Shown in pieces: positions 1 through 64,000 of a stretch of DNA of 64,000 nt (position 1 is the stretch's first letter; the number at the start of each line of letters is the position of its first letter). The DNA lies in assembly GCF_000012825.1 (NCBI RefSeq), contig NC_009614.1, positions 1 through 64,000 of the forward strand, in the 5' to 3' direction. Source of the DNA: Phocaeicola vulgatus ATCC 8482. Lineage in GTDB: Bacteria; Bacteroidota; Bacteroidia; Bacteroidales; Bacteroidaceae. The position numbers and the translations under genes were made by a program. The notes beneath the pieces were generated by a model that ran no database searches, was not told the DNA's origin, and was given only the letters and a program-made list of their open reading frames with translations.

Positions 1-1416
1 ATGTTTCATATGATTGAAAACGATCACGTCGTTTTATGGGGTCGTTGCCTGAACCTTATCAGAGACAACGTACCAGAAACGACCTTTAAAACGTGGTTTG
101 AGCCTATCGTACCGCTTAAATATGAGGACAAGGCACTGACAATTGGCGTCCCCAGCCCATTCTTCTATGAATTTCTAGAAGAAAAGTTTGTGGACTTGCT
201 GCGCGCTGCCCTATATAAAGAAATTGGGGAAGGAACGCAGCTTATGTATTGTATCTTGACCGATAAGACCAACCATATAACTGTTAACATGGAGGGAAGC
301 AAACGCTCTTCAGCACTACCCACACAAACAGTTATACGAGATGGTAACAAGGCACCTAATCCAATGCAGGCACCGGCTCCGCAGGATTTAGACCCACATT
401 TGAATCCAAATTACAATTTTGAGAATTTCATAAAAGGAAATAGTAATGAGTTCTCACGTACAGTAGGAGAAACTGTAGCTAAAAATCCGGCAAAAACATT
501 CAACCCTTTGTTTTTGTATGGACCATCCGGTGTGGGCAAAACTCACTTGACTAATGCTATTGGTACCCGCATCAAGGAATTATATCCTGAAAAAAGAGTA
601 TTGTACGTATCAGCACATCTGTTTCAGGTGCAATACACTGACTCTGTTCGTACCAATCATTTCAATGATTTCATTAGTTTTTATCAAACCATAGACGTTT
701 TGATTATTGATGATATTCAAGAATTCGCCGGAGTAACCAAAACCCAGAACACATTCTTCCACATCTTTAACCATCTGCACCAGAACGGTAAGCAACTTAT
801 TCTGACTTCTGACCGTGCGCCGGTAATGCTACAAGGTATGGAAGAACGCCTTCTGACCCGCTTTAAATGGGGCTTAGTGGCCGAATTGGAAAAGCCGGAC
901 GTAGAATTGAGAAAGAATATCTTACGTAATAAAATACGTCGTGACGGTTTGAATATACCGGAAACAGTAATTAATTATATTGCTGAAAACGTAAATGAAA
1001 GTGTACGTGAATTAGAGGGCATCATTAATTCACTTTTGGCACAATCCATTATTTTCAAGCGTGATGTCGATTTGGATTTGGCTGAAAGAATTGTACGAAA
1101 AGCTGTACGCTGTTGCGAGAGCAAGCCTGTCACAGTAGAAGATATCATACAGAAAGTATGCAGCCATTACGAGATAGAAGAATCTGCCATCCATACTAAA
1201 ACAAGAAAAAGAGAAGTGGTACAAGTACGTCAGGTAGCTATGTATCTGGCCAAAAAACATACAGACTCCTCTTCTTCCAAAATTGGTAAATTAATAGGTA
1301 ATAAAGATCATGCAACCGTATTGCACGCTTGCAAAATAGTAAAAGACCAAGTAGAGGTTGACAAAGCATTTAAAGCGGATATTGAGGAAATTGAAGCTTC
1401 TCTCAAAAGGAAATAG
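1..1416 (+). CDS. dnaA: Chromosomal replication initiator protein DnaA
   Basis: DnaA binds DnaA boxes at oriC, oligomerises with ATP and opens the duplex to load helicase. The 471-residue protein has the usual four-part layout: N-terminal helicase-interaction domain (about 1-85), a variable linker (about 95-135), the AAA+ core with Walker A GPSGVGKT at 174-181 and Walker [10 protein letters not shown] near 236, and a C-terminal helix-turn-helix with the DnaA signature [10 protein letters not shown] near 438. Length is normal for the family. The first ATG is base 1 of the window, and a second in-frame ATG at base 10 (MIENDHV) is equally plausible as the start. The upstream region is outside the window, so promoter and oriC cannot be judged. 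A strong hairpin follows the stop codon. Confidence 0.98.
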
Positions 1417-1426
1417 AATAAAACCA

Positions 1427-1474
1427 CAGAGGTGCGCAAAGGGCATTTTCTTTATTTCCCTCTGCGCACCTCTG
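1427..1474. terminator. Bidirectional terminator between dnaA and nitroreductase gene
   Basis: Bases 1427-1443 pair with 1458-1474 to form a 17-bp stem with one mismatch, followed by TTTT on the plus strand. It lies between two convergent genes and probably stops transcription from both sides. Confidence 0.75.
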
Positions 1475-1500
1475 TTTTAAGATTGATAGTTCCCGGCAAT

Positions 1501-2241
1501 TCACTTCTCAAAACCCTGTTTCTTCAAGGTTTCTTTCAAAGTTACAGACATACATTCATTATCCGACTTCTTGTATCTGACCTCAGTAAATACCTGAGCC
1601 AGTGTTTCCTTATGATTTTCTTTAATAAACTGATGATTTTCCGGAAGTGACTCTTTATATCTATAAATACGATCAATATCCTCTTTGGTATAATCATGAT
1701 ACAATTCTTCATGCAAAATACCCTCTATAGGAAGACGATCGACTTGTGGAGGGCATTCATCCGGATATCCTACTGTAATAGTAGCCACCGGCATAACCAA
1801 TTCCGGCAACTGAAGGATATCAATAATTTGATCAGGATTATAAATCGTTGTTCCCAAAAAACAAATACCTAATCCATTTTCCTCAGCCAATGTACAAAAG
1901 TTCTGAGCCACAAGCAATGCATCCGTAGCAGCATTCAAAAAAGAAATGGGATTGTCATAACCCGGTACCGCCTTACGCTCTCTGCACCATTTACTAAAAC
2001 GGTTAAAATCCGCACAAAAAGTCAGTACAACCGGAGCACCTGTTACCATCGGTTGATTAAAATGGGCAGGTGCCAATCTCTCTTTCATCTGCTTGTCACG
2101 AGTCACAATCACACTATATAATTGCATATTACCCATTGTAGAAGCACGGAACGCCTTTTCAAGCAAATCATTTAACAAAGAAGCAGAAATATCTTCCTGC
2201 TTATATTTACGGATCGTCCGTCTATTATTTATCGATTCCAT
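1501..2241 (-). CDS. Nitroreductase family protein (NAD(P)H:FMN oxidoreductase)
   Basis: A 246-residue flavoprotein of the nitroreductase superfamily, expected to use FMN and NAD(P)H to reduce nitroaromatics, quinones or flavins in the cytosol. The N-terminal NRRTIRKY segment binds the FMN phosphate in this family. The middle segment AQNFCTLAEENGLGICFLG and the C-terminal VATITVGYPDE are typical of the fold. The reading frame is open to 2283, but the ATG at 2241 (MESINNRRTIRKY) is preferred: it matches family N-termini, and a good minus-strand -7 element lies at 2256-2263, inside the longer frame. The physiological substrate cannot be read from the sequence. The gene is monocistronic and convergent with dnaA. 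Confidence 0.88.
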   Translation of the reverse strand: MESINNRRTIRKYKQEDISASLLNDLLEKAFRASTMGNMQLYSVIVTRDKQMKERLAPAHFNQPMVTGAPVVLTFCADFNRFSKWCRERKAVPGYDNPISFLNAATDALLVAQNFCTLAEENGLGICFLGTTIYNPDQIIDILQLPELVMPVATITVGYPDECPPQVDRLPIEGILHEELYHDYTKEDIDRIYRYKESLPENHQFIKENHKETLAQVFTEVRYKKSDNECMSVTLKETLKKQGFEK

Positions 2242-2255
2242 ATATATTTTTCTTG

Positions 2256-2263
2256 CAAAGATA
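2256..2263 (-). promoter_or_regulatory. Sigma-ABfr -7 element for the nitroreductase gene
   Basis: The minus strand reads TATCTTTG (TAnnTTTG consensus) 14 bp upstream of the chosen ATG. No clear TTTG -33 element is found at the expected spacing. Confidence 0.5.
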
Positions 2264-2475
2264 AAAAAAGAAAAGAGTAACAATGCATTTTTTGCAAAAT
2301 ATTATATGCTAAGAATCTGGCCTTTTCAACTAGTCAATCACTCATCCCCTCCATCAAAATTTTCAAAACAGAAAACTTCTACAAATAAGCAAGCATATAT
2401 ATCTTTTGATAATCAATAAATTAACAAATATTCTTGGATAACTTTCAATTTGTTGAAAACTTATCTGCTTTTTAT

Positions 2476-2506
2476 TTTGTTAATTGAAAAAACATATATA
2501 GCTTTG
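2476..2506 (+). promoter_or_regulatory. Sigma-ABfr promoter of the class II ribonucleotide reductase gene
   Basis: TTTG at 2476-2479 and TAGCTTTG at 2499-2506 are separated by exactly 19 bp, a full match to the Bacteroides consensus. The implied leader is about 70 nt. The rest of the 343-bp gap from 2242 to 2584 is AT-rich and shows no other recognisable feature. No cobalamin riboswitch core is seen. Confidence 0.75.
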
Positions 2507-2584
2507 CCGAAACTTTTATTATAATGAGTTGTAACTTCTACACTAAAACAACTTATTGATATTACAGTAAATCTAAAAATAAAA

Positions 2585-5131
2585 GTGGAAAGACAAACGT
2601 ACACCTATGACGAAGCTTTTGAAGCATCTTTACAATACTTCAAAGGTGATGAACTTGCTGCAAGGGTTTGGGTAAACAAATATGCAGTAAAAGATTCTTT
2701 CGGGAACATTTTCGAAAAGTCTCCCGAAGATATGCATTGGCGCATTGCAAATGAAGTAGCCCGCATTGAAGCTAAATATAAGAACGGGTTAAACGCACAG
2801 CAGCTTTACGAATTATTGGATCACTTTAAATACATTGTTCCGCAAGGTAGCCCTATGACAGGTATCGGGAACGACTTTCAAGTGGCTTCCTTATCAAACT
2901 GCTTTGTCATTGGAATTGATGGAGCAGCCGACTCATACGGAGGTATAATCCGCATTGATGAAGAACAAGTACAATTAATGAAACGTCGTGGTGGCGTAGG
3001 ACATGATTTATCTCATATACGACCAAAAGGTTCTCCGGTTAAAAATTCAGCACTGACTTCCACCGGACTGGTGCCCTTCATGGAACGTTATTCCAATTCA
3101 ACACGTGAAGTAGCGCAAGACGGACGTCGTGGTGCTTTAATGTTAAGCGTATCCATCAAGCATCCAGATTCAGAAGCATTTATTGATGCCAAAATGACCG
3201 AAGGCAAAGTAACCGGTGCTAATGTATCCGTGAAACTAGATGATGCATTTATGCAGGCAGCTGTAAATGGCACTCCTTACAAACAACAATACCCGGTAGA
3301 TTCCGATCAACCTGTTTTCACGAAAGACATTGATGCATCTGCGTTATGGAAAAAGATTGTCCATAACGCATGGAAGTCTGCTGAACCCGGTGTATTATTT
3401 TGGGACACCATCATCCGTGAATCCGTACCAGACTGTTATGCCGATTTAGGATATCGTACTGTTTCTACCAATCCTTGTGGTGAAATACCCCTGTGTCCCT
3501 ACGATTCTTGTCGCTTATTAGCTATCAACTTATACTCATACGTAGTAAACCCTTATACAAAGGAGGCTTACTTTGATTTCGACTTATTCAAAAAGCATGT
3601 GGCATTGGCCCAGCGCATTATGGATGACATCATTGACTTGGAATTGGAAAAAATCGAGAAAATCATAGCTAAAATCGATTCCGATCCCGAAAGTGAGGAA
3701 GTAAAAGAAGCAGAGAAACATTTATGGGAAAAAATTTATAAAAAGAGCGGACAGGGAAGACGTACAGGCGTAGGTATCACAGCTGAAGGGGATATGCTTG
3801 CCGCTATGGGGTTACGCTACGGAACAGAAGAAGCAACAGAGTTTTCTGAACAAGTACATAAAACAATCGCTCTGGAAGCCTATCGTTCATCTGTTAACAT
3901 GGCAAAAGAACGTGGAGCATTCGCTATCTATGACAGTGAACGAGAAAAAAACAATCCGTTCATCAACCGCTTAAAAGAAGCTGATCCAGAATTATATGAG
4001 GAGATGAAAAAATACGGACGACGTAATATCGCCTGCCTGACCATAGCTCCCACCGGAACTACCAGCCTAATGACCCAAACTACTTCCGGCATAGAGCCGG
4101 TGTTTATGCCGGTGTATAAACGTAGAAGAAAAGTCAATCCGAATGATCCTCAGACACACGTAGATTTTGTAGATGAAACAGGAGATGCATTTGAGGAATA
4201 TATTGTATTCCACCATAAATTTGTGGAATGGATGACAGTAAACGGTTACGATCCCACCAAGCGTTATACACAAGAAGAAATTGACAAATTGGTAGAAAAG
4301 TCACCTTATTATAAAGCCACATCAAATGATGTAGACTGGCTGATGAAAGTAAAAATGCAAGGACGTATCCAAAAATGGGTTGACCATTCAATCAGCGTAA
4401 CTATCAATTTGCCCAATGACGTAGATGAAGCATTGGTAAACCGCTTGTATGTAGAGGCATGGCGTTCAGGATGCAAAGGATGTACCGTTTATCGTGATGG
4501 CTCCCGCTCCGGAGTTTTACTTTCTACCCAAAAGGACAAGAAAGACAAAAAAGAAGAACTTCCCCCTTGCAAACCACCTACGGTAGTAGAAGTGCGCCCC
4601 AAAGTACTGGAAGCGGAAGTAGTACGTTTCCAAAACAACAAAGAAAAATGGGTTGCATTTGTAGGCTTGTTGGATGGACATCCATACGAAATCTTTACCG
4701 GTCTGCAAGATGATGAAGAAGGTATTTCATTGCCCAAATCGGTCACTACCGGACGCATCATCAAAAACATTGATGAAGAAGGCAACAAACGATATGATTT
4801 CCAGTTTGAAAACAAACGTGGATACAAAACAACCATTGAAGGTTTGTCTGAAAAGTTCAACAAAGAATATTGGAACTATGCTAAATTGATTTCGGGTGTA
4901 CTTCGTTGGAGAATGCCTATTGATCGTGTTATCAAACTGGTAGATTCTCTGCAACTTGACAGTGAAAACATTAACACATGGAAAAATGGTGTAGAACGAG
5001 CACTGAAAAAATATGTAACAGATGGTACTAGTGCCGAAGGACAAAAATGTCCCAATTGCGGAAATGAAACTCTCGTATATCAAGAAGGATGCTTGATCTG
5101 CAAGACTTGTGGCACATCGAGATGTGGATAA
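2585..5131 (+). CDS. nrdJ: Adenosylcobalamin-dependent (class II) ribonucleoside-diphosphate reductase
   Basis: Reduces ribonucleotides to deoxyribonucleotides for DNA synthesis, using a thiyl radical generated from adenosylcobalamin, so it works without oxygen. The 848-residue protein shows the class II active site: redox Cys106 (SLSNCFV), Asn296-Pro-Cys298-Gly-Glu300 with Cys298 as thiyl site, and partner Cys309 eleven residues later, the spacing seen in the Thermotoga enzyme. A C-terminal extension ends in a zinc-ribbon-like run with paired CxxC motifs (about 824-848), characteristic of this NrdJ subgroup and probably used to re-reduce the active-site disulfide. The start is GTG at 2585 with no strong Shine-Dalgarno. 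The gene is monocistronic, with promoter and terminator both visible. Confidence 0.95.
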   Translation: MERQTYTYDEAFEASLQYFKGDELAARVWVNKYAVKDSFGNIFEKSPEDMHWRIANEVARIEAKYKNGLNAQQLYELLDHFKYIVPQGSPMTGIGNDFQVASLSNCFVIGIDGAADSYGGIIRIDEEQVQLMKRRGGVGHDLSHIRPKGSPVKNSALTSTGLVPFMERYSNSTREVAQDGRRGALMLSVSIKHPDSEAFIDAKMTEGKVTGANVSVKLDDAFMQAAVNGTPYKQQYPVDSDQPVFTKDIDASALWKKIVHNAWKSAEPGVLFWDTIIRESVPDCYADLGYRTVSTNPCGEIPLCPYDSCRLLAINLYSYVVNPYTKEAYFDFDLFKKHVALAQRIMDDIIDLELEKIEKIIAKIDSDPESEEVKEAEKHLWEKIYKKSGQGRRTGVGITAEGDMLAAMGLRYGTEEATEFSEQVHKTIALEAYRSSVNMAKERGAFAIYDSEREKNNPFINRLKEADPELYEEMKKYGRRNIACLTIAPTGTTSLMTQTTSGIEPVFMPVYKRRRKVNPNDPQTHVDFVDETGDAFEEYIVFHHKFVEWMTVNGYDPTKRYTQEEIDKLVEKSPYYKATSNDVDWLMKVKMQGRIQKWVDHSISVTINLPNDVDEALVNRLYVEAWRSGCKGCTVYRDGSRSGVLLSTQKDKKDKKEELPPCKPPTVVEVRPKVLEAEVVRFQNNKEKWVAFVGLLDGHPYEIFTGLQDDEEGISLPKSVTTGRIIKNIDEEGNKRYDFQFENKRGYKTTIEGLSEKFNKEYWNYAKLISGVLRWRMPIDRVIKLVDSLQLDSENINTWKNGVERALKKYVTDGTSAEGQKCPNCGNETLVYQEGCLICKTCGTSRCG

Positions 5132-5163
5132 TGGTTTATTATATAATGTAACAACACAAAGGA

Positions 5164-5199
5164 AAAGCTCCTTCATGACTTTCGTGAAGGAGCTTTTTT
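5164..5199. terminator. Rho-independent terminator after nrdJ
   Basis: A perfect 12-bp stem (5164-5175 with 5185-5196), a 9-nt loop and a T run. It also faces the convergent AsmA-like gene and could act in both directions. Confidence 0.85.
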
Positions 5200-5223
5200 A
5201 TATAAACAAAATAAATCCCTTTT

Positions 5224-8196
5224 CTATCTTACCCCTACAATACGATGAAACCGTTCCACAATACGCCTTCCTAAATCCATACGCGTACTATCTACTTTAT
5301 GAATGGCAGCAGGAGTCACATCATCTTTATATTTGGCTTTACCTACACGTATTTTCATCTTATCCAGATTACCGGAAATATTCACTCCAGCCTTAAAAGG
5401 CAAAGGCGATTTCAAAATGGATATATGATATTTAAAATTCATATCCAGTCCTTGCTCTCCCCCTATAGCAGCTTTATAACGATCTATAGACACTTGAAAT
5501 GGATAAACAAGAACACTACCGTCATTAACAACTACATTAACCGAAATACTATCAAATACATTCTTCTTTTTATTTTTAAACATCAACATCTTTGAAATTT
5601 CGGCAAAGGTCTCACCATCCATCAACACCAAACTGTCCCCTTTTATATACATGGCCGAACGCAAAGTAGGTATACGAATATTCATATTTGAATCCAGACG
5701 TGCCTCTGCAGCCACATCAAACTGAACCCTTCCTTCAAAAGATCTCAACATAGGTACAATGGTATCCATTGAAGGTATAAAATCTACCAGCTTAGCTATA
5801 TTTATATCCCTAATTTTAAAGTCAAAGCCTGTATATCCTCCTCTGACTGAATCCGCACGATATACCATAACCGCCTTCATATCAGCATCCAATGCACGCA
5901 TTTCCAAATTTCTTAAATATAATGTACGATTTTTCAAATCTACCTTTCCACACACATCTTCAAATTCCACCTTTCCAAACACTACTTTTTTCAAATCTGT
6001 CTGTAATTCAAAATCCAAATTACCCGGTAACACAAACAACTTCATTTCTGTTGGAGACACTGTGTCTGTCACCGCCACAGATACTGAATCTTCAGATAAA
6101 GAGAATGAATTTATCAATTGATTACAATCAATCATCTCAGAAGAGATTGCTAAACGCGCTTTTAAAGTTTCATTTTTAGTCATCGCACGATATAATCCCA
6201 TTACCTCACCGGTAGCAACCATATCTGAATGCCCTATTTTCAAAGAGGCATTTCTTAATGTTATTTTCGGACCATCTACTGTTACAGCTGTCTTACGTAC
6301 TCGTAAAGGTAAACCAAATTCAGGAGTATGTACCAACAACCTATCAAAACCAACAATTCCCCGAGGTATCCATAACGAATCATTTTTCTTTTCCAATTTC
6401 GCCTTAATACCTGCCACGCCTAACGCCAACTTCGTTTCATTGGCATTAAAGAAAAGAGAATCCGTACGCATGGAAAAGCTAATCATCGGCATCGCCGAAT
6501 TTTGTTCCTTCGGAGCAAGTTCGCCAGTTCCAGTAGTCTTGCCACTATATATTTTAAGCGAATCTCCTATATTCGCACGCAATTTATTCATTTCCAATTC
6601 ACATTGCAAAGTGACAATCTTTGTGGTATCTTGAGGATTGGTTGAAACAACCTTCGCTTTCATCCGATCTATCTCTGAAACAAATTTCCTACTATTCAAT
6701 ATTATTTCTCTGATATCCAATTCGGCCTGCAAAGTTTCACTATCACTGAATTTTAAATCGGCATTACCTAAAAAATTAAAATCTTTAGCAGTGTCTTTTA
6801 ACTCAAAATCCTTTAAAGCCAATCTTCCCCCTAACCTGATACGTCCAATATCCTGCTTTTTCAAAGAAGAAAGACGACATTTTAAATTTAAACCCGCATC
6901 TAATTTACCACGGATGGTTACATTTTCCTGCAAAGGGAAAGTTTTAGCTAAAGCATCCAAGTCAACTGTAGATTCAGTATGAAGCGTTATAAGTGGATCT
7001 ACCAATAAATCCTCCACTTTGGCATCTGCTAGAATCTTGGTATGTGCTCCCTCAAAATGAAGAATTTTCAAGTTCAAAAATGAAGGATTGCGACGCATCA
7101 AATCAATATACGATTCAAAATCAGCCGTAAAATTATCAATACCATAAGGAAGTCCTTCATATCGGGCGGATGCATCATTAATCTTTATATTCAATGATAC
7201 CGCCGGAAGCTGTTTGTTTCCATAATTACCTTCCAATGTTCCATCAACCTTAACCTCACCTTTTGCCGAAATTTGTCCACGTTTCACATAAGCCTCGGGA
7301 ATCATATTCATGACTGTTTCCATGGAAGGTGCATGTAGTCCATATTTCAAGTTCACACCCACCATCTTGGTAACTGTATCACGTTTTAATTCACCGTTTA
7401 CATCCAGCCGGATACCATTTATAGTCAATCCTGTATTTTTCAATGTCCACAATGCCGTAGACCTGTCTATCTCAATATCAGTCTGCAAGGAAGCCGCTAC
7501 CTTATTAATCAATAATTCACCTTGCTGCCAAAAAAGAATATTTTTATTTTCAAATTCTACTCCCAATGAAGAAATTCCTTTTGTCAACGCCAGCTTTAGG
7601 CGCAAATCAACATCATCTATACGTGAATAAACCTCTGTATTACGATCATCAAAAATCAAATTGGCATGTTCTAACTCAACCTGACGGATATCTATCTCGC
7701 TATCAAATTTATTTTGTGAAATTGTATCTTTTTCCACAGCCAATGTATCCGAGGAAGTTTTCACTATCTCCCAATTCGCCTTACCTGTTTTATTTCGATA
7801 AGCATAAACAGCAACATTTTTCAAAGACAAATTATAGACACTGATCTTATTTTTCAAAAAATAATCCAAGGGATTCACTGTCAACACACATTCTTTAAAC
7901 GCCAATAAAGAATCGGTCTTTTGTGGAAGACTATCATTCAATACTTTAGAAACCAAGAAACCTTCGTCAACTTTTAACCCAAATTGAGGAAAGGTAGAAA
8001 AGAAAGTCAATTCTACACTTTCTACCTTCAAATCAGCATCCAGTGAACGATTAGCAACATTCAACACTATCGGAGTTAATTTATCTGGTGTAAATACATA
8101 GTTAATCACAAAAGCCACTACCACAAACCCAGTAAGCAGCAAGGCTCCCACTGTAATGGCACTTACCCTTATTAATTTACGAATTCTTCTTTCCAT
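5224..8196 (-). CDS. AsmA-like envelope protein
   Basis: A 990-residue protein with one N-terminal membrane helix (about 10-32) followed by a very long periplasmic part rich in short beta strands and repeated VDLDALAKTFPL-type segments. The N-terminal part after the helix (FTPDKLTPIVLNVANRSLDADLKVESVELTFFSTFPQFGLKVDEG) is typical of the AsmA domain. The family is anchored in the inner membrane; larger members form grooved beta structures proposed to carry lipids between membranes, and a role in outer-membrane lipid homeostasis is the likely job here. The open frame reaches 8232, but the ATG at 8196 (MERRIRKLIRV) gives a normal signal-anchor and is preferred. The gene stands alone between nrdJ and folB. 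Confidence 0.8.
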   Translation of the reverse strand: MERRIRKLIRVSAITVGALLLTGFVVVAFVINYVFTPDKLTPIVLNVANRSLDADLKVESVELTFFSTFPQFGLKVDEGFLVSKVLNDSLPQKTDSLLAFKECVLTVNPLDYFLKNKISVYNLSLKNVAVYAYRNKTGKANWEIVKTSSDTLAVEKDTISQNKFDSEIDIRQVELEHANLIFDDRNTEVYSRIDDVDLRLKLALTKGISSLGVEFENKNILFWQQGELLINKVAASLQTDIEIDRSTALWTLKNTGLTINGIRLDVNGELKRDTVTKMVGVNLKYGLHAPSMETVMNMIPEAYVKRGQISAKGEVKVDGTLEGNYGNKQLPAVSLNIKINDASARYEGLPYGIDNFTADFESYIDLMRRNPSFLNLKILHFEGAHTKILADAKVEDLLVDPLITLHTESTVDLDALAKTFPLQENVTIRGKLDAGLNLKCRLSSLKKQDIGRIRLGGRLALKDFELKDTAKDFNFLGNADLKFSDSETLQAELDIREIILNSRKFVSEIDRMKAKVVSTNPQDTTKIVTLQCELEMNKLRANIGDSLKIYSGKTTGTGELAPKEQNSAMPMISFSMRTDSLFFNANETKLALGVAGIKAKLEKKNDSLWIPRGIVGFDRLLVHTPEFGLPLRVRKTAVTVDGPKITLRNASLKIGHSDMVATGEVMGLYRAMTKNETLKARLAISSEMIDCNQLINSFSLSEDSVSVAVTDTVSPTEMKLFVLPGNLDFELQTDLKKVVFGKVEFEDVCGKVDLKNRTLYLRNLEMRALDADMKAVMVYRADSVRGGYTGFDFKIRDINIAKLVDFIPSMDTIVPMLRSFEGRVQFDVAAEARLDSNMNIRIPTLRSAMYIKGDSLVLMDGETFAEISKMLMFKNKKKNVFDSISVNVVVNDGSVLVYPFQVSIDRYKAAIGGEQGLDMNFKYHISILKSPLPFKAGVNISGNLDKMKIRVGKAKYKDDVTPAAIHKVDSTRMDLGRRIVERFHRIVGVR

Positions 8197-8307
8197 ATTA
8201 TGCAAAATTAATGAAAACACCCATGCCATCAACTTTATTTCGTGTTAATACTATAAAATAGACCAATAAAACAGATAAAAAAGAAAACAAGAACAATGAT
8301 TTTTAAT

Positions 8308-8338
8308 TTTGAGATATGAAGCGAAAGTTCTACTTTTG
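8308..8338 (+). promoter_or_regulatory. Sigma-ABfr promoter of folB
   Basis: TTTG at 8308-8311 and TACTTTTG at 8331-8338 are separated by 19 bp. The folB ATG follows 19 bp downstream of the -7 element. Confidence 0.75.
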
Positions 8339-8357
8339 TTTCTCAAACTGAAAAAAT

Positions 8358-8726
8358 ATGAAAGCAACATCTATGTATATTTATCTGGAAGGTGCCAGGT
8401 TTTTCGCTCACCACGGAGTCGATCCACAAGAAACAATAGTAGGAGCTAATTTTATAATTGATTTAAGACTAAGAACCGATTTCACCCATGCAGCACAAAC
8501 TGACGAACTGAAAGGCACCGTAAGTTATGCTGATATATATGCAGTCGTCAAAAAAGAGATGAAAACTCCATCCAAACTTTTAGAGCATGTCTGTGAACGC
8601 ATAGGGCAAAGACTGTTTAATGATTTTCCAACTATTCAGGAAATAATCATCCGGTTGTCAAAAGAAAATCCGCCTATGGGCAGTGATTGCAGAAATGTTG
8701 GAGTAGAAGTACATTATACACGATGA
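8358..8726 (+). CDS. folB: Dihydroneopterin aldolase
   Basis: Converts 7,8-dihydroneopterin to 6-hydroxymethyl-dihydropterin and glycolaldehyde in folate biosynthesis. The 122 residues match the family size. Diagnostic segments are FFAHHGVDPQE near 15-26, the central TVSYADIYAVVKKEM, the LLEHVCERIGQRLF helix with its conserved Glu, and RLSKENPPM near 100 with the catalytic Lys. The start at 8358 (MKATSMYIYLEG) fits the promoter position; a later ATG at 8373 is possible. The gene is monocistronic. The 146-bp gap that follows, up to the convergent radical SAM gene, shows no recognisable structure. Confidence 0.93.
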   Translation: MKATSMYIYLEGARFFAHHGVDPQETIVGANFIIDLRLRTDFTHAAQTDELKGTVSYADIYAVVKKEMKTPSKLLEHVCERIGQRLFNDFPTIQEIIIRLSKENPPMGSDCRNVGVEVHYTR

Positions 8727-8872
8727 AAAAAATTATCTGACAAACATCCAGTCATTTAATTAAGTTCACCCTATTACATGCCCTCCTCTTAAAAACGTAA
8801 ATATGCTATCGTGCAAATAACAACACAAACCAATAATAATGAATATACAGACCATGTTCATGACCCTACTTA

Positions 8873-9754
8873 TTAAAATAAAGAAAGTTGTTTTCTTCCT
8901 TCAGAATGATAAAATTTCATGGTAGCACTGATTCCTAATGTTTCTATTCTGCGATAAAAAACCTCATTCAAATAGGGAGCATTAGGAGAAATGCATTCAG
9001 AACGGTCTTCAAAATAAGTTTGATATCGCTTGGCCATCTTTGGAAAAATCCGCTCTACCTTATCATAAAAATAATCACGGGAGCCCCGTCTTAAAGTTAC
9101 CCCGAACAAAGGAAGCACATAGGACGCTCCTGCTTCGGCAGCCTTCTCTACTATTTCCTCAATATCTTCTATAGAATCGTTTATAAAAGGCAAAACAGGC
9201 ATCAATGCCACTCCTGTATATATACCCCGATCGGACAATATCTTCATCGCCTTAAAACGCTCGGAAGATGCCGGTGCATTAGGCTCCAGTTTGCGCGCCA
9301 TCTCGTCATCCGCTGTAGTGATAGTAAAACTAACGGCAGCATAAGTGCGCCCTATATCCTGCAATACATCGGCATCACGAGTCACAAGACTACTCTTTGT
9401 TATCACATGAACAGGAAAACGATGTTTGGCAATAATTTCCAACGCACCTCCAGTCAGCTTCATCTGTTTTTCCAACGGCATATAAGGATCATTCATTGAA
9501 CCTGTGCCAATGGTTGCTTTTCCACGTTTCGTTCCCAGTTCATGATCCAGTAATTCCAAAGCATTCTTCTTTACAGAGATATGAGAAATATCACCAACAC
9601 CATAGCAAGAACTACGTGTATCACAATAAATGCAACCATGTTGGCACCCTCTATACAAGTTCATGTTATAAGCAATTCCCCAATAATTATCTTTACTTTT
9701 CAAACGTGACAGAATAGACTTTGTTTCAATAGATTTTACCTCATGAACATTCAT
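8873..9754 (-). CDS. SPL-family radical SAM protein
   Basis: A 293-residue protein with the radical SAM cluster motif Cys37-x3-Cys41-x2-Cys44 (CQHGCIYC), which binds a 4Fe-4S cluster and S-adenosylmethionine. The surrounding sequence (NMNLYRGCQHGCIYCDTRSS, then TIGTGSMNDPYMPLE and VITKSSLVTRD) matches the COG1533 group related to spore photoproduct lyase. Unlike true SplB, these proteins occur in non-sporulating bacteria and their substrate is mostly unknown; DNA photoproduct repair is a guess by family name only. A minus-strand -7 element TATCTTTG lies at 9794-9801. The gene may be the last of a run mtaB, glycosyltransferase, this gene, but its own -7 suggests independent expression. Confidence 0.85.
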   Translation of the reverse strand: MNVHEVKSIETKSILSRLKSKDNYWGIAYNMNLYRGCQHGCIYCDTRSSCYGVGDISHISVKKNALELLDHELGTKRGKATIGTGSMNDPYMPLEKQMKLTGGALEIIAKHRFPVHVITKSSLVTRDADVLQDIGRTYAAVSFTITTADDEMARKLEPNAPASSERFKAMKILSDRGIYTGVALMPVLPFINDSIEDIEEIVEKAAEAGASYVLPLFGVTLRRGSRDYFYDKVERIFPKMAKRYQTYFEDRSECISPNAPYLNEVFYRRIETLGISATMKFYHSEGRKQLSLF

Positions 9755-9793
9755 TTTACAGCTCCTTTTCTTTTTTGATCAAATTTCATCAAA

Positions 9794-9801
9794 CAAAGAT
9801 A
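9794..9801 (-). promoter_or_regulatory. Sigma-ABfr -7 element for the SPL-family gene
   Basis: The minus strand reads TATCTTTG 39 bp upstream of the start codon. A TTTG at the proper distance is not evident. Confidence 0.4.
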
Positions 9802-9841
9802 CAGGAATAATGCTATAAAAAGAAATATAAAGAGAAGCAAT

Positions 9842-10867
9842 TTAAAAAAGTTTCAACTGGGAAAAATGTTTTTTGCCCAACAAATAATATTTCATAACAA
9901 TGCTAAAATGAGTCCGTTCCGGAATTATCTCATCTGTAGACTTCATCATATTTTCTATACGAGAAGCGGCAAAAGAATATCTTATATCCTCAAATTCTCT
10001 CCGCGCCTGCATTACAGCACGCGCATTCGCTCTATCCTTTTTCAGATAAAAAACAAGGGCAGCCACTCTATCCAGTATACCACGTATAAAAAGTACATGT
10101 TCCAATTCCTTATCCGGCAAATTCTTATAAAGCATCAACAGATTATTTCTGAAATTCAAAAAAGTCTTTCTCGGATTCTCTTTTTTCAACGTAGCCCCTC
10201 CTACATGATATACCACACTTTGCGGAATACAGACAAGCTTTTTTCCCCTACTGCGCAAACGCCAGCACAGGTCAATTTCTTCCATGTGGGCAAAAAAATG
10301 ACCATCCAAACCTCCAACTTCACGATAATCAGCCAACCGGATAAAAAGAGCAGCTCCTGTAACCCACATCACCTCCGTTATCGTATCATATTGTCCGCAA
10401 TCCTTCTCAACAACATCAAAAATACGTCCTCTGCAAAAAGGATATCCATACCGGTCGATAAATCCCCCCGACGCTCCGGCATATTCAAAATATTCCTTAT
10501 TATGCCAACTTAATAATTTAGGTTGGCAGGCAACTGTTCCGGAATGGGTGTCCATATAATCCAGCAAAGGTTCCAACCAATGCGGAGTAACCTCCACATC
10601 ACTATTCAGTAAAACTACATATTCTGCATCAACTTGCTCCAAAGCCCGGTTATATCCTTCGGCAAAACCATAATTCTGATCCAGCTCAATCAAACGGACT
10701 ACAGGAAATTCAGAACGAAGCATTTCAAGCGACCCATCAGAGGACGCATTATCAGCCACACATATTTCAATCCCCTCTCCTACTGAATTATCCATAACAG
10801 AAGGTATAAACTTACGGAGCATATCCACCCCATTCCAATTCAATATAACAACAGACACCCTTTTCAT
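9842..10867 (-). CDS. Family 2 glycosyltransferase (WbbL/rhamnosyltransferase-like)
   Basis: A 341-residue GT-A type transferase expected to add a sugar from a nucleotide donor to a cell-surface glycan. The N-terminus VSVVILNWNGVDML and the VADNASSDGS segment bind the nucleotide. LLNSDVEV near 86-93 supplies the metal-binding D-x-D-like site. The HMEEIDLCWRLRSRGKK segment near 190 carries the conserved E-D acceptor-side motif of the WbbL group. There is no N-terminal signal, so it is cytoplasmic or membrane-peripheral. It begins 35 bp after mtaB on the same strand and is probably co-transcribed with it. Donor and acceptor cannot be inferred, as no polysaccharide cluster is next to it. Confidence 0.88.
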   Translation of the reverse strand: MKRVSVVILNWNGVDMLRKFIPSVMDNSVGEGIEICVADNASSDGSLEMLRSEFPVVRLIELDQNYGFAEGYNRALEQVDAEYVVLLNSDVEVTPHWLEPLLDYMDTHSGTVACQPKLLSWHNKEYFEYAGASGGFIDRYGYPFCRGRIFDVVEKDCGQYDTITEVMWVTGAALFIRLADYREVGGLDGHFFAHMEEIDLCWRLRSRGKKLVCIPQSVVYHVGGATLKKENPRKTFLNFRNNLLMLYKNLPDKELEHVLFIRGILDRVAALVFYLKKDRANARAVMQARREFEDIRYSFAASRIENMMKSTDEIIPERTHFSIVMKYYLLGKKHFSQLKLF

Positions 10868-10902
10868 TTCTTTTCAGACTAATACCAAATGTATGGAATA
10901 AT

Positions 10903-12219
10903 TCAGACTAAAACACCCTTCAACGCTGTACCCTCTTCATTAAAGCCTCCCATTCTTACACGAATCAACTGATTATCCAATTGATCATCGTGATCCATCT
11001 CCACCCGGATGTAATTATCAGTAAATCCATGCATAGGAGTTCCAGCCTTAGATTTTTCCATTAATACCCAAGCTTCCCTTCCTATATGAGAGGTATAGAA
11101 CGCCTTTGTCTTCGCATCAGATAAAGCCAACAATCTCTGGCTACGGCGATGCTTCTCCTCAGGACTCACCACATACTCTATTTTCAAGGCCTGCGTACCG
11201 GGACGTTCCGAATAACTGAAAACATGTAACTGCGTCACATCAAGCCCTTCAATAAAACGATAAGCATCTTCAAAATATTCCTCTGTTTCACCACGTGTTC
11301 CCACAATTACATCCACGCCAATAAACGCATCCGGCATGATTTCCTTAATTTTGCGTATCTTGGAAGCAAACAATGCAGTATCATATCGACGTCTCATCAA
11401 TTTCAACACATCATCGCTGCCCGACTGCAAAGGAATATGAAAATGCGGCATGAATGCACGTGAACGTGACACATATTCTATTATCTCATCCGTCAGCAAG
11501 TTGGGTTCAATAGACGAGATACGATAACGTTCAATCCCTGCCACCTGATCTAAAGCCTTTACCAGATCAAAGAAACTTTCACCGGTTGTCTTCCCGAAGT
11601 CTCCAATATTCACCCCGGTAATTACAATTTCCTTCCCTCCTTCAGCTGCAGCCTGCCGCGCCTGTTCCACAATCTCTTCAATACGTCCGTTCCGGCTACG
11701 CCCACGAGCAAACGGAATTGTACAATAAGAACAGAAATAATCGCAACCATCCTGCACTTTCAGAAAATAACGAGTGCGGTCACCCCTAGAACACGAAGGT
11801 GAAAAACTACGTATGTCTTTTGCAGCTGTCGTAATTGCCTCACCTTGAGGATGCTTTTCCAAATTTCCGAGATAATTCATCAACTCTCCCTTTTGTTCAG
11901 CTCCTAAAACAACATCCACCCCTTCTATATTAGCCACCTGGTCAGGTTTTAACTGGGCATAACATCCCGTCACTACTACATAGGCACCCGGATGCTGTTT
12001 AACCAAACGATGGATGGCCTGACGGCATTTCTTATCCGCAACCTCGGTTACAGAGCAAGTATTAATAACACAAATATCAGCTTTCTCACCCTTACGTGCT
12101 GTACGTATACCTGCTTCTTTCAGTGTTTTACCGATGGTTGAAGTTTCTGAAAAGTTTAATTTGCAGCCTAATGTATAATAAACAGCCGTTTTATCCTGGA
12201 AAATTGTCGTATCAATCAT
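10903..12219 (-). CDS. mtaB: tRNA (t6A37) C2-methylthiotransferase MtaB
   Basis: Radical SAM methylthiotransferase that converts t6A37 to ms2t6A in ANN-decoding tRNAs, improving decoding accuracy. The 438 residues show the three modules: an N-terminal UPF0004 domain with cluster cysteines Cys19 (TLGCKLN), Cys55 (VINTCS) and Cys86 (VVTGCYAQ); the radical SAM core with Cys159-x3-Cys163-x2-Cys166 (GCDYFCSYC); and a C-terminal TRAM-like domain that holds the tRNA. The YTLGCKLNFSET start and FARGRSRNGR segment point to MtaB rather than MiaB or RimO. A minus-strand -7 element TACCTTTG sits at 12242-12249. It is the first gene of a probable two-gene operon with the glycosyltransferase. Confidence 0.93.
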   Translation of the reverse strand: MIDTTIFQDKTAVYYTLGCKLNFSETSTIGKTLKEAGIRTARKGEKADICVINTCSVTEVADKKCRQAIHRLVKQHPGAYVVVTGCYAQLKPDQVANIEGVDVVLGAEQKGELMNYLGNLEKHPQGEAITTAAKDIRSFSPSCSRGDRTRYFLKVQDGCDYFCSYCTIPFARGRSRNGRIEEIVEQARQAAAEGGKEIVITGVNIGDFGKTTGESFFDLVKALDQVAGIERYRISSIEPNLLTDEIIEYVSRSRAFMPHFHIPLQSGSDDVLKLMRRRYDTALFASKIRKIKEIMPDAFIGVDVIVGTRGETEEYFEDAYRFIEGLDVTQLHVFSYSERPGTQALKIEYVVSPEEKHRRSQRLLALSDAKTKAFYTSHIGREAWVLMEKSKAGTPMHGFTDNYIRVEMDHDDQLDNQLIRVRMGGFNEEGTALKGVLV

Positions 12220-12241
12220 ACCTTTTTATCTAATTAGCGAG

Positions 12242-12249
12242 CAAAGGTA
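12242..12249 (-). promoter_or_regulatory. Sigma-ABfr -7 element for mtaB
   Basis: The minus strand reads TACCTTTG 22 bp upstream of the mtaB start. It lies back to back with the plus-strand promoter of the acyl-CoA ligase gene. Confidence 0.5.
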
Positions 12250-12270
12250 CATATTATTCTGCTTAAATTC

Positions 12271-12301
12271 TTTAGAATACCAATAATTATGCTTATTTTT
12301 G
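12271..12301 (+). promoter_or_regulatory. Promoter of the acyl-CoA ligase gene
   Basis: TTTA at 12271-12274 and TATTTTTG at 12294-12301 are 19 bp apart. The -7 element overlaps the first in-frame ATG at 12289, which argues for the ATG at 12325 as the real start. Confidence 0.55.
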
Positions 12302-12324
12302 CACATTACATCAAAAATTGTGCA

Positions 12325-13998
12325 ATGATAAAAGAAAACTTTATCAAGCTATATGAGAATAGCTTCAAAGAAAACTGGGATCTTCCCTGTTACACAGATT
12401 ATGGTGAAGATACCACGTTTACATACGGACAAGTAGCGGAAGAAATAGCTAAGATACACTTGTTATTCCAATATTGCAGCCTGCGCCGTGGTGATAAAAT
12501 ATCTATTATAGGTAAGAATACTTCCCGTTGGTGTATCGCTTATTTGGCAACTGTTACATACGGAGCTATTGTAGTTCCTATTCTACAAGACTTCAAGCCG
12601 AATGATGTCCATCATATTGTAAATCATTCCGAATCCACATTCCTGTTTACCAGCGATAATATTTGGGAAAATTTGGAAGAAGAAGCATTAAGTGGATTAC
12701 GCGCTGTATTTTCTCTAACAGATTTCAGATGCCTGCATCAACGTGACGGTGAAACTGTCCAAAAATTCATGAAAAATATGGATGCAGCAATGAAAAAGAA
12801 TTTCCCCAAAGGCTTCTATAAGGAAAATATCAATTATACAGAACTCTCCAATGAGAAGGTCATGTTACTGAATTATACCTCAGGAACTACTGGATTCAGT
12901 AAGGGAGTAATGATTACGGGCAATAATCTGGCAGGAAACGTTACCTTCGGTATCCGTACAGAACTTTTAAAGAAAGGAGAAAAGGTACTTTCCTTCCTTC
13001 CCTTGGCCCATGCATACGGATGTGCTTTTGATTTTCTAACCGCTACGGCTGTCGGCACACATGTCACCTTATTAGGCAAGACACCTTCTCCCAAAATATT
13101 GATGAAAGCTTTTGAGGAAGTAAAACCCAACCTTATTATTACAGTACCATTAGTTATAGAAAAAATTTATAAGAATGTAATTCAGCCGCTCATCAACAAA
13201 CGCAGCATGAAATGGGCGCTTAACATACCTTTACTAGACAACCAGATTTATGCACAGATTCGCAAAAAACTGATTGACGCATTAGGCGGACGTTTTAAAG
13301 AAGTCATTATCGGTGGAGCTGCCATGAATCCGGAAGTCACCGATTTTTTCCACAAAATAAAATTTCCGTTCACCATCGGTTACGGCATGACCGAATGCGC
13401 CCCACTGATCAGTTATGCTCCATGGAATGAATTTATACCTGGTTCTGCCGGAAAGATACTGGATATCATGAAAGTCCGTATCGACTCGGATGATCCTTAT
13501 AACATAACCGGAGAAATACAGGTATGTGGTGAAAACGTAATGAAAGGTTATTATAAGAATGAAGAAGCTACCCGTGAGGTATTTACTGAAGATGGTTGGT
13601 TGAAAACAGGCGATTTAGGTACAATAGATGCTAACGGATTCATTTATATAAGAGGCCGTAGTAAAACCATGATCTTGAGTTCTAATGGACAGAATATTTT
13701 TCCTGAAGAGATAGAATCCAAGCTAAATAATATGCCATTCGTTCTAGAAAGTTTAATCATAGAGCGCAACAAGAAACTGGTAGCTTTAGTATATCCTGAT
13801 TATGAAAGTCTGGACAGTCTGGGACTCAATACCCCCGAAAACCTAAAAACAGTAATGGATGAAAACTTGAAGAATCTGAATAAACTGGTAGGAAACTATG
13901 AACAAGTGAGTAAAATACAACTTTATCCCACAGAGTTCGAAAAAACTCCCAAAAAAAGCATCAAGCGATTCTTATATAACAGTATTACCGAAGAATAA
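12325..13998 (+). CDS. Long-chain fatty acid--CoA ligase (AMP-binding)
   Basis: A member of the ANL superfamily that activates a fatty acid with ATP to an acyl-adenylate and then to acyl-CoA. The 557 residues hold the P-loop motif YTSGTTGFSKGV near 187-198, the GYGMTECAP motif near 352-360, the hinge TGDLGTIDANGFIYIRGR, and the C-terminal KTPKKSIKRFL with the catalytic Lys. It resembles bacterial FadD15-type or long-chain acyl-CoA synthetases and has no signal peptide. The start is set at 12325 (MIKENFIKLYENSF) because the promoter -7 element overlaps the earlier ATG. It is a single gene and is probably used to scavenge exogenous fatty acids for phospholipid synthesis (inference). Confidence 0.88.
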   Translation: MIKENFIKLYENSFKENWDLPCYTDYGEDTTFTYGQVAEEIAKIHLLFQYCSLRRGDKISIIGKNTSRWCIAYLATVTYGAIVVPILQDFKPNDVHHIVNHSESTFLFTSDNIWENLEEEALSGLRAVFSLTDFRCLHQRDGETVQKFMKNMDAAMKKNFPKGFYKENINYTELSNEKVMLLNYTSGTTGFSKGVMITGNNLAGNVTFGIRTELLKKGEKVLSFLPLAHAYGCAFDFLTATAVGTHVTLLGKTPSPKILMKAFEEVKPNLIITVPLVIEKIYKNVIQPLINKRSMKWALNIPLLDNQIYAQIRKKLIDALGGRFKEVIIGGAAMNPEVTDFFHKIKFPFTIGYGMTECAPLISYAPWNEFIPGSAGKILDIMKVRIDSDDPYNITGEIQVCGENVMKGYYKNEEATREVFTEDGWLKTGDLGTIDANGFIYIRGRSKTMILSSNGQNIFPEEIESKLNNMPFVLESLIIERNKKLVALVYPDYESLDSLGLNTPENLKTVMDENLKNLNKLVGNYEQVSKIQLYPTEFEKTPKKSIKRFLYNSITEE

Positions 13999-14072
13999 AT
14001 ATGTTGTAAAACATGCTACTAATCAGCAAAATAGGTTGTATAACATAAAAAATTAGAAAAAAAGTTGTTCTT

Positions 14073-14107
14073 TTTGGTACAACGTATTAAAAAAGTGTAT
14101 ACCTTTG
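14073..14107 (+). promoter_or_regulatory. Promoter of the small lipoprotein gene
   Basis: TTTG at 14073-14076 and a TATACCTTTG block at 14098-14107. The spacing is 21-23 bp depending on register, a little long. A leader of about 45 nt follows. Confidence 0.5.
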
Positions 14108-14158
14108 CATCGTTTTAAGAAAGCAACATTAGTATTACAGATTTAAAAAGCAAAGAAA

Positions 14159-14359
14159 ATGAAAAAATTAGTATTTTTGTTCGTAGCCTTCGCAGCTGTT
14201 TCTTTCGCATCTTGCGGAAACAAAGCTGCTAACAACAACGCAGAAGCAACTGATTCAGTTGCAGTAGTAGAAGAAGCTGCTGTTGTAGAAGAAGTTGTAG
14301 CAGATTCAGCTGCTTGTGACTCTACAGCTGCTTGCTGTGACTCTACTAAGGCTGAATAA
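14159..14359 (+). CDS. Small acidic alanine/valine-rich lipoprotein
   Basis: A 66-residue precursor with a lipoprotein signal peptide (MKKLVFLFVAFAAVSFASC) and lipobox Cys19. The mature part of under 50 residues is low in complexity: rich in Ala, Val and Glu, with imperfect repeats of AVVEE and ADSAACDST and three further cysteines at the end. No known domain is seen. Short acidic lipoproteins of this type are common in Bacteroides and are usually highly expressed envelope proteins of unknown function. It has its own promoter and a strong terminator, so it is a one-gene transcript. Confidence 0.75.
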   Translation: MKKLVFLFVAFAAVSFASCGNKAANNNAEATDSVAVVEEAAVVEEVVADSAACDSTAACCDSTKAE

Positions 14360-14385
14360 TTCAGTACGAACTCTAGAGAGAATTG

Positions 14386-14420
14386 AAAGTCTGCCGTGCG
14401 AAAGCACAACAGACTTTTTT
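14386..14420 (+). terminator. Terminator of the small lipoprotein gene
   Basis: Stem 14386-14393 with 14410-14417, containing an inner GTGC-GAAA-GCAC hairpin, then a T run. Confidence 0.8.
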
Positions 14421-14454
14421 TATGTTTTTACCTCTCCCTTTCTGCCAGCATTCC

Positions 14455-14485
14455 ATTGCTTTACAATACAAATTATCTACTTTTG
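14455..14485 (+). promoter_or_regulatory. Promoter of the orphan membrane-anchored protein
   Basis: ATTG at 14455-14458 and TACTTTTG at 14478-14485 are 19 bp apart, with the ATG 28 bp downstream. Confidence 0.6.
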
Positions 14486-14513
14486 TTTCTCGAACCACAA
14501 ACAAAAGCAGGAT

Positions 14514-15206
14514 ATGAAAAAGACAAATCTAAAAGAGAAACTTCAAAACTGGAAGTTGGGAAATTATTTCCGCGAATTATCAATTGTCACTGCCGGAGTA
14601 TTTATCACTCTTGCCGGAACTGATTTTATAAACAGTGCCTCACAAGAGAAGCAGATAAATAAAAGTATGCAAATGATAAAAATGGAATTAGAAGAGAATT
14701 TAAAAAGTATCAATCAGGCCGAAGCCGCATATTTAAATGAAATTAATTTCTTCCGATTGTTAATACAAAAACAGGATTCACTTCAAACCATTAAAGCTTC
14801 TATTTTAGAAAACAATGCCAATGCTCCTTTTGCGTATGAAAATTGTGAGTATTCGGAAGATGCGCTAGAAGTACTGAAAAGCTCAGCGCTGATGCAGCAG
14901 ATACCTGACAAAGAGTTCATTTTAAAACTTTTACAAGCCTATAAAGGATGCAGAAAAATAAATGAAGACAACAAAGACTATTATAAATACAAACAGGACC
15001 ATATAACTCGCTATTTATCTCACCAAACCAGCAATAATATTCATAAAAATTATAACAGTATTTATGAAGTATGGGCAGCCAGACTACAAGAATATGATAT
15101 CAAACAACTGATCCTCACTATGCCAAATACTTTTAATGAAAATCCTTTTACCACTCCTCAAAAAGTTATAAAAGAAACGATTGAATTAATAAATCAAACA
15201 TATTAA
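14514..15206 (+). CDS. Hypothetical membrane-anchored protein
   Basis: A 230-residue protein that I do not recognise with certainty. A short basic N-terminus (MKKTNLKEKLQNWKLGNYFRE) precedes one hydrophobic helix (about 22-40, LSIVTAGVFITLAGTDFI). The remaining 190 residues are mostly helical and charged, with likely coiled-coil character (QEKQINKSMQMIKMELEENLKSINQ). The topology resembles the small Bacteroidetes family annotated DUF6090, which has a membrane anchor followed by a helical domain, but this is a resemblance only. The frame is open upstream to 14316, but the ATG at 14514 directly follows a good promoter and gives the membrane anchor. It is a single gene between two terminators. 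Confidence 0.65.
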   Translation: MKKTNLKEKLQNWKLGNYFRELSIVTAGVFITLAGTDFINSASQEKQINKSMQMIKMELEENLKSINQAEAAYLNEINFFRLLIQKQDSLQTIKASILENNANAPFAYENCEYSEDALEVLKSSALMQQIPDKEFILKLLQAYKGCRKINEDNKDYYKYKQDHITRYLSHQTSNNIHKNYNSIYEVWAARLQEYDIKQLILTMPNTFNENPFTTPQKVIKETIELINQTY

Positions 15207-15209
15207 AAA

Positions 15210-15243
15210 GAAAAAGCCCGGCTCTCACGAACCGGGCTTTTTC
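15210..15243. terminator. Bidirectional terminator between the orphan gene and rplI
   Basis: Perfect 12-bp stem, 15210-15221 with 15232-15243, with A and T runs on the two sides. It serves the convergent rpsF-rpsR-rplI operon as well as the plus-strand gene. Confidence 0.85.
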
Positions 15244-15275
15244 AGCATCATTATACTTTAAAGTATTTACAGATT

Positions 15276-15719
15276 TTATTCAGCAACTACTTCGAACGGG
15301 ATCTCTACAGAAACTTCCTTGTGAAGTTTAACGATAGCTTTGTAAGAACCAACTTCTTTCACTGCATCTTTCACAACGATAATCTTTCTGTCAACCTTGT
15401 GACCCAATTTTTCCAATTCCTCAGCAATTTGAATGTTGCTAACAGAACCGAAAATAGTACCTGTGGCACTCACTTTAGTAGCAATAGTCAAGGTTACATC
15501 CTTCAACTGTTCTGCCATAGCTTCAGCATCTTTCTTAATCTTTTCCAATTTGTGAGCGCGTTGTTTCAGCTCTTCTGCCAACATTTTCTTAGCTGAAGGT
15601 GAAGCAATCACTGCCTTACCAGTCGGAATAAGATAGTTACGACCGTAACCAGACTTCACAGTTACAATATCATTTTTGTAGCCTAAGTTCACTACGTCTT
15701 CTTTCAAAATTATTTCCAT
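15276..15719 (-). CDS. rplI: 50S ribosomal protein L9
   Basis: L9 binds 23S rRNA near the L1 stalk and helps keep the reading frame. The 147 residues show the N-terminal RNA-binding domain (MEIILKEDVVNLGYKNDIVTVKSGYGRNYLIPTGKA, split here only by function), the long connecting helix (about 45-75, rich in Lys and Glu) and the C-terminal domain. It is the last gene of the rpsF-rpsR-rplI operon, 15 bp after rpsR. A strong Shine-Dalgarno AAGGAGGA lies at 15726-15733, six bases from the start codon, which is unusual for Bacteroidetes, where such sites are rare. Confidence 0.97.
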   Translation of the reverse strand: MEIILKEDVVNLGYKNDIVTVKSGYGRNYLIPTGKAVIASPSAKKMLAEELKQRAHKLEKIKKDAEAMAEQLKDVTLTIATKVSATGTIFGSVSNIQIAEELEKLGHKVDRKIIVVKDAVKEVGSYKAIVKLHKEVSVEIPFEVVAE

Positions 15720-15734
15720 ACTTATTCCTCCTTA

Positions 15735-16004
15735 TTATTTCATCATGTCAGTTACAAATGGAAGTAACGCCAAGTGACGTGCTCTTTTAACAGCCTGCGC
15801 AATACGACGTTGGAACTTCAGAGAAGTACCTGTAATACGGCGAGGAAGGATTTTACCCTGTTCGTTCAAGAATTTCTTCAAGAATTCAGGATCTTTGTAA
15901 TCAATGTACTTAATACCACTTTTTTTGAAACGGCAGTATTTTTTCTTCTTTACGTCTACTGAGGGCGGAGTTAAATATCTGATTTCTGATTGTTGCTGTG
16001 CCAT
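15735..16004 (-). CDS. rpsR: 30S ribosomal protein S18
   Basis: S18 binds the central domain of 16S rRNA together with S6. The 89 residues include the family core ([23 protein letters not shown] and [20 protein letters not shown]). It is the middle gene of the operon, 2 bp after rpsF. Its Shine-Dalgarno AAGGAGGA at 16011-16018 is embedded in the last codons of rpsF, which couples their translation. Confidence 0.97.
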
Positions 16005-16006
16005 GA

Positions 16007-16351
16007 TTAATCCTCCTTTTTAGTTGATTTAACATTTCTTCTCTTAGCAGCATATTCAGCAGCGTATTTATCCATTTTAAAAGTCAAGAAACGGATAACA
16101 CGTTCGTCACGACGGAAGTTAATTTCCAACTTTTCAATAACCTGCGGTTCTGCTTTGAACTCTATCAACTGATAGAAACCAGTTGATTTCTTTTGGATGG
16201 GGTAAGCCAGCTTTTTCAAGCCCCAGTTTTCCTCATTGATAATCTCTGCACCTTCTGCAGTCAGAATACCTTTGAATTTCTCTACCGCTTCCTTCATCTG
16301 AACATCAGATAAAACGGGAGTTAAAATGAAAACGGTTTCGTATTGATTCAT
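16007..16351 (-). CDS. rpsF: 30S ribosomal protein S6
   Basis: S6 forms a heterodimer with S18 in the small subunit platform. The 114 residues begin [16 protein letters not shown] and contain the [21 protein letters not shown] segment typical of S6. It is the first gene of the operon, driven by a perfect sigma-ABfr promoter at 16395-16425. No ssb or priB gene lies between rpsF and rpsR, the usual Bacteroidetes order. Confidence 0.97.
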
Positions 16352-16394
16352 ACTACGTTTATTAAATTATTAAATTAAATTTCAAATGCGAGTG

Positions 16395-16425
16395 CAAAAG
16401 TAGATATTTTATCTTAATCTACAAA
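16395..16425 (-). promoter_or_regulatory. Sigma-ABfr promoter of rpsF-rpsR-rplI
   Basis: The minus strand reads TTTG (16425-16422), 19 bp, TACTTTTG (16402-16395). This is a full consensus match; the rpsF start lies 43 bp downstream. Confidence 0.8.
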
Positions 16426-16560
16426 GAGTTATCGCAATTTTCTTCAAAAAATATAGTTTCATTTTACAATTAATCTTCCTTTTCATATTTTTTATCTGTG
16501 AAAAACAAGTTATATCCGCCAAGAATTGTATATTTGCAAAGTTGTTTAAACAATAATTCC

Positions 16561-17007
16561 ATGATAGAACAATTTAGTTTTGATATCCAATTAATATTTG
16601 CCATATTAAATGGCAAAGTATCTGCCGCCATCAACCGGAAACTAAGCCGGAATTTTCGCCAGAATGGTGTAGAAATTACCCCCGAACAGTGGACAGTCCT
16701 TCTTTTTCTATGGGAAAAAGATGGTGTCACACAGCAAGAACTATGTAATGCCACTTTTAAAGACAAACCCAGCATGACCCGCTTGATAGACAATATGGAA
16801 CGCCAGCATTTGGTGGTACGCATCGCCGACAAAAGAGATCGACGCACCAATTTAATTCATTTGACCAAAACCGGCAGAGAATTGGAAGGCAAAGCACGTT
16901 TCATCGCAAACAAGACATTGAAAGAAGCACTGCAAGGATTAACATTGGAAGAACTGAAAGTCAGCCAAGATGTATTAAGAAAGGTATTCACCAACATCAA
17001 AGACTAA
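16561..17007 (+). CDS. MarR-family transcriptional regulator
   Basis: A 148-residue winged-helix regulator. The core runs from ITPEQWTVLLFLWEKDGVTQQELCNAT (helix-turn-helix entry) through KPSMTRLIDNMERQHLVVRIADKRDRRTNLIHLT (recognition helix and wing with the conserved D-x-R-D-R-R) to long C-terminal dimerisation helices. The frame is open from 16498, but the ATG at 16561 (MIEQFSFDIQL) is preferred because a -7 element TATATTTG lies at 16529-16536. No adjacent efflux or redox gene on the same strand reveals its target; the following small membrane protein may be part of the same unit or separately expressed. Confidence 0.88.
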   Translation: MIEQFSFDIQLIFAILNGKVSAAINRKLSRNFRQNGVEITPEQWTVLLFLWEKDGVTQQELCNATFKDKPSMTRLIDNMERQHLVVRIADKRDRRTNLIHLTKTGRELEGKARFIANKTLKEALQGLTLEELKVSQDVLRKVFTNIKD

Positions 17008-17115
17008 AGTTTTTCAAGGTTTTCATCTTTTTTTCCTAAAATAATTTCCATGATAAGAGAATTATGCTTTAATTTGTACACAAGAATAAATATAATCTAT
17101 TAATAAAATACACAC

Positions 17116-17298
17116 ATGAAAAGCTTACTTAAGAATTTAGGTCTGATACTGATGATCATCGGCGCCGCTATTTTAGTCGGTGTTTTCTTCACCGGAAGTG
17201 CAGCAATTAACGACAACGGTGTTTTAGGTGGAAGTGCCGCCCTTATCGTTATAGGTTTAATCGTTTATATTGTATTAAACAAACGCATTGTTGATTAA
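17116..17298 (+). CDS. Small two-helix membrane protein
   Basis: A 60-residue protein with two hydrophobic segments (about 8-25, LGLILMIIGAAILVGVFF, and 38-54, GGSAALIVIGLIVYIVL) joined by a short polar turn. No family assignment can be made from the sequence beyond a small inner-membrane protein. It ends in a basic tail (NKRIVD) and is followed by a terminator. Confidence 0.7.
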   Translation: MKSLLKNLGLILMIIGAAILVGVFFTGSAAINDNGVLGGSAALIVIGLIVYIVLNKRIVD

Positions 17299-17317
17299 AG
17301 TATAAGAGAACAAAAAT

Positions 17318-17351
17318 AAAAAAGTCCGAAACAAATGTTCCGGACTTTTTT
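17318..17351. terminator. Bidirectional terminator before rprY
   Basis: An 11-bp perfect stem (17318-17328 with 17341-17351) flanked by A and T runs. It lies between the plus-strand small membrane protein gene and the minus-strand rprXY operon. Confidence 0.8.
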
Positions 17352-17373
17352 ATTTCATCTATTTCACTCAGCC

Positions 17374-18081
17374 TTATTCTACTTCAGGAGTAATCAGTTT
17401 ATACCCCTTCCCGTGAATGTTGATAATCTCGATAGAATCATCTTCTTTCAAATGTTTACGCAACTTAGTGATATACACGTCCATGCTTCGTGCATTGAAA
17501 TAATTATCATCAATCCAAATGGTTTTCAATGCGAAATCACGCTGCAGAATCTCATTAGCATGAGCACAAAGCAAGCCCAATAATTCGGATTCTTTCGTAG
17601 TCAGTTTAGTCTGTTTTCCATCGATAGCCAAAATTTGTTTCTGAGTATCGAAAGTAAAACGACCAATCTTGTAGATATTGCTTTCCTTGTTTCTCTTACC
17701 ACGTACACGACGCAAAATAGCCTCGATACGGAAAGTCAACTCTTCCATACTGAACGGTTTAGTGATATAGTCATCCGCACCAATCTTGAAGCCTTCCAAT
17801 ATATCCTCTTTCAAAGTTTTAGCAGTCAGGAAGATAATAGGAATTTCAGCATTAGCCTGACGGATTTCCTGTGCTAAAGTAAAACCGTCTTTCTTCGGCA
17901 TCATCACATCCAATACACATAAGTCGTATTTGTTCTTAAGGAAAGCCTTGTAGCCAGCCTCACCATCCGGGCAAAGTTCGGCCGAGTAGCCTTTTGCCTG
18001 CAAATATTCTCTCAATAGCATGCCAAGATTCTCATCATCTTCGCATAACAAGATACGCAATTTCTCGTCCATATTATTCAT
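17374..18081 (-). CDS. rprY: OmpR-family response regulator RprY
   Basis: A 235-residue response regulator with an N-terminal receiver domain (phospho-acceptor Asp58 in VLDVMMP, acidic pair in LCEDDEN, Lys in YITKPF) and a C-terminal OmpR/PhoB winged helix (about 135-232). It overlaps the end of the kinase gene rprX by 8 bp, the usual layout of the Bacteroides rprXY pair, first described in B. fragilis. The first ATG (MNNMDEKL) is at 18081; a second at 18072 (MDEKL) is possible. The regulon is not inferable here; published work links RprY to metabolic and ion-transport genes in Bacteroides relatives. Confidence 0.9.
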   Translation of the reverse strand: MNNMDEKLRILLCEDDENLGMLLREYLQAKGYSAELCPDGEAGYKAFLKNKYDLCVLDVMMPKKDGFTLAQEIRQANAEIPIIFLTAKTLKEDILEGFKIGADDYITKPFSMEELTFRIEAILRRVRGKRNKESNIYKIGRFTFDTQKQILAIDGKQTKLTTKESELLGLLCAHANEILQRDFALKTIWIDDNYFNARSMDVYITKLRKHLKEDDSIEIINIHGKGYKLITPEVE

Positions 18082-19675
18082 TTTTTAATAAAGGTAATAC
18101 AATTATAAATTTAGTTCCTACATTCAATTCACTCTCGGCACGTATAGCCCCTTTGTGATCTTGAATTATTTTTTTCACATAAGCCAGTCCCAAACCAAAG
18201 CCTTTCACATCGTGTAGGTTACCGGTATGCACACGATAGAATTTATCGAATATCTTCTTCAGGTTTTCTTTCTTAATACCTATTCCATTGTCCTGGATAG
18301 AGATATAAAGCTTGCCCGATTCATTCCAAGTACGTACATTCAACAACAATTCGCCTTCCTGTTTTTTATATTTCACTGCATTGTCCAGCAAATTAAAAAT
18401 AACATTTGTAAAATGCATCTCGTCTACAAATATATCCGGATTTACCGCATCCAGATTCGAAGTGATTTTACCATTGTATTTCTCTACCTTCAACGTGAAA
18501 GTATTGACAACACCGGCTATCAAATCATTTGCATTCACCTCTTTCATCTTCAGCGTCGCTTTTTGCTTTTCGAACATAGACATCTGCAACACCTTTTCCA
18601 CTTGGAAACGCAAACGTTTGGTCTCATCATTTATCACTCCGGATATATGCTGGAACATAGCAGGAGATTTTCCCACTGCCGGATCTTTCAACATCTGGGC
18701 CGCCAACGATATGGTAGAGATAGGCGTCTTGAATTCATGTGTCATATTGTTTATGAAATCATTCTTTATCTCGGTCAACTTCTTCTGACGGAAGATGATA
18801 TAGATAGTAAAGATGAACGTCACAAGCAATACGAATGTGAAGATCAGTGACGGGATCATAAATTTAACAGAACTGAATATGTAACTGTTCAATGTAGGGA
18901 AATGAATATTTACTGTCGCCATACGAGCCGGAGGATCATTTTTAAATAAAACCTGCGGATATGTATTCTCACTACCCTCTTTGGTATAATCAGGGCAATG
19001 GTAAACTTCCGTCCCGTCACGGTCTGTCACCGTAAAATGATAAGGAATGTCAATGCCATTATTCAGCAATTCCGTCTTTAAAAACAAGTCCAACTGTTTA
19101 AAGTTGATTCTTTTGTTCAAAGGTTTGTCACTAGCTGTATACAAAATGTTATAGACCACTTCGTCCAACAATGCACGTTGGTACACATATCTGTCTTTGA
19201 TTATTTCCTGCAAGGCTCTTGAAGTCTGAGGAATGTTCTTACCAGTCGAAATAATTGCTTTAGGAATATTAGAAGGACGATTCGCACTGAACCTCATCTT
19301 CAATTCAAAAGTAGAGTAACCGTTCAATCCGTCGGAAGTAATGGAATACTCATGCGTATGCGCCACCACATCACCACTTCCTTCCCCCTTCTTCTCTTCG
19401 GACTGCTCCCTGGACAGCTGTGCTGCTTTTTCCGTAGCAATCGCATCATCCTCAAGATACTTTTTAGTTTCCACCAACTCAATATTCCGACACGCCTGGA
19501 CCAAGCTGCGCTGAACAGACTCATCAAATTGCCCTTTGCGCATTTTCACCATTTCTTCAATATAGCTTACCTGCAAATACAACAAGCTAAGAAATGATAG
19601 CCCCATTACAATACCTAATACCCAAATAGTAGACTTTTTCATGCCAGCAAAATTAAAAGCGTTAAATCTCATCAC
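18074..19675 (-). CDS. rprX: Sensor histidine kinase RprX
   Basis: A 533-residue membrane kinase paired with RprY. It has two membrane helices (about 17-35 and 273-295) enclosing a periplasmic sensor domain of about 235 residues, then HisKA with His313 (MTHEFKTPIS) and an HATPase domain with N (NVIFNLLDNAVKY), G1 (DNGIGI) and G2 (GFGLGLAYV) boxes. The first ATG at 19675 is used; an alternative at 19642 (MKKSTIWVLG) gives a more typical signal-anchor. A minus-strand -7 element TATTTTTG is at 19781-19788. The 229-bp gap to fusA2 holds only this element and the fusA2 terminator. Confidence 0.88.
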   Translation of the reverse strand: MMRFNAFNFAGMKKSTIWVLGIVMGLSFLSLLYLQVSYIEEMVKMRKGQFDESVQRSLVQACRNIELVETKKYLEDDAIATEKAAQLSREQSEEKKGEGSGDVVAHTHEYSITSDGLNGYSTFELKMRFSANRPSNIPKAIISTGKNIPQTSRALQEIIKDRYVYQRALLDEVVYNILYTASDKPLNKRINFKQLDLFLKTELLNNGIDIPYHFTVTDRDGTEVYHCPDYTKEGSENTYPQVLFKNDPPARMATVNIHFPTLNSYIFSSVKFMIPSLIFTFVLLVTFIFTIYIIFRQKKLTEIKNDFINNMTHEFKTPISTISLAAQMLKDPAVGKSPAMFQHISGVINDETKRLRFQVEKVLQMSMFEKQKATLKMKEVNANDLIAGVVNTFTLKVEKYNGKITSNLDAVNPDIFVDEMHFTNVIFNLLDNAVKYKKQEGELLLNVRTWNESGKLYISIQDNGIGIKKENLKKIFDKFYRVHTGNLHDVKGFGLGLAYVKKIIQDHKGAIRAESELNVGTKFIIVLPLLKNE

Positions 19676-19845
19676 ACAATAGATTAACCAAATTTAAACG
19701 GCCATTCTCTATAATTAACCGAAAAAGTCATTTAAGCTAAGATTCTGACTATTATAACAAAATTTACGCCAATTGGTTTGCAAAAATAATAAAAAATTAA
19801 GTTCAAAGCCAAATAACAAACCTAAAAGTTTAAGTTACCTTAAAT

Positions 19846-19880
19846 AAAAAGAGACGCATTTTTAACGAAATACGTCTCTT
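19846..19880 (-). terminator. Terminator of fusA2
   Basis: Stem 19849-19856 with 19873-19880, extended by four inner pairs after one mismatch, with a T run on the minus strand. It separates fusA2 from rprX. Confidence 0.7.
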
Positions 19881-19904
19881 CTAAGTACGAAATTTTACAC
19901 TTTA

Positions 19905-22064
19905 TCAATCATCTTTATTCTCTTTAGCTTCAAATTCCTTCATCAATTTTTCTTGTACGTCTGTCGGAACCAATTCATAGCTGGCAAACTTCATAATAAA
20001 TGAAGCGCGACCGCCTGTCAAAGAACTTAAAGAAGTGGAATAAGAAGACATTTCTTTCAGAGGTACTTTTGCAACCAGTTTTTCGTATCCACTTTCACTG
20101 CTCATCCCCATAATCATACCACGACGACCTTGCAAATCACTCATCACATCGCCCATTTTATCGCTGGGAACGAAAACCTCCACATCATAAATCGGCTCCA
20201 GAATCTTAGGTCCGGCATTCTTAAATGCCTCACTGAATGCATTACGTCCTGCAAGCATAAAAGAGATTTCATTTGAGTCTACCGGATGCATCTTACCATC
20301 ATAAACAATCACTCGTACATCACGCGCATACGAACCTGTCAACGGACCCTGCTCCATCCGGCTCATAATCCCTTTCAAGATAGCAGGCATAAAACGGGCA
20401 TCAATAGATCCTCCCACGATACTGTTAATAAAGACTAATTTACCACCCCATTCCAAAGGTATTTCCTCAGTCCCCTTCACATTTATCTTGAATTCCTGAC
20501 CGTTAAACTTATACGTTTCGGGTACAGGCATTCCTTCATAATAAGGTTCAACAATGAGATGGACCTCACCAAATTGCCCAGCACCGCCTGATTGTTTCTT
20601 ATGACGATAATCGGCACGGGCTGCTTTAGTGATTGTTTCACGATAAGGGATCTTAGGCTCCTCGAACTTAATCTGCAATTTTTCGTTATTTTCCAAACGC
20701 CACTTCAAGGTACGGAGATGAAACTCACCTTGTCCATGCACAATAGTCTGTTTCAATTCCTTAGATTGCTCCACTTCCCAAGTAGGATCTTCCTCACGCA
20801 TACGGTTCAATATAACCATCATCTTCTCTACATCAGCCTCATTTACAGGCTTGATGGCACGCGAGTATTTAGCATTAGGATATTTAATGAAGTTAAACCG
20901 GTTTTCACAGTCTTTGCCGTTCAAGGTATTTCCAGTCTTTACATCTTTCAATTTCACAGTACAACCAATATCTCCGGCTACCAGTTCCTGCACCGGAATA
21001 CGATTAGCTCCCGCACAAACAAAAAGCTGTGCCATACGCTCTTTAGAGCCACGATCAGCATTAGTCAAATCGTCACCTTCGTGTACTTTTCCGCTCATCA
21101 CTTTAAAATACTGCACACCACCGATATGGGGTTCAACGGCAGTCTTGAAGAAATAAAGAGAAGTAGGGCCATTCGCATCGGGAGGCACAGGAACACCACG
21201 GGTATTATGAACCACAGGCATATCCGACACGAATGGAACAACATTACCTAAGAATTCCATCAGACGACGGACACCCATATCCTTACCTGCACATACACAG
21301 AAAACAGGGAACATACCACGTGCCGCCAATCCCTTACGGATACCTTCACGCATTTCATCTTCAGTCAATGATTCCGATTCAAAGAACTTTTCCATCAGTG
21401 TCTCATCATTTTCAGCAGCAGCCTCTACCAAAGCTTTATGCATCTCCAATGCCTTTTCTTTCTCAGAATCAGGAATCTCTTCAATTGTAGGAGCGCCCCC
21501 TTCAGGTCCCCATGAATATTTCTTCATCAACAGCACGTCAATGAGTTCATGAAAATTAGGTCCCGTTTCAAGAGGATACTGCACGGGAACTACCTTGGAG
21601 CCATAAATGCTACGCAACTGTTCGAGCACATTGTCATAGTCACATTTCTCATTATCAAGCTGATTGACCAAAAAGATAACCGGCTTGCCCAGCTTTTCAG
21701 TATAACGGAAGTGGTTCTGAGTACCTACTTCGGGACCGTATTGTCCATTCAGCAGCAAAATAGCAGTATCGGTTACATTTAGCGCGGTTATGGCAGCCCC
21801 TACGAAGTCATCACTACCCGGACAGTCAATTATATTTAGTTTTTTTCCATTCCATTCTACATGATAAACGGTAGAGAACACTGAATAACCATATTCTTGC
21901 TCTACCGGAAAATAATCACTAACCGTGTTTTTGGCAGTAATTCTGCCACGACGTTTTATAATACCACTCTCAAAGAGCAAAGACTCTGTGAGGGTGGTTT
22001 TACCTGAGCCATCATTGCCAAGAAGTGCAATGTTTTTAATTTCGTTAGTCTGATATACTTTCAT
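19905..22064 (-). CDS. fusA2: Elongation factor G paralog EF-G2 with degenerate GTPase site
   Basis: A 719-residue EF-G-like translational factor with all five domains. The G domain keeps the P-loop (GNDGSGKTT, 16-24) and an NKxD-like NQLD at 134-137, but the switch II motif is DCPGSDDF (80-87): Ser84 replaces the His that activates water for GTP hydrolysis. The usual RGITI of switch I is replaced by EYGYS near 57-61. Published work on Bacteroides thetaiotaomicron EF-G2 describes a paralog lacking GTPase activity that supports translation under carbon limitation and is needed for gut colonisation. The neighbourhood (ribosomal proteins, rprXY) resembles what I recall for that gene, so this is its likely ortholog. 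The canonical fusA is not in the window. No sure promoter is seen; a near-consensus minus-strand TAATTTG lies at 22129-22135. Confidence 0.88.
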   Translation of the reverse strand: MKVYQTNEIKNIALLGNDGSGKTTLTESLLFESGIIKRRGRITAKNTVSDYFPVEQEYGYSVFSTVYHVEWNGKKLNIIDCPGSDDFVGAAITALNVTDTAILLLNGQYGPEVGTQNHFRYTEKLGKPVIFLVNQLDNEKCDYDNVLEQLRSIYGSKVVPVQYPLETGPNFHELIDVLLMKKYSWGPEGGAPTIEEIPDSEKEKALEMHKALVEAAAENDETLMEKFFESESLTEDEMREGIRKGLAARGMFPVFCVCAGKDMGVRRLMEFLGNVVPFVSDMPVVHNTRGVPVPPDANGPTSLYFFKTAVEPHIGGVQYFKVMSGKVHEGDDLTNADRGSKERMAQLFVCAGANRIPVQELVAGDIGCTVKLKDVKTGNTLNGKDCENRFNFIKYPNAKYSRAIKPVNEADVEKMMVILNRMREEDPTWEVEQSKELKQTIVHGQGEFHLRTLKWRLENNEKLQIKFEEPKIPYRETITKAARADYRHKKQSGGAGQFGEVHLIVEPYYEGMPVPETYKFNGQEFKINVKGTEEIPLEWGGKLVFINSIVGGSIDARFMPAILKGIMSRMEQGPLTGSYARDVRVIVYDGKMHPVDSNEISFMLAGRNAFSEAFKNAGPKILEPIYDVEVFVPSDKMGDVMSDLQGRRGMIMGMSSESGYEKLVAKVPLKEMSSYSTSLSSLTGGRASFIMKFASYELVPTDVQEKLMKEFEAKENKDD

Positions 22065-22224
22065 GATATCTAAGGTTTAATTATTAACAAACGGATATGT
22101 GTTTCATATCTCCTAAAAATGTGGAGCGCAAATTAGAAAATAAAGAGAAAAAAAGCAACTCAAAGGATAGTGTTACTAAACTATGTTTTACGGCAGATAT
22201 TCTATCTTATCACTATTTTTTTCG

Positions 22225-22232
22225 TAGCTTTG
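22225..22232 (+). promoter_or_regulatory. Sigma-ABfr -7 element for hemW
   Basis: TAGCTTTG lies 17 bp upstream of the chosen hemW ATG. The -33 element is degenerate. Confidence 0.5.
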
Positions 22233-22249
22233 CTGAAAAATAAATGATC

Positions 22250-23380
22250 ATGGCAGGTATTTATCTACATATCCCCTTTTGCAAAAAACGTTGTATTTAC
22301 TGCGATTTTTTCTCCACCACCCGTAGCGAACAGAAAACAGCATACATCCGTGCCTTATGCCGCGAACTAACCGACCGGGAAGCCTATCTGGAAGGCGAGC
22401 ATATAGAAACGATATATCTGGGCGGCGGCACTCCCTCGCAACTGGCAAAAGAAGATTTCGAAGCAATCTTCTCCCATATTTATAAGGTATACAAAGTAAT
22501 CCCCGATGCTGAAATCACTTTGGAAGCTAATCCCGATGACTTAACGCCAGAATACATTTCCATGTTACGCACCTTTCCTTTTAACCGGATAAGTATGGGA
22601 ATTCAAACTTTTCAAGACTCCACTTTAAAACTGCTTCAACGCCGCCACACAGCCGAACAAGCCATCCGTGCTTTCCAAAACTGTCGTACTGCCGGTTTCC
22701 GGAATATTAGTATTGACTTGATGTACGGACTACCCGGAGAAACACTTGCTTCGTGGAAAGAAGATTTAAAACAAGCCCTCGCTTTGCATCCGGAACATAT
22801 TTCCGCTTATCACCTTATTTATGAAGAAGGAACCACTCTTTGGCAACTTCGTGAACAACATAAACTGGAAGAGGCCGATGAAGATCTGAGCGTTTCCTTA
22901 TTCGGCACACTGATTGACAGCCTCACCGCTGCCGGATACGAACATTATGAAATATCCAATTTCTGCCTACCCGGTTTTCATTCCCGGCACAACTCCAGTT
23001 ATTGGACTGAAAAGAAATATTTGGGCTGTGGTCCTTCCGCACATTCATACAATGGTACTTCACGCCAATGGAATGTAGCCTCACTAAACGAATATATAAG
23101 AGGTATTTCTAACGGAAATCCCACATTCGAAGTAGAAGAACTTGACTTATATACCCGTTACAATGATTTTGTCATTACCCACATACGTACACAATGGGGA
23201 ATGCCACTGCCCAAACTCAGGAAACAATATGGAGAAGAACTGTACAAATACTGCCTACGTATGGCCACTCCACATTTACAACAAGGAACACTGGAAATAA
23301 AAAACGATACGCTAAAACTGACCCGTAAAGGCGTTTTTATATCAGACGGGATCATGAGCGACATGCTTTGGGTGGAGTAA
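22250..23380 (+). CDS. hemW: Radical SAM heme chaperone HemW (HemN-like)
   Basis: A 376-residue HemN-family protein. The cluster motif Cys11-x3-Cys15-x2-Cys18 (CKKRCIYC) follows the HIPFC start typical of HemW, and GGGTPSQL, EANPDDLT and SMGIQTFQD are conserved SAM-core segments. It lacks the N-terminal extension of true coproporphyrinogen oxidase HemN, so heme trafficking rather than decarboxylation is the likely role, although older annotations call such genes oxygen-independent coproporphyrinogen III oxidase. An ATG six bases earlier (22244) is in frame; MAGIYLHIPF is the common start in relatives. Confidence 0.88.
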   Translation: MAGIYLHIPFCKKRCIYCDFFSTTRSEQKTAYIRALCRELTDREAYLEGEHIETIYLGGGTPSQLAKEDFEAIFSHIYKVYKVIPDAEITLEANPDDLTPEYISMLRTFPFNRISMGIQTFQDSTLKLLQRRHTAEQAIRAFQNCRTAGFRNISIDLMYGLPGETLASWKEDLKQALALHPEHISAYHLIYEEGTTLWQLREQHKLEEADEDLSVSLFGTLIDSLTAAGYEHYEISNFCLPGFHSRHNSSYWTEKKYLGCGPSAHSYNGTSRQWNVASLNEYIRGISNGNPTFEVEELDLYTRYNDFVITHIRTQWGMPLPKLRKQYGEELYKYCLRMATPHLQQGTLEIKNDTLKLTRKGVFISDGIMSDMLWVE

Positions 23381-23449
23381 CTAATACTTCAGCGAATATT
23401 CACATATGCTATTTTAAAAGCATCCCCCAAAAATAAATGAATAATTTTA

Positions 23450-23517
23450 TAAAATACGATAGGGAGATTTTCAAGTTTCCCTGTCTTTACTTATATAAAC
23501 CAATAAACTAAAAAGAT
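23450..23517 (+). other. Scar of the upstream cassette: sigma-gene end and intergenic region
   Basis: From ACGATAGGGAG near 23457 to the start codon at 23518, the sequence closely matches 29107-29169, which covers the last codons of the intact ECF sigma gene and the spacer before the small lipoprotein. Only these last bases of a sigma gene remain here, so a second sigma gene was probably deleted. The 69 bases before it, back to hemW, show nothing recognisable. Confidence 0.55.
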
Positions 23518-23709
23518 ATGAAAACAAGTACGCGCATAGTTCTTCCATTCTTCCATGCATTAATGGAAGCTTATGCTTACAATAGCGAAAACGATTCTGA
23601 AGAACACAGGAAAACGGAACAAAAGAGTTCCGAATGCAACCATAACACAAATCAAATTTTGGAAACTCTTTCTCCGAATATTACAAGGAGGATAACAGAC
23701 CCTGAATAA
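23518..23709 (+). pseudogene. Remnant of cassette small lipoprotein gene
   Basis: A 63-codon ORF. Its first 16 residues (MKTSTRIVLPFFHALM) align with the intact lipoprotein at 29170 (MRTNTRLVLPFFYALL), but the lipobox is lost: EAYAYNSEND stands where the intact gene has ISACSNNDN. The remainder has no visible similarity to the intact gene, which is twice as long. It sits in the same relative position, after a sigma-gene scar, but is followed at once by the TonB receptor, so fecR is missing too. It is best read as decayed and is unlikely to be exported as a lipoprotein. Confidence 0.6.
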
Positions 23710-24992
23710 AGGCATATAAATTATTGAATAATAAAAGAAAACTAAAAACTAAATGATTTTTTCAACTTGCAATCAATACAGTATCAAGGGGATTTTCTTG
23801 ATACTGTTACTAATGATTTCCACTACATTCATACAGGCTCAAAAAGCAGATCTTTCTTTCAGCATTCACTTAAAAAAAGCGAATCTGAAAGAATTCATAT
23901 TTGAAATAGAAAAAGCCTCCGGCTACTCTTTTATTTATGGAGAGGAAATCATCTTTAAACATCCTATAACCCTCAGTCTAAGAAAAGCTCCATTAAGCCT
24001 GATTTTACAGAAAGCCTTTGCAGGACAGAATATCAGTTTCAAAATAAACAAAAATCACATTATATTAAAAAAATACGCTCTACAATCCAGCAAGAAGTCT
24101 TTTACCCTAAACGGGTATGTATTGGACAGTATATCGAAAGAAACATTGATAGGTGCCAATATTTATGATCAGAAAAACGGAGTGGGTACCACTACCAATC
24201 CTTTCGGATACTTTAGCATCACATTGCCTGAGGGGGGCACTAAACTAAACTTTTCATACATAGGCTATGCAGTAAAACAAGTGTCTTTGCACCTATGGAA
24301 AGATACTATGCTGACCATCCAACTCCACAATGACAACCAACTGAATGAGGTCATTATCTTGTCCGACAAACCCGAAACGGGTATTCAAAGCAGTCGTATG
24401 GGAGCAAGCAGTATTCCTATTCCCCACATAAAAAACACACCGGCATTGATGAGTGAGGCAGACGTACTAAAATCCATCCAACTACTGCCCGGTGTACAAA
24501 ACGGAATGAACGGAACCAGTGGGTTATATGTACGCGGAGGAGGTCCGGACCAAAATCTTTATTTATTAGACGGTGTACCTTTATATAATGTAGATCATAC
24601 ACTGGGCCTGTTATCGGTCTTCACTCCGGAAGCCGTGAAAAAAGTCGATTTATACAAAAGTAGCTTTCCGGCACGATTCGGCGGACGTCTTTCATCTATT
24701 GTCGATGTCCGTACCAATGACGGAAACATGCAGCACTATCATGGAAGCTTGACTATCGGTCTTCTCACTTCACATCTGCAATTTGAAGGACCTATATGGA
24801 AAGATCATACTTCCTTCATTATCTCAGCACGACGCAGTTATATTGACTGTTTCCTCCCACTAGTTATGCCAAAGGACGAACGGGGCGGTTATAGTTTGTA
24901 TGACATCAACGCCAAGCTAAATCATCGCTTTAGTGAACAAGATCGCCTTTTCATCTCTTTCTATAAAGGAAAAGACCACGTCTACTATAAAT

Positions 24993-26026
24993 AACGTGAG
25001 TTCGAAATAAAATCAAAAAATAGCAAGTTGTCCGTCATTGACAAACTTTACGTCAATGGCGGGCTTCTTTTCAAAAAAGCAGTATGCCGCGATAGCCGAC
25101 AAGGAGTTGGCTATAAAGTTACTGAATGAACGATGTCTTGAGTGTTCAATCTGTGCGATGTTCTTCAGTTCGTCATTGACCGTTTCAATCAAGGCTCTTT
25201 TTCTTAGCAAAATCTTGTCGGCAATACTCATCAGTGAGTTCCTCATATTATTTTTAACTTTAGTAACAAGTTGTATGCCATTAAGGAAAAGGTTTTCAAA
25301 CAGAGCCTGACCTATATATCCCTTGTCTGCACATAGTTTTCCTTTGATGTTTTCCAGAAACCTACCCTGTTTCAACGGTTCCCGGTCATCCACGTTTCCA
25401 GGCGTGAACATGAAATTGAGGATTTCACCCTTGTCATTGATTATCAGATGCAGCTTGAATCCGAAGAACCATCCCATAGAACATCTTCCACGCTCGGCAA
25501 GCCCTTCAAATGTCTTATGAATCAAGATTCTTTGGTTACGACATACACATAAGGGAGTGGAATCAACGAAACTGATGCCGGTACAAGTTCCCAGCAGTAC
25601 TCTTTTGATGAATATGGTCATGGGAAGCAATACTTCCTTCTCCAGTTCCACAAAACGGTTATAAGAAACCTGACGAGGAAAAAGGTGTTTCAGATGTTTA
25701 CAGACATACTCCTTGTAGTAATGCTTGAAACAACGGAAACCACCGGAGTGAAACAGGATTAGAATAACCATAATCTCTGCATCACTCATACGGTTGGGTT
25801 TGTTACGATGCATGGTCTTCATATCCTTAATCATATATTTTTCCTGTTGCAATGTAAATTCCTTGCAAAAATCATCGGCCATACAATAAATCTCTGTAAC
25901 TTTAGACTCTGGAAACATAGTGGTAATCGTTTAAATGTTATAATTCAGCACTATAAATTTAATACTTTTATCGCTATGTTTCTAATTATAAGTGAAATAT
26001 ATTTATTCTTATTTCGAACTCACGTT
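24993..26026 (-). mobile_element. IS982-family insertion sequence
   Basis: A 1,034-bp element with perfect 18-bp terminal inverted repeats (24993-25010 and 26009-26026) and one transposase gene on the minus strand. The flanking target duplication is AAAT (4 bp) with these ends, or TAAATA (6 bp) if the ends are moved in by one base; both reconstruct the same empty site. Size and ends are typical of IS982. It disrupts the copy 1 TonB receptor. Confidence 0.92.
25013..25918 (-). CDS. IS982 family transposase
   Basis: A 301-residue DDE transposase. Candidate catalytic residues are Asp119 (SFVDSTPL), Asp198 (CADKGYIG) and Glu245 (ALIETVNDELK), with the order and context of IS982/DDE_Tnp_1-like proteins. 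The gene fills almost the whole element and appears intact, so the element may still be active. It lies antisense to the receptor gene it interrupts. Confidence 0.93.
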   Translation of the reverse strand: MFPESKVTEIYCMADDFCKEFTLQQEKYMIKDMKTMHRNKPNRMSDAEIMVILILFHSGGFRCFKHYYKEYVCKHLKHLFPRQVSYNRFVELEKEVLLPMTIFIKRVLLGTCTGISFVDSTPLCVCRNQRILIHKTFEGLAERGRCSMGWFFGFKLHLIINDKGEILNFMFTPGNVDDREPLKQGRFLENIKGKLCADKGYIGQALFENLFLNGIQLVTKVKNNMRNSLMSIADKILLRKRALIETVNDELKNIAQIEHSRHRSFSNFIANSLSAIAAYCFFEKKPAIDVKFVNDGQLAIF

Positions 26027-27448
26027 AAATACAAAGATGAAGATAAGTTCAAGCAAACTCACAATTGGGGAAACATATTACTGAACACACGCTGGAATCA
26101 TGTTTTCACCCCCCAACTATTCAGTAATACTACGCTGGCATACAATCGTTATGTTTTTGATATCAGACAAGAGGAAACTTCCAGCATACAACAACCTGAT
26201 GGTTCCACAATCATCAATGGTTCCAACAATCTGTTTCACTCCGGCATCAGTGATCTTAGCATTAGTACGGATTTTGATTATCATCCGTTACCGGCACACA
26301 ACATCAAATTTGGAGCGAAATACATATATCATCAGTTCGCTCCGGAAGTGCAGACCGTAAATCAACACAATTCCGACAATGGATATCCACAAACTAACGA
26401 CAATTATAGTTTGAACAATTCTCATATCCATGCTCATGACTTTTCCTTGTATGCCGAAGATGATCTTATTCTGAACGAACATTGGAAAATAAATGCCGGA
26501 TTGCACTTTTCATTTTTTAATGTACAAAAACAGACTTATCTTTCTTTGCAATCCCGTCTTTCCATAAGTTTCCAAGCGACCTCAAATATCATCTTAAAAA
26601 GTTCTTTTTCACAGATGAGCCAGTGTACCCAATTATTATCTACTGCATCACTGGCCATGCCTTCCGACCTTTGGGTGCCCGTCACACGCCACATCCGCCC
26701 CATGAAATCTTTTCAATATGCTGTAGGAGTATACTATACCGGTATCAAGAATTGGGAATTTTCCATAGAAGGATACTATAAAGATATGTATAATGTATTA
26801 GAATATAAAGACGGAGAAAGTTTTCTAGGTTCTTCCCATAACTGGGAAGACAAAGTAGAAATGGGCAAAGGACGTTCATTCGGAGTGGAGTTTATGGCAC
26901 AAAAAACTGCAGGGCTCCTTACTGGATGGATTAATTACACCCTATCCAAATCCGACCGGCAATTCAGTACGGACGGGATCAATAATGGTAAACATTTCCC
27001 TTACCAATATGACCGCCGACATACCTTGAATCTCACTCTAAATTATCAATTGACACGACGGATCGACTTCAATATGTCATGGACTTATGCATCAGGTTGC
27101 ATGGCAACACTTCCTACAGAGAAGACACATACAGAACTACCACCTACCAATGTACCACCTTCCTGGATTATGGATAATTTGAACAAAGGAGATATGGATC
27201 ATTATAGTTCACGAAATAACTACAGATTGCCTGCAAGCCACCAATTGAATATAGGATTCAACTTCCATAAACAGACCCGGCACGGAGAACGGATATGGAA
27301 TATCAGTATCCTAAATGCCTACAATGCCATGAACCCCAACTTTGTCTATATCAGCAGGGAAGCACAAACAGGAAAGCCTATATTGAAAAAAATGACAATC
27401 TTGCCATGTATCCCTTCATTTTCATACACTTATAAATTTTAAAATCCA

Positions 27449-28435
27449 ATGAAAAAATACCTTTTATTTCTTTGTGTATTTGTTATTTTAGGCGCATGTA
27501 CCAATACCATTGGCTATTTACCCGATGATGAACCTAAAAAACTGATCGTAAATGCCATGATGCAAACTGAAAATAACGATAACCGGATTTATCTGCATTA
27601 CACAGGATGGACAGCTACCACTCCTGTCACCGATGGTATCATACACCTGTATATCAATGGAAAACTGTCAGAAACAATCACTGCGGAAGATGATTACTAC
27701 CCAGTAAAAAGCATATTCCGAACAGGAGATAAAGTGAAAATAGAGGCTTCTTCAGAAAATGGTAAATATAAAGCAAAAGCGGAAACACGCATCAGTGCAC
27801 CCTTACAGATTATAAATGTAGATACAACCTATATAAGTTTAAGAGATTATAACAGCTGGGTAGGAGGCAAGCCTGTATATGACAATTATCTTCGGCTTAA
27901 CATTCAATTAAAACAACCCGATATAGAGGCAGAGAATACATACTATCGTCTTGAAATAAAACAGATTTTTTATTCTCATAAATGGCATGACGGCAGGGAC
28001 ACTCTCAGTATTGACACGACTTATAACTATAATTATATTTATGACACCGCCTTGACAGACGGCAAACCCGGACATGCTATAGATGAAGGATTCGAGCTTA
28101 TTCAGAAATGGAACAATTATTTTGGCCTTTTTAAAAGCTGTTATTTTAAAAACAGGGAATATAACATGACGATAGATTTAAAAGAAGACATCAACTATAT
28201 ACATATAGATTCTCAGAAAGCAGAGCGATATATCAGTATCCGGTTTTACAGTATTTCAGAAAGCGAACATAGATATTTGTATGCCATGTCCTCTGCATTA
28301 GATTTTGATGCCGAAAATTTTATTTATGCAGTTCCCCTTATTCCCAATAATATAAAAGGAGGAATAGGTATATTCAGTATTGCCAACCAAGTAAAATACA
28401 AATTGAAAGAAGAAAATTGCCAAGACAGATACTAA
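27449..28435 (+). CDS. DUF4249 family lipoprotein (copy 1)
   Basis: A 328-residue lipoprotein with signal peptide and lipobox ILGAC (Cys16). The mature part is beta-rich and matches its homolog at 33184 in order and motif: LPDDEPKKLIVNAMM against LPNDESQKLIVNALI, GIIHLYING, YDTALTDGKPG and NNIKGGIGIF near the end. DUF4249 proteins in Bacteroidetes are usually encoded right after a TonB receptor and may act as its surface partner. It starts 6 bp after the interrupted receptor, so its expression is probably reduced by the insertion upstream. Confidence 0.82.
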   Translation: MKKYLLFLCVFVILGACTNTIGYLPDDEPKKLIVNAMMQTENNDNRIYLHYTGWTATTPVTDGIIHLYINGKLSETITAEDDYYPVKSIFRTGDKVKIEASSENGKYKAKAETRISAPLQIINVDTTYISLRDYNSWVGGKPVYDNYLRLNIQLKQPDIEAENTYYRLEIKQIFYSHKWHDGRDTLSIDTTYNYNYIYDTALTDGKPGHAIDEGFELIQKWNNYFGLFKSCYFKNREYNMTIDLKEDINYIHIDSQKAERYISIRFYSISESEHRYLYAMSSALDFDAENFIYAVPLIPNNIKGGIGIFSIANQVKYKLKEENCQDRY

Positions 28436-28515
28436 GAAGAAGGCTTCAGTTCCTCTCATACAATAAATCAAAACTAAAAGTTCTAAAATGAATAGCACAT
28501 CTATTTACATTTTAG

Positions 28516-28523
28516 TAGCTTTG
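28516..28523 (+). promoter_or_regulatory. Sigma-ABfr -7 element for the ECF sigma gene
   Basis: TAGCTTTG lies 24 bp upstream of the ATG at 28548, and downstream of the first in-frame ATG at 28488. No TTTG at the right spacing. Confidence 0.5.
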
Positions 28524-28547
28524 CATCCGATTATAACATTAACAAAC

Positions 28548-29114
28548 ATGCCCAACACGGCAATGGAGGCAACTGAACTACTCAAAGAAATACAGAAGCA
28601 TGATTCCCAACAGGCTTTCCGGTCTTTATACGATATGTATTATGACCGTTTCTTTCGTATCGCCTTTTATTACCTTCAACGGGATGAATGGGCTCAAGAA
28701 GTAATTTTAGATGTTTTTACCACGCTTTGGAATCATCGAAAAAGTCAGCTTATTCCCGATGATTTTAATAAGTACAGCTATATATTAATAAGAAATGCCG
28801 CTCTGAACTATTTGGAAAAAGAACAAAGGAGGGAAGCCTCGCCTCTGGAAAATATGCCGGAAATATCTTCTTCCAACCTTTCTCCTGAAGAACAAATGAT
28901 GAATGAAGAGTTATTTAACATTTATGAGAACTCACTGAATGAATTACCTGAACGTTGCCGAACAATCTTTATTAAAGTCCGCGAAGAAAAACAAAGTTAT
29001 GCTTCCGTTGCCGAAGAACTTAATATAAGCCCTAAAACAGTAGATGCCCAGTTACAAAAAGCTGTAACCCGACTCAAAGAAAAAATTAACAATTATTTTA
29101 GAAATAGACGATAG
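28548..29114 (+). CDS. ECF RNA polymerase sigma factor (FecI-like)
   Basis: A 188-residue sigma-70 family ECF factor with region 2 (QAFRSLYDMYYDRFFRIAFYYL, then EVILDVFTTLWNHR) and region 4 (LPERCRTIFIKVREEKQSYASVAEELNISPKTVDAQLQKAVTRLKEKI). It heads the intact cassette with lipoprotein, FecR and TonB receptor and is expected to activate that cassette after receptor signalling. The frame is open from 28488, but the -7 element at 28516-28523 makes the ATG at 28548, or one at 28563 (MEATELL), more likely. Confidence 0.88.
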   Translation: MPNTAMEATELLKEIQKHDSQQAFRSLYDMYYDRFFRIAFYYLQRDEWAQEVILDVFTTLWNHRKSQLIPDDFNKYSYILIRNAALNYLEKEQRREASPLENMPEISSSNLSPEEQMMNEELFNIYENSLNELPERCRTIFIKVREEKQSYASVAEELNISPKTVDAQLQKAVTRLKEKINNYFRNRR

Positions 29115-29169
29115 GGAGTTTTCCAGATTCTCCTGTCTTTATCAATAGAAACTAATAAACTAAAAAGAC

Positions 29170-29577
29170 ATGAGAACAAATACACGTTTAGTATTACCAT
29201 TTTTTTATGCCCTGCTTATAAGTGCATGTAGTAACAACGACAACTATCCCAAAGAGTATATAGGCTTTGAAAAACAATTCATATCACACACCTATGATAC
29301 AAAGAACGAGGAAGAAACCCTTACTTTAAAAATAATAGCTGCCGAAAAACAAGACACAGACCGTAAACTGACCATTAGCAGTTCTACAAGTAACAATAGC
29401 TTCCACATTCAAAATGCCCATCCGGTCATCTTGAAAGGAAAGAAATCAGTAAAAATAGATATCATTCTTTATCCTAAACAAATAAAAAGCGTACAACGTA
29501 TCATACGGTTGATCTGTACTCCTGACGGAAAAGACGCAAAAATTTCTGAAATTTCTATCCGTCTGCAAAAGAAGTAG
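29170..29577 (+). CDS. Small lipoprotein between ECF sigma and FecR genes
   Basis: A 135-residue precursor with signal peptide and lipobox LISAC (Cys17), followed by a beta-rich mature part without a recognised domain. The strand pattern (LTLKIIAAEKQ, DRKLTISSSTSNN, VKIDIILYPKQ) resembles a small immunoglobulin-like fold such as those in DUF4843 or Calx-beta proteins, but this is only an impression. It sits 55 bp after the sigma gene and 26 bp before fecR, an unusual place for a lipoprotein in a FecIR cassette. A decayed relative lies at 23518. Confidence 0.7.
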   Translation: MRTNTRLVLPFFYALLISACSNNDNYPKEYIGFEKQFISHTYDTKNEEETLTLKIIAAEKQDTDRKLTISSSTSNNSFHIQNAHPVILKGKKSVKIDIILYPKQIKSVQRIIRLICTPDGKDAKISEISIRLQKK

Positions 29578-29603
29578 TATCTTTGTCCTGCAAATAAAAT
29601 AAC

Positions 29604-30494
29604 ATGAATTCACCGAAATCAGACAAAGAACTGGACGAATGGTTGGAATTATTATCTTCTTCCACTCATTCACCGCAGGGAAAATTCTCGGCGGAGAAAA
29701 GTTATAATATATTGCAACAACGTCTTCAACCGGCATACCGCAAGCACAAAATACTTTCCATTCGGTATACAGTTGCTGTGGCTGCCGGTTTCGTCCTGCT
29801 TATAGGTTTCGGTTGGATGTTTTATTTTTACCAACGTCCGGTACGTACACTGATTGTTTCCACCAATATACAAACTCAATGCATCCAATTACCGGATGGC
29901 TCTAAAGTAACCCTAAACCGACATTCCCAATTGAGCTATCCGGAAACTTTCAACAAGGAACGAATCGTAAAGCTGAATGGAGAAGCTTATTTTGAAGTCA
30001 GTAAAAATCCTAAAAAACCATTTCGTGTCAAAGCAAATGGAGTTACCATCAGGGTATTAGGCACGCATTTTAATGTCAATGCCTATGCCGCCGATTCTTT
30101 AGTAGAAACAACCCTGCTGGAAGGTAGTGTATCCGTCAGTAACAATGCCAACGGTAAACAAATGATATTAAAGCCCAATGAAACAGCCATTTATCGTAAA
30201 TCGACTGGAATATTGTCTATGCACATTAATGCAAATGCACAGAACGAAATAAGTTGGCGTGAAGGTGTTCTTTCTTTTAATGACATATCTATGGGAGAAA
30301 TCGCTCGTCAACTATCCCATCATTTTAATGTCACCATACAGATAAAAAGCGAACAGTTACGTAATTATAAATTAAATGCACGTTTCAAGCAAAACGAAAC
30401 GTTGGAAGAAATTCTAGAAATGTTGGCTCCCATCGTAGGTTTTACTTATCACATGCCCCAATCCAATCTTATTGAACTAAAGCAAGAAAACTAA
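29604..30494 (+). CDS. FecR-family anti-sigma factor
   Basis: A 296-residue membrane protein that holds the ECF sigma factor inactive until the receptor's STN domain signals. It has a cytoplasmic N-terminus of about 52 residues, one membrane helix (about 54-76, AVAAGFVLLIGFGWMFYFY), a periplasmic FecR domain (about 85-185, with LPDGSKVTLNRHSQLSYPETFNKERIVKLNGEAYFEV typical, given here as separate motifs) and a C-terminal DUF4974 domain (about 225-293) that resembles STN. It starts 26 bp after the small lipoprotein and ends 7 bp before the receptor, so it is in the same operon. Confidence 0.92.
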   Translation: MNSPKSDKELDEWLELLSSSTHSPQGKFSAEKSYNILQQRLQPAYRKHKILSIRYTVAVAAGFVLLIGFGWMFYFYQRPVRTLIVSTNIQTQCIQLPDGSKVTLNRHSQLSYPETFNKERIVKLNGEAYFEVSKNPKKPFRVKANGVTIRVLGTHFNVNAYAADSLVETTLLEGSVSVSNNANGKQMILKPNETAIYRKSTGILSMHINANAQNEISWREGVLSFNDISMGEIARQLSHHFNVTIQIKSEQLRNYKLNARFKQNETLEEILEMLAPIVGFTYHMPQSNLIELKQEN

Positions 30495-30501
30495 AAAACA
30501 A

Positions 30502-33177
30502 ATGATTTCTTCACTTTATAAGAAACACAGTATCACTTTTTTTTACTTAATGCTGTTACTAGTCTTTTCCCATTCATTCATATCAGCACAAACTCCGGAT
30601 ATGCCTTTTAATATTTATCTGAAACAGGCTAGTTTAAAGGAGTTTACAGCTAAAATAGAACAACTGTCAGAGTATTCTTTTATTTATGGCGAAGAAGTTG
30701 TACTCAAACATCCCATAACTCTCGATCTGAAAGAAACCCCATTAACAACTATTCTACAAACAGCTTTCATTAAACAAGACATCAGTTTCGAGATTACCAA
30801 ACACCATATCATATTGAAAAAAACAACGTCACTTCCTATAAAACAACATTTTACACTAAACGGTTATGTATTGGACGAAATATCGAAAGAAACACTGATA
30901 GGTGCCAATATCTATGACCAGCAAAATAAACAAGGAACAATCACAAATCCATTCGGATTCTTCAGTATCACACTGCCCGAAGGAAACACTGAACTGAATT
31001 TTTCCTATATAGGTTACGGTTCAAAACAAATAGCATTGTATTTATGTAAAGATACGCTGCTGACTGTCCAACTTAAAAACGATAATACATTGGAAGAAAT
31101 CGTTGTCCTTTCTGATAAAATGGAAACAGGCTTTCAAAGTAGCCGTATGGGAGCAAACAATATACCTTTGACACATATTAAAAATACCCCTGCTTTACTG
31201 AGTGAGGCAGATGTATTAAAATCAATCCAGCTTCTGCCCGGTATACAAGGAGGTATAACCGGTACCAGTGGCCTGTATGTACGTGGAGGAAGTCCCGATC
31301 AGAATCTTTATCTGCTAGACGGTGTACCCTTATATAATGTGGACCATACACTAGGTATTCTCTCCATCTTTACCCCAGAATCGGTCAAGAAAGTCGATTT
31401 GTATAAAAGCAGTTTTCCTGCCCGTTACGGAGGAAGACTGTCCTCCGTCATTGATGTACGCACTAACGATGGAGATATGAGGAATTATCACGGCAGTCTG
31501 ACCATCGGGCTGCTGACTTCTCGAATGCACTTTGAGGGTCCTCTATGGAAAGACCGGACATCATTTATTATTTCTGCCAGACGCAGTTATGCCGATTTAA
31601 TTATCAAGCCTTTCATGGATAAAGATACGAAAGGAGGTTACTACTTATATGATATCAACACAAAACTAAATCATCGATTCAGTGACCGTGACCGCCTGTT
31701 TTTCTCCTTTTATCATGGCAAAGATCATGCCAGTTTTACAAATACTTCTTCTTATTACTTTGAAGAAGAAAAGGAGACAGACACAAGAGAGAGACAAGTC
31801 ATGGCTTGGGGAAGTACATTAGGGGCATTACGTTGGAACCACATAGTCAGTAATCGTCTGTTCCATAACATCACCCTATCCTATAACCGTTTCCGATTCA
31901 ATATAAAAAACAATTTCACGTCCGCCAACAAACACCTTGACAGCCAATATTATTCCGGTATAGAAGATTGGGGATTAACATCTGACTTCGACTTTCATCC
32001 ATCCCCCTCCCATTTCATCAAATTCGGAGGAAACTATCTCTACCATACGTTCCGCCCCGAAACCCAACATACATTTGTGCACTCTCCGAATGAACAAGAA
32101 CAACCTGATAAAACATACACCATCGGAGGAAATGAAGCGACACACTCACACGAAATTTCCCTTTATGTAGAAGATGATTTCAAATGGAACGAACAATGGA
32201 AAACAAATATAGGCGCACATTTCTCACTCTTCCAAGTACAAAAGCACACTTATGCCTCCTTGGAACCTCGCATTACCGTTAGTTTCAAAACCAGTCCCAA
32301 CCTTACTTTCAAGGCGGCCTATACCCACATGACACAATATGTACATTTACTTTCTTCATCCAATCTCTCTCTCCCCACTGATCTATGGGTACCGGTCACA
32401 CAGAAGATCCTCCCGATGCAAGCATGCCAATTTTCTATCGGGGGTTACTATACAGGTATTCAAGGATGGGAGTTTTCTGTAGAAGGCTATAGCAAAATGA
32501 CGAAAAACGTACTGGAATACAAAGATGGTAATACTCTAGTCGGTAATTCCATTCATTGGGAAGAGAAAGTAGAAATGGGCAAAGGACGCAATTTCGGCAT
32601 AGAATTCATGCTGGAAAAGAAAACCGGACGTACTACCGGATGGATAAATTATACTTTGGCTAAAGCCGACCGTATATTCAGTAAAGGAAATGTAAATGGA
32701 GGGAAACGTTTTCCCTATAAATACGACAGACGCCACTCCGTGAACATCACGATAAACAGGCGCCTCAACAAAAAAGTATACATGAGCGCTTCTTGGATTT
32801 ACGCTTCAGGAAATACTGCCACCCTGCCCAAAGAGAAAGCAACCATCATTCTCCCCGAAGGAAGCTATGGATGGGGACATATGGGAAATACAGGCAACGG
32901 GGTTGTTTTTCCCTTTGAATATAGCTCTTCTCGAAATAACTACCGTCTGCCCGCCAGTCATCAGTTGAATCTAGGATTCAACTTTCACAAAAAGACAAAA
33001 CATGGAGAACGGATTTGGAACGTCAGTATTATGAATGCCTATAACTCTTTGAATCCCAATCATGTATTTATAGATTATTACACGGATGAGCAATCGGAAG
33101 GAAAAAAGATTCCTGTGATACAAAAAGTCACTCTCCTTCCCTTCTTACCTTCATTCTCATATACTTATAAATTTTAA
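30502..33177 (+). CDS. STN-domain TonB-dependent receptor (copy 2, intact)
   Basis: An 891-residue outer-membrane receptor. Signal peptide to about residue 30 (SFISAQ), STN signalling domain (about 35-110), carboxypeptidase-regulatory-like domain (about 118-205), plug (about 215-330, with GTSGLYVRGGSPDQNLYLLDG) and a 22-strand-type barrel ending in the aromatic SFSYTYKF. The STN domain and the adjacent FecI/FecR genes mark it as a transducing receptor whose ligand induces its own operon. It is not of the SusC type. The ligand is unknown; no siderophore or polysaccharide enzyme is linked. It is closely similar throughout to the interrupted copy at 23753. Confidence 0.92.
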   Translation: MISSLYKKHSITFFYLMLLLVFSHSFISAQTPDMPFNIYLKQASLKEFTAKIEQLSEYSFIYGEEVVLKHPITLDLKETPLTTILQTAFIKQDISFEITKHHIILKKTTSLPIKQHFTLNGYVLDEISKETLIGANIYDQQNKQGTITNPFGFFSITLPEGNTELNFSYIGYGSKQIALYLCKDTLLTVQLKNDNTLEEIVVLSDKMETGFQSSRMGANNIPLTHIKNTPALLSEADVLKSIQLLPGIQGGITGTSGLYVRGGSPDQNLYLLDGVPLYNVDHTLGILSIFTPESVKKVDLYKSSFPARYGGRLSSVIDVRTNDGDMRNYHGSLTIGLLTSRMHFEGPLWKDRTSFIISARRSYADLIIKPFMDKDTKGGYYLYDINTKLNHRFSDRDRLFFSFYHGKDHASFTNTSSYYFEEEKETDTRERQVMAWGSTLGALRWNHIVSNRLFHNITLSYNRFRFNIKNNFTSANKHLDSQYYSGIEDWGLTSDFDFHPSPSHFIKFGGNYLYHTFRPETQHTFVHSPNEQEQPDKTYTIGGNEATHSHEISLYVEDDFKWNEQWKTNIGAHFSLFQVQKHTYASLEPRITVSFKTSPNLTFKAAYTHMTQYVHLLSSSNLSLPTDLWVPVTQKILPMQACQFSIGGYYTGIQGWEFSVEGYSKMTKNVLEYKDGNTLVGNSIHWEEKVEMGKGRNFGIEFMLEKKTGRTTGWINYTLAKADRIFSKGNVNGGKRFPYKYDRRHSVNITINRRLNKKVYMSASWIYASGNTATLPKEKATIILPEGSYGWGHMGNTGNGVVFPFEYSSSRNNYRLPASHQLNLGFNFHKKTKHGERIWNVSIMNAYNSLNPNHVFIDYYTDEQSEGKKIPVIQKVTLLPFLPSFSYTYKF

Positions 33178-33183
33178 GCAATA

Positions 33184-34215
33184 ATGAAAAAAGCACTTTT
33201 ACTCCTTTCATTTGTTCATTTATTGGCCGCCTGTACCAATGATATAGAAATATTGCCTAATGATGAATCTCAAAAGCTCATCGTCAACGCTCTGATAAAC
33301 GCAAACAAAACGAACAATGCTATCTTTTTAGCTTTATCCGGCTATCACGAACCCCAAGTAGTAAAAAATGGAATTATTCACCTTTATATTAATAATGTAT
33401 TATCGGAAACAATTTCGGAATGTACCTATCGTCCTAACAATGATTCACCGTTAGACTATCAAAATTATTTTTACCAGATAAGCAGCCGTTTTAAAACCGG
33501 TGATCAAGTACGTATCGAAGTAGAAACCAAAGACGGAAAATATAAAGCGAATGCAGAAGCAACAGTATATGAGCCCATTGAAATTATCAAAGCGGACACC
33601 ATTGAATCTAATCATTCTCTATCAGAGACTTCGGAAAGCCTTTGGATATATCAAGCAACAAAGTGGAAAATAAAATTACAAACTCCCACCACAAACCATT
33701 CCCAATATTACCGGGTCAACATAAAACAAACATATACTTACCGCCTTACTAACCGCAAAACTTTACAAGACTCCACTGCTATCTCCACCCAATGGGAATG
33801 TAGCGGATATTATGACACTGCATTAATGGACGGAAAACCTGGCACTCCCAACAACTCTGATCCTATCATTAATTTCATCCCCACTATAAACAACTATTAT
33901 AATGTATTCAATGATGCTTACTTTACCAACAACCAATATACCATGACTTTAGACAGTTGGTATAGTTTCCTATTAGACAATAAACTATATAAAATTAAAA
34001 AGATAACAGGAAAAGCTATCATACAATATTATGCCATATCCCCGGCTGAATATCAATATTTACGAGCCGCCAATGCATATGCCGACCATGACAGTAGCAA
34101 CCTGTTGGAAACACCTGTCATCTTTCCCAATAACATCAAAGGAGGAATAGGTATTTTTGCCATAGAAAATCCGACAGAAACAAGCATTCCTTTAAAATCC
34201 ATCGAAGATTATTAG
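33184..34215 (+). CDS. DUF4249 family lipoprotein (copy 2)
   Basis: A 343-residue lipoprotein with signal peptide and lipobox LLAAC (Cys17). It is a beta-rich protein of the DUF4249 family, homologous to copy 1 at 27449, with shared LPNDE-QKLIVNA, GIIHLYIN and NNIKGGIGIF segments. It starts 6 bp after the intact receptor and closes the cassette. It is a likely outer-membrane partner of the receptor, function unproven. Only 31 bp separate it from the convergent acetylesterase gene, and no clear terminator is visible there. Confidence 0.82.
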   Translation: MKKALLLLSFVHLLAACTNDIEILPNDESQKLIVNALINANKTNNAIFLALSGYHEPQVVKNGIIHLYINNVLSETISECTYRPNNDSPLDYQNYFYQISSRFKTGDQVRIEVETKDGKYKANAEATVYEPIEIIKADTIESNHSLSETSESLWIYQATKWKIKLQTPTTNHSQYYRVNIKQTYTYRLTNRKTLQDSTAISTQWECSGYYDTALMDGKPGTPNNSDPIINFIPTINNYYNVFNDAYFTNNQYTMTLDSWYSFLLDNKLYKIKKITGKAIIQYYAISPAEYQYLRAANAYADHDSSNLLETPVIFPNNIKGGIGIFAIENPTETSIPLKSIEDY

Positions 34216-34246
34216 AAAGCTTTGCCACTTTCGGATCTCTGTTAAA

Positions 34247-36184
34247 TTATTTATCTTCCAATGAAATCTGAAAAGGAGAAGCCGGTAGTCCGGTTCTATT
34301 TTTCAAATTCGCATGAACCGGATTATCATCCCAACCATAACGTACCGTTACAGGATGAGGGATATCTTTATGCCATACCGCCACCTGATTCCCATTAACA
34401 ACAACTGCTTCCGCCCACTGAAAATGCCCATCGGCACCGGCTATCGCAAATCCCTTCAATTCATCTACCGCCCATAATTTATCAGTCCCGGCTTCGAAAG
34501 AAAGAACAGCCTTTCCTTCATGATTGACAGTCATACCCGTACACATAGGCCCACTGTGCACACTCTTTTTATCACCATACACCCTTCTTTTCACCAACAG
34601 GGAGATACGTCTTGCCAGTTCTTTTTTATTCAATGGATGAATATCGTTCCACTCGCCTAAATCAATCGCTACCGCCAAAGCTGCATTCGGGACTTTCAAC
34701 GCTACTTGCCGTTGCGCTTCACGCAAAGCCGCCCAATTACTTTCTACCGGCTCCGAATGTGTCTTCATGAAATTGGCCAGCTGTACAATAAAGAAAGGCA
34801 ATTCTTTATCAGCCAGTTTCTCACGCCAGTCAATAATCATGGCAGCCAGCAATTCCTCATATTCATTAGGACGGCCCGTATTCGTTTCTCCCTGATACCA
34901 CAACGCACCGGTAAAGGCCAGATTACGCAGAGGAGAAATCATGGAATTATACATGCCGGTAGGAACATTCTGAAAAGAGACACTGTTGGTGCGTGCAGGC
35001 ATCTCACAGCCTAATTGATATTTCCAGCGGCTGGACAAACGGACTGTATCTGTCCCCCATGCTAGACAATAAGGTTTATCGGGCACAAAACTGGCGGCCC
35101 CTCCGTAATTAATCAGCCGGACAGTCACCAGATTCTCACCGGGTTTCAATATAGAAGCCGGCACCCGATAAATACGCGGCGGATACTGATAGAAAGTGTT
35201 ACCTACAGAAATCCCGTTCACAAACACCGAATCGGCATCCACCATGCACCCCAAACGAAGAACAGCCTCTTTTCCGGCTTGTTCCGCTGATACATTCACT
35301 TTCTGACGGAACCAATGAGAGCCACTCACCGGATATCCATTCTTTCTTCCCCATTCCTTGGAAAACATATCTACTGTCTGCCAGTCCGTATCATCCAGTT
35401 CCGGACGATTCCAGCATATCCCGTCATGAAGTCCCCGGTCTCCTTTGTACAAAGCGGTATCCCAAAAACGGTTCATCATCTGTCCCGAACGGTTGCACAA
35501 CTCACGATACTCATCCGAATTAAACAAATCACGCTCGTGCAACTGACGCGGAAACTTCTGCAAGGCCTCCTCACTCATCCAAGCCTCGACGGAACTTCCC
35601 CCCCAACTGGAGTTAACAATGCCCACAGGTACTTGCGTCTCCCTATACATCTCCTTGGCAAAGAAATAAGCCAAAGCAGAGAAGGAAGGAGCAGTTTCTT
35701 TAGTCAGCGACATCCAGTCTGCCCCCGGCAGATCGTCTTTAGGTCCATGCAAATCATTGCCTAAAGGAATCTTCACATACCGTATCATCGGATTCTCATC
35801 CCTTGCTATTTCCTCGGCAAATTTATCAGTCACCCGTCCGGCGGTCAATTCCATGTTGGACTGTCCGGAGCAAAGCCAGACATCACCCACTAGAATATCT
35901 TTCAACCGGATATCATTCACGGTCATTTCAAAAGGGCCGCCTGCCTTCATGGGAGGCAGCTCCACCAGCCACTTACCATCTTCCCCGGCTACCGTACTGA
36001 ATTTCTTCTTTTTAAAAACAACGGTCACATTCTCTCCTTTATCGGCATTTCCCCATATTTTAACGGGCCGCTCACGTTGCAATACCATACCGTCCGATAG
36101 GATGGCAGGCAATTTCACCTTTGCTTCGGTCCATGCGGAAAATGCACAAAGAACCGACATTACTAAAGCCAACTTATATTTCAT
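34247..36184 (-). CDS. SGNH-type carbohydrate O-acetylesterase (sialate O-acetylesterase family)
   Basis: A 645-residue exported esterase with a signal peptide (about 1-21). The SGNH hydrolase core shows CSGQSNMEL with catalytic Ser109, the GIVNSSWGGSSVEAWM block, ALWYQGETNTG with the conserved Gly/Asn-type oxyanion motif, and a D-x-x-H ending in DIHPLNKKELARRI. A jelly-roll segment interrupts the core (about 225-400), as in the sialate O-acetylesterase family. Annotation pipelines will call it a sialate esterase, but it is the last gene of a xylan operon, 27 bp after GH67, so acetyl-xylan or acetylated xylo-oligosaccharide is the more likely substrate (inference). Confidence 0.85.
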   Translation of the reverse strand: MKYKLALVMSVLCAFSAWTEAKVKLPAILSDGMVLQRERPVKIWGNADKGENVTVVFKKKKFSTVAGEDGKWLVELPPMKAGGPFEMTVNDIRLKDILVGDVWLCSGQSNMELTAGRVTDKFAEEIARDENPMIRYVKIPLGNDLHGPKDDLPGADWMSLTKETAPSFSALAYFFAKEMYRETQVPVGIVNSSWGGSSVEAWMSEEALQKFPRQLHERDLFNSDEYRELCNRSGQMMNRFWDTALYKGDRGLHDGICWNRPELDDTDWQTVDMFSKEWGRKNGYPVSGSHWFRQKVNVSAEQAGKEAVLRLGCMVDADSVFVNGISVGNTFYQYPPRIYRVPASILKPGENLVTVRLINYGGAASFVPDKPYCLAWGTDTVRLSSRWKYQLGCEMPARTNSVSFQNVPTGMYNSMISPLRNLAFTGALWYQGETNTGRPNEYEELLAAMIIDWREKLADKELPFFIVQLANFMKTHSEPVESNWAALREAQRQVALKVPNAALAVAIDLGEWNDIHPLNKKELARRISLLVKRRVYGDKKSVHSGPMCTGMTVNHEGKAVLSFEAGTDKLWAVDELKGFAIAGADGHFQWAEAVVVNGNQVAVWHKDIPHPVTVRYGWDDNPVHANLKNRTGLPASPFQISLEDK

Positions 36185-36211
36185 TTTTCTTATAAAGTTA
36201 AAAACCGTAAT

Positions 36212-38257
36212 TTATTTATTGAACCCACTCTCAGGACATTCATAGTTCGAGATTTCCAACCGGAAGCGTTTCATATCCTCCAACTCGTGTACCGGACGTT
36301 CTATGCCGGCCGGAACAGGCATCCCTGAGAAAGTCTGGAAATAAAGCAGACAAGCATCTTTCCACCACACGGCGTCACGCATCTGGATTTTCAATTTCGA
36401 CTGCACTTCCCCGAACCGGCGTGCATCTACAAAAGGTTCCACACTGTCCCATACTTCCTGAAAACCACGTACCTGCCGCACACCTCTATCGTATGCATGG
36501 CACAACTCCCCCCAAAGCGTACGTCCGCTTTTCATCTGATGATGCCAAGGCACATGATGGAACCAAAGCAAATAAATCTCGGGACAAGTTGCCTTGTCAT
36601 TGTAAATCTGACGAAGTGAATCGGGATACTGAGAAACGGCATCACTCCCTTTGCTGCTACGGTCGAAACCGATTCCCTCCTTATCTGCCTTATGATAATA
36701 AGAAGGTAACCAGTCCGGACGAGCACCGGGCACACTACACCACGGTTCAGGCCCATAATGGTGCCCCCATGCAAACTGATGATGCAGCCCCAACGGCATC
36801 ATATAATTCACCACCGCCTCCCGGCTCTGCAACATCATCTCTTTGACCGGACGGACAAATGCCGGCTGGGAAGTAAACGTCTGCCGCAACCACTCATCCG
36901 CAATCCGGTCTGAAGTCAGCGACGGATTCCATGCCAACCGCCCGAAAGCATACCAGTTGGCCTGCGCAAAATGGTGTCCGCACCAATTCACATCCGTACC
37001 GATGTTTGCCACACCCGCAGCAGCTTTTAACCTATCCGGACGCACCTCGCCAAAAAACTCCTCCCATAAAGGAGCCAAATAAGCCAGATGATTGGAAAAG
37101 CCTAAATACTCCTGAGTAATTTGAAACTCCACCATCATGGGAGTCCGCTTCATGGCTGTGAACAAAGGGCTGTAAGGTTCGCGAGGCTGGAAATCTATCG
37201 GTCCGTTCTTTATCTGTACTATTACATTGTCATGAAACTGCCCGTCCAAAGGCATAAACTCCAAATAGGCCTGCTTGGCACGGTCACTGTCGGTAGGACT
37301 ATAGACAAACGCCCTCCACATCACGATTCCTCCGTAGGGTTTCAACGCATCCGCCAGCATATTCGCTCCCTCGGCATGAGTACGCCCGAAATCACATGGT
37401 CCCGGCTGCCCCTCCGAATTGGCCTTTACCAAAAAGCCGCCAAAATCAGGTATCAACGTATAAATTTCTTTCACTTTCCGCCTCCACCACCGGATGACCT
37501 CCTTGTCCAACGGATCTGCCGTATCCAACTTGCCCAACTGGATAGGAGATGCAAAATTAACCGATAAATAGACCTTTATACCATAAGGCCGGAAGACATC
37601 AGCCAATGCCTTGACTTTCTCCAGACTGGAGGTTGCCAGCACTTGGGGCGAGGCATTGACATTATTCAGCACCGTTCCATTAATACCCACAGAAGCATTG
37701 GCACGGGCGTATGCCTCGTAACGTGGTGACAAAGTTCCGGGAAGTTCTTCCCAATTCCACAAAGAACGACCGGCATAACCACGCTCCACCGTACCATCCG
37801 GATTATCCCAATGGTTCAAGATGCGAAGATCATACACAGGTTGTTCAGTAACCGACAGAGGTACTGTGACCTGCCCCGCCGCCTGCATACGCAACAGACA
37901 ATAAACACCATAAAGTAATCCTGCCTCGGTGGATGAAAGAATACGGACCTGATGTTCCGAAGAAGTGATGGCAAACCCATCCCCCTGCCCTGTCCTCTTT
38001 TTCTCCAAAAGTACAGGCTCTCCCTTCCAGGCGTTTTTCAACTCAGCAATGGCAATGGCTATGGTGGGTGACACTTTTCCTTTATATATAACTTCCACTT
38101 CCGCACCTTCCGCCGGGCGCATCACCGGCAACCACAAGCGGCTGCCGTCTTCTTCTGCCGGACAGGCATTGTCCGGTCGTGTACCGGCTTGCAACATTCC
38201 TGCCGCCAAGCACCCGCACATCATTCCTATCCAAACTGTCAATCTGATGTTTTTCAT
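36212..38257 (-). CDS. GH67 alpha-glucuronidase
   Basis: A 681-residue enzyme that removes (4-O-methyl)glucuronic acid from the non-reducing terminal xylose of short xylo-oligosaccharides. Conserved segments include the substrate-binding HWDNPDGTVERGYAGRSLW near 149-167, Glu282 in NSEGQPGP (candidate acid), and Asp355 and Glu383 (candidate base residues in KNGPIDFQPREP and ITQEYLGFSNH). The N-terminus is a signal peptide, with a CGC near 14-16 that could be a lipobox. It overlaps the GH115 stop codon by 4 bp (ATGA), implying translational coupling. GH67 enzymes are usually periplasmic or cytoplasmic in xylan systems. Confidence 0.93.
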   Translation of the reverse strand: MKNIRLTVWIGMMCGCLAAGMLQAGTRPDNACPAEEDGSRLWLPVMRPAEGAEVEVIYKGKVSPTIAIAIAELKNAWKGEPVLLEKKRTGQGDGFAITSSEHQVRILSSTEAGLLYGVYCLLRMQAAGQVTVPLSVTEQPVYDLRILNHWDNPDGTVERGYAGRSLWNWEELPGTLSPRYEAYARANASVGINGTVLNNVNASPQVLATSSLEKVKALADVFRPYGIKVYLSVNFASPIQLGKLDTADPLDKEVIRWWRRKVKEIYTLIPDFGGFLVKANSEGQPGPCDFGRTHAEGANMLADALKPYGGIVMWRAFVYSPTDSDRAKQAYLEFMPLDGQFHDNVIVQIKNGPIDFQPREPYSPLFTAMKRTPMMVEFQITQEYLGFSNHLAYLAPLWEEFFGEVRPDRLKAAAGVANIGTDVNWCGHHFAQANWYAFGRLAWNPSLTSDRIADEWLRQTFTSQPAFVRPVKEMMLQSREAVVNYMMPLGLHHQFAWGHHYGPEPWCSVPGARPDWLPSYYHKADKEGIGFDRSSKGSDAVSQYPDSLRQIYNDKATCPEIYLLWFHHVPWHHQMKSGRTLWGELCHAYDRGVRQVRGFQEVWDSVEPFVDARRFGEVQSKLKIQMRDAVWWKDACLLYFQTFSGMPVPAGIERPVHELEDMKRFRLEISNYECPESGFNK

Positions 38258-40857
38258 TGTCCATTCAGTTTATTTCTCCGGCAAGGAGATTCGTCCATAA
38301 ACAAATAACTATCCTCATAACCGCCATAATCCACCACAATCTTTTCAAATACGATGGCAGGCTCCACCGGTTTCAGAACCAATGTATAGGTTCCGTCCGC
38401 ACGGTCGGGCAGGCTCAACTTCACCCGGGTCTTCACCACCCGACGGGCCACTGTGGGATACAGTACGCGATATACATTATCCGGATGCTCGTTCAACTCC
38501 GCATTGAAACAGACAGTCTGCTCCTCCCCTCCTTCAAAACCTACTGTGTAGCGATGACCTTCCCGTCTGAGGAAGGGCAGGGTGGATTTCACAATGACAT
38601 ACACATTTACCGTATCTACTTTTTGCGGTATTTTCATTTTATAAGAGAGCGAAGCTCCCTCAGCAGACTGTGTATAAGGCATCAAAGCCACTCCGCTCAG
38701 CGTACGTCCCATGTGCGGTATGACTGTCCAGGCAGTTTCCGGTGCCGCGGATGATGCAAAATAATGCTCCGCCTCCATGGAAACCACCCCTTTGTCACCG
38801 GCAAACAAATACCCTCCTACAGCCTGTTCCGGTTGCTCTATCCGGTAAACTTCCGGCAAACGGTCGGCAGGGAAATCATCGTTCCACGAAGTATAGCCTA
38901 TATGTTTCTGCGTCATCATTCCGTTCCACTTGCCTCCCGACATTTCTTCGTTGTATTCCCTGCACAATTCCGCATCGCGCCTAAACGCCTTCTCCACCTT
39001 GTCGGCCCACTCATTCGCCTGCGGATTGTTCTCCTGGTACAATTTGTGATTCATGGCTTGTGCATAGTACATTTCATACAGATTGGCCATCGCCTGCACA
39101 GGAAAAAGAATCAGTTGGCGATAAGCATCCCTGTAAGCGGCCTCCAGTTTCAAATACTGCCGCAAGGCTTCCGCCTCCAGCTTCACATATTCATCGGCCA
39201 CCTGCCTCCATTCCCCCGAAGCCAAGTGATAAGTATCCTTATCCAGCATCTCGGGAGTCACGCGTCCATTGTACTTGCAATACAGGTTCAGGATACGCAT
39301 GGCCTCATCCGCCTGTTCCTCACCGAACTGCTGCGCACAGAACGCTCGTGTATGCTCCAACAGATTCCCTGCCGCATAGCGTTCCGGATTCCAAGCCATA
39401 TTCATAAAAAGAGTGATAGGATACTCCATCGGCTTCAAATCACCCACATTCAATATCCAAAGCTTATCCACCCCATAGCTGTAAGTCAACTGAAGCTGTT
39501 CCCACATATTTTGTATAGGAGTTACATTCAACCATTTGGAATTACGGGGAGCCCCCACATAATCTACATGATAATACATCCCCCATCCGCCGGAATGCTT
39601 CCGCTCCTTTGCATCCGGCAACCGGCGCACATCCCCCCAGTTGTCATCACTCAGCAACATAATCACATCATCGGGCACACGGAGTCCCATGTCATAATAG
39701 CGTTGCACTTCTTTATAAATAGCCCATACCTGCGGACGTTTCTCCGGCGCTTTTCCCGTCACTTCCTTGATAATGCGACGCTGATTCCGGAATATCTTCT
39801 CCATCAGGCGCATGTTTTCCTCATCACGCGGCACATATTTGTCATCTTCTCCTTCCTTTCCACCCATCGGAGTATCACCGTCACCTCTCATACCAATGGT
39901 AATCAAATCTTCCGTATCGGCCGCACGCTCCATACCTTCACGGAAAAAACGGTCAATCACTTGCTGGTTGGAAGCATAGTCCCATGCCCCATATTCGCTG
40001 CGCTTCCTCACCCATTCCTGATGATTGCGTGCCATAGGCTCATGGTGTGAGGTTCCCATTATAATCCCCATCTCATGGGCGGTCTTGCTGTTCTCCGGAT
40101 CATCCGCATAAAAACTCCAACCCCACATGGCAGGCCACATAAAGTTACCGCGCAGACGCAAAATCAGTTCGAACACACGGGCATAAAAACGATGATCACC
40201 ATAATTCGTGCCATAAGTGTGTTTCACCCACCCGGTCAGGCAAGGAGCCTCGTCATTCAAAAAGATACCCCGATACTTTACCGCCGGTTCTCCCGCCGTA
40301 TAACTTCCACGCATCATCGAAAGATTCTGCCGGGGCATCACCGGCACATCCACCCAGTCGTACCACGGCGAAACACCAATCTGTTCCGAAAGCTCATAAA
40401 TCCCATAAATCGTTCCGCGTTTGTCACTTCCCGCAATGACAAGCGCCTCATTCACTCCGTTCAAGGGAGCAGACACCACAGTCATCAGGTATTTCTCATT
40501 CTTGCCCTCCAGCAATGAAGCATCTATCTTTTTCGCCTTTACCAATTCCCGGATATAACGGCTTTTCAACGTACCTACCATAATCATGCGCTTTACACCG
40601 GGAGTATAGCATAACCCGGCAGTCCGGCCACTCACCCGTTTAAAGTCATTCTGAAGATTCCTTACCGCTATCATCACACCGGCATCCTCCTGCTCGTCCA
40701 CCAATATTTCATTGGCCACTCCGTTTTCCATCAGAGTGAAACGGTCGGGAGCCAGCCGGTCAAAAGTAATCCCTTTATGATCTATAGCTCCTACATTCAG
40801 GCACAAGGTGGAGAACAAGAATATCCCCACGCATTTTTTTAGTTTCATTCTATTCAC
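38254..40857 (-). CDS. GH115 alpha-glucuronidase
   Basis: An 867-residue enzyme with signal peptide (about 1-24) and the GH115 core: KYRGIFLNDEAPCLTGW, LRLRGNFMWPAMWG, GTSHHEPMARN, GMRGDGDTPMGG and LLSDDNWGDVRRLP are hallmark segments. GH115 removes glucuronic acid from internal as well as terminal xyloses, so it complements GH67 on polymeric or long glucuronoxylan. A C-terminal beta-sandwich (about 690-860) is family-typical. It starts 3 bp after the upstream GH43 stop. Confidence 0.94.
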   Translation of the reverse strand: MNRMKLKKCVGIFLFSTLCLNVGAIDHKGITFDRLAPDRFTLMENGVANEILVDEQEDAGVMIAVRNLQNDFKRVSGRTAGLCYTPGVKRMIMVGTLKSRYIRELVKAKKIDASLLEGKNEKYLMTVVSAPLNGVNEALVIAGSDKRGTIYGIYELSEQIGVSPWYDWVDVPVMPRQNLSMMRGSYTAGEPAVKYRGIFLNDEAPCLTGWVKHTYGTNYGDHRFYARVFELILRLRGNFMWPAMWGWSFYADDPENSKTAHEMGIIMGTSHHEPMARNHQEWVRKRSEYGAWDYASNQQVIDRFFREGMERAADTEDLITIGMRGDGDTPMGGKEGEDDKYVPRDEENMRLMEKIFRNQRRIIKEVTGKAPEKRPQVWAIYKEVQRYYDMGLRVPDDVIMLLSDDNWGDVRRLPDAKERKHSGGWGMYYHVDYVGAPRNSKWLNVTPIQNMWEQLQLTYSYGVDKLWILNVGDLKPMEYPITLFMNMAWNPERYAAGNLLEHTRAFCAQQFGEEQADEAMRILNLYCKYNGRVTPEMLDKDTYHLASGEWRQVADEYVKLEAEALRQYLKLEAAYRDAYRQLILFPVQAMANLYEMYYAQAMNHKLYQENNPQANEWADKVEKAFRRDAELCREYNEEMSGGKWNGMMTQKHIGYTSWNDDFPADRLPEVYRIEQPEQAVGGYLFAGDKGVVSMEAEHYFASSAAPETAWTVIPHMGRTLSGVALMPYTQSAEGASLSYKMKIPQKVDTVNVYVIVKSTLPFLRREGHRYTVGFEGGEEQTVCFNAELNEHPDNVYRVLYPTVARRVVKTRVKLSLPDRADGTYTLVLKPVEPAIVFEKIVVDYGGYEDSYLFMDESPCRRNKLNGQ

Positions 40858-40860
40858 TTT

Positions 40861-42444
40861 TTAGTTACCGTATTCAAAATAATCTATATCCACATATCCT
40901 CCCAAATCTTTAGTAGCATAATTAAAAATAGCAAACTTGCTTCCCATAAAGAATTTGGTATAATCAAAAACCATTTTACAAGGCTCCCCTATTCGTTTCC
41001 ACGTTTTCTTGTCATAACTGTAGTAAAAAGTGGCTTCATCTTTTTTATCGGCAAAGTCGCCCTCCATACGAAGATAGACCACCTCTTTTTCACAATCTAT
41101 GCGTTCCTTCTCCAGTACTTCCACAGCAGTCACCCTTTTTTCCCGGTCCGAAAGACTGACAGACTGATGTGACATCACCCACTGCTTTTTCCCGTTCTCC
41201 ATGACCACAGCCAGCACTCCGGACAACCCATTAAAAGCACTGAAGCCCGCAACATCCCCTTCTTTCATCTTCGAGACATCCATAGCTACCACACCGCTGC
41301 ATTTCGGCCCGCTCATACGCTGGGTCAAGGTATTGGGAGCCAGAAACAGATTATCCACCACCCTTCCGGTCCTCAACCGCAGGAAACCCGGACGCTCTGT
41401 CAGCGACCAGCAATCGTCCAACGGATTATGGTTCCACTGCCAGTTCAAGCTCAACCGGCCGGTGTCGAAATCATCACTTCCCATGATACTTCCTTTACAC
41501 TCCTCTCCGGAAGCAGGCATCTCCATACACTCGGGCACACGTCCGTCCGCATCACCCAGTATCGGCCAACCGTCTTCCCAGCGGCAGGGCATCAATGTGG
41601 GCACACGCCCTATGCCGCCCCTATCCTGAAAAATAAAGCCATACCAGTTTCCGTCAGGAGTATCGACTATACAGCCTTGTCCCACGCCACCATATCCTTG
41701 AAATTCGGTTTCTAAAATCACCTTTTTCTCATACGGACCGGTTATCTGGTCAGCACGATAGCACACCTCACGACGCAACCGTCCGGGAATGCTCCAGTCC
41801 ATGGAAATCATCATCACGTAATATCTGCCGTTATGCTTGAATGCCTGACTTCCTTCCAGAAGTCCCTGCTCGTCGGCATCCCGCTCGAATATCTTTTGGT
41901 CTATACCTCCCGGCTCCACATCGCTCAGGTCGCTCTTGAGCTGACGAAGTTGTCCGGTGCCATAAAACAGATAGACTTTGCCGTCATCATCAAAAAACAA
42001 AGAAGCATCATGATGATGAGGCGGACGGGAGACTAATGTCCATTCGCCCGCCGGATCTTCGGCGGTATAGATATAACCACGATGAGGTTCATCATTGGGT
42101 GAGAACCATACATAGAACCGTCCGTCATGATAGCGGATGCTGGAGGCCCATTGTCCGCGACCATATACCGTGCCTTCCTTCAAATCATAACGGGGCAAGT
42201 CAGTAAGCCGTTGAAACACATAACTGATCGTTTCCCAATGCACCAAGTCCTTTGAACGCATCACCGGACAACCCGGCATCAGGTGCATGGTGGTGCTTAC
42301 CAGATAGTAATAGTTTCCCACCCTTATCATGGAAGGGTCAGGTACATCCGCCTCAATCACCGGATTATGGAAGATTTCCCGTTGTTGTGCAAACGCCCCC
42401 GACAAACCAATGAAGCAGGTAATAATAATAATGATCTTCTTCAT
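40861..42444 (-). CDS. GH43 beta-xylosidase/arabinofuranosidase
   Basis: A 527-residue exported enzyme with signal peptide to about residue 20. The five-bladed GH43 propeller shows catalytic base Asp36 (ADVPDPSMI), pKa modulator Asp146 (HHHDASLF) and general acid Glu197 (GLLEGSQAF). A C-terminal beta-sandwich (about 325-525) is the usual partner in the GH43 subgroup with xylosidase or arabinofuranosidase activity; the exact subfamily needs a phylogeny. It lies 8 bp after the GH43-CE1 fusion gene and 3 bp before GH115. Confidence 0.9.
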   Translation of the reverse strand: MKKIIIIITCFIGLSGAFAQQREIFHNPVIEADVPDPSMIRVGNYYYLVSTTMHLMPGCPVMRSKDLVHWETISYVFQRLTDLPRYDLKEGTVYGRGQWASSIRYHDGRFYVWFSPNDEPHRGYIYTAEDPAGEWTLVSRPPHHHDASLFFDDDGKVYLFYGTGQLRQLKSDLSDVEPGGIDQKIFERDADEQGLLEGSQAFKHNGRYYVMMISMDWSIPGRLRREVCYRADQITGPYEKKVILETEFQGYGGVGQGCIVDTPDGNWYGFIFQDRGGIGRVPTLMPCRWEDGWPILGDADGRVPECMEMPASGEECKGSIMGSDDFDTGRLSLNWQWNHNPLDDCWSLTERPGFLRLRTGRVVDNLFLAPNTLTQRMSGPKCSGVVAMDVSKMKEGDVAGFSAFNGLSGVLAVVMENGKKQWVMSHQSVSLSDREKRVTAVEVLEKERIDCEKEVVYLRMEGDFADKKDEATFYYSYDKKTWKRIGEPCKMVFDYTKFFMGSKFAIFNYATKDLGGYVDIDYFEYGN

Positions 42445-42452
42445 TTCTTTTT

Positions 42453-44990
<2,538 letters not shown>

Positions 44991-45021
44991 TTACGTTCCG
45001 TTCTTCACTGCTCAACAAGAG

Positions 45022-45029
45022 CAAAGGTA
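45022..45029 (-). promoter_or_regulatory. Sigma-ABfr -7 element of the GH43-CE1 operon
   Basis: The minus strand reads TACCTTTG 55 bp upstream of the operon's first ATG. The -33 region is degenerate, as expected for a promoter that needs an activator. It lies 33 bp from the nearest GTTACAT repeat. Confidence 0.6.
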
Positions 45030-45061
45030 AGGACATTCGCCTTATATCGGAGTGTAACCAT

Positions 45062-45089
45062 GTTACATAGTCCTTTTTCCATGTTACAA
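45062..45089. promoter_or_regulatory. Candidate HTCS operator (two 21-bp-spaced repeats)
   Basis: GTTACAT at 45062-45068 and GTTACAA at 45083-45089, start to start 21 bp, in the 230-bp gap between the GH43-CE1 gene and the HTCS. The same repeat and period occur upstream of the SusCD operon. TGTAAC at 45053-45058 forms an inverted half-site with the first repeat. Confidence 0.55.
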
Positions 45090-45158
45090 ACCTGCCCGAT
45101 ATGGCACAAAGTACCGAAATTACTCCTTATTTATTAGGCTATATATTCTTTTTTGAAT

Positions 45159-45166
45159 TATTTTTG
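45159..45166 (+). promoter_or_regulatory. Sigma-ABfr -7 element of the HTCS gene
   Basis: TATTTTTG lies 30 bp upstream of the HTCS start. No clear TTTG -33. Confidence 0.45.
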
Positions 45167-45196
45167 TGCACCTGAATTTACTGGGATATTTATATT

Positions 45197-48100
45197 ATGA
45201 TGAAACATACGATTCTTATACTATTTCTTTTTCTGTCTTTGTTGTGCCACGGACAATCGTACAAATTCTTCACAACAGACAGGGAACTTTCCAGCAGTCT
45301 GATCAACAAAATATATCAGGACCGGAACGGCATGATATGGATTGCCACCGAAGACGGACTGAACCGCTATGACGGAGCCAAGTTCATCACCTACAAGCAT
45401 GACCCGGAAAACGAGTACTCCCTCTGCCATAACTACGTACGAGTGCTGTACGAGGACAGCAAAGGACGGTTGTTCGTAGGAACCTATAACGGTATACAGC
45501 TATACGATCCGGAAACCGACAGCTTCAGCGCGCGAGCGCAATGGGAAGACGGAAAGACTTTTGACAGCAATATCATGTCCATTCTGGAACGTAGGAACGG
45601 AGAAATATGGGTATCGGGAAACAACTTGTGTACCATAACCATCACACAGGGGAAACTGACTGCACACAAACTGGACTTACCTATCCCCACCCAAATGACA
45701 GACTACATGATAGAGGACAGACAACACAATCTTTGGGTAACACAGGGTGAGAATGGTATCTACCGCCTCTCTGTGGACAATAAAAGCAAGCACTTTCTGA
45801 AACAAGAGAAGGGAATGACCATTGTGGACCTCTATGAAGACAACTACGGAGACATCTACCTGGCAACCATAGGCAAAGGATTGCTGAAATATAACCAACC
45901 AGCAGAAGAGTTCATTCCTATCCTTTATAAAGGAAAACAAAACCTGCCTATCAAATCCATCTGCCAGATAAGCCAAAACGAGCTTTGCCTGGGCACGGAC
46001 GGGAAAGGCACCAAGATTTTCAACATCCCCAAACAGCTCATCACGGATTACCCTTTTGATAATAATTACCTCGACTCCGGTACCTCCAAAGTACACTCCG
46101 TCCTGAAAGACAATGCAGGAAACCTATGGATAGCCATTTACCAGAAAGGGGTTATGATGATTCCCGCACAGCCCAACAGTTTCAAGTACATAGGCTACAA
46201 ATCAATAAACAAGAATATCATCGGCTCCAACTGTATCACCTCACTCTGCCGCGACCACAAAGGCATATTATGGATAGGTACTGACAACGACGGCATATAC
46301 GGCATCACCACAGAACTGAAGCAAAAAGTCCATTATGCCCCACATGACAGCCCCTCTTCGGTTCCTTCCACCGTTTTCGGCCTGTATGAAGACTCTGAAC
46401 ATAATCTGTGGTTCGGATCCTATACCAACGGACTAGGCAGACTGGATAAGAAAACAGGACAGTGCAGCTATCTGCAGAATCTGACAGACAAGAATGGAAA
46501 CCGTATCCAACGCGTGTATGATCTGGTTGAAGACCAGGACAAACGACTCTGGATAGCCACCATGGGAGCCGGACTTTTCTATTATGACTTGAAGACAGGA
46601 CAGTCTGTATATGACCCTAAATTCAATGCTGCCACCAAAAAATATAAATGGATAAGCTGTCTTTTGTACGCCGGTGACAACCACCTTTATGTAGGAACGT
46701 ATGACGGAATAAGATGTATAGACCTGAGCACCGACGACTTCAAGACTGAAGAAATCCTATCCAGACACATCATCCACTCCCTTTATGAAGACCCCCAAGG
46801 CAACATCTGGATAGGCAATTCCGAAGGACTGGCAGAATGGAATCCCCAAACCCAGCAACTAAAGACCTACACCACCGCCCACGGACTATCCAGTAACGCC
46901 GTATATGCTATCAAAGGAGACGGGCAGGACAACTTATGGATAAGCACCAATGCCGGAATGTCACGTTTTAATCTGAATACCCACACGTTCAGCAATTTCT
47001 ATGCAGACGACGGTCTGCAAGGAAATGAATTCAGCAAAAACGCCTCTTTTGCCGACCACAACGGCATACTCTGGTTTGGAGGTACAAACGGAATTACCTA
47101 TTTCAATCCTCAAGAGATTACGAATCCCGCAAAAAAATGGAACGTACGCATCATCGACTTCTATTTGCACGACCAACCCATAAGGAAAGGAATGTTGTCG
47201 GGCGGAAAAGAAATCATAAACACCTCCGTCTTTGAGGCCCGGGATTTCCACTTGTCACATAACGACAACGCTTTCAGCATCGAGTTCTCTACCCGCGAAC
47301 TAAATAATTCCGAACGTATCACGTATCTATATACCATAAACAACACCCCCTGGGTCAAACTTCCCAAAGGAGTCAACCGAGTGTCATTCAGCGACCTTCC
47401 CCCCGGCGATTATCATTTCCGGATCAAAGCCGAAGATTATCTGCTGGAATCCGACACCGATGAAATCACCATTCACATCGCACCGGCATGGTGGGCATCG
47501 GGCTGGGCCATGCTGATCTATGCCTTATTGGCAGTAGCAGCCGTCTATGGCATCATCCTGCAAATGAGACACCGTTACCGCATAAGACAGGAAATGATGC
47601 AACATATCCATGCCGAACAGATAAACGAAGCCAAGCTACAGTTTTTCATCAACATCTCCCACGAAATACGTACTCCGATGTCACTCATCATCAGTCCTTT
47701 GCAAAAACTGATGACAAACGATACAGACCACGAACGGCAAAAGAACTACCGCATCATCTGGCGCAATTCCGAAAGAATCCTGCGGCTGGTAAACCAATTG
47801 ATGGATATACGCAAGATAGACAAAGGACAGATGTCACTCGTTTTCCGTGAAACCGAAATGACCGGATTCATTAATGATTTGTGTGAAACCTTTACAGAAC
47901 AAGCGAACAAAAAACAAATTACTTTGCAGTTCCACCACGAGGGCGCCGACCACTTAAAATTGTGGGTGGACCCGGTGAACTTCGACAAAATTATCCTGAA
48001 CATCCTGTCCAATGCCTTCAAATTCACCCCCGAAGGAGGCAGTGTGGACATACGGCTACGCACCGGTAAGGACTCCACCCTGCCGAAACCATTGCAACAG

Positions 48101-49249
48101 TATGCCGAAATCACCGTGACCGACAGCGGAATAGGAATCGCCCCCAAAGAAACAGAACACATATTCGAACGCTTTTACCAGATACGGAATAGCCAAAACA
48201 ACTCAAACATAGGCACCGGTATCGGGCTGCACCTCACCCGCTCACTGGTGGAACTTCATCATGGAGACATCCGTGTAGAAAATAATCCGGACGGACAACC
48301 GGGATGCAGCTTTATCATCCGTATGCCTCTGGGATGCGCCCATCTGCGCAAAGAAGAAATGGAAGCCGACAAAGCTCCTCTCTTCCACACTCCGGCTCCG
48401 GTCCTCCCTGTTCCTTATGAAACCGAGGAAGAAGAAAACGGAAAAACACGAACCAAAACGAAATACAAAGTACTGGTGGTAGAAGACGATGAAGATATAC
48501 GCCGCTATATCTGCCGTGAACTGGCAAGCGATTACCATACCCTGGAAAGCTGCAACGGCAAGGAGGCACTGGAAAGCATCTTCAATAAAACCCCGGACTT
48601 GGTAATAAGTGATGTCATGATGCCCGAAATGGACGGACTTACCTTATGCCGCAAAATAAAGCAAAATGTGAACCTGAACCACATCCCGGTAATACTGCTC
48701 ACTGCCAAGACACGGGAGGAAGACAATCTGGAAGGTCTGGAAACAGGAGCCGACGCCTACATGACCAAACCTTTCCATATAGAGATATTGAGGAAAACGA
48801 CCGCCAACCTGATCCGCAGTCGTGAACGGCTACGCAATACCTATACCGGACAACAGACCCAAGGGGATAAGGTACAACCAATAGAAGTACAGTCCCCCGA
48901 TGACAAACTGATGGAACGAATCATGCGGGTCATCAACGAAAACCTGAGCAACCCGAACCTCACCGTGGAGATGATTACCACCGAGGTAGGCATTAGCCGC
49001 GTGCACTTGCACCGTAAACTGAAAGAACTGACCAACCAGACCACACGGGATTTTATCCGGAACATCCGACTGAAACAAGCGGCAGAACTGTTGTCGAAGA
49101 AACGGTACACCATAGCCGAAGTGGCGGACTTGACCGGATTCACCAATCCCAACAATTTCTCGACCGCTTTCAAGGATCTGTACGGAATGCCTCCCAGCAT
49201 GTACATGGAACAGCATTTGAAACAGGATAAGAATAAGGAAGAGAACTGA
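45197..49249 (+). CDS. Hybrid two-component system sensor/regulator (HTCS), xylan locus
   Basis: A 1,350-residue one-protein two-component system. Order: signal peptide (about 1-20), two groups of Reg_prop blades forming the periplasmic sensor (about 25-680, with repeated GLIWIGT-type motifs), a Y_Y_Y domain (about 690-760), a membrane helix (about 766-788), HisKA with His822 (INISHEIRTP), HATPase, receiver with Asp1139 (VISDVMMPEMDG), and AraC-type HTH (about 1240-1345). Such proteins bind an imported oligosaccharide in the periplasm and activate their locus. It is divergent from one xylan operon, so xylo-oligosaccharide is the likely signal. A second in-frame ATG lies at codon 2. Confidence 0.95.
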   Translation: MMKHTILILFLFLSLLCHGQSYKFFTTDRELSSSLINKIYQDRNGMIWIATEDGLNRYDGAKFITYKHDPENEYSLCHNYVRVLYEDSKGRLFVGTYNGIQLYDPETDSFSARAQWEDGKTFDSNIMSILERRNGEIWVSGNNLCTITITQGKLTAHKLDLPIPTQMTDYMIEDRQHNLWVTQGENGIYRLSVDNKSKHFLKQEKGMTIVDLYEDNYGDIYLATIGKGLLKYNQPAEEFIPILYKGKQNLPIKSICQISQNELCLGTDGKGTKIFNIPKQLITDYPFDNNYLDSGTSKVHSVLKDNAGNLWIAIYQKGVMMIPAQPNSFKYIGYKSINKNIIGSNCITSLCRDHKGILWIGTDNDGIYGITTELKQKVHYAPHDSPSSVPSTVFGLYEDSEHNLWFGSYTNGLGRLDKKTGQCSYLQNLTDKNGNRIQRVYDLVEDQDKRLWIATMGAGLFYYDLKTGQSVYDPKFNAATKKYKWISCLLYAGDNHLYVGTYDGIRCIDLSTDDFKTEEILSRHIIHSLYEDPQGNIWIGNSEGLAEWNPQTQQLKTYTTAHGLSSNAVYAIKGDGQDNLWISTNAGMSRFNLNTHTFSNFYADDGLQGNEFSKNASFADHNGILWFGGTNGITYFNPQEITNPAKKWNVRIIDFYLHDQPIRKGMLSGGKEIINTSVFEARDFHLSHNDNAFSIEFSTRELNNSERITYLYTINNTPWVKLPKGVNRVSFSDLPPGDYHFRIKAEDYLLESDTDEITIHIAPAWWASGWAMLIYALLAVAAVYGIILQMRHRYRIRQEMMQHIHAEQINEAKLQFFINISHEIRTPMSLIISPLQKLMTNDTDHERQKNYRIIWRNSERILRLVNQLMDIRKIDKGQMSLVFRETEMTGFINDLCETFTEQANKKQITLQFHHEGADHLKLWVDPVNFDKIILNILSNAFKFTPEGGSVDIRLRTGKDSTLPKPLQQYAEITVTDSGIGIAPKETEHIFERFYQIRNSQNNSNIGTGIGLHLTRSLVELHHGDIRVENNPDGQPGCSFIIRMPLGCAHLRKEEMEADKAPLFHTPAPVLPVPYETEEEENGKTRTKTKYKVLVVEDDEDIRRYICRELASDYHTLESCNGKEALESIFNKTPDLVISDVMMPEMDGLTLCRKIKQNVNLNHIPVILLTAKTREEDNLEGLETGADAYMTKPFHIEILRKTTANLIRSRERLRNTYTGQQTQGDKVQPIEVQSPDDKLMERIMRVINENLSNPNLTVEMITTEVGISRVHLHRKLKELTNQTTRDFIRNIRLKQAAELLSKKRYTIAEVADLTGFTNPNNFSTAFKDLYGMPPSMYMEQHLKQDKNKEEN

Positions 49250-49621
49250 AAATAATTTCCGGTTCTCTTTTCCACCAAGTACAGACCCAGTTTCCGCCGA
49301 ATGCAAACTTTGCGGATACAATGGTATGAACAAATACACTTTTCCTACAAAACACTCTTACATATACCTATTTCACGAACCTTTCTTCAGTCCATTCAGT
49401 CGGCATAACTCACTATTACACAATGCATAAGGCTGACAGTAGTCCTTTCAGTCTGCTATCAGTCCTTTCAGCCGATGGAAAAATATTTCCCAAGCTCTTT
49501 CCTTACTTCAAAACATATCCGACAGGAACAGACAGACCCCATATCCACCAATCGCAAACTACAAGCAGCAACAAGCTGTACAAGTATCCTTTACCAGCCT
49601 GATGAATACCCTAATTCCTCT
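49250..49621. other. Non-coding gap between HTCS and IS66, with a short repeat
   Basis: 372 bp without a supportable gene. Three imperfect copies of AGTCCWTTCAG occur at 49389, 49441 and 49461, the last two 20 bp apart. Otherwise nothing recognisable is seen; no GTTACA repeat is present. Confidence 0.4.
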
Positions 49622-49657
49622 GTAAGCATTCGGCCTCGTGCGTGTTTCTCTCCAAGT

Positions 49658-49710
49658 TATAATAAAGTCAAAAGCCAGACGAAGCATGTCTGGCTTTTGA
49701 CTTTATTATA
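49658..49710. terminator. Long hairpin inside the IS66 left end
   Basis: A perfect 23-bp inverted repeat (49658-49680 with 49688-49710) with a 7-nt loop and A/T-rich outer ends, just downstream of the tnpC stop codon. It probably ends tnp transcription and insulates the element from readthrough. Confidence 0.65.
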
Positions 49711-49720
49711 GCTTTCCTGT

Positions 49721-51334
49721 TTATCCTTTCCAATTAAATGGCAGTAAATCGGTGTAATCGTTTTTCTCTTCTCTTTCTTTCTCCTGTACCCTAATCAGCA
49801 CGTCCTGCATCCATAGTTTTGGGTTCACCTTATTTTCCCTACAGCATCCCATCAGTGAAAAGAAAATTGCCGCTGCATGTGCTGCCTCATGTGATCCGGA
49901 GAAGAGCGTATTTTTTCTGTTTAAAGTCAACGGCCTTATAGAACGCTCCACCGGATTATTGTCAATGCAGAACTGTGCGTCATTGACATATCCGGACAGT
50001 TGTTCAAAGCGTGTGTACATATAGAACATGGCCTTGGCAATAGGCGATTTATCGACCGTATGTCCATATTCCTCCTTGCACCATTTTTCCAGTTCTTTGA
50101 TAATAGGGTACGATTTTTCCCGGCGAAGCTTTACCACCGCCTCCCCTTCCAGATGTTCCATTCTGATTTTCTCCTCCACGGCATACAGTCCGCCTATTTG
50201 TCCAAGTGCATGCCTTGCTCTGGGAGGGTCATTTCCTTCCGCTTCCACAAAGTTGCGCCTGACGTGCGCCCAGCAGCACAGATGCAACTTTCCGGGTAGC
50301 GTGTCGAACTTGTCATATACTGCAAAGCCGTCACTCTGTACCACCCGGACCTGTCCTGCCAGCAGTGTGTCTATTCCGCTGCTGCCACGGCCCTTGTGAT
50401 ATTCAAAGAAGGGGGTATGGAACCGGGGCAGATAGAAGTTCCACATATACCCGCGGTGAAGAGCACCGGGCCGGTCGCTTTCAAGTACGGGATGGGGTGT
50501 CTCATCGGCCATGACGTAATAGCTGTCCTTGACCAGTTCACGAAGTTCATTATAGATTGGTTCCAGACGCTGTGCGGCAGCCATCATCCAGTTACTTACG
50601 GTGGAAGGACTCAGATGGATTCCTTCACGCTCAAAGATATCCAGCTGTCTGTGCAGAGGCAGGTGGTCGTAATATTTGGCGGTAGCAATGTGGGCCAGTA
50701 CACTTTCCGAGGCATTGCTGTGGGGATGTGCCATTACGGGCATGGGAGCGGTTATGATACGACCGTCGGCGAGCCGGTATTTAGGACGGATGATGCGTTT
50801 CACATAGAATCGGGCGGGGCTGACAGCATACTGTTCGCTCACTTCCTCTCCCAGCTTCGTCGCTCCCTCCAACGAAAGGCCTTCCGGCATGGGAATGATA
50901 ATCTCCTCACGGGGAAGGGACGGGTCGATGGGCTTACGGGCGTGGGGAGTGATCTTTTTCGTGAAGCTTTTACGGAAACGATTGTAGCCATTCTCCGATG
51001 TGACGGATTTCCCAGCGGTTTTCTGTTCTTCCGCTACCGGGTCATTGACATCGGACGGAGACTCGAAACAGATGCTCAGCTGGCCGGCATCTTCGGGAAG
51101 ATGACGTTTTTCACTGGATTTACCCCATAAACGGCGTGTCAAGTCAGCCAATTTCCATCTCAGATCGGCAATGACGGCTGTACAGGCCGAGATTTCTTCG
51201 ACCTGGCGGGAATACTCCTGCAAAGAGGCTTCGTATTTTCTCTGAAGTTCCGCATGCTCCTTTTCAAGGCATTCATGTTCCTTGCGCAACTCTTCGTACT
51301 CTTCCAAAGTAAGGGTAATAACCGGTTCTTTCAC
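49721..51334 (-). CDS. IS66 family transposase (TnpC)
   Basis: A 537-residue transposase. N-terminal coiled-coil (about 8-55, rich in Glu and Arg), a basic linker, the zinc-finger-like and central IS66 domains (LHRQLDIFEREGIHLSPSTVSNW), catalytic segments VMADETPHPVLE and VVQSDGFAVYDKF with the two Asp residues, and a C-terminal segment NNPVERSIRPLTLNRKNTLFSGS with the Glu. It appears complete. Confidence 0.94.
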   Translation of the reverse strand: MKEPVITLTLEEYEELRKEHECLEKEHAELQRKYEASLQEYSRQVEEISACTAVIADLRWKLADLTRRLWGKSSEKRHLPEDAGQLSICFESPSDVNDPVAEEQKTAGKSVTSENGYNRFRKSFTKKITPHARKPIDPSLPREEIIIPMPEGLSLEGATKLGEEVSEQYAVSPARFYVKRIIRPKYRLADGRIITAPMPVMAHPHSNASESVLAHIATAKYYDHLPLHRQLDIFEREGIHLSPSTVSNWMMAAAQRLEPIYNELRELVKDSYYVMADETPHPVLESDRPGALHRGYMWNFYLPRFHTPFFEYHKGRGSSGIDTLLAGQVRVVQSDGFAVYDKFDTLPGKLHLCCWAHVRRNFVEAEGNDPPRARHALGQIGGLYAVEEKIRMEHLEGEAVVKLRREKSYPIIKELEKWCKEEYGHTVDKSPIAKAMFYMYTRFEQLSGYVNDAQFCIDNNPVERSIRPLTLNRKNTLFSGSHEAAHAAAIFFSLMGCCRENKVNPKLWMQDVLIRVQEKEREEKNDYTDLLPFNWKG

Positions 51335-51402
51335 TGTACATCCACTTTTTATTATGTGGCAAAGTTATCAAAATAAAACTGCACGGCTTATAGAATGGGG
51401 AA

Positions 51403-51912
51403 TTACTTTTCAACTGTTTTCCGATACTTTTTAACAGTAAGCAGCTCATTCAGGCGATTCCAGGAAATTTGAAGAAAATCCTTCTTCCGTTCCTCCTTTT
51501 TCAAGAGGAAAGAACCGCGATTCAGACGACGGCATTCCAGACGGTATTCGTCGTCGCACCGATAAAGGATATGCAACCTGCTACGGGAGCGGTCGGGAAA
51601 AATATGACAGCTCTGCTCTGACACGCAGGAACCTGTGTGTCGGATGACCTCGCCACAAAGACCGTCAATACCTTTATGGAAATTACAACCTTGGGGATAA
51701 AGGTAATAAGACCAAAAAGGACTGCTGCGGAAAAGGCCAAGACCTAAAGGGAGAAGTAGGTCCTGAGGGGAATGGATACCAAGGCTGGAAGACGAAACTT
51801 TATAACGACGGCCGCCATCAAATATGAAAAGAACAGAATCAAAATGGTTAGACTCGGAAAAGAGAGTACGTAGTTTATCACTTTCGCTAGAAAATTCTAA
51901 TACTGAACACAT
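51403..51912 (-). CDS. IS66 accessory protein TnpB-like, with N-terminal extension
   Basis: A 169-residue protein. Its second half (from YYLYPQGCNFHKGIDGL to RLNRGSF) matches IS66 TnpB, which is normally about 115 residues. The first 70 residues are an extension of unknown origin and could be the remains of the small ORF A of other IS66 elements, which is otherwise missing here. The gene sits 68 bp upstream of tnpC on the same strand. Confidence 0.75.
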   Translation of the reverse strand: MCSVLEFSSESDKLRTLFSESNHFDSVLFIFDGGRRYKVSSSSLGIHSPQDLLLPLGLGLFRSSPFWSYYLYPQGCNFHKGIDGLCGEVIRHTGSCVSEQSCHIFPDRSRSRLHILYRCDDEYRLECRRLNRGSFLLKKEERKKDFLQISWNRLNELLTVKKYRKTVEK

Positions 51913-52113
51913 AATGGATTAAGATTATAATGAAGCCACAAAGGTAGGAAGGAAAAGAGGGGAAAAAAACACGCACGAGGCCGAATGCTTACAGTGATAA
52001 AACTTACCCACCTAAGTGAAACAGTAAATTTATCAGAAGGAAGCCACATACTCATCAAACTGAAAACATATATTCTATGGGAAGATGATAACCTACCCAG
52101 CAGTCCATACCAT

Positions 52114-52160
52114 AAAAAGACCGCCGCTTCTTCCATCAGAAACAGAAAGAAACGGCGGGT
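52114..52160 (-). terminator. Terminator of the GH43-SusC-SusD operon
   Basis: Stem 52121-52132 (CCGCCGCTTCTT on plus) with 52147-52158, one mismatch, followed by a T run on the minus strand. It lies 20 bp after the susD stop codon, so susD is the last gene of its operon. Confidence 0.75.
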
Positions 52161-52179
52161 ACTCTTAAAAAACAAAAAA

Positions 52180-54120
52180 TCAATCTCTGTATCCCGGATT
52201 CTGATAAGCGTCTTTTTCCTCCTCTGTCATTTCCATGCCATCCAACTGTCCTTGTGGGATAGGACGGAGATAATGGAACGCTTCGATGGTACGGCTGTAA
52301 GTCTGCGGATTGTGATCACCCTTGCCTCCACAAATCACGTAACTGTCAGCATATTCGTTCCATTTCTGAGTACGAACCAAGTCGAACCAACGATAACCTT
52401 CGCCATAAAACTCGCGGCTGCGTTCATCCAGAATATAGTTGATGTCAATGGTTGCCGGAGTGGCGGCTGTCATTTCAGCACTGAAATCACGATCCACTTC
52501 CTTGTACTCGGCATTGCTGTAAGTCCAGCGACCGGCACGGGCACGAAGCACGTTCACCAGGTCACGGACAGACTTGCCGGCTTGTGTGGCAGCTCCTTCT
52601 ACGGCAGCTTCGGCAGCAACCAGATAAAGTTCGGAGAATTTGGCGATGTTATACGGACGGGTACTTCCCGCATTGGGCTGTCCTGCTCCGGAGCCGTTGT
52701 CTGTACGATACGGGCCGAGTTTCCAAAGACCGGGATATACATAACGGCCTACCGCATCCAGTCCCAATACCCAGTCGGGACGACCGGGCAACGTACCTGC
52801 TCCCAGATTGCTTTTAGAACCTTCTCCTGCATAGTCTATCTTATCCATATCCTGGAATACGAAAGAGAATATAGGTTCACGTTCTTTCACTTTCATTCCG
52901 TTGGCATTGGTCACCGATTCCCAGTTCTGTCCGGCTGTAGACCAGTTGCCGCGATAAACAGTAGTAAAAGTACCGTCGTAACGGGAGTCGTTCACCTTGT
53001 CGGCAAACGTCTTGGTAAACACACCCAACGGAGGAGCCATACGGGTCCAAGGGCGGCCATAACACTGCTCGGCAATACGGTTGATGACAGCCTGATTATC
53101 AGCCGAACGCGCGTCGGTATAGTTCCAGTTCATCATCCATCCGGCAAAGTTATCGGGAGCACCACCGCCACCGTAGCTCAGGCTGCCACCATTATAATAC
53201 TCGTCTTCCTGCGTATGGTCTGCATAGAGCAGGATTTCCATGTTACGGTCATTGGGTCCGGCATTCACCATCCAGAAGCTTTCCTGCAAGCCGAAAGGAC
53301 CGGGGTTCTCGATAGCAGTAACCGCCACATCGTATGCCTGCTGGAAGTACCATGCCGCATCGTGTCCGTCGGGGTCCGTACGCTGGCACTCGGGATAAGT
53401 AGGAATGTTATTCGGATTCTTCAGCCACCAGGCATAAGTCAGATAAGCCTTTGCCAAGTACAGGCGGGCAACGGTCTTGGTCACTCCACCCGTCACACGA
53501 GGATTAGCGGGCAAGTTCTCGATAGCGGTCAGCAAGTCGGGGAAGATGGCCTTGGTGTACACTTCGGGCACGGTATTGCGCACGGAGGTACGTGAAGGAG
53601 TGATATTGAACTTCAGTTCGCCGGAACCTAGGTCCAGAGGCACTCCGCCGAAGGTCTGCACCAACAGGAAATAATCGAACGCACGGAAGAAGCGGGCTTC
53701 GGAAACCAATGATTCATTGACTCCTACTTCGGCACCGTTCTCTATCACTCCGTTAGCGGTGTTGATGTTCGAGAAAGCGGTTCCCCACAAGGCGTCGGAA
53801 CGGCAAGTCGTGGCAGTCAGGTTGCCTACTCCGGACAGGTCGGCATCCTTGAAGTTACCATCGGCACTCCATCCCCAGGTTGCCTCGTCGGTTCCCGTCA
53901 GACAGGAATTATAATAATAAGCTTGTCCGTAAATATAGCGCAAGTGTGCATACATAGAGGTCACACCGCCTTCCACTCCCTTTTCTGTCTTAAAGAAAGT
54001 AGGATCATAACTGCTGCGCGGCTGCTCGTCCAGAATGTCTGAACAGGATGCTGTCAGGAACAAAGCCAGTGCGGCTGTTCCCAAAACTCTTATTTTTGAA
54101 AATATAGGTTTCATAGTCAT
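52180..54120 (-). CDS. SusD/RagB-like outer-membrane glycan-binding lipoprotein
   Basis: A 646-residue lipoprotein (lipobox LTASC, Cys26) of the RagB/SusD family. It has the N-terminal tetratricopeptide helical part (RFFRAFDYFLLVQTFGGVPL) and the C-terminal ending PIPQGQLDGMEMT...YQNPGY typical of SusD. It caps the SusC barrel on the cell surface and helps bring in glycans, here probably xylo-oligosaccharides. It starts 8 bp after susC. An in-frame second ATG lies at codon 3. Confidence 0.95.
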   Translation of the reverse strand: MTMKPIFSKIRVLGTAALALFLTASCSDILDEQPRSSYDPTFFKTEKGVEGGVTSMYAHLRYIYGQAYYYNSCLTGTDEATWGWSADGNFKDADLSGVGNLTATTCRSDALWGTAFSNINTANGVIENGAEVGVNESLVSEARFFRAFDYFLLVQTFGGVPLDLGSGELKFNITPSRTSVRNTVPEVYTKAIFPDLLTAIENLPANPRVTGGVTKTVARLYLAKAYLTYAWWLKNPNNIPTYPECQRTDPDGHDAAWYFQQAYDVAVTAIENPGPFGLQESFWMVNAGPNDRNMEILLYADHTQEDEYYNGGSLSYGGGGAPDNFAGWMMNWNYTDARSADNQAVINRIAEQCYGRPWTRMAPPLGVFTKTFADKVNDSRYDGTFTTVYRGNWSTAGQNWESVTNANGMKVKEREPIFSFVFQDMDKIDYAGEGSKSNLGAGTLPGRPDWVLGLDAVGRYVYPGLWKLGPYRTDNGSGAGQPNAGSTRPYNIAKFSELYLVAAEAAVEGAATQAGKSVRDLVNVLRARAGRWTYSNAEYKEVDRDFSAEMTAATPATIDINYILDERSREFYGEGYRWFDLVRTQKWNEYADSYVICGGKGDHNPQTYSRTIEAFHYLRPIPQGQLDGMEMTEEEKDAYQNPGYRD

Positions 54121-54128
54121 GCTTTCAT

Positions 54129-57100
54129 TTAGAATGTTAAGTTAATACCGAATAAATAGTTACGGGTGGACGGTGAGTTAGTACCTACTGTCAGGAATCG
54201 TTTCTGAATACCTTCTGTCACAGCTACATTCTCGTTACCGTAAGAGTTGGTTTCGGGATCCAGTCCGGTTTCTTTATGGAAAGGAGAACAGATAATGAAC
54301 GGATTCTGCACGGACAGGTAAGCACGCAGGCTCTGTATGCCCATGCGGGTCAGCCAAGCCTGCTTCTCGAAGTTGTAGCCCAGCGTAATGTTGCGTACTT
54401 TCCAGTAAGAAGAGTCAAAATAGCCCAATGTGCTTCCGTATTTCGGATTGTCACCACTCTGGATACCACCCGGTTTCGGGTACTTGGCCCCCTTGTTCTC
54501 CGGTGTCCAGTAGTCTACATCCACTTGTCCGCGACGACCGGTCAGCATATTCAGGTAACCGTTGCTGTGGTGCAGTGTACTGATCAGCTTGCCTCCGCAA
54601 CGGAAGGCGGTGATAACGTTCAAGTCAAAGCCTTTATAGGCCACGCGAGTGCTGAAACCTCCTTGGAATTTAGGTTCCAAGCTGATAATCTGACGGTCTT
54701 CGGGACCAATGGCGCGGGTCGGCTTGCCGCTGGCATCACGATCACCGGTATATTTCACTTTGATCATACCTTCATTGCCACCCGGCTCCAGAATGTCCAA
54801 GTATTGGAAATCGGGATCATCACTGTTCCATAAGCCTACTTTTTCATAGTCGTAGATACAGTCGATGGGATGTCCTACAAACCAGTTGTTCGCTTTATCA
54901 TCTTTGGAACCCGAAGCCAGTTCGGTAAGTTTGTTACGGTTGGCAGACAGGTTGAGGCTTGCCTCCCATGTCCATCCGTTATGGTTGTCCAGAATCGTTC
55001 CGTTCAAGGTAAATTCAAAACCTTTATTTTCCGTCTTTCCCACATTAGCCATATAGCTGCTTACTCCCGAAGTGGAAGGAAGGCTTACGCTTTGCAGCAA
55101 GTCGGTGGTTTTCTGAATGTAATACTCAAATGTACCGGACAGGCGTCCTCTTAGCAAGGTGAAGTCCAGACCGAAGTTCCATGTAGAAGAGTATTCCCAA
55201 CCCAATTCGGCATTAGGCAGTTCGGATACATAGTAACCGGTGACATAGCCAGTAGGACCGAAGTTATAAGGACGGGTTGCCAAGCGTCCCCAGGTCTTAT
55301 AAGGATCAACAGCCTGGTTGGAGGTCTGTCCGTAACCTACACGCAGTTTCAGGATATCTATCCAGTCCACCTCGTCCATAAACTCTTCCTGACGAATGTT
55401 CCATCCTGCCGATACGGCGGGATAAGTGTGCCATTGGTGTCCCTTTGCCAAACGTGAAGAAGCGTCGGCACGTACAGTCGCCATCAACATATAGCGATTG
55501 TCGTAAGTGTACATCACACGACCCATCCAAGACATCAGACCGCTCTTCTGATAGTTCCAGTTGTCGGGGTTCACCGTAATGGTGCCTTCCGCACGCCCGA
55601 TGTTATAGAACTGGAAATATTCGGCAGGAATATCCCGTCCGGCAACGTCCGAACGTGTATAGACAGTCTGTTCGGCAGAGTACATACCGACAACATTCAG
55701 CTGGTGCTTTCCAAAAGTACGGTCGTAAGTCAGCAGGTTCTCCACAGTCCAATTAGTCGTTTCCGAGTGGTTCAGCGAAGCGGTGGACGGAGTGTCTGCC
55801 GTAGTGCTGTTGATGCCTTCGCCAGTGAACGATCCACCTTTAGTAGAACGATAGTTCAAACCCAGGTTGACACGGTATTTCAAACCTTCCATCCACGGGC
55901 ATTTCACTTCGGCAAACAGGTTATTGTACGTACCGAAGCCTTCGGTCTTGCTCAGCCAACTGTCTTCCAATTCTTCCACAACGCCTCTGGTCAGTACAAA
56001 TGACTCATCCTGACTGTTGTATTTCACGGTACGTTTCAATGTGCCGTCCGCATTATAGGGGTCGGCGATAGGAGACATGGAAAGTACACCATACAGTCCG
56101 ATATTGGAACCTTTGGTGACGTTATAGTTGGTATTGTTCACCAGTCCGAAGCGGAAATATTTTCCCACACCCTGATCGAAAGAACCACGCAGAGAGTAAC
56201 GGGTATAGTTCTGAGTAGGAATGACACCTTGATCCTTATAGTAAGCCGCGCCAAAGCTATAGCCTCCACCGTTGGTACCACCGGACACGCTGACATCGTG
56301 GCTGTTTACATAACCGTCTCGTAACATCAAGTCCTGCCAGTCAGTATCCACATCGTCCGACTCGTCCACCGAATTCTCGAACTTGCCTGCTAGTTTACGC
56401 ATTTCGGCAAACTTGCTACCGTTCATCATGGGATATTTGGAAAATACCTTCTTCATACCTGCATACCCATTGTAAGTAAACCGGGCGGGACTACCCTGTG
56501 CCCCTTTGTGTGTAGTGATCAGGATAACACCATTGGCACCACGCGAACCGTAGATAGCAGTAGAGGATGCATCCTTCAAAATATCCATGCTCTTGATGTC
56601 ACCGGGGTTGATATCGGACAAATTACCCATAAAGGGGATTCCGTCCAATACCACCAACGGGTCGTTACTGGCGTTCAACGAACGGGTACCACGGATACGG
56701 ATCTGCATGGAAGCACCCGGTGCGGAAGAAGTCTGCGACATATCCACACCTGCCACGCGGTTCTGCAAAGCGTATGTAATATTGGTGGCAGGCATCTCAC
56801 GCAGCTTCTCTCCGCCTACCGATGCAATAGATCCGGTCACATCACTCTTGCGGGCGCTACCGTAACCAATCACCACCACTTCTTCCAAAGCTTTGGAATC
56901 TTCCTTCAATGTAATCTTTAAAGAACTTTTTCCCGCTACCGAGATTTCCTCGTTCTTGTAACCGACAAAACTCACCACCAACACGGCGTTTTTCGATACA
57001 TTCAATGCAAAGTTACCATCAAAATCGGTAATCGTACCGTTGGTAGTGCCTTTTTCCAAGACACTGGCTCCGATGATGGCTTCACCACTTGTGTCCTTTA

Positions 57101-57200
57101 CTACACCTTTTACCATCACGCTCTGTGCAAATGCCCACAAAGGAATGAGACAGAATAGAAGCATCAGCCCCACCGGCCTAAAATTCATAGCATTTTTCAT
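54129..57200 (-). CDS. SusC/RagA-family TonB-linked outer-membrane transporter
   Basis: A 1,023-residue transporter with a signal peptide (about 1-26), an N-terminal carboxypeptidase-like domain (about 28-105, VKGVVKDTSGEAIIGASVLEKG), a TonB-box region at EVVVIGYGS, the plug (TSSAPGASMQIRIRGTRSL then LVVLDGIPF), and a barrel to the terminal Phe. It has no STN domain, as is usual for HTCS-regulated SusC proteins. It is the oligosaccharide importer of the xylan locus, paired with the following SusD. Confidence 0.96.
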   Translation of the reverse strand: MKNAMNFRPVGLMLLFCLIPLWAFAQSVMVKGVVKDTSGEAIIGASVLEKGTTNGTITDFDGNFALNVSKNAVLVVSFVGYKNEEISVAGKSSLKITLKEDSKALEEVVVIGYGSARKSDVTGSIASVGGEKLREMPATNITYALQNRVAGVDMSQTSSAPGASMQIRIRGTRSLNASNDPLVVLDGIPFMGNLSDINPGDIKSMDILKDASSTAIYGSRGANGVILITTHKGAQGSPARFTYNGYAGMKKVFSKYPMMNGSKFAEMRKLAGKFENSVDESDDVDTDWQDLMLRDGYVNSHDVSVSGGTNGGGYSFGAAYYKDQGVIPTQNYTRYSLRGSFDQGVGKYFRFGLVNNTNYNVTKGSNIGLYGVLSMSPIADPYNADGTLKRTVKYNSQDESFVLTRGVVEELEDSWLSKTEGFGTYNNLFAEVKCPWMEGLKYRVNLGLNYRSTKGGSFTGEGINSTTADTPSTASLNHSETTNWTVENLLTYDRTFGKHQLNVVGMYSAEQTVYTRSDVAGRDIPAEYFQFYNIGRAEGTITVNPDNWNYQKSGLMSWMGRVMYTYDNRYMLMATVRADASSRLAKGHQWHTYPAVSAGWNIRQEEFMDEVDWIDILKLRVGYGQTSNQAVDPYKTWGRLATRPYNFGPTGYVTGYYVSELPNAELGWEYSSTWNFGLDFTLLRGRLSGTFEYYIQKTTDLLQSVSLPSTSGVSSYMANVGKTENKGFEFTLNGTILDNHNGWTWEASLNLSANRNKLTELASGSKDDKANNWFVGHPIDCIYDYEKVGLWNSDDPDFQYLDILEPGGNEGMIKVKYTGDRDASGKPTRAIGPEDRQIISLEPKFQGGFSTRVAYKGFDLNVITAFRCGGKLISTLHHSNGYLNMLTGRRGQVDVDYWTPENKGAKYPKPGGIQSGDNPKYGSTLGYFDSSYWKVRNITLGYNFEKQAWLTRMGIQSLRAYLSVQNPFIICSPFHKETGLDPETNSYGNENVAVTEGIQKRFLTVGTNSPSTRNYLFGINLTF

Positions 57201-57241
57201 TAATACATTAATTTAAGTTATACAAAAAATCAAACAGTCAT

Positions 57242-58978
57242 TTATTTTAAGGTAGCATACATGCCTATCGTTGTTCCAGTAAAGCCTCCGGCAGTGGCCG
57301 TTGACAGATACCCAGCGTCCACATTCCTGCACAACACGTACCACACACCTTCCTGGCGAGCATAGTAGAAATCATAATGTGTTCCGCGCGAAACCACCTT
57401 CAGGTCGGTAAGCACTCCTCCGTCGTCCAAGCGAACGGAAGCCAGCACCTTACTTTCCCCATCGCCTATCTGCCTGAGGGAAATACATTCACCTTGATCA
57501 TCCCTGCCTACAGCTAGGAAATATTGATGCTTTTCGTCCTTGAACAACAATATGCCCGCTTGCTCCGCCTTGCTCTGCGGACAGAACAACATACGTGTGC
57601 TGCATTCGAACTTATGATGCTGCAACCGGCGGCATATAAAAGCCGGCACCTTCTTTTCGGAAGCACTGACTGAATCACATTTCAAAGTGAGATAACCCGG
57701 AGTCTGGGAAAGCGAGTAAAGTCCGGTAGCAGGAGCACGCAAAGTCATCCATTCCATACCCAATGTTTGTCCGTCGAAACCGTCATTCATTTCAAAGTTT
57801 CCGAAGGTGGCAGATTCGTCACGCTTCACTCCTTCGCGGCGAACAATGACTGGCACCAGATCATCCCCCTGCGTCATATAGGGGAAACCATCCTCACTCC
57901 ACTTAACGGGCATCATAAAAGTCTCACGTCCTAAATTCTCGAACGTGTTGTTTATGGGACGGCAAGCCAGAAAGACTGCCCACCAATCCCCTTCCCGGGT
58001 TTGAACCAAGTCGGCATGTCCAGCGCACGTCACCGGATTAGGACGCTCCGCATCCAACTGACGCTGGGTCAGAATAGGGTTGTTCTTCCACGGTGTGAAT
58101 TTGCCCGTCGGAGAATCACCACGGAAAATCACTTCCGAATGCCATCCGGCTGTTCCACCCTCGGCAGACATCAAGAAGTAGTTCCCGTTTATTTTATAAA
58201 GGTGCGGACCTTCAATCCAGATGGGCTTGTCCTCCGGACGAGCTCCCTTGTTCACCAGAATCTTGCGCGGCCCCACCGTCTTGTCCGCATTCACATCAAA
58301 TTCCTGCACACGGATGGTACGATGTCCGCTGTATTCAGGCTTGTTGTCCGGCGCGTCATCATTATTGACAAGGTAGGCCTTCCCATCTTCATCGAAAAAG
58401 AAAGAGGGATCAATGCCTGTCACTTCGGGCAACATAATAGGATCAGACCATTCGCCAAAAGGATCTTGTGTCTTCACAAAGAAGTTTCCAACCCCTACAT
58501 TGGTAGTAACCATATAATAAGTCTTGTTATGCGGGTTGTAGGATATGGCCGGGGCAAAAATCCCTCCACTTACGTGTTGCCCCTCCATGTTGACTAATTG
58601 AGAAGGACGATTCAAGATATGCCCCACCTGCTTCCAGTTCACCAAGTCCTTGCTGTGGAAAAGAGGCACACCCGGATAATAAGTAAAGGTGGAAACAGCC
58701 AGAAAATAATCACCTTCACCATTGGTGCAAATGCTGGGATCGGAATACCATCCCGGCAGAATGGGATTATAAAAATAATCATCTCCCGGAAGCGGATTGG
58801 AAATATAGACATCATCCTCACCTTTATAATTAAAGTAATCGAAAAGAGCGACAGACTTTCCTACAACTGGCAAATCATTTCCTTTCTTGATCGAACTACA
58901 TGAGGTAAAAGAGGAGCCCAGCACCCCTAAAGCGATCAGCACGCCCGACCATCTTTTCAGCTTTTGTTTTTGTTTCAT
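57242..58978 (-). CDS. GH43 lipoprotein (beta-xylosidase/arabinofuranosidase)
   Basis: A 578-residue enzyme with a lipoprotein signal (lipobox SFTSC, Cys27), so it may sit on the cell surface. GH43 catalytic residues are Asp80 (GWYSDPSI), Asp190 (TGIDPSFF) and Glu256 (IWIEGPHL). A C-terminal beta-sandwich (about 385-578) resembles that of exo-acting GH43 xylosidases. The open frame extends to 59149, but the ATG at 58978 is preferred: it starts the signal peptide and lies 48 bp from a -7 element. It heads the GH43-SusC-SusD operon; susC follows after 41 bp. Confidence 0.9.
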   Translation of the reverse strand: MKQKQKLKRWSGVLIALGVLGSSFTSCSSIKKGNDLPVVGKSVALFDYFNYKGEDDVYISNPLPGDDYFYNPILPGWYSDPSICTNGEGDYFLAVSTFTYYPGVPLFHSKDLVNWKQVGHILNRPSQLVNMEGQHVSGGIFAPAISYNPHNKTYYMVTTNVGVGNFFVKTQDPFGEWSDPIMLPEVTGIDPSFFFDEDGKAYLVNNDDAPDNKPEYSGHRTIRVQEFDVNADKTVGPRKILVNKGARPEDKPIWIEGPHLYKINGNYFLMSAEGGTAGWHSEVIFRGDSPTGKFTPWKNNPILTQRQLDAERPNPVTCAGHADLVQTREGDWWAVFLACRPINNTFENLGRETFMMPVKWSEDGFPYMTQGDDLVPVIVRREGVKRDESATFGNFEMNDGFDGQTLGMEWMTLRAPATGLYSLSQTPGYLTLKCDSVSASEKKVPAFICRRLQHHKFECSTRMLFCPQSKAEQAGILLFKDEKHQYFLAVGRDDQGECISLRQIGDGESKVLASVRLDDGGVLTDLKVVSRGTHYDFYYARQEGVWYVLCRNVDAGYLSTATAGGFTGTTIGMYATLK

Positions 58979-59026
58979 TGTCTTTCTAGTATTATAATTG
59001 ACCAATTCCTTTACGGATTTCAGACG

Positions 59027-59034
59027 CAAATATA
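59027..59034 (-). promoter_or_regulatory. Sigma-ABfr -7 element of the GH43-SusC-SusD operon
   Basis: The minus strand reads TATATTTG 48 bp upstream of the start codon. The -33 region is weak, consistent with an activator-dependent promoter. Confidence 0.55.
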
Positions 59035-59086
59035 GAAAGTGTCGCCGAATATAAATTCTCTGCATGATACACGCATCTTTCGTAGA

Positions 59087-59135
59087 GTTACATCTTGCTT
59101 CAAACGTGTTACATGAATCTTTACTTGCGTTACAA
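59087..59135. promoter_or_regulatory. Candidate HTCS operator (three 21-bp-spaced repeats)
   Basis: GTTACAT at 59087-59093, GTTACAT at 59108-59114 and GTTACAA at 59129-59135, exactly 21 bp apart. A degenerate copy (GATACAC) lies at 59066, in the same phase, 32 bp from the -7 element, matching the 33 bp seen in the other xylan operon. Confidence 0.6.
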
Positions 59136-59209
59136 TACACACATAACACATTATATTACAACAAATTACATTCACACCACCAGACATTATATTTGAAGAG
59201 CACAGATAT

Positions 59210-59266
59210 AAACAGACCGTTTGCAAGTTCCGGACAATGAACATAATTTCTGCAAACGGTCTGTTT
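59210..59266. terminator. Hairpin between the two GH43 genes
   Basis: Perfect 16-bp stem (59210-59225 with 59251-59266) and a 25-nt loop, with TTTATAT on the minus-strand 3' side. It lies 62 bp after the upstream GH43 stop and probably ends the transporter-GH10-GH43 block. The 349-bp gap 58979-59327 holds this hairpin, the repeats and the promoter listed. Confidence 0.6.
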
Positions 59267-59327
59267 GGACAATGCCCGGCAAAGTAACCGGTCCAATCTG
59301 TCCGAATGATGTATCACTGATTTATTT

Positions 59328-60299
59328 TCAGACAGATTCTATGGTCTTTATTTTCCCTTCCGCATCATACTCCAATTCGCATACCTTTAGGCTACGCAAC
59401 CAAGTGGTTCCCCCCGAAGGGACACAATCGTGATGAAACAGATACCATTTTCCTTTGTATTCTACAATGGCATGATGAGTAGTCCAACCTACCACAGGCT
59501 GCAAAATAACCCCTTGATAAGTGAACGGACCATACGGATTATCTCCTGTGGCATAGCAAAGCAGATGAGTGTCTCCCGTAGAATAAGAAAAATAATATTT
59601 CCCGTTGTACTTGTGCATCCATGAAGCCTCGAAAAAGCGACGCGCATTGTCACCGGCACTCAACGGATGTCCGTGTTCATCCAGAATAACCAAAGGCCGC
59701 GGCTCTTCGGCAAACTGAAGCATATCGTCCGAAAGTTTTACCACACGTGAAGGCAAAGCCGGTTCACCATCAGCCGGAAAAGCCGCCCACTCCAATGCCT
59801 TGTTGTTGCGATAACGCTGAAGCTGTCCACCCCATAAACCGCCGAAATACATATAATAGTTCCCATTACCATCATCAAATACCGCCGGATCTATACTGTA
59901 GCTTCCACGCATGGGATCGGGCTGGGGAATGAACGGCCCTTCGGGGCAATCGCTCACCGCCACGCCGATACGGAAGATGTCGTTCCGGTCTTTCAATGGA
60001 AAATACATATAATAGTTCCCGTTTTTACAGGCCACATCACAATCCCACAACTGACGCCCGGCCCAAGGGACATCCGAAACTTTCAGTACGACTCCGTGAT
60101 CAGTCACTGTTCCGTTCATCACATCTTCTGTAGAAAAGACATGATAGTCACACATGTCAAAATGATCACCATTGTCATTCTCCTCCACTCCGCTCTCGCG
60201 ATCATGAGAAGGATAAATGTAAAGCTTTCCGTCAAAAACATGTACAGCAGGATCTGCCATATAGTCTCCGGGCACCAAGTATCTGAATTTCTTTTCCAT
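59328..60299 (-). CDS. GH43 beta-xylosidase, probably cytoplasmic
   Basis: A 323-residue single-domain GH43 enzyme. Catalytic candidates are Asp16 (DYMADPAVHV), Asp137 (SYSIDPAVF) and Glu224 (RRFFEASWMHK). There is no signal peptide (MEKKFRYLVPGDYMADP begins the fold directly), so it probably acts in the cytoplasm on xylobiose or small oligosaccharides brought in by the neighbouring transporter. It lies 12 bp after the GH10 gene. Confidence 0.9.
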   Translation of the reverse strand: MEKKFRYLVPGDYMADPAVHVFDGKLYIYPSHDRESGVEENDNGDHFDMCDYHVFSTEDVMNGTVTDHGVVLKVSDVPWAGRQLWDCDVACKNGNYYMYFPLKDRNDIFRIGVAVSDCPEGPFIPQPDPMRGSYSIDPAVFDDGNGNYYMYFGGLWGGQLQRYRNNKALEWAAFPADGEPALPSRVVKLSDDMLQFAEEPRPLVILDEHGHPLSAGDNARRFFEASWMHKYNGKYYFSYSTGDTHLLCYATGDNPYGPFTYQGVILQPVVGWTTHHAIVEYKGKWYLFHHDCVPSGGTTWLRSLKVCELEYDAEGKIKTIESV

Positions 60300-60311
60300 A
60301 TCGTTACGTTA

Positions 60312-61433
60312 TTAAATGTTATGTTTTCCTATCAGTTCTTCCACAAAAGGTTTCGGCTGGCAATCACGGTCGAACAATAAAGGGTAATCCACACGTCCGG
60401 GCACAGGGAAATTATTCTTCCATGAGTCACCGTCCGTCACCCCCCACACTGTCACACGGGTAATGATATCCGAATGTTTCAGGAAAAGACCGAAAAATTC
60501 CTTCATCCGGTTATTCCATGCCACAGACACAGAGTCGGGCAAACCGTCGGGATAGGGATTCAAGGATTGTTTATAAGACACCGTATCCGAAATATTGGCT
60601 CCCATCCGTGCCGTGGGCAATGCACTCATATCCCATTCGGTTACCATCACCTTTACTCCGGTAGCTGCAAATGCCAGTATACTGGCTTCAAATTCGGACA
60701 CTGACGGATAATCCATTCCCATGTGTCCCTGCATACCTACCGCGTCGATGCGCAGTCCACGGTCTTTCAGCATCTTTACCAATTCGACTACTTTGTCACG
60801 CTTAGCCTTCCCGTCCATGCCATAATCATTATAGTAAAGTTCGGCTTCCGGATCCGCTTCATGAGCATACTGAAAAATAAGCGGGATGTACTCTTCGCCT
60901 AATATCTCGTAAAAAGGAGATTTACGCCAGGAGCCGTCCGATTCAATGGCTTCATTCAATACATCCCAGCCCTTTATACGCCCTTTATAGTGCGTCACAA
61001 TAGTCTGGATATGTTTTTTTATACGCTCCTTCAAGATGTCGGCACTTACTGTTTTTCCTTGTTCGTCCACACAGAACCAAGGTGCCAGCTGTGAATGCCA
61101 GATAAGGCAATGCCCGATAACAGCCATATCGTTCTCCTCGCCAAAACGAACCAACCGGTCCGCTTCCGTAAAATCAAAACGGTCTTCCTCCGGATGAATC
61201 ACTTCGCATTTCATGCAATTCTCGGCCACAATGGAATTAAAATGACGTTTTACCACTTTCGAGGCGTAAGTATCCTGACCTGCTGCCTGACGTACATTCA
61301 ACGCTACCCCCATCAGAAACTTGCCCGAAGCTGCTTCCTTCAGCGAAGGACCCGGCTCGACCTTCCGGTCATTGCCGCAAGCGGCCATTAATCCGGCAAT
61401 GGCAGCCAATAATGTCACATATCTTATTTTCAT
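60312..61433 (-). CDS. GH10 endo-beta-1,4-xylanase lipoprotein
   Basis: A 373-residue endo-xylanase with a lipoprotein signal (lipobox LMAAC, Cys19). The (beta/alpha)8 barrel keeps the family catalytic pair: acid/base Glu161 (WDVLNEA) and nucleophile Glu266 (VMVTEWDMS), plus the GHCLIWHSQ segment near 107-115. It cleaves the xylan backbone at the surface or in the periplasm. The IS110 recombinase ORF starts 212 bp upstream, in opposite orientation, so the link to the transporter gene may be broken. Confidence 0.95.
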
Positions 61434-61474
61434 TGTATAATTTTTAATTATTATATTTTTGCATAAACATTCAA

Positions 61475-61645
61475 CATCAAAGTGTGGAATAAGGCTGAGT
61501 TTTCATTAGTCAAAAAGACCGTGTAGTATGTTTTACCCCACACTTTATACATCAGAAACCGGATAGTTCAATGGGCTTTTGAGACCCCGCATTCGCAATG
61601 ATGGCTCACGATGTACAGATGTTGTTTTAATAAATCATTCAGACT
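61475..61645 (+). ncRNA. Candidate IS110 bridge-RNA region
   Basis: The 5' non-coding region before the IS110-family recombinase. It contains an inverted repeat AAAGTGTGG (61479-61487) with CCACACTTT (61538-61546), separated by 50 nt, and smaller hairpin potential further on. IS110-group elements encode a bridge RNA in this position with a target and a donor loop. The true ends of the RNA and of the element cannot be fixed from this copy alone. Confidence 0.35.
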
Positions 61646-62611
61646 ATGACTTACGTTGGTATTGATGTCAGCAAGGTGACTTTCGTTGTTGCCTATTCGT
61701 CTGTAAAGACAAACAAGACGAGAACATTCAAGAATACCGTAAATGGCGTTCACGAGTTCGTCCAAACTATTTCAGCATCCGAACATAATTGCGTGCTGGA
61801 AGCTACGGGCAATTACAGCGCGTTACTCGTTTACCTGCTTTCAGAGGCAGGCATTACCATCAGCCTTGAAAATCCGTTGAAGATAAAGAACTTCGCCCGT
61901 GTCATGCTCACCGTTACCAAAACGGATGAGATTGATGCACGCCTGATAGCACTTTACGGAGAGAAGATGCAACCTGCGCCATACAAACTTCGCAGTGATG
62001 CAATCCTTGTCCTCAAGCAGAAACGGACGGTGCTGCGCCAACTCAAGAAGCAACTTGTAGCCACACGCAACCTCAAAGGCTCGATGGAGGTCCTTCCATT
62101 CTTTGACCCCAAATGCAAGAAAACCATCGAAAAGACGATTACATTTCTTGAAAAGCAAATCAAAGAGATGGAAGAGGAACTCGCTTCATTGGCACAAGGT
62201 GAATACAAGAAACAGATGGACCTGCTCACCTCCATCAAAGGCATCGGTGTCACGCTGGCAGCTCCGCTTATTGTAGCCACCGGCAGATTCTCTTACTTTG
62301 ATAATGCCAAGCAACTGACCCGCTACTTGGGCTTGTCACCTACTTACCAACAATCCGGTACGTCAGTCAATGTCAAAGGCCACATCAACCGAAACGGGGA
62401 TTCAAGCCTCAGAAGCCAACTTTATGTAGCCGCATTCTCATCGCTCAGGTGCAATACCGAGTGTAAGGCATGTTTCGACCGTCTCAGATCTAACGGCAAG
62501 CCCGGCAAGGTGGTGGTTATTGCGGTCGCCAACAAACTTGTGAGGCAAGCCTTCGCTGTCGTCACGCAAGGGAAACCCTATGTCGATGGATTCAAATCCG
62601 AAAAGCCATAA
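61646..62611 (+). CDS. IS110 family transposase (DEDD recombinase)
   Basis: A 321-residue recombinase. The N-terminal RuvC-like domain shows Asp7 (GIDVSK), Glu52 (LEATGNYS), and Asp94/Asp97 (TKTDEIDA), the DEDD set of the family. The C-terminal transposase_20 domain has ATGRFSYFDNAKQLTRYLGL and a candidate catalytic Ser237 (QQSG). Target choice in this family is directed by a bridge RNA. The ORF is intact and oriented against the surrounding xylan genes. The element has no simple terminal inverted repeats that I can see, as expected. Confidence 0.92.
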   Translation: MTYVGIDVSKVTFVVAYSSVKTNKTRTFKNTVNGVHEFVQTISASEHNCVLEATGNYSALLVYLLSEAGITISLENPLKIKNFARVMLTVTKTDEIDARLIALYGEKMQPAPYKLRSDAILVLKQKRTVLRQLKKQLVATRNLKGSMEVLPFFDPKCKKTIEKTITFLEKQIKEMEEELASLAQGEYKKQMDLLTSIKGIGVTLAAPLIVATGRFSYFDNAKQLTRYLGLSPTYQQSGTSVNVKGHINRNGDSSLRSQLYVAAFSSLRCNTECKACFDRLRSNGKPGKVVVIAVANKLVRQAFAVVTQGKPYVDGFKSEKP

Positions 62612-62678
62612 CAGCTCCTGCGGAGGGAACGCCATGCGGCAAGGGACTGAGCACACAGCCCCGACGAGCTTTTCATGC

Positions 62679-62710
62679 ACGATAACTTGCATGATTATGC
62701 TAATTATCGT
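62679..62710. other. Imperfect palindrome downstream of the IS110 recombinase gene
   Basis: ACGATAA (62679-62685) pairs with TTATCGT (62704-62710), with an inner GCAT/ATGC stem. It lies between the recombinase stop and the transporter stop. It may belong to the right end of the element or be part of the transporter's 3' end; the sequence does not decide. Confidence 0.3.
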
Positions 62711-62781
62711 TAACCGTATTCAGTTTTTATATTATAGTTCATATTACAAAGTTTTTAAGGTAAATAACTTGTTCTTTTTCA

Positions 62782-64000
62782 TTAATAACCGGCCTTACTG
62801 CGACGGTCAGCAAGTTCCGCCTGCATCTGTTCGTTGTATTTTTTTGTAATAGGATAGAAGCATAAGGCAGCTACTCCCATTCCAAATATCATAGCCGGAA
62901 TCAGACTGGAGGAAAGTACAATCCCCCTTATAGCCGTACCGCTTTGCTCTGCCCCGATACCGGACACATACCCAAATCCTGAAAGCAGAAACCCTAGGAT
63001 GGCCCCACCGATACCCAGCCCGGCCTTCAAGGCAAAAACTACACCAGCAAACACAAAACCTGTGGCGCGACGGTAATTTTTATATTCTGAATAGTCGGCT
63101 ACATCGGCAATCATCGCCCACAACAAAGGTACAGTCGGCGCGTATGCCAGACTCTTCAGGAAATTCAATACAAACATCGTTTCCACATCCGCTTTTCCCG
63201 GAAAATAGAACAAAGCTGTAAAAATGGCAGTAAGTGAGAGGCAAACAATAAAAACGCGTTTCTTACCATAACGGTTTGCCAAAAAGCCGGACAAGAAAAT
63301 CACCCCAAAGAACTGGACAAGTGCTCCCAACATATTAAATACTCCAAATCCTACCTCGTATGCCTTATCGGAAGAATTGACTACCAGCCCGAAAGCATTC
63401 AACACAGCATACCCCGCGCTGCCATCTGTTTCCATTGCCACTAATCCCAGACGGTCAAGAAAGGCATACAATGCTCCGGCATCCACATAATTCTCAAAAT
63501 AATAGTTCATGGCACTACCCCACATGGCAAGCGTAATAAAAATGAAAAGCGTAAGTATGAACATAGCCCGCCAAGGAGCACTTCCAAATACATCCTTTAT
63601 ATCCTGAAGCGTATCTGTCTTTTGACTGGCAGGCGGCTCTATGCGCTCACGAGTTGAAAAGAAAGTAATGACCAGAAAAACGAACCCGATACAAGCGAAC
63701 AAAGAGATAGTACATAACCAGCCATGCGCTTTGTCTCCACCATCCGAAAACTTGCTTACCAAAGGGAGCGTAAGTCCCTGCACCACAAACTGGGCAATGG
63801 TAGCCGCCACAAAACGAATGGAAGTGATACTGGTACGTTCCTTTATATCACCGGACATCACTCCGCCCAAAGAAGCATACGGCGTATTGTTAAAAGAATA
63901 AAGGCTCATCAGCAAGGTATAAGACAACGTAGCATACAATGCTACCAGCCCTTTATCTTCAATGCCCGGATTATAGAAAGCCAACACATAGAAAACCATG
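62782..64000 (-). CDS. GPH-family (MelB-like) MFS sugar transporter, partial
   Basis: The C-terminal 405 residues or so of an inner-membrane transporter; the start lies beyond the window end. About ten membrane helices are visible. The segments YASLGGVMSGDIKERTSITSIRF and MIADVADYSEYKNYRRATGFVFAG are hallmarks of the glycoside-pentoside-hexuronide:cation symporters (family 2 of that group). In xylan loci these carry xylose or xylo-oligosaccharides across the inner membrane. It is upstream of GH10 on the same strand, with the IS110-family recombinase gene now between them. Confidence 0.9.
   Translation of the reverse strand, partial: MVFYVLAFYNPGIEDKGLVALYATLSYTLLMSLYSFNNTPYASLGGVMSGDIKERTSITSIRFVAATIAQFVVQGLTLPLVSKFSDGGDKAHGWLCTISLFACIGFVFLVITFFSTRERIEPPASQKTDTLQDIKDVFGSAPWRAMFILTLFIFITLAMWGSAMNYYFENYVDAGALYAFLDRLGLVAMETDGSAGYAVLNAFGLVVNSSDKAYEVGFGVFNMLGALVQFFGVIFLSGFLANRYGKKRVFIVCLSLTAIFTALFYFPGKADVETMFVLNFLKSLAYAPTVPLLWAMIADVADYSEYKNYRRATGFVFAGVVFALKAGLGIGGAILGFLLSGFGYVSGIGAEQSGTAIRGIVLSSSLIPAMIFGMGVAALCFYPITKKYNEQMQAELADRRSKAGY

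Follow-up and report, generated by a model that had tools for sequence, protein, structure and literature searches.

Which protein reads the short direct repeats that stand, at exact 21-bp intervals, before a GH43-SusC-SusD operon of Phocaeicola vulgatus ATCC 8482, and could the same sites coordinate the several operons of the xylan locus in which they lie? HTCSs are a major class of switch for the fibre-digesting gene clusters of gut Bacteroides, but to our knowledge operators have been tested for few of them, and for few is it known how they activate the unusual TAnnTTTG promoters. We analysed a window of 64,000 nucleotides (the whole stretch examined, positions 1 to 64,000 of contig NC_009614.1), starting from an original prediction, made from its letters alone, that the repeats are a candidate operator of the adjacent HTCS.

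Background

Motifs have been predicted for 16 of the 36 HTCSs of B. thetaiotaomicron, all of them direct repeats with a mean distance of 21 bp, and the motif sequence varies between HTCS groups (Ravcheev et al. 2013, PMC3878776). As presented in the portions of that article available to us, the predicted operators consist of two direct-repeat sites on one face of the DNA, at an average centre distance of 21 bp, and are located upstream of operons of the HTCS-bearing PUL, in all of which the sites described here resemble them. Unlike the pairs described there, ours carry the sequence TGTAACAT, belong to the setting of a xylan HTCS, form arrays of three or four slots in register with the -7 element and include a weak promoter-proximal copy. 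SusR-type operators are likewise direct repeats upstream of SusC/SusD operons, but their centre distance is 67 or 77 bp (PMC3878776) against 21 bp here, which sets the present arrays apart from that type.

Receiver-output fragments of BT4124 and BT4663 bind the promoters of susCD homologues in gel shifts (PMC11253607); these are other HTCSs and other promoters than ours, and we found no mapping of half-sites in the available portions of that article. The -7 consensus is TAnnTTTG (PMC7366714). Literature searches, which covered articles as distinct from their supplements, found no report of HTCS half-sites being in register with the -7 box and none of arrays of three to four slots, and a search on the Prevotella regulator XynR found no operator sequence. 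As far as these sources go, a direct repeat of about 21 bp is known as a predicted HTCS motif (PMC3878776), and the promoter register and the four-slot array were not found in print.

Repeat arrays at three xylan promoters

Upstream of the 59-kb operon, three heptamers lie in the same orientation exactly 21 bp apart, at 59087-59093 (GTTACAT, slot 2), 59108-59114 (GTTACAT, slot 3) and 59129-59135 (GTTACAA, slot 4); read toward the genes, on the minus strand, they are ATGTAAC, ATGTAAC and TTGTAAC. A degenerate copy, GATACAC (GTGTATC toward the genes), occupies slot 1 at 59066-59072, also on the minus strand, and the predicted -7 element of the promoter is TATATTTG, a TAnnTTTG box at 59027-59034 (minus strand). 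The original prediction had described this array as upstream of a SusCD operon, which is right as to the operon and needs amending as to its first gene: a GH43 (57242-58978) comes first, followed by the SusC-like transporter (54129-57200) and the SusD-like protein (52180-54120), all on the minus strand.

Between the HTCS gene and the other xylan operon stands a second occurrence, a pair of direct repeats on the minus strand, again exactly 21 bp apart, made up of GTTACAT at 45062-45068 (slot 1) and GTTACAA at 45083-45089 (slot 2). The -7 element here is TACCTTTG (45022-45029, minus strand), and the genes read from this promoter (34247-44966, minus strand) encode a GH43-CBM6-esterase, a GH43, a GH115, a GH67 and an SASA-type esterase, their operon status being inferred from tight same-strand packing. 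On the other side of the pair is the gene of the proposed regulator, the HTCS (45197-49249, plus strand; two-component propeller repeats, HisKA/HATPase, a receiver and an AraC-type HTH_18 domain), with its own -7 element, TATTTTTG (45159-45166, plus strand), 74 bp from the nearer half-site centre. The half-site core, aTGTAACAT, is near-palindromic, and successive half-sites have an A-rich box between them, on the gene strand.

Within the window, the exact pattern GTTACAW-N14-GTTACAW has 3 matches, compared with 0 in 100 dinucleotide-preserving shuffles. A genome-wide scan for such pairs, proposed along with the original prediction, recovered only these 3 matches in the whole 5,163,189-base genome, none of them outside the locus, and 0 in the backward-read control. 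The relaxed pattern GTWACA-N15-GTWACA shows no raw enrichment in the same genome (7 matches vs 9 for its control), so this count is uninformative and the argument rests on position: the 7 matches fall in four places, of which three (45062, the 59087 array and 64494) are all within 20 kb and the fourth, at 1035386, is inside an ORF.

The match at 64494 belongs to a third candidate operator just past the window end (slot 1 at 64453, further copies at 64494, which is 494 bp past the window, and at 64515; genome positions). It stands before the MFS sugar transporter gene of the same xylan cluster (62782-64000, continuing to genome position 64320, minus strand), the first gene of a third target operon, to which GH10 (60312-61433) and GH43 (59328-60299), together spanning 59328-61433 on the minus strand, are assigned as downstream genes by synteny with G008, a related genome with a 98% identical HTCS. 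Seventeen base pairs, ATGATACACGCATCTTT (59064-59080), are common to the 59-kb and 64494 operators, and the GATACAC within them starts exactly 32 bp from the TAnnTTTG start at both 59 kb and 64.5 kb; on account of this common stretch and equal distance we take the copy at 59066, originally noticed as a degenerate fourth repeat, to be a real, weakened site. Repeat spacing is equal at the three promoters, and the spacer sequence differs. Three xylan promoters thus bear the repeat pattern, beside one HTCS (45197-49249).

Register between half-sites and the -7 box

A constant phase relative to the -7 elements was part of the original prediction, and the distances bear it out: measured start to start on the minus strand, TAnnTTTG lies 33 bp from the 45-kb slot 1 (45062 to 45029) and 32 or 53 bp from the first two 59-kb slots (59066 and 59087 to 59034), corresponding to 35, 34 and 55 bp from the half-site centres at 45062, 59066 and 59087. 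Over 65 distinct places from the genus and B. oleiciplenus, the distances from the proximal half-site centre to TAnnTTTG peak at 34 (8 places), 35 (5), 55 (7), 75 (12) and 76 bp (8), with 0.065 expected per bin and 0 to 2 in each of the remaining bins. For other genera, 22 loci were found by the pattern TGTAACAT-N13-TGTAACAT (46 matches vs 8 in the control over 299 genomes, as summed rows). Most of these places are without a TAnnTTTG in range on a given side; the forward distances obtained are 34, 34, 35, 35, 53, 55, 75 and 75 bp, and the reverse ones 35, 55, 55, 75, 76, 103, 125 and 126 bp.

Counted after removal of near-identical contexts, the boxes that fall in slots 34/35/55/56/75/76 number 31 out of 46 within the genus and 14 out of 19 beyond it (nominal P 3e-14), figures to be read with the knowledge that the bins were set on genus data, that the outside-genus count was done after the outside distances had already been seen and that nominal P values overstate independence because related promoters share geometry by descent. 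The 19 include the B. oleiciplenus places of the genus distance set, whose boxes (74, 77 and 100) are misses.

Control words were scanned in the same DNA. TGTAACA itself has 56 of 90 boxes in the slots (5.3 expected) and TGTATCA 12 of 22, as against 0 of 37 for words of the same composition (ACAATGT 0/13, TCAATGA 0/9, TTGACAA 0/8, TACAATG 0/4 and AGTAACT 0/3) and 0 of 3 for TGTCACA. Three further words exceed expectation, namely TGATACA (the reverse complement of TGTATCA; 6/17), TGCAACA (4/9) and TGAATCA (3/10), and we read these as probable degenerate copies of the half-site, slot-1 copies of such spelling being among those that occur.

The weakness of slot 1 is a recurrent trait. Among 33 non-redundant promoters, a set that excludes any whose two halves both read GTTAC toward the box, the strong pair occupies slots 1-2 in 12, slots 2-3 in 10 and slots 3-4 in 11 (one of the 11, at a contig end, without printed sequence). 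For promoters whose strong pair begins at slot 2 (n = 10) or slot 3 (n = 11), the best extra match between -115 and -13 falls exactly at -34, with means of 5.0 and 6.1 of 8 and z values of 4.4 and 5.3, respectively, and the second-best extra match of the slot-2 group, at -97, coincides with slot 4; in the 12 slot-1 promoters no extra slot is prominent. The slot-1 copy is frequently a weak one, such as TGTATC or GGTATC; weak copies of this kind retain the G, the central A and the C, together with an A-rich box 8-11 bp upstream.

Conservation in related genomes

Conservation at orthologous loci, which the original prediction had offered as a check, holds for part of the relatives: a GTWAC pair was found in 10 of 24 locus groups with related HTCSs (own locus excluded), and no noncoding GTWAC pair was present in the DNA examined from the other 14, five of which have HTCSs about 54-57% identical to ours. 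G008 and G027 (HTCS 98% and 96% identical) retain the exact pair. Of the 34 loci listed with up to 400 bp upstream of the HTCS gene, 27 have no strong pair and 7 have one with a score of 11 or more out of 12, namely our own locus, those of G008, G027 and B. oleiciplenus, and three from remoter members of the genus; for two of the 34, less than 400 bp of DNA was available. A universal marker of this HTCS the exact pattern is not, as 80 related-HTCS loci contain 1 exact pair and even the relaxed pair is missing from the 14 groups above, and that use of it was rejected. The possibility that GTAACCATGTTAC (45055-45067) is an inverted repeat was also rejected, its left arm not being conserved in G008 and G027.

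In B. oleiciplenus, whose HTCS is 53% identical, one GTWAC pair lies before the HTCS gene at -131 and another before SusC. The copies before SusC are strong at 98 and 77 bp, whereas those at 56 and 35 bp are weak and in register. Six genomes of genus g3, picked for the motif, have a pair at most 450 bp upstream in 9 of the 14 HTCS matches listed, with sequences taken for 12 of them, and pairs upstream of orthologous genes occur in G271, G208 and G183, which were picked for the motif. In several g3 genomes, five loci (L191, L192, L193, L197 and L198, at ~1480-1560) show a TGTAACAT pair with spacers such as TTTATCCCC..., followed by GGTACACATAGCATAGCA-like repeats; these TGTAACAT/GGTACACATAGCATAGCA arrays, with no -7 box in range, are a different element that shares the core.

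The period itself is well marked around relatives, where relaxed noncoding pairs at 27 loci (L143-L169) number 25 at 21 bp, 10 at 20, 6 at 22, 3 at 31 and 0 at any other period from 12 to 32, in counts that take both strands, so that near-palindromic places count twice. A second set of 8 loci has 4 relaxed pairs at period 21 and 4 at period 15. Two of the groups that are without a GTWAC pair have repeats of other sequence in register, and in both the first helix-turn-helix of the HTCS is changed as well: in G026, the -7 box of the GH43 is preceded at 77 and 56 bp by AAGTCACCT/AAGTCACAT, and in G037 (contig 51) three TGTATCA copies stand at about 75, 55 and 34 bp on the SusC side. These two cases are a suggestive hint that the operator site and the HTCS protein may change together.

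Which regulator would read the sites

The confinement of the exact pair to one locus and the recurrence of its phase in other genera lend support to the candidate named by the original prediction, and we consider it highly probable that the AraC-type output domain of the neighbouring xylan/xylo-oligosaccharide HTCS uses the repeats as its operator half-sites. Half-sites of this family are bipartite and directional, their two contact boxes lying roughly one helical turn from each other. In the main competing explanation, some other xylan- or pentose-responsive regulator would bind as a dimer on each near-palindromic ATGTNACAT, the proximity to the HTCS being incidental. In its favour are the near-palindromic core and the variation of the central base between A and T. 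The boxes in slots that face GTAAC vs GTTAC number 23 vs 3 in the genus and 7 vs 5 outside it, so that outside the genus either central base faces the promoter, as the competing explanation would have it, and a strict direction set by the core's central base was rejected there. The A-rich box between strong half-sites is nevertheless on the gene strand in all three central-base classes (A content 0.65, 0.62 and 0.64); it is found 8-11 bp to the 5' side of the proximal strong core and is weak on that side of the distal one (0.34-0.39 A), an arrangement that fits a directional AraC-type site in which each half-site may own a box. Further evidence against a separate dimeric regulator is the closeness of the sites to relatives of the xylan HTCS in other genomes, and the head-to-tail arrangement at 21 bp, which is the published layout for HTCSs (PMC3878776).

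Other HTCSs of the same genome point the same way. PF12833 has 57 matches in it, 21 of them in frames of at least 1290 aa that were taken as HTCSs by length only. At the 20 such loci other than our own, promoter-anchored repeats give 22 offset matches at lag 21 (from 5 promoters) and 18 at lag 22, with at most 5 at any lag besides these, and free noncoding repeats peak at 22 (10), with the 3 at lag 21 not above lag 18. The repeats at these loci differ in sequence and agree in their spacing of 21-22 bp, from which the spacing appears to be the common trait and TGTAACAT the letters of this particular HTCS, and which again argues against an unrelated regulator; taken together, we regard that explanation as unlikely. 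Repeats of 21-22 bp with sequences of their own near promoters were seen at L275 (12261), L280 (14510 and 7890), L271 (8068) and L282 (15075), the L280 repeat TTGTCCACC standing before a 1069-aa ORF.

Far less room is left for the array serving the HTCS gene alone, with the enzyme operons under some other control. The 74 bp between the 45-kb pair and the HTCS -7 box, kept at the same value in B. oleiciplenus, would agree with such autoregulation, but the arrays at 59 and 64.5 kb stand a long way from the HTCS gene and in register with enzyme or transporter promoters, and B. oleiciplenus has its second array before SusC, which makes this explanation very improbable; that the HTCS controls its own gene in addition is possible. 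A chance or slippage origin, i.e., a functionless short tandem array, draws on the exact pair being common in the genus (77 matches vs 37 in the control over 61 genomes, as summed rows), by which single matches in other genomes can be chance, but was rejected, and is barely credible, given the shuffles, the restriction to one locus in the genome search, the same spacing with different spacers at three promoters and the fixed -7 register across taxa.

A model of activation and its reach

If the HTCS is the protein that reads these sites, their geometry suggests how it might act. Half-sites repeated head to tail every 21 bp, or two helical turns, would seat HTCS subunits next to each other along the same face of the DNA, and the array is locked to the -7 box, with slot 1 centred 34-35 bp upstream of TAnnTTTG and further slots about every 21 bp. 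Xylan-derived oligosaccharides would be the signal; the HTCS, once phosphorylated, would occupy the strong upstream slots and bring a further subunit to the weak slot 1, where, just upstream of the promoter, that subunit could contact or otherwise help RNA polymerase. Activation would be cooperative by virtue of slot 1 being weak and the slots beyond it strong. One HTCS might in this way turn on three operons, namely GH43-SusC-SusD, GH43/GH115/GH67 and MFS-(IS110)-GH10-GH43.

Control of separate operons by one regulator has been described in B. xylanisolvens XB1A, where the PUL 43 HTCS BXY_29350 is needed for the expression of two PUL operons and also controls a GH67/GH10/transporter cluster in trans, the same kind of gene set as in the present locus (PMC4855328). 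We found no operator sequence for BXY_29350 in the available portions of that article, and arrays of the present type are a candidate cis element for cross-control of this kind.

A register as sharp as that of the half-sites to the -7 box shows which bases to mutate. It suggests that a subunit sitting directly upstream of the promoter brings about activation, and it allows HTCS targets to be predicted from sequence by rule, those elsewhere in a genome included. A broader generalization, tentative and rather less than even in our estimation, is that the HTCS promoters of gut Bacteroidota follow one rule, with up to 4 half-sites every 21-22 bp locked to the -7 box, a weak promoter-side rung filled only cooperatively and letters that differ per HTCS. 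Were it true, the targets of HTCSs could be read from sequence by register alone.

The surrounding locus

From its gene content, we infer that the present locus is BVU_0037-0043 of B. vulgatus ATCC 8482, which has been credited with growth on linear xylo-oligosaccharides (PMC9599597). Two insertion elements interrupt it. IS66-type transposase genes (49721-51912) lie between the HTCS gene and susD, and the HTCS and susD matches of G008 are only about 630 bp apart. An IS110-type element (61646-62611; insert roughly 61434-62742) is located directly upstream of the GH10 start codon, between MFS and GH10-GH43, and in G008 an ORF sharing the 3' flank of the MFS gene directly abuts GH10. There is no TAnnTTTG box reading toward GH10 between 61434 and 62800, and given this and the IS110 insert, GH10 and GH43 may in this strain have lost part of their link to the promoter under HTCS control.

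Between the stop of this GH43 (59328) and the 59-kb array, an inverted repeat, AAACAGACCGTTTGCA / TGCAAACGGTCTGTTT with a 25-bp loop (59210-59266), is probably a terminator that shields the 59-kb promoter. In the HTCS itself (45197-49249), receiver residues 1161-1164 are NHIP; most HTCSs have S/CHIP in the receiver (84% S or C at the first position), and this position has been tied to autoinhibition (PMC11253607).
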